Shown piece by piece: positions 1 through 38,541 of a stretch of DNA of 38,541 bases. The notes beneath the pieces were generated by a model. That model searched no databases. It had not been told where the DNA came from and was given only the letters and a program-made list of their open reading frames with translations. Source of the DNA: Gammaproteobacteria bacterium (GTDB lineage Bacteria; Pseudomonadota; Gammaproteobacteria; SZUA-229); NCBI GenBank assembly GCA_029880105.1, contig JAOUPA010000004.1, positions 1 to 38,541 on the forward strand, given 5' to 3'. A program made the translations under genes and the position numbers. Numbering within the stretch: position 1 is the first letter of the stretch; the number at the start of each line of letters is the position of its first letter.

Positions 1-230
1 ACGGCTTTCCTGTCTTTGCCAAAAACGTGTGGTATTGTTTCTATTCTAAAGTCTTCTTCAATAACATCGACCAGGAGTCTTGCTGGTGATTTTACAGTGG
101 TTTGCAAATACTCTCTAAACTTGTTCAGACCTTCAGCGTCTGGCTCAAATGAGCAGGCGCCCTGAAATTTTTTGCCGTCCCAGTGAAAGGCGGTTAATCT
201 GTGCCCTGAAAAATAAAAGATTCTATTCAC
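1..230 (-). CDS. Partial CDS truncated by the window edge; hypothetical, possibly pilus-assembly (MshI/PilM-like) protein
   Basis: Reverse complement from a GTG at 230 reads without stops to the edge: VNRIFYFSGHRLTAFHWDGKKFQGACSFEPDAEGLNKFREYLQTTVKSPARLLVDVIEEDFRIETIPHVFGKDRKA. Starts just downstream of mshG on the same strand. Absent from the ORF track because it runs off the end. Confidence 0.6.
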   Translation of the reverse strand, partial: MNRIFYFSGHRLTAFHWDGKKFQGACSFEPDAEGLNKFREYLQTTVKSPARLLVDVIEEDFRIETIPHVFGKDRKA

Positions 231-250
231 TGTTTTATATAATCTCTGAA

Positions 251-1459
251 TTAAATCTTAATGTTTGCGACTGCATCATACACTGGACCTAACACTGACA
301 TCATAATCCACATCATCACAAGTCCTAGTATTACTGTTAATGCTGGCATCATTGTTGGCTCAATCTTATCAATTGATTCTTTTACTTCCCTGTCATAAAA
401 ATAGCTAACATTAAGCAGCGCATCATCCATTGCGCCTGTGTCTTCGCCTACTTTTATCATGCGCACTACCATTGAAGGAAATACGCCTGTAGCCTCAAAA
501 CTTTCACTAATCTGCATGCCCTCAGTAATTTTTTCCCTGGCCGTTCTAATCGAATCCTCCAGTTTTACGTTATTCATAATACCCTCTGATATTTTCAGGG
601 CATTCAATACCGTTATTCCTGAGCCATACATCATTGCAAAATAATTGGCAAAGCGTGCTATTTTTATTTTTAACATCAAAGGCCCAAATAGCCAGATTTT
701 TAATTTCATGCTGTCGACAGTATACTGGACAGCTGGATTGACTCTAACGATTGCCTTGATGGCAGCATAGATCAATATCGGCGCCATAAATATTAGATAC
801 CAATAATTCACAAATGCCGATGAAACAGCTATAAGAACTTTTGTATGGGTGGGTATTTCTGTACCTATATTTTTTATAAATGGTAATAGCTGCGGCATCA
901 AATAAGTCATTAAAAATGTGACAACAATTAAGACTACCGCGGTTACTATAGCTGGGTATATCATGATTTTTCTACTGTGTGATGCTAGCTCATCCTGCCA
1001 ACGCAAGGTCTCACCCATCTCTCTCAGTACCTTGGTTAACTGCCCGGTTTCTTCACCCACTCTTACCAGGGTCACATAGACATCATCAAATACATGTTTA
1101 TGCTCGGCCAGGGCCAGAGACATCGTTTTACCGCCTTCAATATCATCGATAATCGTTTGCAATATATCGGTAAAGTGACTGTATTCCAGGCTGTCACGAA
1201 TATCGCGCAAACAATCCAGCAGCGGCACCCCCGCCTTCATTAGCTGTTCAATATGGAAAGTAAAATTAATCAGCTCCCTTCTCGTGATCGATTTCCTGCC
1301 AAAAATCGAACCTGAGGCCTTTGCCTGTTCCTGGTAGCTCAGTAAATCAAAACCCATACTTCCCAGTCGCTTCTCCAGTTCCATTGGATTACTGGCAATC
1401 ATGGTATCGCTTCTTACTTTCCCTGCCTCATCAATTGTTTTGAATTTGTAGTCTGGCAT
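251..1459 (-). CDS. mshG: Type II secretion F family inner-membrane platform protein, MSHA biogenesis MshG-like
   Basis: 402 aa; GspF/PilC features (RRELINFTFHIEQLMKAGVPLLDCL, VGEETGQL, VGEDTGAMDDALLNVSYFYDREV), several TM segments; directly downstream of mshE. Confidence 0.85.
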   Translation of the reverse strand: MPDYKFKTIDEAGKVRSDTMIASNPMELEKRLGSMGFDLLSYQEQAKASGSIFGRKSITRRELINFTFHIEQLMKAGVPLLDCLRDIRDSLEYSHFTDILQTIIDDIEGGKTMSLALAEHKHVFDDVYVTLVRVGEETGQLTKVLREMGETLRWQDELASHSRKIMIYPAIVTAVVLIVVTFLMTYLMPQLLPFIKNIGTEIPTHTKVLIAVSSAFVNYWYLIFMAPILIYAAIKAIVRVNPAVQYTVDSMKLKIWLFGPLMLKIKIARFANYFAMMYGSGITVLNALKISEGIMNNVKLEDSIRTAREKITEGMQISESFEATGVFPSMVVRMIKVGEDTGAMDDALLNVSYFYDREVKESIDKIEPTMMPALTVILGLVMMWIMMSVLGPVYDAVANIKI

Positions 1460-1472
1460 AGTCTTCTTCGAT

Positions 1473-3182
1473 TTACTTTAATCGCTGAGTCATATCAATT
1501 ACGCGAGACACTTCCTGTAACGAGGTCAATCCATCCATGACAACCCTGATTGAATCGTCTGCCAATGTTTTATAGCCAGTTTTTATCGCACATTCTTTCA
1601 ATTCACCCAGTGTCGCCCTTTTGGCTATCAGTTCATCCAGTTCATCTCCAATGGTCAGTGCCTCTATAACCGATAAACGCCCCTTATATCCTGTATTGTC
1701 GCAATGCTCACAGCCAGCTGCTTCATATATCCTGATCGGTTCATTCACTTTTAATAGTTTACTATCTACCACGTCAGACATAACTGCTTTTTTACAGCGC
1801 GGGCATAATAGTCGTATTAGGCGCTGACTGATGATGCCAATAATATTGCCCGTCATGATGTCAGGTAAAACACCAATATCAAGCAGGCGAGGAATTGCGC
1901 CGATCGCAGAATTTGTATGCAGCGTTGTCAGCACCTGGTGCCCGGTCATCGCGGCTCTAAATGCCATTTCAGCCGTATCTTCATCACGAATCTCACCAAC
2001 GAGGATAATATCCGGATCCTGACGCATCATAGAGCGTATGCCATCAGCAAATGTCATTCTTGCTACTTCATTAATCGATGTCTGCCGTATCATGTCCACT
2101 GGATACTCAACAGGATCTTCCAGCGTCATAATATTTACTTCTTCAGACTTCACATAATTCAGCAGAGAATAGAGTGTTGTTGTCTTACCACTACCAGTAG
2201 GCCCCGTTACCAGGATGATCCCTTCTGGCCGTGCCATCATCATTTTCAATGCATTTAGCGTGTCTTCATGCAGACCCAGTTTATCCAGTGGCACAATGCC
2301 CTTGGCCCTGTCCAGTACACGCAATACAATGTTTTCACCGTGTGTTGTCGGTTGCGCCGAAACACGAAAGTCAACACGGTGGCCCTGCACCTGTAAACTC
2401 AGCCTGCCATCCTGAGATATTTTTGTCTCAGCTATATTCATCGATGACATTACTTTCAGACGTACAACAATCGCTGACCAGTAGTCTTTATGCAAACTGC
2501 GTATTTGCCTTAGCACTCCATCGATACGATAACGTAGTCGCAGAAATCCCTCTTCCGGCTCAAAATGGATATCTGATGCATCTCGTTTTACTGCATCCGC
2601 AAGTATGGCATCAACCAACCTGATTAATGGCTGACTATATTCGTCCTCTACCGCATCCAGGCTCTTATAATCGATTTCGCCTGTTTCTATCTCGTGCAGA
2701 ATGCCATCGACTGACAACTCATAACCATAGAACTGGTCAATGGCTTTTTTAATTTCACCTTCACCAGATACATAAGGTGTAATTTCAATCTTCCGACCAA
2801 CTAGTGCATGCACACGGTCAAGCACCTGTAAGTCTGTTGCGTTTTTCATTGCCAGGCGCAGATGCTGATCTTCAGGTTTGTAACCTATCGGTACGATCAC
2901 ATACCTTTCTGCAATTTCTTTTGGGATTAATTTCAGCGCCTGGGCATCAGGCACAACCGTACTCAAATCCACGCTGCTTATACCAAGCACCTGGCCAAGC
3001 ATGTCTCGCATAACGGATTCGGAAATAAAGCCGAGTGAAACTAGGATTTCGCCGATCAGGCGACCATTCTTTTTTTGCTCCGTTAACGCAATCTCTACCT
3101 GGTCGGCAGTAACCAAACCTTTTTCTATAAGCTGTTCACCCAGCCTTTTTTTTGCGCTTTGATTTTTTTCCTGCGAGCTCAT
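1473..3182 (-). CDS. mshE: GspE/PulE-family assembly ATPase, MSHA biogenesis MshE-like
   Basis: 569 aa; Walker A GPTGSGKTTTLYS, Asp box DPDIILVGEIRDEDTAEMAFRAAMTGHQVLTTLHTN, CPRCK...CEHCDNTGYKGR zinc motif, N-terminal GspE-II-like domain. Confidence 0.92.
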   Translation of the reverse strand: MSSQEKNQSAKKRLGEQLIEKGLVTADQVEIALTEQKKNGRLIGEILVSLGFISESVMRDMLGQVLGISSVDLSTVVPDAQALKLIPKEIAERYVIVPIGYKPEDQHLRLAMKNATDLQVLDRVHALVGRKIEITPYVSGEGEIKKAIDQFYGYELSVDGILHEIETGEIDYKSLDAVEDEYSQPLIRLVDAILADAVKRDASDIHFEPEEGFLRLRYRIDGVLRQIRSLHKDYWSAIVVRLKVMSSMNIAETKISQDGRLSLQVQGHRVDFRVSAQPTTHGENIVLRVLDRAKGIVPLDKLGLHEDTLNALKMMMARPEGIILVTGPTGSGKTTTLYSLLNYVKSEEVNIMTLEDPVEYPVDMIRQTSINEVARMTFADGIRSMMRQDPDIILVGEIRDEDTAEMAFRAAMTGHQVLTTLHTNSAIGAIPRLLDIGVLPDIMTGNIIGIISQRLIRLLCPRCKKAVMSDVVDSKLLKVNEPIRIYEAAGCEHCDNTGYKGRLSVIEALTIGDELDELIAKRATLGELKECAIKTGYKTLADDSIRVVMDGLTSLQEVSRVIDMTQRLK

Positions 3183-3188
3183 CTATAT

Positions 3189-4490
3189 CTACTTTGCTGA
3201 TAGCACCTGAATACGATTTTCTACCGTATCCTTCGAATAACTAATATTCTGCCCCTGCGCCAGTGACAGACAGCTTTTATAAAAGCCCAATGCTTCTTTG
3301 GTTTTACCTAGCTGATCGAGACTCACTGCAAGATTGTATACATAATCTGCATTTTCTTTATTACCCTGCCACGCCCTGAAATATTCCGACTGCGCCTCTG
3401 GCCATCTTCCCTGTCGCGCATATATATTTCCAAGTGCAAAATTCAAATGGCTTGCCTCTGGTTGTTGCTGCAGCATAAATTTGAGCTTGCTTTCATCAAG
3501 CGAGTTCATCGAGAAGTTTTTAATGTTGCTCATCGCTGACATTGCCACCTCATCGCGCGGATTTAATTTCAGCAATAACTGGTAACTCTCTTTGGCTTTT
3601 TTATAGTCTGCTTTTTTAACGGCAATGGCGGCAACACCTAGCAGTGCATCACGGTTCTTCGGCTCACGCTTGAGGACTTTTTCATATGCCTCACTTGCAG
3701 CCCTATAATCTGCTCTGTTATAGGCCATCCATGCATCTCTCAGCCATGCATTGACGTGATCTAATGCATCTGTCTTCATTATTAAAATCTGACGCTCAGT
3801 ATCAGCTTTCTGCCTTACCTGTGATACTGATTTATTCGATTTTTTTGCTGTAGCTATTTTTTCTTCCGTTACCGTATTCACTACTTGCTGTTCTTGTGTT
3901 GCTGCTTTACTGACATCATCCTGTACTGGCCGCACTAAGGTCTTCCTCTCAGTGCCTGCACGAACCTCACGCATCGCTAGTCGGTGTTTACGCTCAAGCG
4001 CATCCATCTCATCCATCACACCTAAATAATAATAGCCGCCAGCCGTCAGCAGGATAATGGCTGCCACTGACAGCATACTCCCCCATACTATTTTGTGTTT
4101 TTGCCTGTATCTTTTATTGGTTTTATATACCAGTAGCTGTAACGCCTGGTCTGACACTGTCGTGGTTGTCGCTGCACTCTTTTCGTATTCTGGCGACAGT
4201 GTCAGTGGACCCTGCTTAACCTCAGCCTCAGTCTCTGGTTCTTCAGCTGGCAAAGTGATCTCTGCTGGTACTTCTTCCACATCATCGAGTACCAGCTCAA
4301 GTTCATCACTACTTTCTTCGGATGCTAAGGGCTCCTCTACATCAGGCGCTGGCTCGGGCAACTCTTCAGGCAATACGTCCTGCCTGTTTTTTTCAGTCTG
4401 TTCTTTTTGACCGGATAACCCTGCCTCGGCTTCACGCGCCCTCTGCTTCTCCTTCTCGGCCTTTTTTAATGCGTCCAGTAACAGGCTCAT
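3189..4490 (-). CDS. mshN: TPR-repeat single-pass membrane protein, MshN-like
   Basis: 433 aa; starts MSLLLDALKKAEKEKQRAREAE (typical of MshN/GspB-like proteins), one TM segment, C-terminal TPRs; located between mshL and mshE. Confidence 0.75.
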   Translation of the reverse strand: MSLLLDALKKAEKEKQRAREAEAGLSGQKEQTEKNRQDVLPEELPEPAPDVEEPLASEESSDELELVLDDVEEVPAEITLPAEEPETEAEVKQGPLTLSPEYEKSAATTTTVSDQALQLLVYKTNKRYRQKHKIVWGSMLSVAAIILLTAGGYYYLGVMDEMDALERKHRLAMREVRAGTERKTLVRPVQDDVSKAATQEQQVVNTVTEEKIATAKKSNKSVSQVRQKADTERQILIMKTDALDHVNAWLRDAWMAYNRADYRAASEAYEKVLKREPKNRDALLGVAAIAVKKADYKKAKESYQLLLKLNPRDEVAMSAMSNIKNFSMNSLDESKLKFMLQQQPEASHLNFALGNIYARQGRWPEAQSEYFRAWQGNKENADYVYNLAVSLDQLGKTKEALGFYKSCLSLAQGQNISYSKDTVENRIQVLSAK

Positions 4491-4501
4491 AACAACCTCA
4501 G

Positions 4502-6133
4502 CTATTTGCTCTGTCCAGCACTGGCATCAAAATCTTCCATCAGGTATTTTTTGTAATCTTTTAGATCTCCATCTAGACTGGCATCATGTACGACAACTGG
4601 GCGAATAAAAATCACCAGCTCGGACTTCACATACTCATCATCCTGATAGGAGAACAACGCACCCAGTAATGGAATACTCGACAAAATAGGTACGCCACTT
4701 CGATGTTTATTGATCTGATCCTGCATCAGACCACCAATAACTGCTGTATCACCATTGTTCACCTTTAATACCGATTCGATTTCTCGCACCTGGATGATAG
4801 GCACTTCGTTCTCAACGCCTGCGTCTGCCAAAGCAGGATTGGGATCTTTTGCTCTACCAATTACGCGTGAGATAGTTGGGCGCACATGCAAAGTAACCAC
4901 ATCATTTTGATCTACATATGGCATTACTGACATAACAAAGCCAACTGGTACAGTATTGATTTCGGTAGTGATTGTGCCAGCAGTAAAGATGCCATCGATA
5001 ACTGTTCCTTTCTCTACTTCAATCAGAAAATATACTTCGCTATCTACAACCTTGAGTACAGCTGTCTGGTTATTCAATGCCATCACTTTAGGACTGGACA
5101 GAACTTTGACATCGCCAAAGGTTTCCAGTGCTTTTAATGTCGCACCTAGCTGCTCGCCATTACCAGTCGTACCTTGAGCAGATAATTGAAAGAAAGGCGT
5201 TGTTCCCAGACTACCGCCGAGTAAATTCTGGTTTATCTGATCAATGTTTCCCAATGAGTCAACTCTCATCATTGACCAATCAATACCTGCCTGGTAGTGA
5301 TCGCTCAACTTCACCTCTGCAATTGTCGCCTCAATCATCACCTGGCGCTGTGCACTACCCACCACTTTATCCAGTAGTTCACGTATCTGCTTATGCTGCC
5401 TTGATGTTGCTCGCACGCCTATGACGCCGGTTTCACGGTTAACTAAAATATTAGAGCTGGTCTGCTGAATGTCATCACTAATCTTAGCCTCTTCACCAAG
5501 TACACCAGCAACATTTATTATTAATGTTTTCCAAAATTCATTATTTGACTCATTTTCAACCGTCGAGCTGGAGTTGTTGCCGCCACCCGAGCCACCACCT
5601 TTTGCATCCGAGCCTGTTGAACTGATTTCGGTTGCAACGTCAACACTGCCTTTACTCAAGCGCGACATATTCAGATAATTGACATCGTATAATTGCAGAC
5701 GTGGTTTATCAGCTCGCACATACAGCGTTTCATCTTCAAGCCGGTAATCAATATCTGTCTGCCTGACCAGGCGCTCAAGAATTTGCGGCAGGGTCTGATC
5801 AATTGCATTCATCGTTACCTTGCCATTGATATCACCATCGATATCAAGATTTAATTTGGCATCTCTGGCCATAGAGAACAGCAGTTCACGTACTGGCACC
5901 TGATTTACAATCACGGTGTATGTCTCAAGATTTGGACGTGGCTCTGGCTCTGGCAGGACAGGAACATCAATGACTGGTGCCGGTATGGCATCAACAGCCT
6001 CATCTCCACCTTTCAAATGCCCTTCAGACATTACCGGAGGATTACTCGCTCCACAGGCCGTTAGTATCAACAGAAGAAACAGCATTGAAGCATTTTTTAT
6101 CATTATTATCATTTGATCACCCACATATCTCAT
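4502..6133 (-). CDS. mshL: MSHA-type pilus secretin lipoprotein MshL-like
   Basis: 543 aa; lipobox LILTACG, secretin_N/STN-type region, conserved C-terminal secretin domain (VPIIQVREIESVLKVNNGDTAVIGGLMQDQINKHRSGVPILSSIPLLGALFSYQDDEYVKSELVIFIRPVVV). Start may be an internal Met (about 6112 or 6103). Confidence 0.88.
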   Translation of the reverse strand: MRYVGDQMIIMIKNASMLFLLLILTACGASNPPVMSEGHLKGGDEAVDAIPAPVIDVPVLPEPEPRPNLETYTVIVNQVPVRELLFSMARDAKLNLDIDGDINGKVTMNAIDQTLPQILERLVRQTDIDYRLEDETLYVRADKPRLQLYDVNYLNMSRLSKGSVDVATEISSTGSDAKGGGSGGGNNSSSTVENESNNEFWKTLIINVAGVLGEEAKISDDIQQTSSNILVNRETGVIGVRATSRQHKQIRELLDKVVGSAQRQVMIEATIAEVKLSDHYQAGIDWSMMRVDSLGNIDQINQNLLGGSLGTTPFFQLSAQGTTGNGEQLGATLKALETFGDVKVLSSPKVMALNNQTAVLKVVDSEVYFLIEVEKGTVIDGIFTAGTITTEINTVPVGFVMSVMPYVDQNDVVTLHVRPTISRVIGRAKDPNPALADAGVENEVPIIQVREIESVLKVNNGDTAVIGGLMQDQINKHRSGVPILSSIPLLGALFSYQDDEYVKSELVIFIRPVVVHDASLDGDLKDYKKYLMEDFDASAGQSK

Positions 6134-6170
6134 TGAGCCAATTTCCTTTATCCAACCCGCTCAACCATCA

Positions 6171-7505
6171 TTAATTTCGTACCAAGTCCTTACGCAACGC
6201 ACTCACCCTTCTTAAAAAAGGCTGGCTTTCCTGCAGCTCAGCTGGCAGACGGCGAAGCATTTCTCTAGATTCCTGCCGTGAGGAAAAATCCCCATAAAGC
6301 ACACTGTACATCTCAACACCATCGATCATTGTCTCATAGATATAAATTCTTTCAAAATCAAGCATTTCGGGGAGCGCACCCAGAAATTCCTCGACCCCTG
6401 CGGCATCTATAACACGTGTTACAAACAATTGTATGCTGTAGTGCATATCCGGCGCTACAGATAACCACTGATCCGTCGCCATTAAACGCTTTTCCAGTGT
6501 GCTATCAACGACCTTAGTATTGGTGCTTACGCGATCTGCAGCAGCTTCAGGAACCATTTTTACCGCATGCTCAGCGTTTTTTTCGGTAGCTATCAATTTT
6601 CCATCTGATTTGCCAATTATCATGCCCAGCCAGACTGCTATACCCAGCCCTGTAATTATCGCTGCCGCTACCAGCCACTGTTTCCAGTCATGTTTTTTTG
6701 CAAAATCACTGTCAATCGCACCGGCCTTTACATGTTTAACGGTTACCTCATGACCACCTTCAGAAAACGATGCCATCAGGGCTTTATCTGCAAGGATATT
6801 GATTCTTCTGGTCAAGCCACCTGAATATTTCTCAATGGCGTTAGCGGTTTTCTGGTTAAAAACATCAGGACCGCGATAACCAACATTGCGTAGACGAAAA
6901 TTGAGATATTCCAGCGTATCACTGGGCGGAAACGGCTCGAGGTAAAAACTATGTGTTATACGTTCCTTTAACTGGCGAATTTCTGCCTGCGCCAGCTTAT
7001 CATCCAGCTCTGGCTGACCAAACAGCACCATTTGCAGTAATTTGCTTTGTTCTGTTTCCAGGTTACTCAGCAGGCGGATTTCCTCGAGTGTTTCGATAGG
7101 CATACTCTGTGCCTCTTCCACGAACAGGACTACCTGACGATTATCTGCGTGCTTTTTCAGTAAATAGGTCTGTATTTTCTGCATCACATCGAGCTTATTG
7201 CTGTTGCTATCAACGTCCAGCCCCAGCTCATGGGCGATAACGTGCAGTATATTATCTGGCGACAGGCTTGGATTTGCGATATAAACCACGTCTACTTCAC
7301 CCACCAGACGTACTTCTAGCATACGGCAAAGCATGGTCTTACCACTACCTACCTCACCCACAACTTTGGTAATTCCTTCACCACTTGATATAGCGTACAT
7401 CAGGGCATCAAGTGCTGCACCACGCTGACTACCTTCGAAAAACAGGCTGGTATCTGGTGTGATTTTGAAAGGAGCCCTTTCCAGGCCAAAGTGTCCCTGG
7501 TACAT
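6171..7505 (-). CDS. mshM: ExeA/MshM-family AAA ATPase with TM segment and C-terminal SPOR-like domain
   Basis: 444 aa; MYQGHFGLERAPFKITPDTSLFFEGSQRGAALDALMYAISSGEG, Walker A GEVGSGKTMLCRM, Walker B VVLFVEEAQ; TM near WLVAAAIITGLGIAVWLGMIIG; C-terminal YSIQLFV...YSVLYGDFSSRQESREMLRRLP. Confidence 0.8.
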   Translation of the reverse strand: MYQGHFGLERAPFKITPDTSLFFEGSQRGAALDALMYAISSGEGITKVVGEVGSGKTMLCRMLEVRLVGEVDVVYIANPSLSPDNILHVIAHELGLDVDSNSNKLDVMQKIQTYLLKKHADNRQVVLFVEEAQSMPIETLEEIRLLSNLETEQSKLLQMVLFGQPELDDKLAQAEIRQLKERITHSFYLEPFPPSDTLEYLNFRLRNVGYRGPDVFNQKTANAIEKYSGGLTRRINILADKALMASFSEGGHEVTVKHVKAGAIDSDFAKKHDWKQWLVAAAIITGLGIAVWLGMIIGKSDGKLIATEKNAEHAVKMVPEAAADRVSTNTKVVDSTLEKRLMATDQWLSVAPDMHYSIQLFVTRVIDAAGVEEFLGALPEMLDFERIYIYETMIDGVEMYSVLYGDFSSRQESREMLRRLPAELQESQPFLRRVSALRKDLVRN

Positions 7506-7507
7506 AG

Positions 7508-8950
7508 CTATAACTTTCCTAATTTCTGCACACGGCTATACAGTGTAGTGCGATTAACTTTCAGGGCATCAGCCGCCTTGCTGACCTTATTATTATTCAT
7601 TTCCAGTGCCAGTCTAATACATCGACTCTCCACCTCTTCCAGCAGGTCATCCAGAGAAAACTCGCCCAATGCCAATTGCTGTTTGATAAATTCATCGCTC
7701 AACACATGGCTAGATTCTGACAAATCACTGGATGACAATTGTGTTTCCAGCTCATTTTCGAGCACCGCCCGTGTAATCTTCTCACCCGGATATTTCGTTC
7801 CCAGGCGAATAACGATATTACGTAATTCGCGAATATTACCGGGAAAGGCATAACTGGCCCAAAGCGCCCTGGCGCCTTCATCCAGCTCAAAGGGCGCAAC
7901 CGAGTCGGCATAGGTCGACAGAAAATGATCCAGCAAAAGAAAGCTATCGCTATTGCGGTCCCTTAATGGCGGCATATTGACGTTAAGAATGCTCAGGCGA
8001 TGGTACAGGTCCGCACGGAAATGACCTTCCACCACTTCATCGCGTAACACCTTGTTAGTCGCGGCAACAATACGTGCCCTTGATTTCAATTGCTGAGTAT
8101 CACCAACTCGGTAAAACTCACCGCTCTCGATAACACGCAACAACTTGCCCTGCAAGGGCAATGGTAGCTCCCCAATTTCGTCCAGTAGCAACGTACCCTG
8201 TCCGGCTTCAATAAAAAAGCCTTTGTGCTCCTGACTGGCTCCTGTAAAAGCGCCTTTACGGTGACCAAATAACTGTGCCTCTAATAAGTCGGGGGCTATC
8301 GCGGCACAGTTAATTGCCATAAACGGTTCAGAGTGCCGCTGACTCTGCTCGTGTATCGCCCTGGCAACCATCTCTTTACCAGTTCCAGACTCCCCCTGTA
8401 TCAGCACAGGGAACGGTGAGTCAGCAAACTGCTGTATCTGCTGCTGTATCACCTCCATTGCCGCGCTCTTACCAATAATGGAGTAATCTTTTTGCCTGGC
8501 GCGCCGCTGCTCTACTTCGCGTAAGCGCATATGGTGCTGCAATCTGGACAGCAGTAGAGGTGGATCAGCGGGCTTGGCAATAAAGTCGACAGCGCCTAGC
8601 GTCAGTGCGTGCTGAATATTTACATCATTGTTCTGGCCCGACAGCACCAGTATTTTCATATCACCTGGCTGTAGCAGCAGCTCACGGATCAAGCTAAATC
8701 CCTCATCCGGTTTATGCGGCAATGGTGGTAGACCAAGGTCGATCAGCGCTATGGCCGGTCTTTCATCCATCTCGGCCAGAAGCTCATTGGCCCTGGCCCT
8801 TGAATCAGCAGCAACAACCCGGTACTGCTTACGCAGCAAAAAACTCAGGCTTTCGATAATTAACGGGTCATCGTCAACGAGCAAAATCGTCGCCTTTGTT
8901 AATGCATCAGGCTCAATGCCTGATTCTGAATTTAATACTTGCTCGCTCAT
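7508..8950 (-). CDS. NtrC-family sigma-54-dependent response regulator, PrsR-like
   Basis: Receiver domain (ILLVDDDPLIIESL, IALIDLGLPP), AAA+ domain with GESGTGKE and GAFTGA, Fis-type HTH (KVSKAADALKVNRTTLYSRVQKL). Start set at MSEQ; the track ORF extends to 8977 through a non-ATG codon. Confidence 0.85.
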   Translation of the reverse strand: MSEQVLNSESGIEPDALTKATILLVDDDPLIIESLSFLLRKQYRVVAADSRARANELLAEMDERPAIALIDLGLPPLPHKPDEGFSLIRELLLQPGDMKILVLSGQNNDVNIQHALTLGAVDFIAKPADPPLLLSRLQHHMRLREVEQRRARQKDYSIIGKSAAMEVIQQQIQQFADSPFPVLIQGESGTGKEMVARAIHEQSQRHSEPFMAINCAAIAPDLLEAQLFGHRKGAFTGASQEHKGFFIEAGQGTLLLDEIGELPLPLQGKLLRVIESGEFYRVGDTQQLKSRARIVAATNKVLRDEVVEGHFRADLYHRLSILNVNMPPLRDRNSDSFLLLDHFLSTYADSVAPFELDEGARALWASYAFPGNIRELRNIVIRLGTKYPGEKITRAVLENELETQLSSSDLSESSHVLSDEFIKQQLALGEFSLDDLLEEVESRCIRLALEMNNNKVSKAADALKVNRTTLYSRVQKLGKL

Positions 8951-9071
8951 TATTGTCTCATTTGGATAGCTAACCAATTCTTATTCATACTATATAGCAA
9001 ATATCACCACCAAAAGCGTGAACCTCATCAAACTAGATGTGATTAATTACAACTACCGATAAACTATCGCT

Positions 9072-9545
9072 ATGTTCAACATCGTCCTGTACCAGCCAGA
9101 AATTCCACCCAATACTGGCAACATCATACGGCTGTGCGCCAATACCGGCTGCTACTTACACCTGATTGAGCCACTGGGTTTTGAACTCGATGATAAAAAA
9201 CTCCGCCGCGCTGGACTCGATTATCATGAATGGGCCGATGTTCAGATACATACTTCTCTGGATGCCTTCACTGCCAAACTTGGTAATTCCGGCTCTGGTA
9301 ACGTCTATGCGTTAACAACACGGGGACAACGTAACTATTACGAGGCACGCTATTTAGCCGGTGATTCCTTAATTTTTGGCCCTGAGACCCGAGGCCTGCC
9401 CCAGGAATATCTGGATTCACTAGCCCCTTTAAATACCCTGCGCCTACCTATGCTAAAAAACAGCCGCAGCCTTAATCTATCCAATACAGCTGCCATTGTG
9501 GTTTATGAAGCCTTACGTCAGACAGGTTTTAAAGGGATGGGTTAG
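9072..9545 (+). CDS. trmL: tRNA (cytidine(34)-2'-O)-methyltransferase TrmL (SPOUT)
   Basis: 157 aa; MFNIVLYQPEIPPNTGNIIRLCANTG, LIFGPETRGLP, SLNLSNTAAIVVYEALRQ. Confidence 0.93.
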   Translation: MFNIVLYQPEIPPNTGNIIRLCANTGCYLHLIEPLGFELDDKKLRRAGLDYHEWADVQIHTSLDAFTAKLGNSGSGNVYALTTRGQRNYYEARYLAGDSLIFGPETRGLPQEYLDSLAPLNTLRLPMLKNSRSLNLSNTAAIVVYEALRQTGFKGMG

Positions 9546-10576
9546 TGTTGGTCGTGAACAATTTCTGAGCCTGGTTTTCTTTCAAGTAGTTGCCTGACGG
9601 CCTCCTGTGGAGACAGGTTCTCGTATAACACCTTGTATACTTGCTCGATAATGGGCAGTTCCACGTTATATTTTTCGGCAAGGCGCATTGCTTCTCGTGC
9701 GGTCCTGACACCTTCAATTTCCTGACCTATCTGCTGTTTTATTTCCTCTTTTGACAGTCCCTCTGCCAGCTTCAGGCCCATACGACGATTTCGAGACTGG
9801 TTATCGGTACAGGTCAGAACCAGATCACCCATGCCGGCAAGGCCCATAAAGGTTTCACGATGGGCTCCCATTACCACACCTAGTCGCATCAGCTCAGCCA
9901 GTCCACGCGTAATCAGCGCCGCCCTCGCATTGGCACCAAACCCCAGACCATCAGCCGCACCCGAGGCAATCGCCAGTACATTTTTTAGCGCACCACCCAG
10001 CTCAACACCAACCATATCATTGCTAGTGTAGGCCCTGAAGTTTCCGTGGTGCAGGCAGTGACTGATCTTATTGGCCAGCTCCTCTGATTCTGAAGCCACT
10101 GTAATTGCCGTTGGCAAGCCCAACGCTACCTCTCGGGCAAAAGTAGGCCCTGATATCACTACAAATTTAGAGCACTGTGGCAGCTCTTCCTTAACCACCT
10201 GATGCAGCAATTTACCGGTACCTTCTTCAAGACCCTTACTGGCCCAGGTCACCGCAGTATCCTTATCGATAAAAACCGAGGCCTTGGCCAGAAATGAACG
10301 AAAGACATAACTGGGGATAGCCAGCAAAATCCAGCTGGCTGATTTCAGTGCCAGCTCCAAGCTGGGCTGTATCTTTAATGTCTCAGGAAAGGGAATATCT
10401 GGAATAAACTGCTGGTTACAGCGCTCTTTCTGCAGGCGCTCCATGTGCTCAGGCTCGTTCCCCCATAACGTGACTTCTGAGCCAGCATTGGCCATATGTA
10501 TGGCCAGCGCAGTACCCCATGAACCCGCACCTATAACCGTGACCGGCCCTGGTCCTGCTTTATCCTCAGCAGACAT
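9542..10576 (-). CDS. gpsA: Glycerol-3-phosphate dehydrogenase [NAD(P)+]
   Basis: 344 aa; VIGAGSWGTALAIHMA, VISGPTFAREVA, ELGGALKNVLAIASG, LAGMGDLVLTCTDNQSRNRRMG. Confidence 0.95.
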   Translation of the reverse strand: MSAEDKAGPGPVTVIGAGSWGTALAIHMANAGSEVTLWGNEPEHMERLQKERCNQQFIPDIPFPETLKIQPSLELALKSASWILLAIPSYVFRSFLAKASVFIDKDTAVTWASKGLEEGTGKLLHQVVKEELPQCSKFVVISGPTFAREVALGLPTAITVASESEELANKISHCLHHGNFRAYTSNDMVGVELGGALKNVLAIASGAADGLGFGANARAALITRGLAELMRLGVVMGAHRETFMGLAGMGDLVLTCTDNQSRNRRMGLKLAEGLSKEEIKQQIGQEIEGVRTAREAMRLAEKYNVELPIIEQVYKVLYENLSPQEAVRQLLERKPGSEIVHDQH

Positions 10577-10579
10577 TAA

Positions 10580-11050
10580 TTAATGGGCCGTACCTTGAGC
10601 CGCGGCTGCCTGTTGCTGTTTCTGCTGCATAAACAACGCATTAAAATTAATCGGTGAAAGTAATAGAGATGGAAAACCTCCCTTGTTGACAAAATCAGCG
10701 ATAGCTTCCCTTGCAAACGGAAACAACGCCTCCGGACAATAGGCGCCCAGCATTCCCTCCAGATTTTCTTTTGGGAAACCTGATAGCATAAACAGGCCGG
10801 CCTGTTTTACCTCAACAAGAAAAGCTGTTTTTTCATTTTTCTTGGCAGTAACTGTTATATTTAACAACACCTCATAGATGTTCTGCCCAACTGCCTGATG
10901 TGAACTATTTATTTGCACATTAATATCTGGTTTCCATTCACCATCAGCAAAAACAGAGGGTGAGTTAGGTGCTTCAAACGACACATCCTTTAAATAAATT
11001 TTCTGAATAGCAAACTGCTGCTCTGCTACCTGTTGATTTTCTTCTGTCAT
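10580..11050 (-). CDS. secB: Protein-export chaperone SecB
   Basis: 156 aa; FAIQKIYLKDVSFEAPNSP, EVKQAGLFMLSGF, YCPEALFPFAREAIADFVNKGGFPSLLLSPINFNALF. Confidence 0.95.
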   Translation of the reverse strand: MTEENQQVAEQQFAIQKIYLKDVSFEAPNSPSVFADGEWKPDINVQINSSHQAVGQNIYEVLLNITVTAKKNEKTAFLVEVKQAGLFMLSGFPKENLEGMLGAYCPEALFPFAREAIADFVNKGGFPSLLLSPINFNALFMQQKQQQAAAAQGTAH

Positions 11051-11095
11051 AGTAATCCACTCTAAAGCAGCGCCTTAATTAACGCCTCATTAAAA

Positions 11096-11524
11096 TTATT
11101 TTTTTGTTGTTGGTAATTTTGCTTCCAGCCAGGCATTTATGCCGCCTGCAATATTGTGTACATTGGTAAAACCGGCCTGAGTCAGTAAGCGACAGGCCCT
11201 GGTAGACGAGGCACCACTGTTACAATATGCGAGTACTACTGATTGTTTTTTTGAGGCGAGACTATCCAGCTTTTCCTTGAACACAGAGAGCGGCAGATTG
11301 GTCGCCCCTTTAATATGCCCCTTACCAAAATCACTACTCTCGCGCACATCGATAATCAGCGCATCATCATTGCTATTAATAAGACGAATTGCACTCATGG
11401 GATTAAGATGAATCGACTGGTTCGTCCGGCTCTCAAACTCAGCCTTAACCAGCAACACCAGTACAACCACCAACGCCATCCACAAATAAGGATGGTTCGC
11501 TACAAACTCAAACATCTGTTCCAT
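11096..11524 (-). CDS. Membrane-anchored rhodanese-like sulfurtransferase (YibN-like)
   Basis: 142 aa; N-terminal TM (YLWMALVVVLVLLV), rhodanese domain with catalytic loop YCNSGASSTRACRLL. Confidence 0.88.
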   Translation of the reverse strand: MEQMFEFVANHPYLWMALVVVLVLLVKAEFESRTNQSIHLNPMSAIRLINSNDDALIIDVRESSDFGKGHIKGATNLPLSVFKEKLDSLASKKQSVVLAYCNSGASSTRACRLLTQAGFTNVHNIAGGINAWLEAKLPTTKK

Positions 11525-11538
11525 AATAAAACGCTTAT

Positions 11539-11880
11539 TTATTCAAAATCACCGAATTTTAGACCAGTGGAACAGAAAACCTCCTGCATCATACCAATCA
11601 GTCGTAGCGTGCGGGTATCGCCGACACGATAAAACACCTTATTGGCGTCCTTACGTGATGCCAGAATACCCTTATCACGTAAAATGGCCAGATGCTGTGA
11701 AATATTACTCTGTGAGGTACCCACAGCATCTACGATATCCTGTACACTGACTTCCTGGTCGCCCAGCGTACAGAGTATTTTTAAACGAAGCGGATGCGAC
11801 ATCGCTTTAAGTGAACGCGATGCACGGTTAATATCCTCTTCACGAGTCATTAATAATGGATCTTCCTGACTTGCACTCAT
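11539..11880 (-). CDS. ArsR/SmtB-family regulator, possible SqrR/BigR/YgaV-type persulfide sensor
   Basis: 113 aa winged HTH (LKAMSHPLRLKILCTLGDQEVSVQDIVDAVGTSQSNISQHLAILRDKGILASRKDANKVFYRVGD). Only two cysteines, C37 and C103. Confidence 0.85.
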   Translation of the reverse strand: MSASQEDPLLMTREEDINRASRSLKAMSHPLRLKILCTLGDQEVSVQDIVDAVGTSQSNISQHLAILRDKGILASRKDANKVFYRVGDTRTLRLIGMMQEVFCSTGLKFGDFE

Positions 11881-12025
11881 GAGCTACCTTGACCTCTACG
11901 TTGATCTATAACTATATAATTAAAAACCAATACGATATTACACTGTTTCAGTAAAAAATACACCGAACAGATAAAATATAAAAACAAACTTAATATTTTT
12001 AATAATTGAAAGAAAGGCTCTGTTT

Positions 12026-13249
12026 TTGCGTAATAAAAACACCAGTTCAATTCTCGCACAACCTATAATAAAGCACGGCTCAATCTGCTTTCTGCTAGCT
12101 TTTTATCCCTTATATCAACCAGTTACCCTGTTTGCTGAAAATGAGTCTGATATTCCCGTCTATCAGGAAAAGCTCGATCGCCTACAACAAAGTATTCTCA
12201 ATATTCAAAAACACCTGAAAGAAACCCGTGGACACCGCGGCAATACCCTTACCGAATTGCAACAGCTCGAGAGTGCAATCAGCAATAATGCTCGAGCTCT
12301 CAAAAAGACTGAAGACGAGATAAAGGCCATCAACGCTCGCATCACCAAAACTAGAAAAAATCTCGAACTACTCAATCGGCAACTAAAAAAACAGAAATTT
12401 ATTCTTGGCGAGCAGCTCAGGGCTGCCTACGCACTGGGTGCCCAGCAAAACATGAAGATGCTACTTAATCAGCAGGATCCTGCTGAAATGGGGCGAATTC
12501 AGGCCTATTTTAACTACCTGAACAGGGCGCGTCAGACTGAAATACAGCAATTCATTACAACTATCGAAAGTAAGCGACAACAGGAACTGGAGCTCTCCAA
12601 TAACCTTGATTCACAGAAATCCGCGCTTGAGACACGTAAAAAGCAGACACGCGAGCTTCAGAAGCAGCGTTTACAACGCAATCAACTGCTCGTCCAGCTT
12701 GATGAAAAAATAAAGAATCAGGAACAGACTCTAACCGGCCTCGAGGCCAGCCGTAATAAAATTGAAGACCTTCTCCACTCTCTCGGCCAGATACTGGCCG
12801 ATATCCCAGTGTCTCCCGGAGAAGACAGGCCCTTTAAGCAACAAAAAGGCACATTACCCTGGCCTATCAAAGGCCCCTTCATCGCTCACTATGGGCAGAA
12901 GCGTAATCAGGGTGACTTAAAATGGAATGGCGTACTGATTGGATCTTCTTATGGCACACCCGTTCGCGCCATCAGCCATGGCCGTGTCGCTTTTTCTGAC
13001 TGGCTACAGGGATTCGGATTTATCTCCATCATTGACCATGGCGATGGCTATATGAGTCTCTATGGTCACAACGAATCATTATTTAAGCAGGCTGGAGACT
13101 GGGTCACCGCGGGCGAGATCATTGCCACAACCGGGGACAGCGGTGGCCAACCAGACCCCGGGCTTTATTTTGAGATTCGCTCTCGTGGCAAACCCATTGA
13201 CCCTCAGGAGTGGTGCTCCAGCAAGGCCAGACACGCCGCAACGCGGTAA
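12026..13249 (+). CDS. envC: Murein hydrolase activator EnvC-like (M23/LytM domain with coiled coil)
   Basis: 407 aa; signal-like N-terminus, long coiled coil, degenerate M23 domain (GVLIGSSYGTPVRAISHGRVAFSDWLQGFGFISIIDHGDGYMSLYGHNESLFKQAGDWVTAGEIIATTGDSGG). TTG start with AAAGG about 8 nt upstream. Confidence 0.88.
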   Translation: MRNKNTSSILAQPIIKHGSICFLLAFYPLYQPVTLFAENESDIPVYQEKLDRLQQSILNIQKHLKETRGHRGNTLTELQQLESAISNNARALKKTEDEIKAINARITKTRKNLELLNRQLKKQKFILGEQLRAAYALGAQQNMKMLLNQQDPAEMGRIQAYFNYLNRARQTEIQQFITTIESKRQQELELSNNLDSQKSALETRKKQTRELQKQRLQRNQLLVQLDEKIKNQEQTLTGLEASRNKIEDLLHSLGQILADIPVSPGEDRPFKQQKGTLPWPIKGPFIAHYGQKRNQGDLKWNGVLIGSSYGTPVRAISHGRVAFSDWLQGFGFISIIDHGDGYMSLYGHNESLFKQAGDWVTAGEIIATTGDSGGQPDPGLYFEIRSRGKPIDPQEWCSSKARHAATR

Positions 13250-13317
13250 TCTTGCTAGTGATTTCATTAGAGAGCAATTACAGGGAACCCATCGTTCAGC
13301 TTTTACTCAAAATAATG

Positions 13318-13340
13318 CTATAGTGTGGCCACACTTATAG
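13318..13340. promoter_or_regulatory. Palindromic candidate operator overlapping a -10-like TATAGT, upstream of ctpA
   Basis: ctatagtgtggccacacttatag; perfect 14-bp palindrome AGTGTGGCCACACT at 13322-13335, arms extendable with one bulged T. Confidence 0.4.
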
Positions 13341-13428
13341 TAACCAGCCCTTACTACCGAGCTTGCAAAGCAAGCCAAACCGGGCCTGCATTTATACATA
13401 ACCGGCTTTATGTGCACGGAGTTTTTTA

Positions 13429-14754
13429 ATGAGTAAACAGTTCAGAACAGCGCTTCTTTTAACCCTGGGTATCCTAATCGGCATCACAGCCTCTATAACT
13501 GGCAATGTTATGGCCAGCAAGGAATCCACTAACGGCCTCCCTCTGAATGAGTTACGTAATCTCTCTGATATTTTTTCGCGCATTAAATCTGACTATGTTG
13601 AAGTAGTCGAGGATAAAGTCCTGCTCGAAAATGCCATTAAGGGCATGCTCTCAGGACTGGATCCACACTCAACCTACCTTAACCCCGAAGAATACAAAGA
13701 ATTGCAAATTGGCACCACCGGTCAATTTGGTGGCCTTGGTATTCAGGTAGGCATGGAAGATGGCTTTGTCAAAGTTATCTCTCCTATTGATGACACACCC
13801 GCATTCCATGCTGGCGTTCAGGCTGGCGACCTGATTATTCGACTCGATGAGAAACCCGTTAAAGGCATGACCCTGAACGATGCCGTCAACATTATGCGCG
13901 GTAAACCCGGCACAGCTATCAAACTCACCATTGTGCGCGAGGGCGTTGATAAGCCACTGGTAATTTCTATTACCCGTGACATCATCAAGGTTGATAGCGT
14001 TAAAAGCCGTATGTTAGAGCCTGGCTATGGTTATGTGCGCATCACAAACTTCCAGTCCAAAACACCTGCAGACCTGCTCAAGGCCATTAATTCATTGAAA
14101 GAAGAATACGGTAGTGAGCTTAAGGGGCTGGTTCTCGATCTTCGCAACAACCCAGGTGGTGTTCTCAACGCAGCTGCTGATGTCGCCGATCTTTTTATCG
14201 AAAAAGGCAAGCTGGTTTACACCGAGGGACGCATTGAAAATTCTAAGTTTGAATTTAATGCAAAACCTGGTGATACCTTAAACCATGCACCGATTGTAGT
14301 CCTGATCAACGGTGGTTCAGCTTCGGCTTCTGAAATTGTCGCAGGCGCATTACAGGATCATCACCGTGCCGTCGTCATGGGTAGCAAATCCTTTGGCAAG
14401 GGCTCTGTGCAAACTATTCAGGAACTACGCAGTGGTGGCGCGGTTAAAATTACTACTGCACGTTATTTCACACCTTCAGGCCGTTCTATTCAGGGTGAAG
14501 GCATTGAACCTGATATTCATCTGGACACCTTCAAAATCACCGAAACAGAGACAGACAAGGTGTCACGTCTAAAAGAGGCTGATCTTGGTAATCATATTTC
14601 GAACCCTGATAAATCCGATGAAGAAATTAAAAAGGAAAACCTGGCCAAGGAAGAGTCCGAAAAAAATAAAAAAGTACTGGCTGCTGAAGATTACCAGTTG
14701 CACGAGGCGCTGGTATTACTCAAAGGCCTAAGCATACTTCATCCTAAATCATGA
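13429..14754 (+). CDS. ctpA: S41 family carboxy-terminal processing peptidase
   Basis: 441 aa; PDZ domain (VISPIDDTPAFHAGVQAGDLIIRLD), LDLRNNPGGVLNAA, catalytic NGGSASASEIVAGALQDHHRAVVMGSKSFGKGSVQ. Confidence 0.93.
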   Translation: MSKQFRTALLLTLGILIGITASITGNVMASKESTNGLPLNELRNLSDIFSRIKSDYVEVVEDKVLLENAIKGMLSGLDPHSTYLNPEEYKELQIGTTGQFGGLGIQVGMEDGFVKVISPIDDTPAFHAGVQAGDLIIRLDEKPVKGMTLNDAVNIMRGKPGTAIKLTIVREGVDKPLVISITRDIIKVDSVKSRMLEPGYGYVRITNFQSKTPADLLKAINSLKEEYGSELKGLVLDLRNNPGGVLNAAADVADLFIEKGKLVYTEGRIENSKFEFNAKPGDTLNHAPIVVLINGGSASASEIVAGALQDHHRAVVMGSKSFGKGSVQTIQELRSGGAVKITTARYFTPSGRSIQGEGIEPDIHLDTFKITETETDKVSRLKEADLGNHISNPDKSDEEIKKENLAKEESEKNKKVLAAEDYQLHEALVLLKGLSILHPKS

Positions 14755-14764
14755 AATAAAATTG

Positions 14765-15559
14765 ATGCGAGCGAATATCCAGAAATATATCAGACAATTT
14801 TTATTTCTATATTTGCTTGCCATTTTTAGTTCAGCCACTGAGGCTGCCAAGCTTGCCAGTATTATTATTGACGATATTGGCAACAGCTATGAATATGGCC
14901 AAGCAGTCATTAATCTACCGGCGCCCATTACGCTTTCTATATTGCCCAAAACTGAATTTGCAGCCCAACTAGCAACACAGGCATATAATGCCAGCAAGGA
15001 AGTCATGTTGCACCTGCCGTTACAATCGATAGAGCACCATAAACCAACACCTGGCACGCTCAAACTACACATGACCAGACAACAGTTTAGTCAGCAGGTG
15101 AAAGACAATATTGCCTCTGTCCCCTATATCAGGGGTATTAATAATCACATGGGTAGCCTGCTCAGCCAACACCCGGGACACATGGACTGGTTGATGGCTG
15201 AAGTTGCCAAGCACAATAATATGTTCTTCGTCGACAGCCTGACCAGCAGCAAATCTGTGATCACCGAAATGGCCACTGCCCATCAGGTGCCCAATCTGGT
15301 ACGCGATGTATTCCTCGACCCTGACTTTGAGCCCGATACCATCCACAAGCAATTTGATCAATTTATTGATCTCGTCAATAAAAACGGTCACGCTATCGCT
15401 ATTGCGCACCCACACCCATCGACTCTGTCTTTTCTCAAGGACAACCTGAGTCGATTAGCCGAAAATGGTATAGAACTAGTACCCGTCTCAAAACTACTTG
15501 AACTGAGAGGAGATGAAAACCATGTCACATGCACTGGTCCCACTTGCTCAGGGCTGTGA
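14765..15559 (+). CDS. Divergent polysaccharide deacetylase (YibQ family)
   Basis: Signal-like N-terminus, ASIIIDDIGNSYEYGQAVINLPAPITLSILP, EVMLHLPLQ, INNHMGSLLSQ, FFVDSLTSSKSV. ATG at 14765 chosen over the TTG at 14762. Confidence 0.85.
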   Translation: MRANIQKYIRQFLFLYLLAIFSSATEAAKLASIIIDDIGNSYEYGQAVINLPAPITLSILPKTEFAAQLATQAYNASKEVMLHLPLQSIEHHKPTPGTLKLHMTRQQFSQQVKDNIASVPYIRGINNHMGSLLSQHPGHMDWLMAEVAKHNNMFFVDSLTSSKSVITEMATAHQVPNLVRDVFLDPDFEPDTIHKQFDQFIDLVNKNGHAIAIAHPHPSTLSFLKDNLSRLAENGIELVPVSKLLELRGDENHVTCTGPTCSGL

Positions 15560-16064
15560 AGAGCTTGAGGCTATTACCATTACCGATCTACTCGTCAGGG
15601 CCGGTATCGAAGTAACAACAGCTGGCCTGGATAATCAACCGGTCACGGCTTCACGCGGCACCCGCATCATCCCAGATACCAATATCGATACGGTAAAAAA
15701 TAATCTTTTTGATTTAGTCGTGCTCCCTGGCGGGCTTCCCGGTGCCAACCATTTACGTGATGACCCACGTATACAGGCCATACTGAAACATCACGCAGCC
15801 AGTAATAAATGGCTTGCCGCCATCTGTGCCGCACCCAGGGCGCTGGCCGCTGCCGGATTACTCGATAATAAAAAAGTAACCTGTTATCCTGGCTCACTGT
15901 CTGACTACCCTGAACTGAATATCCAAACAACAGCCATTGAAATCGACGGCAATATCATCACTTCCCGTGGCCCCGGTACGGCCATGGATTTTGCCCTAAC
16001 CCTGATTGAACAGCTGAAAGGCAAAGAAAAGCGTGCTGAAATCGAGCATCAGCTAGCCCGATAA
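15522..16064 (+). CDS. yajL: DJ-1/PfpI family protein, YajL-like
   Basis: MSHALVPLAQGCEELEAITITDLLVRAGIEVTTA, nucleophile-elbow AAICAAPRALAAAG, GPGTAMDFAL. GAGAGGAG lies suitably upstream of the 15522 ATG; overlaps the 3' end of the previous CDS. Confidence 0.88.
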   Translation: MSHALVPLAQGCEELEAITITDLLVRAGIEVTTAGLDNQPVTASRGTRIIPDTNIDTVKNNLFDLVVLPGGLPGANHLRDDPRIQAILKHHAASNKWLAAICAAPRALAAAGLLDNKKVTCYPGSLSDYPELNIQTTAIEIDGNIITSRGPGTAMDFALTLIEQLKGKEKRAEIEHQLAR

Positions 16065-16096
16065 TAATAATTTATTAACCTTATTTTATTAATGGG

Positions 16097-16124
16097 TTGA
16101 ATAATTCTCATTTGCCTATATAAT
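16097..16124 (+). promoter_or_regulatory. Predicted sigma-70 promoter for the DsrC/TusE gene
   Basis: TTGAAT (16097-16102), 16-nt spacer, TATAAT (16119-16124). Confidence 0.55.
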
Positions 16125-16162
16125 ACTTGACCAAACTACTAGGTTATTTAGAGGAAACCACA

Positions 16163-16498
16163 ATGCAAGCAGAAGTAAACGGCAAGATCATCCAACTCAG
16201 CGAGGCTGGTTGGCTGGAAAATCTTGATGAATGGAGCGAAGAACTCGCTGTTCAAATCGCCAAAAATGAGCAAATTCCAGAACTAACTCAGGAGCACTGG
16301 GACATCATCAATGAAGCACGCGAATACTTTACAGAAAATGGTGCCGTATGTGAGCCTCGTAATTTTTCAAAAATCATGAAAAATAAATATGGCAAAGATC
16401 GTAGCGATCAAAAATACATTTACTCGCTGTTTCCAACAGGCCTGATCAAATGCGCTAACAAAATCGCTGGTCTGCCAAGACCCAAGGGCTGTAGCTAG
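16163..16498 (+). CDS. DsrC/TusE-family sulfur-carrier/relay protein
   Basis: 111 aa from ATG 16163 (GAGG at 16151); LTQEHWDIINEAREYF, KYIYSLFPTG, C-terminus GLIKCANKIAGLPRPKGCS with penultimate Cys. Upstream part of the track ORF (MTKLLGYLEETT) is likely untranslated. Confidence 0.9.
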   Translation: MQAEVNGKIIQLSEAGWLENLDEWSEELAVQIAKNEQIPELTQEHWDIINEAREYFTENGAVCEPRNFSKIMKNKYGKDRSDQKYIYSLFPTGLIKCANKIAGLPRPKGCS

Positions 16499-16517
16499 CA
16501 GTCTACCCTAGACAGGG

Positions 16518-17261
16518 ATGTCTTCATTTAACGCTATGCGTTTTATTATTTCTGTAATCTTATGCCTGTTCGCTATAAGTGCGACTTTTGCTTTTAATTT
16601 CATCACTGACAAAGAGCAGATCAACTTTGACAATTACTCTACTGGTGCAGAAAGAAAGCAGGCCTTTATCAGCTTTCTAACGCCCGTCATTGAAAAGAAC
16701 AATCGCAAAATACTTGATGATCGAAACAAACTAATCCGACTCAGTCAAAAATCGAAACTGAATATCCGCGAGCAGCGTTGGCTGAATCACATCAGTCAGA
16801 TTTACAACAATGACAGCATTGATCCGCATGACAATAGATTATGGAGTTCACTGCTGGATAAAATTGATATCATCCCTGTCTCACTTGCCCTCGCACAAGG
16901 GGCCAAGGAAAGCGGCTGGGGTACTTCTCGATTTGCACAACTGGCAAATAATTATTTTGGCCAGTGGTGCTACAGCAAAGGCTGTGGCCTTATACCTAAC
17001 AAACGGCAGGGCAATGCCAGTCACGAAGTCGCCAGTTATAATTCCGTTGAGGAATCAGTTTCAACTTACATGAATAATCTGAATACGAATCCAGCCTATC
17101 AAAAACTGCGAGACATTAGAGCTCAACTGAGAAATTCCGGAAAAGTCATTACTGGAGAGCATCTCGCAAAAGGCCTGTATCAGTATTCTGAAACAGGACA
17201 GAATTATGTTAAAGAACTTCAATCCTTAATCCGCAATATCAAACTCGTGTTATCAAGCTAA
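16518..17261 (+). CDS. Bax-like glucosaminidase-domain protein (peptidoglycan hydrolase family)
   Basis: 247 aa; ALAQGAKESGWGTSRFAQLANNYFGQWCYSKGCGLIP, ...YNSVEESVSTYMNNLNTNPAYQKLRDIRAQLR. Confidence 0.85.
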   Translation: MSSFNAMRFIISVILCLFAISATFAFNFITDKEQINFDNYSTGAERKQAFISFLTPVIEKNNRKILDDRNKLIRLSQKSKLNIREQRWLNHISQIYNNDSIDPHDNRLWSSLLDKIDIIPVSLALAQGAKESGWGTSRFAQLANNYFGQWCYSKGCGLIPNKRQGNASHEVASYNSVEESVSTYMNNLNTNPAYQKLRDIRAQLRNSGKVITGEHLAKGLYQYSETGQNYVKELQSLIRNIKLVLSS

Positions 17262-17262
17262 A

Positions 17263-20200
17263 CTAATCTCTGTGAATCCAGTCAGCCCCTAACGAACCCT
17301 GTAAACTCTCCAGATAACTCTGACTAGATAACCACTCTATTATTTCATCTGCTTTTTCCAATCGGCCCTGTAACATCGCCCATTTCTCGGTTTCATTTTC
17401 AGGGACTTCATCCATTTTCTGCTCAATATATTCACGGCTTCTTTTCCAGAGATTTGTGTCTCTACTCTGTTTAATTTTCAATCGTTCCTGATACCAGTCA
17501 CTCTGCATTAAATAATCTCTGCTAAACATCTCGCGTACCTCAGGATCCGCAACAGTTTTACCTTTATACTCACCATAGGCCATAATATTCAGCAATGCCT
17601 GTAATGGTGGGCATGCATCATCAATTGAACCATCTTCAAAATATGCTTTGGCTACTTTCTGTTGCGCCTCGGTAATATTATTGATGCCATCAATGTATGC
17701 CAGCATATCCTGTGATTCTGGTTTCAGCATAGCTTCATCAAATACAATCGTTGGACTGTCAAACACCTTTCCAAAAAATGTGTGCACAAACTTCTCTGTG
17801 ATTCGATAACCCAGACGACTCGCATGCACGACTTTGCCTTCGTGTGCAAAATCATGCAGCTTTTCTAAATAGCCATTCTCAATCATGTATTTTGGATCAC
17901 GCTGTACCACAGGGATACGACACCATATTTCAGGAATCAGCATACTGATATCGTGATCAACACGACGGCGAGCACCAATGTAGCCTGCAGCACTACTAAA
18001 GCCATCGTGCCCACACAGAATATAAGAGACCAGTGCATTATTTAAATCTGCTGTCGTTGACAGCGCATTAAATGGTCCCTTGGTTAGTGCGCCTTCAGAT
18101 CCCGCTCCGGTAGTCGAGGGTGATTTACCCGTCAGGCTACAGATCAGATCCATAAACAACTCTGGCAATTCCTGATAGTGAATTGGGTTGTAAACAGCCA
18201 GGGGTCTGATGCCAGCCGCTTTATCCTGGGGGTTATTTCTACGGCCCTGCAAAACAGCATTAACTGGGAAGTGCACAGGCTGATCAGCCGATAGCCCTCT
18301 CGATAAACTCGTTCCAACAGTCGCAAGATACAGGCTGCGTGAATCAGCCAGATCCGGTCTTATCTGCAAGTAACGTACATTCAGGCTAGGCTTGCCATCA
18401 ACAATTCTTGGGTGTGCTGAGGACACAAAATATTCATCTTCATTAGTCTTTGCAACACTTCTAATTAAATCACGCATCGGCTTTGTATAATCCTGAAAAC
18501 CTACTGCATCTTCTACCAGGTTCTGTGCATCTTCTCTGGTGAGTGGCTCAAAATTTGAAATGAAATTGCCATCCTCAGCGAGGTCTGATTCAGTCTGTTT
18601 ATCATGCCCCCTGATAATTGCATCATCAGGACGCTGAAACAATCGATTCTCGCAATTTTTCACCAACTTAACACTATCGACATGATAACGTTTATTTAGG
18701 CCCTGAAGTTGTGATACTGGCATTACGATTGATGCGCTAATATCATCTTCTGTTTGCACTTTTGTTGCGGCAACAAAATCCTGTCTCAGTTTATAAATTC
18801 TCCATGTTCCATCGCTATGGGTACCGACTCGCAAATAACTCGTTATTAGTTTGCGACCATCATATTTTAGTTCATGACCAGGATTACCATTCACTTCATC
18901 AACAGTGAAATGCCTTCTCCAGTCATTCTGCCATTCCTGTTTATAAAAACGCTTGATCAGAAATACCAGCGCCAGAATATGTTGCGGAATAGTTTCCAGC
19001 CAATCGTTATACTCATCTGTGTAATCGGTCTTTGATGGAGTTAGCACACGTATCACAGAGCCAAGACTACGTTCTTTATGCAGCAACTCACGGAAATCAT
19101 TTGACTTCCCATTTTTGAATCGTGTTGAGTAATCGCGATTAAAAATCGCAGTCACCTGATCAAGGTCTTCTTCAATATCACCAACATAGACTGGGCCAGT
19201 TATCATCGAATCCTGAATCGATTTTGATATCTCAGATTTACCGCCGCCTGACACCGTACTGGGCTTATGACAGAAAGTACCTTCACCCAGTGTGCCAATC
19301 AAACGCCAGCTTGGTGCCTGTGGATGTTTTTGCAGGTGCACACGGAAACCACTGGGATATATATAAGTATGTTTTGCCAGTAGCTTGATCTGTTTCTCTT
19401 CCCCGTTTTTTTTCCATCTTATGCTTTGGCTTTGCATATCAATACAGGCATCTTCAGGAATGTATAAAATATTATTCCAGTTGGTATCTACCGCATATCC
19501 CTCTTCCTTTATTACTATGTGCTGCCTGTGTTGTTCACACACCCAGGAAAAAGTGTGGTTCTCCATTTCCTTTTCAATTTTTGGCAGGTAACTGGTACCG
19601 AGATTGAATCTTGGAAATGCCACTGCACCACCGGCATGCTCCTCTTCGACACCTCCAAATAAATTGGCTGAATAACTAATCTGTGATTTGATTTCTTTTT
19701 TGCTATAGCCAAAATAATTATCAGCTATTACGGTAACAACCACACCGCTCATATCGCGACAAACGATCTTGAAGGCACTGCCATTGTTGTAGAGTTCATC
19801 ATCACTCTTCCAGCACATATCATCCTTGCGCTGACGCTCGCTAGCATCATCATAATGTGGCAAGCCAAGACCCTTCTTGGTCAGCCTGGTTAGGTGCGGT
19901 GCCAGTATTACGCAACCACTGTGACCCGTCCAGTGTTCAACATCGAGTGCTGCGTCATTTTCTGCCAGAAAGGGATCGCCGCCATTGCCAAAAATGGATT
20001 CAACAAAATCCAGATTCGCAACCAGACTGCCAGGCGCAAAAAATCGTGTCTCCAGTGTTTTCTCATTAAGCACGCCCTTTACCTCGGGGCGTACAATAGG
20101 GCGCAGTAGTAACGAAACCCAGAGATTGATCGGCTTCGGTAGGCCACTGGAAATAGGTAGCTCCAGTAAATTTTCTGGCGGATCCAGTGCTACCTGTAAT

Positions 20201-20736
20201 AAATTGGCGTAGACATCCACTGGTACTGCTTTTTTATCAGCAGGAATCGGCAGACCACCCTCAACAATATGAAATACACCTGATGTAGTACGACGGTCAT
20301 TTTTCGGGTTATGCAGAACACCCTGCTTGATTCGATAGGATTCCAGCAGGTCTGATTTGTACTTATTGCTATTCAGTGGAACTGAAAGCTCTCTGGCCAG
20401 CTGCGGTTCATTTAATGAAAATGTTTCAGTAGGCAGCTTAATCTCCTGTTCAATACCATGGCGCTTCAGATAGCCATTCAGAAAATCCTGAATACGGCGG
20501 TCAGCGGGACAACGGTACTCGGCAAACAGGCGCCGATATTCAGAGTAATTTTTTATCAGGCTATCGGCGACCGATAAATAACCATGCTCAGAGCCCATCT
20601 GGCATTTGTGTCCCAGTGCTGCCAGCTGTAGACAGATATGCTGTAACCTGGTCTGGCGCTTATCCTTCACACGTCTATCAGGACAAACATATACCTTTTC
20701 TTCTTTCATTACTGTCGCCAAAACTGACCCTCTCAC
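17263..20736 (-). CDS. Very large conserved-looking protein; provisional PPi-type phosphoenolpyruvate carboxykinase homologue
   Basis: 1157 aa single ORF; P-loop-like STVSGGGKSEIS (codons at 19225-19260), SLTGKSPSTTGAGSEGALTKGPFNALSTTADLNNALVSYI; size fits the ~1100+ aa diphosphate-dependent PEPCK family. Assignment from remembered family features, not a search. GTG at 20736; ATG at 20709 or an intervening TTG also possible. Confidence 0.6.
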   Translation of the reverse strand: MRGSVLATVMKEEKVYVCPDRRVKDKRQTRLQHICLQLAALGHKCQMGSEHGYLSVADSLIKNYSEYRRLFAEYRCPADRRIQDFLNGYLKRHGIEQEIKLPTETFSLNEPQLARELSVPLNSNKYKSDLLESYRIKQGVLHNPKNDRRTTSGVFHIVEGGLPIPADKKAVPVDVYANLLQVALDPPENLLELPISSGLPKPINLWVSLLLRPIVRPEVKGVLNEKTLETRFFAPGSLVANLDFVESIFGNGGDPFLAENDAALDVEHWTGHSGCVILAPHLTRLTKKGLGLPHYDDASERQRKDDMCWKSDDELYNNGSAFKIVCRDMSGVVVTVIADNYFGYSKKEIKSQISYSANLFGGVEEEHAGGAVAFPRFNLGTSYLPKIEKEMENHTFSWVCEQHRQHIVIKEEGYAVDTNWNNILYIPEDACIDMQSQSIRWKKNGEEKQIKLLAKHTYIYPSGFRVHLQKHPQAPSWRLIGTLGEGTFCHKPSTVSGGGKSEISKSIQDSMITGPVYVGDIEEDLDQVTAIFNRDYSTRFKNGKSNDFRELLHKERSLGSVIRVLTPSKTDYTDEYNDWLETIPQHILALVFLIKRFYKQEWQNDWRRHFTVDEVNGNPGHELKYDGRKLITSYLRVGTHSDGTWRIYKLRQDFVAATKVQTEDDISASIVMPVSQLQGLNKRYHVDSVKLVKNCENRLFQRPDDAIIRGHDKQTESDLAEDGNFISNFEPLTREDAQNLVEDAVGFQDYTKPMRDLIRSVAKTNEDEYFVSSAHPRIVDGKPSLNVRYLQIRPDLADSRSLYLATVGTSLSRGLSADQPVHFPVNAVLQGRRNNPQDKAAGIRPLAVYNPIHYQELPELFMDLICSLTGKSPSTTGAGSEGALTKGPFNALSTTADLNNALVSYILCGHDGFSSAAGYIGARRRVDHDISMLIPEIWCRIPVVQRDPKYMIENGYLEKLHDFAHEGKVVHASRLGYRITEKFVHTFFGKVFDSPTIVFDEAMLKPESQDMLAYIDGINNITEAQQKVAKAYFEDGSIDDACPPLQALLNIMAYGEYKGKTVADPEVREMFSRDYLMQSDWYQERLKIKQSRDTNLWKRSREYIEQKMDEVPENETEKWAMLQGRLEKADEIIEWLSSQSYLESLQGSLGADWIHRD

Positions 20737-20983
20737 ATTCTTTTACAACAGGGATGCTCATTTTATGTAAGCACGGCTGATATATCTATATGAATTATCT
20801 TTAATAACAGCAAATAACTTATCAATATTACTTAATTAACAACGGCTTATGTAGATTTTCCTTAATTTGCCCATGTTTGGTGCAAAATGGATCTATTCTA
20901 TTTTAATCACTTAAAATTTCTAACTATTCCATACTGCTCACAATCGGTATACTTACGCAGCAATAATATTTGGATATTTACAC

Positions 20984-22150
20984 ATGAAAGTTACACCACT
21001 CCTTAAAATTCTCGCCGAAAAAGGTGGGTCAGACCTCTATTTGTCCACAGGTGCACCACCGAGTGCCAAATTTAGTGGCAAATTAACCCCTCTGGCAAAA
21101 GATTCCGCACCGCCAGGCTGGGTTGAAAGCCTGGCTAACGAAATCATGACCGACCGGCAGAAAGAAGAGTTTCGCAACAAGCCCGAAATGAACCTCGCGC
21201 TATCTCTACCCAATATAGGTCGCTTCCGCGTCAATATCTTCAAGCAGCGCAACGAATACTCCATGGTGATTCGTAACATCGTCACCGAGATCCCTAATCT
21301 AAAGGATCTGGGCCTGCCTGACGTGCTAACCAAGGTGATTATGCTCAAACGTGGCCTTATCCTGTTCGTTGGTGGTACAGGCTCGGGTAAATCTACCTCA
21401 CTGGCGGCACTGATCGATCACCGTAACCGTAACTCCAGCGGTCATATTATTACCATTGAAGATCCCATCGAATTTGTCCACAATCATCGTGGCTGTATTA
21501 TCAACCAGCGCGAAGTTGGCATGGATACCGACTCCTTCGAAGATGCCCTGAAAAATACCCTGCGTCAGGCACCTGACGTTATCCTGATCGGTGAGATTCG
21601 TGATCGTGAAACCATGGAACATGCCCTCGCCTTCGCTGAAACTGGGCATCTGGCAATCTCTACCCTGCACGCCAATAACGCCAACCAGGCGCTGGACCGT
21701 ATCATCAATTTTTTCCCTGAAGAAAAACGCATGTCTCTGCTCAGCGACCTGTCGATCAACCTGCAATGCTTCGTTTCACAACGACTCGTACCGACAGTTG
21801 ATGGCAAGCGCTGCGCCGCTATTGAAATCCTGTTGAATTCACCTCGTATTGCCGATCTGATCAAGGAAGGTGCCGTCATGGAAATCAAGGAAATCATGGA
21901 AAAATCCGGCAATATGGGTATGCAGACTTTTGATATGGCGCTATATGATTTATATAAGGCTGGAAAAATCTCATTCGATGAAGCCATCAAAAATGCCGAT
22001 GCAGCCAACAACCTGCGCCTCAAGATTGAGCTGGGCGATAAGGCCCAAAAGGGTGAAGACGTAGGTGATGCATCAGGCGGTTTAAGTCTGGTCAGTGATG
22101 AGCCAGAGCCTGATGAAAGCGGAGCAGCCGCATTTAAGTTGCCTGATTAG
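20984..22150 (+). CDS. pilU: PilT/PilU-type twitching motility (retraction) ATPase, PilU-like
   Basis: 388 aa; GGTGSGKSTSLAALIDHRN, ITIEDPIEFVH, RQAPDVILIGEIRDRETMEHALAFAETGHLAISTLHANNANQALDRIINFFP, GMQTFDMALYDLY. Confidence 0.9.
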   Translation: MKVTPLLKILAEKGGSDLYLSTGAPPSAKFSGKLTPLAKDSAPPGWVESLANEIMTDRQKEEFRNKPEMNLALSLPNIGRFRVNIFKQRNEYSMVIRNIVTEIPNLKDLGLPDVLTKVIMLKRGLILFVGGTGSGKSTSLAALIDHRNRNSSGHIITIEDPIEFVHNHRGCIINQREVGMDTDSFEDALKNTLRQAPDVILIGEIRDRETMEHALAFAETGHLAISTLHANNANQALDRIINFFPEEKRMSLLSDLSINLQCFVSQRLVPTVDGKRCAAIEILLNSPRIADLIKEGAVMEIKEIMEKSGNMGMQTFDMALYDLYKAGKISFDEAIKNADAANNLRLKIELGDKAQKGEDVGDASGGLSLVSDEPEPDESGAAAFKLPD

Positions 22151-22247
22151 TATCTGCTACTTAGGGCTTACTATCTAATTATGGTTGCATCTATTCTGCT
22201 TTTTTCACTTGCTGACGCGAAAAGGCAGCGTTTGTATGTGCATCAAT

Positions 22248-23612
22248 TTATTTTTTATTCTTCGTTGGTCTCTGCCAACCTTTAATACTCTTCTGTATTG
22301 ATCGACTCAGGGTTAGACAGTCATCATCTGTATCTTTGGTGATGGTCGAACCTGCGCCAATAGTAGCATTCTTGCCAACGGTAACAGGTGCAACCAGCTG
22401 TGTATCTGAGCCGATAAATGCACCATCTTTAATGATTGTTTTATGTTTATTGGCGCCATCATAATTACAGGTAATAGTACCGGCGCCTATATTCACATCA
22501 CGACCAATTTCACTATCACCAAGATAACTTAGATGACTGGCCTTACTGCCTTCACCGAGCTCGGTATTTTTGATTTCAACAAAGTTACCTACCTTACTAT
22601 GGGCATGCAAATGCGTACCTGGACGCAGACGTGCAAATGGCCCAATATCTACCGCTTCGTCGATAACGGCATTTTCTATAACTGAATATGGTTTTATCGA
22701 ACAGCCATCGCCAATTTTGCTGTTTCTGATAACACAGCCAGCGCCGATGCTTACTTTGCTGCCTATCTGTACTTCGCCTTCAAAAATCACATTAACGTCG
22801 ATAAATGAATCGTTGCCGATACTAAGCTCACCTCGGATATCCACTCTCGCAGAGTCTGCAACGCTTACGCCCTGCATCATGATCTGCTCGACTTTTTCCT
22901 GCTGGTGAATTCTTTCTAGCTTGGCCAGTTGTTTTCGATCATTCACACCTTCCACCTCGTAACTGTTTTCTGGTTGTGCTGTGAGCACCTCATTCCCATC
23001 GGCCACAGCCAACGCAATCACATCTGTTAAATAGAATTCACCCTGTGAATTGTTATTTTCTATCTTGGCCAGGCACTCATTCAGGTAGCCCGCACGTAAA
23101 GCCAGTATGCCGGTATTCACTTCCCTGATCTGCTTTTGCTTTTCGCTAGCATCTTTGTGTTCGACAATGCTGGTGACTTTCCCAGCTTCCCTGACAATAC
23201 GGCCATAACCAGTTGGGTCATCCAGATCAACCGTCAGCAGAGTGATATTATTTGCACTGACTTTATCGACCAGCGCCTTTAGTGTGTCTGATTTAATCAG
23301 CGGCACATCACCATACAGCACCAGCACAATATTATCAGGTTTGATTTTAGGGCTGGCCTGTTCAACTGCGTGTGCCGTACCCAGCTGCTCTGCCTGCAAT
23401 ACCCAGTCGACTTCAAAGTCCGAGCAATATTCGTGCAGGTGTTCTCCGCCATGGCCATAAACAATGTGTATATCATCTGCTCCCAGCTCGAGGCTGCGGC
23501 GATAGACGTGCTCCAGCATAGGTATGCCGGCAATACGGTGCATCACCTTCGGCAGTGATGACTTCATTCGGGTGCCCTGCCCGGCGGCAAGGATGATGAC
23601 TGACAAATTCAC
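22248..23612 (-). CDS. glmU: Bifunctional UDP-N-acetylglucosamine diphosphorylase / glucosamine-1-phosphate N-acetyltransferase
   Basis: 454 aa; SVIILAAGQGTRMKSSLPKVMHRIAGIPMLEHV, left-handed beta-helix hexapeptide repeats, VEIKNTELGEGSKASHLSYLGDSEIG. Confidence 0.96.
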   Translation of the reverse strand: MNLSVIILAAGQGTRMKSSLPKVMHRIAGIPMLEHVYRRSLELGADDIHIVYGHGGEHLHEYCSDFEVDWVLQAEQLGTAHAVEQASPKIKPDNIVLVLYGDVPLIKSDTLKALVDKVSANNITLLTVDLDDPTGYGRIVREAGKVTSIVEHKDASEKQKQIREVNTGILALRAGYLNECLAKIENNNSQGEFYLTDVIALAVADGNEVLTAQPENSYEVEGVNDRKQLAKLERIHQQEKVEQIMMQGVSVADSARVDIRGELSIGNDSFIDVNVIFEGEVQIGSKVSIGAGCVIRNSKIGDGCSIKPYSVIENAVIDEAVDIGPFARLRPGTHLHAHSKVGNFVEIKNTELGEGSKASHLSYLGDSEIGRDVNIGAGTITCNYDGANKHKTIIKDGAFIGSDTQLVAPVTVGKNATIGAGSTITKDTDDDCLTLSRSIQKSIKGWQRPTKNKK

Positions 23613-23632
23613 TTTAATAATCCTTAATGCAA

Positions 23633-23660
23633 GAAGGCCGGTTAATAATAACCGGCCTTC
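23633..23660 (-). terminator. Intrinsic terminator-like hairpin between atpC and glmU
   Basis: gaaggccggtta-ataa-taaccggccttc: perfect 12-bp stem, 4-nt loop, just past atpC in the direction of transcription; downstream U-tract is poor. Confidence 0.6.
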
Positions 23661-23699
23661 CTAGTTTAGCTGATTCATCGGCCTGTTACCGACTCTCGA

Positions 23700-24125
23700 C
23701 TATTTTCTCTTTCTCAGCTTATTGATGGTCTCGATCTGTGCCACCGCCTCAATCAGCTCAGCCTTGGCACGCGCATAATCGTAATCGGTCTTCTTATCGG
23801 CCATCGCCGCCTCAGCTTTCGCCTTGGCTTCAAGTGCTGCGGCCTCATCAAGATCAGCCGCGCGAATCGCCGTATCAGAAAGCACTGTCACCACATGTGG
23901 CTGTACTTCAAGTATACCGCCATTCACGAAAAATGACTGTGTCTCACCGTGCTGGTCAACTACTCGTACCTCACCAGGCTTCATCTTGGTCAGCAGCGGC
24001 GCGTGACGAGGCATGATGCCTACCTCACCCATCTCTGCTGGTGCATAAAGCTCAGTGATAGTGCCTGAGAAGATCTCAATCTCGGCGCTAACGATATCTA
24101 CGTGCATGGTCATTGGCATATTCAA
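23700..24125 (-). CDS. atpC: F1F0 ATP synthase epsilon subunit
   Basis: 141 aa; MTMHVDIVSAEIEIFSGTITELYAPAEMGEVGIMPRHAPLLTKMKPGEVRV; operon position. Confidence 0.95.
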   Translation of the reverse strand: MNMPMTMHVDIVSAEIEIFSGTITELYAPAEMGEVGIMPRHAPLLTKMKPGEVRVVDQHGETQSFFVNGGILEVQPHVVTVLSDTAIRAADLDEAAALEAKAKAEAAMADKKTDYDYARAKAELIEAVAQIETINKLRKRK

Positions 24126-24140
24126 AACCTCAGCCTGCTG

Positions 24141-25559
<1,419 letters not shown>

Positions 25560-25573
25560 TTACTAACAATAAG

Positions 25574-26437
25574 TTAAACAGCCGCAGCACCACTAACGAT
25601 CTCAGAAATTTCCTGGGTAATCGCTGCCTGTCTAGCCTTGTTGTAAACCGTCTGTAATTCTTTGATCAGTTCGCCTGCATTATCAGTTGCACTCTTCATC
25701 GCCATCATACGTGCAGACATTTCACAGGCAATGTTTTCAACCACAGCACGATAAACCAGTGCTTCGATAAAACGTAACATCAAGCCATCAATAATCGGTT
25801 TTGATTCAGGCTCATATATGTAATCCCAATGATGCTCCAGCTCTTTATCCATAACCCCGCGTACAGGGATCAGCTGTTTAACATCCGGCGACTGTGTCAT
25901 TGTATTAACAAAATCATTGCTAACCAGGTAAAGACGATCAATCTTACCTTCATCATAAGCATCAAGCATGACTTTCACCGCGCCGATCAGCTCATCCATG
26001 CTGGGAGAGTCACCGAGATGACTCGCCTGGGCGACTACGTTGGCCTTAAATCGACTGAAAAAACCAACTGCCTTTTTACCAATAGCGCAGACATCAATTT
26101 CTACATCTTTTGCATCCCACTCGGCCATCTCATTAACAGCTGCCTTGAACATATTGGTGTTCAAGCCACCGCATAGACCACGATCGGTTGAGATAATAAT
26201 GTAACCAACGCGCTTAACAACTTCACGATCACTCAGGTAAGGATGTTTATATTCAGGATGAGCCTGAGATAAATGCGCCAGCACATTGTTGATTTTATCC
26301 GCATAAGGACGAGCGGCAGCCATGCGATCCTGTGCCTTACGCATCTTGCTCGCTGCTACCATTTCCATCGCTTTAGTGATCTTCTGAGTATTTTTGATAC
26401 TGCCGATCTTGGTGCGAATTTCTTTTGCGCCTGCCAT
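25574..26437 (-). CDS. atpG: F1F0 ATP synthase gamma subunit
   Basis: 287 aa; [83 protein letters not shown]. Confidence 0.97.
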
Positions 26438-26477
26438 TTAATCTACCTGATTCTGTTATCTGTATTTAACCGTAGAC

Positions 26478-28019
26478 CTAGTACACGCCCTTGGCCTTGA
26501 AATCATCCAGAGCAGCACGCATACCCGCTTCAATTTCATCATTGAAGTCGCCGCTTGCATCAATCTTGGCCAGCAGCTCTGCATTATTGCTTCGGATATG
26601 CGCCAGCATAGCAGCTTCAAATGCGACTACTTTTTTCACATCGACATCATCCATATAGCCTTCATTAGCCATGAATAATGAGAATGCCATCTCTGCCACT
26701 GACATCGGCGAATACTGTGCCTGTTTCATCAACTCGGTTACACGCTCACCGCGAGCCAGCTGTGCACGTGTAGTCTCATCCAGGTCAGAAGCGAACTGTG
26801 CGAATGCAGCCAACTCACGATACTGAGCCAGGGCCAGACGAACACCGCCACCAAGTTTCTTAATGATTTTTGTCTGTGCTGAGCCACCTACACGTGATAC
26901 TGACAGACCTGCATTGATTGCAGGGCGAATACCGGCGTTGAACAGGTCTGATTCAAGGAATATCTGACCATCGGTAATCGAAATTACGTTGGTTGGTACG
27001 AATGCAGATACGTCACCGTCCTGTGTCTCAATAATTGGTAATGCTGTTAATGAGCCAGTCTGTCCTTTAACTTCACCATTGGTAAATTTTTCAACATAGT
27101 CAGCACTAACGCGTGAGGCGCGCTCAAGTAGACGTGAATGCAAATAGAATACGTCACCAGGATACGCTTCACGGCCTGGTGGACGACGTAGCAACAATGA
27201 CACCTGGCGGTAAGCCCATGCCTGCTTGGTCAGGTCATCGAATACAATCAACGCATCCTGTCCGCGGTCACGGAAGTATTCACCCATAGTACAACCTGAA
27301 TACGGTGCAATGTACTGCATAGCTGCAGATTCAGCCGCAGTAGCAGCAACAATGATGGTGTGTTCCATCGCGCCATGTTCTTCCAGTTTACGCACGATGT
27401 TGGCAACCGTTGAAGCCTTCTGGCCTACAGCTACATAAATACATTTAACGCCGGTGTTTGCCTGGTTAATAATGGCATCAATCGCAACCGCAGTTTTACC
27501 TGTCTGGCGGTCACCAATGATCAGCTCACGCTGGCCACGACCTACTGGCACCATCGCGTCGATTGATTTCAAACCAGTCTGTACAGGCTGGTCAACTGAC
27601 TTACGCTCAATTACACCCGGTGCAATTTTTTCAATCGGCGCAGTCTCTTTTGAATCTACAGGACCCTTACCATCGATTGGATTACCCAGCGCGTCAACCA
27701 CACGACCTAGCAGACCTGTACCAATCGGCACCTCTAGAATACGGCCAGTACATTTGGCTTTATCACCTTCTGACAGATGACCGTATGAACCGAGTACCAC
27801 AGCGCCAACTGAATCGCGCTCAAGGTTCAGCGCCATGGCATAGGTGTCGCCAGGCAGCTCGATCATCTCACCCTGCATGGCATCAGCCAGGCCGTGGATA
27901 CGCAGGATGCCGTCATTCAAACTAACCACGGTACCTTCATTACGAGCTTCTACGGAAGAATCAAAGTTCTCGATTCTTGATTTAATAAGTTCACTGATTT
28001 CTGATGGATTCAGCTGCAT
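26478..28019 (-). CDS. atpA: F1F0 ATP synthase alpha subunit
   Basis: 513 aa; [51 protein letters not shown]. Confidence 0.98.
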
Positions 28020-28031
28020 TTCTTTTTCCTC

Positions 28032-28568
28032 TTAACGACCCAATGCCAAAGCCAGCGACGCTAGCTGTGATTTCATTGAGGCATCGATAATAGTATCTCC
28101 GGCTTTAATAACTACACCGCCAATTAATGATTCATCAGTCGAAGTACTGATAGTCACTTCGCGACCCAGTTTTGCTTTTAGCGTACTGGTAATGCTCTCG
28201 GCCTGTTCACTGCTCAATGGGAATGCAGAAACTACTTCAGCATCAATTTTGCCTTCTGCTTCCGCGCGGTAAACCTCAAACTGTTTTGCCACTTCTGGTA
28301 ATGCTTTCAATCGGCCATTTTCTGCCATCAGCTTAACCAGGTTCTGCTGTGTCACACCTAGCTTATCGCCTGCGACTTTCATGATCAGCTCTGCCTTCTG
28401 CTCACTGCCTGCCTGTGGATTATCCAGTACAGCCTTCATAGTGACATCTTCAGCGACAGCACTTAGCAGTGCCAGTGCATTGCTCCAGCTATCTACAGAC
28501 GTAGACTCTGTGGCCTGTTGGTAAACAGCACGCGCATAAGGACGGGCTACTGTGGTGTAATCTGACAT
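28032..28568 (-). CDS. atpH: F1F0 ATP synthase delta subunit
   Basis: 178 aa; TVARPYARAVYQQA, C-terminal DESLIGGVVIKAGDTIIDASMKSQLASLALAL. Confidence 0.95.
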   Translation of the reverse strand: MSDYTTVARPYARAVYQQATESTSVDSWSNALALLSAVAEDVTMKAVLDNPQAGSEQKAELIMKVAGDKLGVTQQNLVKLMAENGRLKALPEVAKQFEVYRAEAEGKIDAEVVSAFPLSSEQAESITSTLKAKLGREVTISTSTDESLIGGVVIKAGDTIIDASMKSQLASLALALGR

Positions 28569-28579
28569 GATCTAATCGC

Positions 28580-29050
28580 CTAGAGCTGTTCAGCCAGGGC
28601 GCTTAAAGCGCTGGCGTGAGCTTCTGCGTTGACTTCCTTCCTGAGAATTTTCTCAGCACCTGCAACAGCAAGCACTGCTACCTGCTGACGCAGATGTTCA
28701 CGAGCACGATTTATTTCCTGCTCTATCTCAGCGTTGGCGCCAACCTTGATGCGCTCGGCCTCTGATCTGGCATCTTCTTTCGCTTCGTCAACAATCTCGG
28801 AAGCACGTTTCTGTGCCTGCGCGATAATTTCAGATGCCTGACCCTTGGCTTCTTTTAAATGTTCTGCTGCTCTTTTTTCAGCGAGTTCCTGCTCGTGCTG
28901 TCCGCGTTCTGCCGCAGCCAGACCTTCAGAAATCTGCTTCTTACGTTCAGCAAGTGCATTTACCAATGGCGGCCATACGTAGGCATAACAAAACCATACG
29001 AAGACAGCAAAAGTAATCGACTGACCAATCAGCGTTAAATTAATATTCAT
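28580..29050 (-). CDS. atpF: F1F0 ATP synthase B subunit
   Basis: 156 aa; [50 protein letters not shown]. Confidence 0.96.
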
Positions 29051-29075
29051 ACGCTAGTACCGTGTTAGGTCGATC

Positions 29076-29327
<252 letters not shown>

Positions 29328-29361
29328 CTAGTAAAATAAATTCGTAATAATTAAAAATTCT

Positions 29362-30321
<960 letters not shown>

Positions 30322-30741
30322 TTAATTTTCACGTCGTCTCTTTGGTTGCCTTATTACATCCACAACCGCCGGCGCGATATACACTAAAAAATAAACAGCC
30401 AACAAGGCTGCCCCATTAACAGGTCTGATGAGCACAAACACTGCGATAAACATCGCACCTGTCATAACGATTTTATTAATTTCGGCCCAGTAAAAGGATC
30501 GCAGTTCATCCGCAGCCTGCTTTGTCTCTCGACCAGCAAACACCTTTAATGCAAACCATCCACTCGTTAATGTGGCAATCAGACCACCGGCCAAAGCCGA
30601 ATAGGCCGCCGAGTTACTGACTAATAACAACAAACTCGACACCACTACCGTTAGTATCAGCTGCGGCACCACATAGCCAAGCACACGATTTAGTGAATCT
30701 TTTTTGCAAAAAACACAACCTGTAGTTTTATTTGCAATCAT
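30322..30741 (-). CDS. atpI: ATP synthase accessory protein AtpI
   Basis: 139 aa hydrophobic protein, first gene of the atp operon; LVSNSAAYSALAGGLIATLTSGWFALKVFAG. Confidence 0.85.
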   Translation of the reverse strand: MIANKTTGCVFCKKDSLNRVLGYVVPQLILTVVVSSLLLLVSNSAAYSALAGGLIATLTSGWFALKVFAGRETKQAADELRSFYWAEINKIVMTGAMFIAVFVLIRPVNGAALLAVYFLVYIAPAVVDVIRQPKRRREN

Positions 30742-30791
30742 CGGGTAGCTGTTATGTAAAACAGCAATAACGCTGGCAACTGAGCGCGCAA

Positions 30792-30820
30792 ATTGTATAG
30801 ATAGTGTACAGCCAAGTCAA
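30792..30820 (-). promoter_or_regulatory. Predicted sigma-70 promoter of the atp operon
   Basis: Minus strand TTGACT (30820-30815), 17-nt spacer, TACAAT (30797-30792), upstream of atpI. Confidence 0.65.
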
Positions 30821-30863
30821 GATTACCATTTGCTAATAAACCCCTGCCCAGCAACTGTAAACT

Positions 30864-30879
30864 CCTTGTTGTTACAAGG
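30864..30879 (-). terminator. Small hairpin just after the parB stop, possible terminator
   Basis: ccttgt-tgtt-acaagg: 6-bp stem, 4-nt loop, adjacent to the TAA at 30881-30883; weak T-rich tail. Confidence 0.35.
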
Positions 30880-30880
30880 T

Positions 30881-31744
30881 TTATTGTATTTTCGACAATA
30901 TACCTTCCAGCTCATCGAGACTGTTATAGCTGATCTCGATCATGCCCTTGCCTTTTGGCTTCTGTTTGATATGAACCACGGCACCCAGGCGCTCAGAAAG
31001 CCTGGTTTCCAGATTGGCAATATCTGGATCCTTTTTCACCCCCTTTGGCTTTGCCGTCGGATTTAAAGTTTTACGTACCAGCTGCTCGGTCTCACGCACC
31101 GATAGCCCCTTGCTAGCAACCTGCCGAGCCAGTGTACTCTGGGCATTTCCAGCCACCCCGAGCAAGGCACGAGCATGTCCCATTTCAATAGAGCGATTAC
31201 TGAGCAGCTCTTTCACATCCGAGTTAAGATCCTGCAGGCGCAATAGGTTACTCACCGACACCCTTGAGCGCCCTACACTATCAGCGATCTCCTGATGCGT
31301 CAGTTCAAATTCACTCATCAGTCGCAGCAGCGCGGTCGATTCTTCCAGTGGATTCAGGTTTTCGCGCTGGATATTCTCAATCAGCGATACCGCAGCCGCA
31401 GTCTGGTCATCAAAATGCTTGATAACTGCAGGCACCTTATCCAGACCTGCAAGCTGCGATGCGCGCCAGCGACGCTCACCCGCCACGATCTCATAACGCC
31501 CGCCTTCAATCGCACGCAAAACAATCGGCTGTACCACGCCCTGGGTACTGATTGAATCTGCCAGCTCCTGCAGCGCCTCTTCATCAAAATAAGTTCGCGG
31601 CTGCCATGGGCCACGCTGCACCAGATCAACATCGATATCTCTCAGCTCATCCCCGTGTTGCGGTGTCGTCATAGCCTCAACGCTTTCACTACCCGCAAGT
31701 AGTGCATTCAAACCCCGGCCCAATCCTCTTTTTTTTGTTGCCAT
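30881..31744 (-). CDS. parB: Chromosome-partitioning protein ParB
   Basis: 287 aa; RGLGRGLNALLAG, PRTYFDEEALQELADSISTQGVVQPIVLR, AGERRWRASQLAGL, HTH LTHQEIADSVGRSRVSVSNLLRL. Confidence 0.97.
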   Translation of the reverse strand: MATKKRGLGRGLNALLAGSESVEAMTTPQHGDELRDIDVDLVQRGPWQPRTYFDEEALQELADSISTQGVVQPIVLRAIEGGRYEIVAGERRWRASQLAGLDKVPAVIKHFDDQTAAAVSLIENIQRENLNPLEESTALLRLMSEFELTHQEIADSVGRSRVSVSNLLRLQDLNSDVKELLSNRSIEMGHARALLGVAGNAQSTLARQVASKGLSVRETEQLVRKTLNPTAKPKGVKKDPDIANLETRLSERLGAVVHIKQKPKGKGMIEISYNSLDELEGILSKIQ

Positions 31745-31773
31745 ATTCTTTTATTTCTTTATTTATACTTTAA

Positions 31774-32565
31774 TTATGAGGCTGCTCTGTTTAGCACGCT
31801 CGGATTTTTTCGGCGCAACATTTCACCGGCCAGCGCCAGGTAGGCCAAGGCGCCACTTGATGTTTTTTCGTATAGCAATGCCGGTAGGCCATGACTGGGC
31901 GCCTCAGCCAGGCGTACGTTTCTTGGCACCACTGTTCGATACACCTTGTCACCGAAGTGCTCTATGAGCTGGTCAGAGACATCTTTCGCCAGCGTATTAC
32001 GTGGGTCGTACATGGTACGCAACAGACCTTCAACCTGTAAATTTGGATTCACCGAGGCACGCACCTGGTTAATCGTATCCATCAGCTGACTCAGACCTTC
32101 GAGCGCATAATACTCACACTGCATCGGAATAATCACCGCATCCGATGCGACCAGCGCGTTTAGTGTCAGCATATTCAGTGCCGGTGGACAGTCGATTAAG
32201 ATATATTCGTAATCATCTTTGATGGAAGCAATTGCGTCTTTCATGCGATTTTCTGCACCATTGGTTCGCATCAGTTCAACTTCGGCTGCAGTCAGGTCGG
32301 CATTCGCCGGTAATAAATGGATACCCACATTTTCAACATTCTGTATGCAGCCACGTGCGTCAATGCCAGAAAGCAGGACATCGCAAAATGTTTCCTTCAG
32401 CGCATGCTTATCCACACCTACGCCCATGGTCGCATTGCCCTGGGGATCGAGATCAATCAGTAGCACCTTGCGCTTGGTCGCCGCCAGTGATGCAGCAAGA
32501 TTAACGCTGGTCGTGGTTTTACCCACACCGCCTTTCTGATTTGCCAGTGATAATACTTGCGTCAT
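31774..32565 (-). CDS. parA: Chromosome-partitioning ATPase ParA (Soj)
   Basis: 263 aa; LANQKGGVGKTTTSVNLAASLA, LLIDLDPQGNATMG, ILIDCPPALNMLTLNAL. Confidence 0.97.
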   Translation of the reverse strand: MTQVLSLANQKGGVGKTTTSVNLAASLAATKRKVLLIDLDPQGNATMGVGVDKHALKETFCDVLLSGIDARGCIQNVENVGIHLLPANADLTAAEVELMRTNGAENRMKDAIASIKDDYEYILIDCPPALNMLTLNALVASDAVIIPMQCEYYALEGLSQLMDTINQVRASVNPNLQVEGLLRTMYDPRNTLAKDVSDQLIEHFGDKVYRTVVPRNVRLAEAPSHGLPALLYEKTSSGALAYLALAGEMLRRKNPSVLNRAAS

Positions 32566-32579
32566 AATTCAGCCATCAT

Positions 32580-33218
32580 CTATGAAGTAACTTTTGTAAT
32601 TTCCAGCAGATGCCTTTCTGCATCCAGTCCATATATATTTAATGTGTGAGCCCGCTTTAAAACATAACCCGGCTCATTAATTGCTGTATCCAGCTTGCCC
32701 TGCATCACCAGAATCCGCGTTCCGTTTTTGTGCAAATGCGCCGTCGACTCAAGAATCAAACGGGTATCCGCATAGGCGCGGGCAATAACAGCGTCAAAGT
32801 ATAGCGCAGGCTGGTAATCTTCGACACGCTGATTCACCACTTCGACGTTATCTAGCTGCAAAATCATTTTTACCTGCCTGAGGAAACGCGTTTTCTTGCC
32901 ATTGCTGTCAATCAGCACAAATTTTGTCTGTGGGCGGGCGAGAGCGAGTGGAATACCCGGCAGGCCCGCACCACTGCCAACATCAGCGATCAGGCCGTCC
33001 CCTATATAAGGTAGCACCGCCAGGCTATCGAGCAGGTGCTTACTGACCATCTCGACCGGATCACGTACCGCGGTCAAATTGAACGCCTTATTCCACTTAA
33101 CCAGCAACTCAAGGTATTCGATCAGACGGGTAGGGACGGACTCGCGCAGGTCCTCACATGTTTTCAGGCCCATTTTTTCCAGACCAGTTTCGAGCAGCTT
33201 TAATAGACTATCAGACAT
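32580..33218 (-). CDS. rsmG: 16S rRNA (guanine(527)-N(7))-methyltransferase
   Basis: 212 aa; KWNKAFNLTAVRDP, HLLDSLAVLPYI, IADVGSGAGLPGIPLALARP. Confidence 0.96.
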   Translation of the reverse strand: MSDSLLKLLETGLEKMGLKTCEDLRESVPTRLIEYLELLVKWNKAFNLTAVRDPVEMVSKHLLDSLAVLPYIGDGLIADVGSGAGLPGIPLALARPQTKFVLIDSNGKKTRFLRQVKMILQLDNVEVVNQRVEDYQPALYFDAVIARAYADTRLILESTAHLHKNGTRILVMQGKLDTAINEPGYVLKRAHTLNIYGLDAERHLLEITKVTS

Positions 33219-33246
33219 AGATTTGGAAAAAAGGGGTAGGGAGCAC

Positions 33247-35151
33247 TCAGGCCTTATTCTTTTTAATATGCACCATCAACAGCGAAATAGCTGCTGGCGT
33301 CATGCCAGGGATACGCCCGGCCTGACCGATGGTTTCGGGGCGATGGTCGCTCAGTTTCTGGGTGAGTTCAGCCGACAGGCCACGCACCTGCTTGTAATCC
33401 ATCACATTGGGAATCCTGGTTTCTTCATGCCTGCGGGTTTTATCGATCTCGGCCTGCTGGCGAGTCAGGTAACCTTCATATTTTGCCTGAACTTCTACCT
33501 GTTCCAGTATTTTATCTGCATGTTCTGGCGATATATCAGCATTTATCTGCGCTTTTCCGATTATTTCAACCAGACTGGCGTAATCAATCTCAGGACGGCG
33601 CAGCAAATCCGCCGCCTTGTAGTCCCGGCTGAATGGCTTACCGGTCAACTTGGCCAGCTCTATACCTTCCTCTGAGCCAGGTTGCACTACTTTCGACGCC
33701 AATCGCTGCTGTTCTCTCTCGATAGCTTCACGTTTTGTACAGAACACAGCCCAGTGCTCGTCGCTGATCAGTCCCATTTCACGCGCAACTGGGGTCAGGC
33801 GCAGATCCGCGTTATCTTCGCGCAGAATCAGGCGGTATTCAGCCCGGCTGGTGAACATACGATATGGCTCCTGCGTACCACGGGTGATCAGATCATCGAC
33901 CAGCACACCGATATAGGCCTGATCGCGCCTTGGTGACCATGGATCTTTGCCCTGAACCTGCAGTCCTGCGTTGATCGCGGCCAGTAGGCCCTGTGCAGCC
34001 GCCTCTTCGTAACCGGTGGTACCATTGATCTGGCCTGCGAAAAACAGACTGTTGATAAATTTCGTCTCCAGCGTTGCCTTCAGGTCGCGCGGGTCAAAAA
34101 AATCATATTCGATGGCATAGCCGGGGCGGGTGATATGGGCATCTTCAAAGCCCTTAATCGAACGCACCAGGGCCAGCTGCATATCGAAGGGCAGGCTGGT
34201 GGAAATGCCGTTTGGGTAAATCTCGTTGGTAGTCAGGCCTTCTGGCTCGATAAATACCTGGTGTGCACCCCTGTCGGCAAAACGCACAACCTTGTCTTCG
34301 ATAGAAGGGCAGTACCGCGGGCCAATACCCTCGATGGTGCCGCTATACATCGGCGAGCGATGCAGACCTTCACGGATAATCTCGTGAGTTCGCTCATTAG
34401 TATGCGTAATGTGGCAATCGACCTGCTGCGGGTGATCGCTAACACTGCCGGTCAATGAAAATACCGGTAACGGGTCATCACCTGGTTGCGCCTGCAAATC
34501 AGAGTAATCGATGCTGCGGCTATCGATGCGTGGCGGCGTACCGGTCTTCAGGCGGGCAACACGAAAGGGCAGATCGCGCAAACGATTCGCCAACGCGATC
34601 GATGGCGGATCACCGGCACGACCGCCTGAATAATTCGACTCACCGATATGAATCAGGCCACCGAGGAAAGTACCCACAGTCAGCACTACCGCCTTCGCAC
34701 TGAACTTCAGGCCCATCTGGGTGACTACGCCGGTAACACGCTCAGCACCATCCACGGTCTCGACAATGAGGTCGTCCACCGCCTGCTGGAAAATCGACAG
34801 GTTACGCTGGTTTTCCAGCGCGGCACGAATTGCCGCCTTATAAAGTAAGCGATCAGCCTGGGCTCGGGTGGCGCGCACCGCCGGGCCCTTGCTGCTATTC
34901 AGGACACGGAACTGGATACCGCCCTTGTCCGCCGCCTTCGCCATTATGCCGCCGAGGGCATCGATCTCCTTGACCAGGTGGCCCTTGCCAATACCACCAA
35001 TCGCCGGATTACAGCTCATCTGACCCAGTGTTTCGATGTTGTGCGTCAATAACAATGTTTTCATACCCATACGCGCAGCCGCCAGCGCGGCCTCGGTACC
35101 GGCATGGCCGCCACCGATTACAATCACATCGAAGGATTCTGTATAAAACAT
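33247..35151 (-). CDS. mnmG: tRNA uridine-5-carboxymethylaminomethyl modification enzyme MnmG (GidA)
   Basis: 634 aa; [82 protein letters not shown]. Confidence 0.98.
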
Positions 35152-35400
35152 GGTTATTACTGATTCATCAACTGGTCAAAAAATGTTCAAATTATGGCAA
35201 TCGCGAATTATAAAGCAAATCAGCGGCTTCAAGCACCAGCAATGATTACAGAATTACGCGCTACATCTCGCTTTTCCTGCAGTTATTCGTACCATAGACT
35301 ACTCGGCTGGTGACTATTTACGAATGCGAACAATATTAGTAATCATTAATTTATTTATATGGCCTACAATTTTACTAATTGGCCTTTCGCTTAGAACTTA

Positions 35401-35422
35401 GGCTAAATTGGCCGGCTAAATT
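35401..35422. repeat. Short direct repeat GGCTAAATT upstream of soeA
   Basis: ggctaaatt at 35401-35409 and 35414-35422 (13-nt period), in the soeA 5' region. Confidence 0.5.
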
Positions 35423-35439
35423 TTGTCTACAGGAAATTT

Positions 35440-38349
35440 ATGTCTTCACCAGTACACAATCCACTTTCTACGCCCGCCGATAAAACCGGCCTGATTGAGG
35501 TTAAAAATACGACCTGCTACATGTGTGCCTGCCGCTGCGGCATCCGTGTCACACTGCGCGATGGTGAAGTTCGCTACATCCAGGGCAATCCCAATCACCC
35601 ACTTAATAAAGGTGTGATCTGCGCCAAGGGCGCCTCCGGCATCATGAAGCAGTACTCACCGGCCCGCCTGACCAAGCCACTGCTGCGCAAGCCCGGTTCC
35701 GACCGCGGTGATAATGAGTTCGAGGAGATCAGCTGGGACAAAGCCTTCTCTATATTAGAGGAGCGACTGGCCCATATCCGCAAGACCGACCCTAAACAGT
35801 TTGCGCTGTTCACCGGCCGTGACCAGATGCAGGCACTGACCGGCCTGTTCTCCAAGCAATACGGTACGCCCAACTATGCAGCCCACGGTGGCCTGTGCTC
35901 AGTCAACATGGCCGCGGGCATGATCTACACCATCGGTGGCTCTTTCTGGGAGTTCGGTGGCCCCGATCTCGACCGCGCCAAGCTGTTCGTCATGATTGGC
36001 ACCGCCGAGGATCACCACTCAAATCCGATGAAGATCGCGCTATCGAAATTCAAGCGCAACGGCGGCCGCTTTATCGCTATCAACCCGGTACGCAGCGGTT
36101 ACGCCGCGATTGCCGATGAATGGATCCCGATCAAACCCGGCACCGATGGCGCACTGTTCCTCGCGCTGACCAATGAGATTATCAAGCAGGGCCTGTATGA
36201 CCGCGACTTTGTCGTCAACCAGACCAATGCCGCTGAACTGGTCAATATGGATGAAAACTCCACCGAGTACGGCATGTTCGTGCGTTTTGAAGTACCCAAG
36301 GAAGAGGGCTGTTTTGATGCTCAGAATAAACTCTGGTGGGATCGTGAACTGAACAAACCGATATCGATGCACACCTCCGGCGTCGACCCCTATTTGCTCG
36401 GTGAATTCAAACTCGATGACGGCACCCCTGTGAAACCCGCGTTCCAGCTACTGGTCGACCGTGTTCAGGAATACACCGCAGAGTGGGCGGAGAGTATTAC
36501 CGGTATCCCGGCCAGCACGATCAAGCGCCTTGCGCACGAAATGGGCATTACCGCGCGTGATGAGAAAATCGAGCTGCCCATCGCCTGGACCGATGCCTGG
36601 GGCAACGAACACGACCGTGTTACCGGCAACCCGGTCGCCTTCCATGCGATGCGTGGGCTGGCAGCGCACTCGAACGGCTTCCAGTCGATTCGTGCGATGT
36701 CTATATTAATGAGCATCCTGGGTACCATTGACCGCCCTGGTGGCTTCCGCCACAAGGCGCCGTTCCCACGCCCGATTCCACCGTGCGCCAAGACACCAAC
36801 GAGCTGGGATGATGTCCAACCCGATACACCCTTAAATGGCATGCCACTTGGCTGGCCGGCCGACCCCGATGACCTGTTTGTCGACGACAAGGGTGAGCCC
36901 ATCCGCATCGACAAGGCATTCTCCTGGGAGCACCCGCTGTCGGTACACGGCCTGATGCACAACGCGATTACCAATGCCTGGCGCGGTGACCCGTACAAGA
37001 TCGATACGCTGCTGATCTTCATGTCGAACATGGCGTGGAACTCGACGATGAACACCGAACAGGTGCGCAATATGCTCAATGACAAGGACGAGGAGGGCGA
37101 ATACAAGATCCCGTTCCTCGTGGTCTGTGATGCCTTCCAGTCCGAGACCGTGGCCTTTGCCGACCTGGTCTTGCCGGATACCACCTATCTCGAACGTCAC
37201 GACGTGATGTCGATGCTTGATCGACCGATTTCAGAATACGATGGCCCGGTCGACTCGGTACGTATTCCTGTGCTGCCACCGACCGGCGAGTGCAAACCGT
37301 TCCAGGAGGTGCTGATCGAACTCGGCTCACGCCTGAAACTGCCGGCGTTCGTTAATGAAGACGGCTCGCGCAAATTCCGTGACTACCCCGACTTCGTCGT
37401 CAACTACGAGACTGCCCCGGATTCTGGCATCGGCTTCCTCGCCGGCTGGCGCGGCAAGGGCGGTGAAAAATTCATGAAGGGCGAGCCGAACCCGAAGCAG
37501 TGGGAAATGTACGAAAAGAACAACTGCGTGTTCCACTACGAGTTGCCAAAATCGTACCAGTACATGCGCAACTGGAACCAGGGTTACCTGGAATGGGCCA
37601 AGCGCCACAGCCTGACGCGTTATGCCGAGCCGATCAACATTCATATTTATTCTGAAGTACTGCAGAAATTCCGTGCCGCCGCGCAGGGTAAGTCGTTTGG
37701 CAAGCAGCCGCCCGATCACCTTCGCGAGCGCATCGAAACGCATTTTGATCCACTACCATTCTATGCCGATCCGCTGGAGACCCAGCTGACCGATCTGCAC
37801 AAGTATCCACTGAACGCGATCACCCAGCGCCCAATGGCGATGTACCACTCGTGGGATTCTCAAAACGCCTGGCTGCGCCAGATCCACGCGCACAACTACT
37901 TGCATGTGAACTCTAAAACTGCTCGCGCCGCCAATATCAAGGACGGCGCCTGGATGTGGGTAGAGTCGATGCACGGCAAGGTGCGCTGCATGTGCCGTTA
38001 TTCCGAATCGGTCGAACCCGGCACCGTCTGGACCTGGAACGCCATCGGCAAGGCCTCCGGCGCCTGGGGCCTGAGTGGCGACGCCAATGAATCGAAGAAG
38101 GGTTTTTTGCTGAATCACCTGATCAGCGAAGAGCTGCCCGCACACAGGGATGGCGACCACATCTCCAATTCCGACCCGGTCACTGGCCAGGCTGGCTGGT
38201 ACGATGTGCGCGTGCGCATTTATCCGGCAGAAGAGGGCGAGGCACCAGTCACCAGCCCGCAATTTGACACCATACCAACGGCTCCCGGTTCGAAAAAATT
38301 CGGCTCACACTGGTTGAAGTACTTTGCCGGCAAGAGGGCGAAAAAATGA
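35440..38349 (+). CDS. soeA: Cytoplasmic molybdopterin oxidoreductase catalytic subunit, SoeA-like (sulfite dehydrogenase)
   Basis: 969 aa; N-terminal [4Fe-4S] motif CYMCACRCGIRVTLRDGEVRYIQGNPNHPLNKGVICAKG, bis-MGD fold motifs, no Tat signal peptide; followed by a ferredoxin-like subunit. Confidence 0.82.
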   Translation: MSSPVHNPLSTPADKTGLIEVKNTTCYMCACRCGIRVTLRDGEVRYIQGNPNHPLNKGVICAKGASGIMKQYSPARLTKPLLRKPGSDRGDNEFEEISWDKAFSILEERLAHIRKTDPKQFALFTGRDQMQALTGLFSKQYGTPNYAAHGGLCSVNMAAGMIYTIGGSFWEFGGPDLDRAKLFVMIGTAEDHHSNPMKIALSKFKRNGGRFIAINPVRSGYAAIADEWIPIKPGTDGALFLALTNEIIKQGLYDRDFVVNQTNAAELVNMDENSTEYGMFVRFEVPKEEGCFDAQNKLWWDRELNKPISMHTSGVDPYLLGEFKLDDGTPVKPAFQLLVDRVQEYTAEWAESITGIPASTIKRLAHEMGITARDEKIELPIAWTDAWGNEHDRVTGNPVAFHAMRGLAAHSNGFQSIRAMSILMSILGTIDRPGGFRHKAPFPRPIPPCAKTPTSWDDVQPDTPLNGMPLGWPADPDDLFVDDKGEPIRIDKAFSWEHPLSVHGLMHNAITNAWRGDPYKIDTLLIFMSNMAWNSTMNTEQVRNMLNDKDEEGEYKIPFLVVCDAFQSETVAFADLVLPDTTYLERHDVMSMLDRPISEYDGPVDSVRIPVLPPTGECKPFQEVLIELGSRLKLPAFVNEDGSRKFRDYPDFVVNYETAPDSGIGFLAGWRGKGGEKFMKGEPNPKQWEMYEKNNCVFHYELPKSYQYMRNWNQGYLEWAKRHSLTRYAEPINIHIYSEVLQKFRAAAQGKSFGKQPPDHLRERIETHFDPLPFYADPLETQLTDLHKYPLNAITQRPMAMYHSWDSQNAWLRQIHAHNYLHVNSKTARAANIKDGAWMWVESMHGKVRCMCRYSESVEPGTVWTWNAIGKASGAWGLSGDANESKKGFLLNHLISEELPAHRDGDHISNSDPVTGQAGWYDVRVRIYPAEEGEAPVTSPQFDTIPTAPGSKKFGSHWLKYFAGKRAKK

Positions 38350-38541
38350 AACAACTCGCACTGGTAATCGATCTGAATGTTTGCGTCGGCTGTCACGCCT
38401 GCGTCACCAGCTGCAAGGAGTGGAACACCTCCGGCCCTGCTGGTTCAATGTCTGACTTTAATCCTTATGAAGCAGACCCCACCGGTACCTTCTTCAACCG
38501 TGTACAGACTTTTGAGATTGGCACCTACCCGAACACCGAGA
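38346..38541 (+). CDS. soeB: Partial CDS: 4Fe-4S ferredoxin-like electron-transfer subunit, SoeB-like
   Basis: ATGA overlap with the soeA stop; MKQLALVIDLNVCVGCHACVTSCKEWNTSGPAGSMSDFNPYEADPTGTFFNRVQTFEIGTYPNTE to the window edge. Confidence 0.85.
   Translation, partial: MKQLALVIDLNVCVGCHACVTSCKEWNTSGPAGSMSDFNPYEADPTGTFFNRVQTFEIGTYPNTE

Follow-up and report, generated by a model that had tools for sequence, protein, structure and literature searches.

The arsR-yibN locus

The window, which is the whole 38,541-nt stretch of DNA analysed here, encodes on its minus strand a putative SqrR/BigR/YgaV-like dithiol ArsR repressor of 113 AA residues (arsR, 11539-11880) and, directly downstream, a putative membrane-anchored single-domain rhodanese of 142 AA residues (yibN, 11096-11524) that shares 32% AA identity with E. 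coli YibN. These are followed on the same strand by secB (10580-11050), with no grxC lying between yibN and secB, unlike in E. coli, and by gpsA (9542-10576). The first-pass annotation had described a rhodanese 14 nt downstream of an ArsR gene with secB-gpsA continuing on the same strand, and this arrangement was confirmed, the gaps being 14 nt between arsR and yibN (11525-11538), 45 nt between yibN and secB and 3 nt between secB and gpsA. The divergent neighbour is envC (12026-13249, plus strand), which has a 145-bp intergenic region in common with arsR.

The catalytic residue of the rhodanese is predicted to be Cys-101 (142-AA numbering) in the loop AYCNSGASS, which is 99% conserved, as in a catalytically competent enzyme. 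Given its hydrophobic N-terminal helix (a membrane helix by sequence inspection only), its single rhodanese domain and its yibN-(grxC)-secB-gpsA synteny, the protein is assigned as the YibN ortholog of the locus in which gpmI/envC diverge from yibN-grxC-secB-gpsA. E. coli has no arsR here, its gpmM-envC-yibQ genes being divergent from yibN-grxC-secB-gpsA-cysE, whereas in the window envC-ctpA-yibQ are divergent from arsR-yibN-secB-gpsA. The arsR gene is thus promoter-proximal in an old locus, and grxC is absent from the window. The short yibN-secB spacing in relatives suggests that many of them also lack grxC.

Elsewhere in the window, an MSHA-type pilus cluster (251-8977, minus strand), including an MshL secretin and an MshE-like ATPase, adjoins genes for a PEP-CTERM-type ATPase and a response regulator, and a 1157-AA open reading frame (17263-20736, minus strand) gave no NCBIfam or Pfam match. 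The plus strand encodes a TusE/DsrC-family sulfur relay protein (16127-16498; 105 bits against a cut-off of 53.5) and a molybdopterin oxidoreductase (35440-38349), which is weakly PhsA-like and possibly SoeA, a sulfite dehydrogenase. As DsrA is also encoded in the genome, intracellular sulfane sulfur would be expected in this organism.

The cysteine pair and family placement of ArsR

ArsR contains only two cysteine residues, C37 and C103, which are 66 residues apart, as had been noted from the sequence at the outset. Both are invariant in all 119 distinct close orthologs, 111 of which contain no further cysteine, and both are kept in 38 of 39 divergence-filtered orthologs, the sole representative without C103 being L207; judged from these alignments, retention of the pair is far beyond chance. 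In an AlphaFold2 model (mean pLDDT 84.6), C37 lies within a helix of residues 30-39 and C103 comes right after a helix of residues 89-102, positions that correspond to the alpha2/alpha5 arrangement of known persulfide sensors. HMMER alignment matched C37 and C103 to the cysteine pairs of BigR, HlyU, YgaV and SqrR, free of gaps except for one inserted residue in YgaV, so that the correspondence with the SqrR/BigR pair proposed by the first-pass annotation also holds.

A profile built from 39 ArsR ortholog sequences was used to rank solved proteins. BigR, YgaV, three HlyU entries and SqrR came first (84.7-75.7 bits), followed by NolR (75.5 bits) and then by PagR, Rv0081, SmtB (54.6 bits), NmtR, CadC (45.6 bits) and CzrA (44 bits). 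Foldseek searches with the AlphaFold2 model likewise placed HlyU, BigR, SqrR, NolR and YgaV ahead of most metal sensors; ArsR is thus nearer to the persulfide-sensor group (SqrR/BigR/YgaV/HlyU) than to metal sensors, in sequence as well as in fold. We know of no persulfide or sulfur sensing by NolR, and since NolR is close by profile, family nearness alone is no proof of function. The SqrR/BigR/YgaV/HlyU group corresponds to SSN cluster 4 of PMC10509353, our placement being made by profile and fold. The top NCBIfam match of the window protein is the general ArsR model, and assignment to the BigR equivalog (NF040642) was rejected (78.6 bits against a curated cut-off of 155). Persulfide-sensing ArsRs carry cysteines in alpha2 and alpha5 and are found near sulfurtransferases or rhodaneses (PMC10509353, PMC12423496). 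The ArsR in the window resembles them in both respects, with alpha2 and alpha5 cysteines about 66 residues apart and a rhodanese gene, yibN, located immediately downstream of arsR in 177 of 188 orthologous loci. At two other loci (L179 and L183), the place of yibN is taken by a TolC-type outer membrane efflux gene, with gpmI divergent on the other side of the ArsR gene.

Distribution and conservation

In an even draw of 370 Gammaproteobacteria, 239 genomes gave some ArsR match, and the ortholog, called at an E value of 3e-27 or better with a clear gap from 51 weak and probably non-orthologous matches, was found in about 188 (about half), including some genomes near 1 Mb. Across the 177 linked loci the median identity was 86% for ArsR and 39% for YibN; for SecB and GpsA it was about 54% in the subsets of these loci where they were found. 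A comparison of 30 genomes from 27 genera, picked for good ArsR matches and with ArsR identity taken over a core of ~100 residues only, gave 81-89% identity to the window protein for the ArsR core, 79-88% for ATP synthase beta (AtpD) and 55-69% for NrdR, so that on these alignments ArsR is conserved on a par with a core ATP-synthase subunit. This conservation and the spread through half of the class suggest that persulfide control of YibN may be a basic cell function. No description of an ArsR linked to secB, grxC or gpmI was found in the open-licence literature, and the orthologs, as a group distinct in operator, target and degree of conservation, appear to be undescribed in the sources searched.

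Retention of the catalytic cysteine of YibN was compared between loci with and without arsR. The residue is present in 176 of the 177 arsR-linked loci, and at the family level it is replaced or missing in 12 of 56 arsR-less families compared with 1 of 38 (Fisher p = 0.013, uncorrected for phylogeny), a few of these 12 losses possibly being alignment errors. E. coli YibN (L209:5085-5516) has Asp in place of the catalytic cysteine, in the loop VVDGSGMQC. The correlation between arsR and the YibN cysteine is modest as read from these alignments, and would fit regulation by ArsR of a sulfurtransferase that is active.

A conserved element upstream of arsR

The search for an operator in the arsR upstream region, which the first-pass annotation had proposed, yielded a 26-bp candidate at 11915-11940 (minus strand), TAATATCGTATTGGTTTTTAATTATA, with the consensus TATTATTGTATAATGTTTTnnTnATA, a putative operator/promoter element. 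It is overlapped by an AT-rich near-palindrome, TAATTATATAGTTATA (11907-11922, minus strand), which is conserved within the genus and may represent a second half-site pair. When 110 non-redundant upstream regions were searched for motifs, the 26-bp element reached a log-likelihood of 1091, three shuffles giving no more than 46, and it was located mostly 50-120 nt ahead of the arsR start. A held-out matrix trained on 46 sites outside the window's own family recovered the element in 43 of 44 own-family loci; scanned over both strands of the 38.5-kb window, it gave its top site at 11940-11915 on the minus strand (15.8 bits), with a runner-up of 9.9 bits. Among 56 yibN loci without arsR, a single one scores above 12 bits, and the element also precedes a second ArsR copy in one genome (G393), which is not linked to yibN and has a CbiM-like neighbour. 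The element therefore accompanies ArsR and not yibN, as expected for autoregulation.

In most lineages the element includes a -10-like TATAAT hexamer, which reads TATTGG in the window, and the left half-site is degenerate (TATTGG) in the window's genus. Around arsR-yibN, scans for sigma-70 promoters and terminators did not clearly exceed what shuffles gave. A search of the 370 genomes with the strong element as a 19-mer, allowing up to 2 mismatches, revealed no wider regulon at that stringency; about 43 sites lay directly upstream of arsR and the remainder were near the level of a reversed-pattern control.

ArsR orthologs in other classes

A phylum-wide search identified ArsR orthologs outside Gammaproteobacteria as well. 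In a sister class (L213-L239, including G423), which is probably Magnetococcia, about 24 of 27 loci have a YibN-like rhodanese next to ArsR, and C37 is lost while C23, C89 and C103 are present in all 27; L251 and L252, of the same class, also encode an orthologous ArsR with C23, C89 and C103, without C37, and the same rhodanese alongside. The C37-C103 bridge thus cannot be universal among ArsR proteins encoded next to yibN. The promoters of this sister class carry TATTAG-N6-CTAATA, with 11 or 12 of its 12 positions matched in 52% of loci compared with 0% of shuffles, and the mean match peaks at a spacer of 6. Written as ATTA-N8-TAAT, the palindrome has the geometry of the SqrR site, ATTC-N8-GAAT (PMC9774250), and a half-site similar to the NolR one (PMC12445080). 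In another group (f187), which appears to be Zetaproteobacteria-like, the standard cysteine pair is kept, and 8 of 8 loci match the operator at 10 or more of its 12 positions. At three Zetaproteobacteria-like loci (L240, L241 and L243), an ArsR with the standard pair is encoded near several rhodanese genes. The window's own family shows no enrichment of TATTAG-N6-CTAATA (10 or more of 12 positions matched in 2% of loci compared with 6% of shuffles), and only the longer element is therefore claimed for the window, not this ancestral palindrome.

Discussion

ArsR is probably a persulfide-responsive autorepressor of arsR-yibN, with the sensing itself deduced from characterised relatives. In the proposed mechanism, ArsR would act as a dimeric winged-helix repressor which, when reduced, keeps arsR-yibN expression low by occupying the AT-rich element of its own promoter (~11915-11940). 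A rise in sulfane sulfur (persulfide or polysulfide) would lead to a sulfur bridge between C37 and C103 within a protomer, the bridged ArsR would leave the DNA and the YibN rhodanese would be made. The catalytic cysteine of YibN could then take up sulfane sulfur at the inner membrane and hand it on, and thioredoxin or glutaredoxin would reset ArsR, closing the loop. Characterised relatives are the source for all of these assignments, from repression and the bridging of the cysteines to the inducer and the role in physiology; YgaV represses the ygaV-rhodanese operon (PMC9774250), and the repression and bridging steps are drawn from YgaV, SqrR, SoxR and HlyU (PMC9774250, PMC12423496, PMC10509353).

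The first-pass annotation had suggested a sulfane-sulfur-responsive switch controlling the rhodanese and perhaps also secB-gpsA. Control of the rhodanese by an SqrR/BigR-type dithiol repressor is strongly supported by the residue alignment, the profile and fold ranking, the conserved arsR-yibN synteny and the ArsR-linked operator. The extension to secB-gpsA found no specific support, as these genes belong to an ancient yibN-grxC-secB-gpsA locus that is free of arsR in E. coli and in most of 56 other families; in one sister-class genome, inspection of 10 kb around arsR-yibN found no secB. Read-through from the arsR promoter into secB-gpsA is plausible in the window, though less supported than control of arsR-yibN, and co-expression by this route would be possible in the proposed mechanism without being required.

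The same cysteine pair might instead serve a general thiol-redox or small-molecule sensor that responds in the cell mainly to disulfide, peroxide, hypochlorous or electrophile stress, with YibN, Grx3, SecB and GpsA contributing to envelope homeostasis and not to sulfur handling. A housekeeping role of the locus would agree with the reported interaction of YibN with YidC and the wider cells that result from its deletion in E. coli (PMC12282094); grxC belongs to this locus in other genomes as well as in E. coli, ArsR is found beside an outer membrane efflux gene at some exceptional loci, and its occurrence in half of the class and retention in very small genomes, near 1 Mb, mean that thiol stress of a more general sort could be what induces the system. 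However, the H2O2-sensing ArsR RexT uses two proximal alpha3 cysteines (PMC10509353), none of which is present in the window ArsR, and the structurally close HlyU reacts with persulfides and is inert to H2O2 or GSSG (PMC10509353). We therefore regard a general sensor as unlikely.

ArsR could also be a constitutive or purely architectural autoregulator, with structural cysteines, no sulfur switching of its DNA binding and an upstream element that is chiefly a promoter. Hyperconservation that spans nearly the whole ArsR core, and not just the cysteines, would be consistent with such a role, as would the TATAAT hexamer inside the element in most lineages. Nevertheless, the thiols occupy the exact positions of a known switch and are nearly always kept at 47-79% overall identity, the element tracks arsR and not yibN, and the operator found in the sister class has genuine inverted-repeat symmetry, which makes this explanation very improbable. 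An ordinary ArsR/SmtB-type metal or metalloid sensor is hardly credible and was rejected on sequence inspection and low profile rank: although the protein scores 84.5 bits with the general HTH_metalloreg model of NCBIfam, above the cut-off of 55, it has neither an alpha3 CxC (SVQDIVDAVG) nor the alpha5 D-x-H/H-x2-H ligands (GDTRTLRLIGMMQEVFC), its only two cysteines lie in alpha2 and at the end of alpha5, SmtB, CzrA, CadC and NmtR score 20-40 bits below the persulfide sensors, and no metal transporter gene adjoins it.

The persulfide-responsive mechanism preferred here is of an already known kind, with the sulfur sensing carried over from its relatives, and its closest counterpart is YgaV-YgaP of E. 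coli (PMC9774250). There too, the gene for an ArsR with alpha2 and alpha5 cysteines comes immediately before that of a membrane rhodanese in the same operon, and the repressor binds near the transcription start with SqrR-like operator geometry, as is predicted for the ArsR group described here. In contrast, the rhodanese in the window is YibN, with its N-terminal helix and yibN-secB-gpsA locus, and not YgaP, and its ArsR is only about 36% identical to YgaV and near-invariant across half of the class. BigR of Xylella and Acinetobacter (PMC5823870, PMC7315123) is the closest solved sequence, has the same cysteine pair and spacing and controls a target with sulfur-transferase activity, whereas the window locus has no adjoining Blh/dioxygenase or sulfite exporter. 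SqrR of Rhodobacter capsulatus and SoxR/sHdrR of Hyphomicrobium share the cysteine pair, which is sulfur-bridged in characterised members (PMC12423496, PMC10451225), and SqrR also shares the operator geometry ATTx-N8-xAAT, but their targets are sqr, sox and shdr. NolR of Sinorhizobium (PMC12445080) has a similar fold and an (A/T)TTAG half-site but acts on symbiosis and global targets. The E. coli yibN-grxC-secB-gpsA locus keeps the same order around YibN, SecB, GpsA, EnvC and YibQ and differs in lacking arsR, retaining grxC and having Asp for the catalytic cysteine of YibN.

A broader reading, which we offer tentatively and hold to be somewhat less than an even chance, is that the YibN-linked ArsR is a near-invariant core sulfane-sulfur sensor of Gammaproteobacteria and sister classes that links the rhodanese, and thereby the SecB/YidC membrane-protein pathway, to persulfide status; its thiol site would have been rewired from C37/C103 to C23/C89/C103 in the sister class, and lineages without the sensor would tend to lose the catalytic cysteine of YibN. 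The sister-class variant without C37 would make the question of which thiols are required directly testable. The role of the rhodanese domain of E. coli YibN has been stated as undetermined (PMC12282094), and the ArsR-YibN pairing offers a way into this role, E. coli being without both the regulator and the canonical catalytic cysteine. Sulfide detoxification and sulfur oxidation are the processes in which persulfide-sensing ArsRs are usually viewed as playing an accessory regulatory part; if the present reading is true, sulfane-sulfur sensing would be part of basic membrane biology, acting on a rhodanese whose gene lies in a core locus for envelope and secretion functions.
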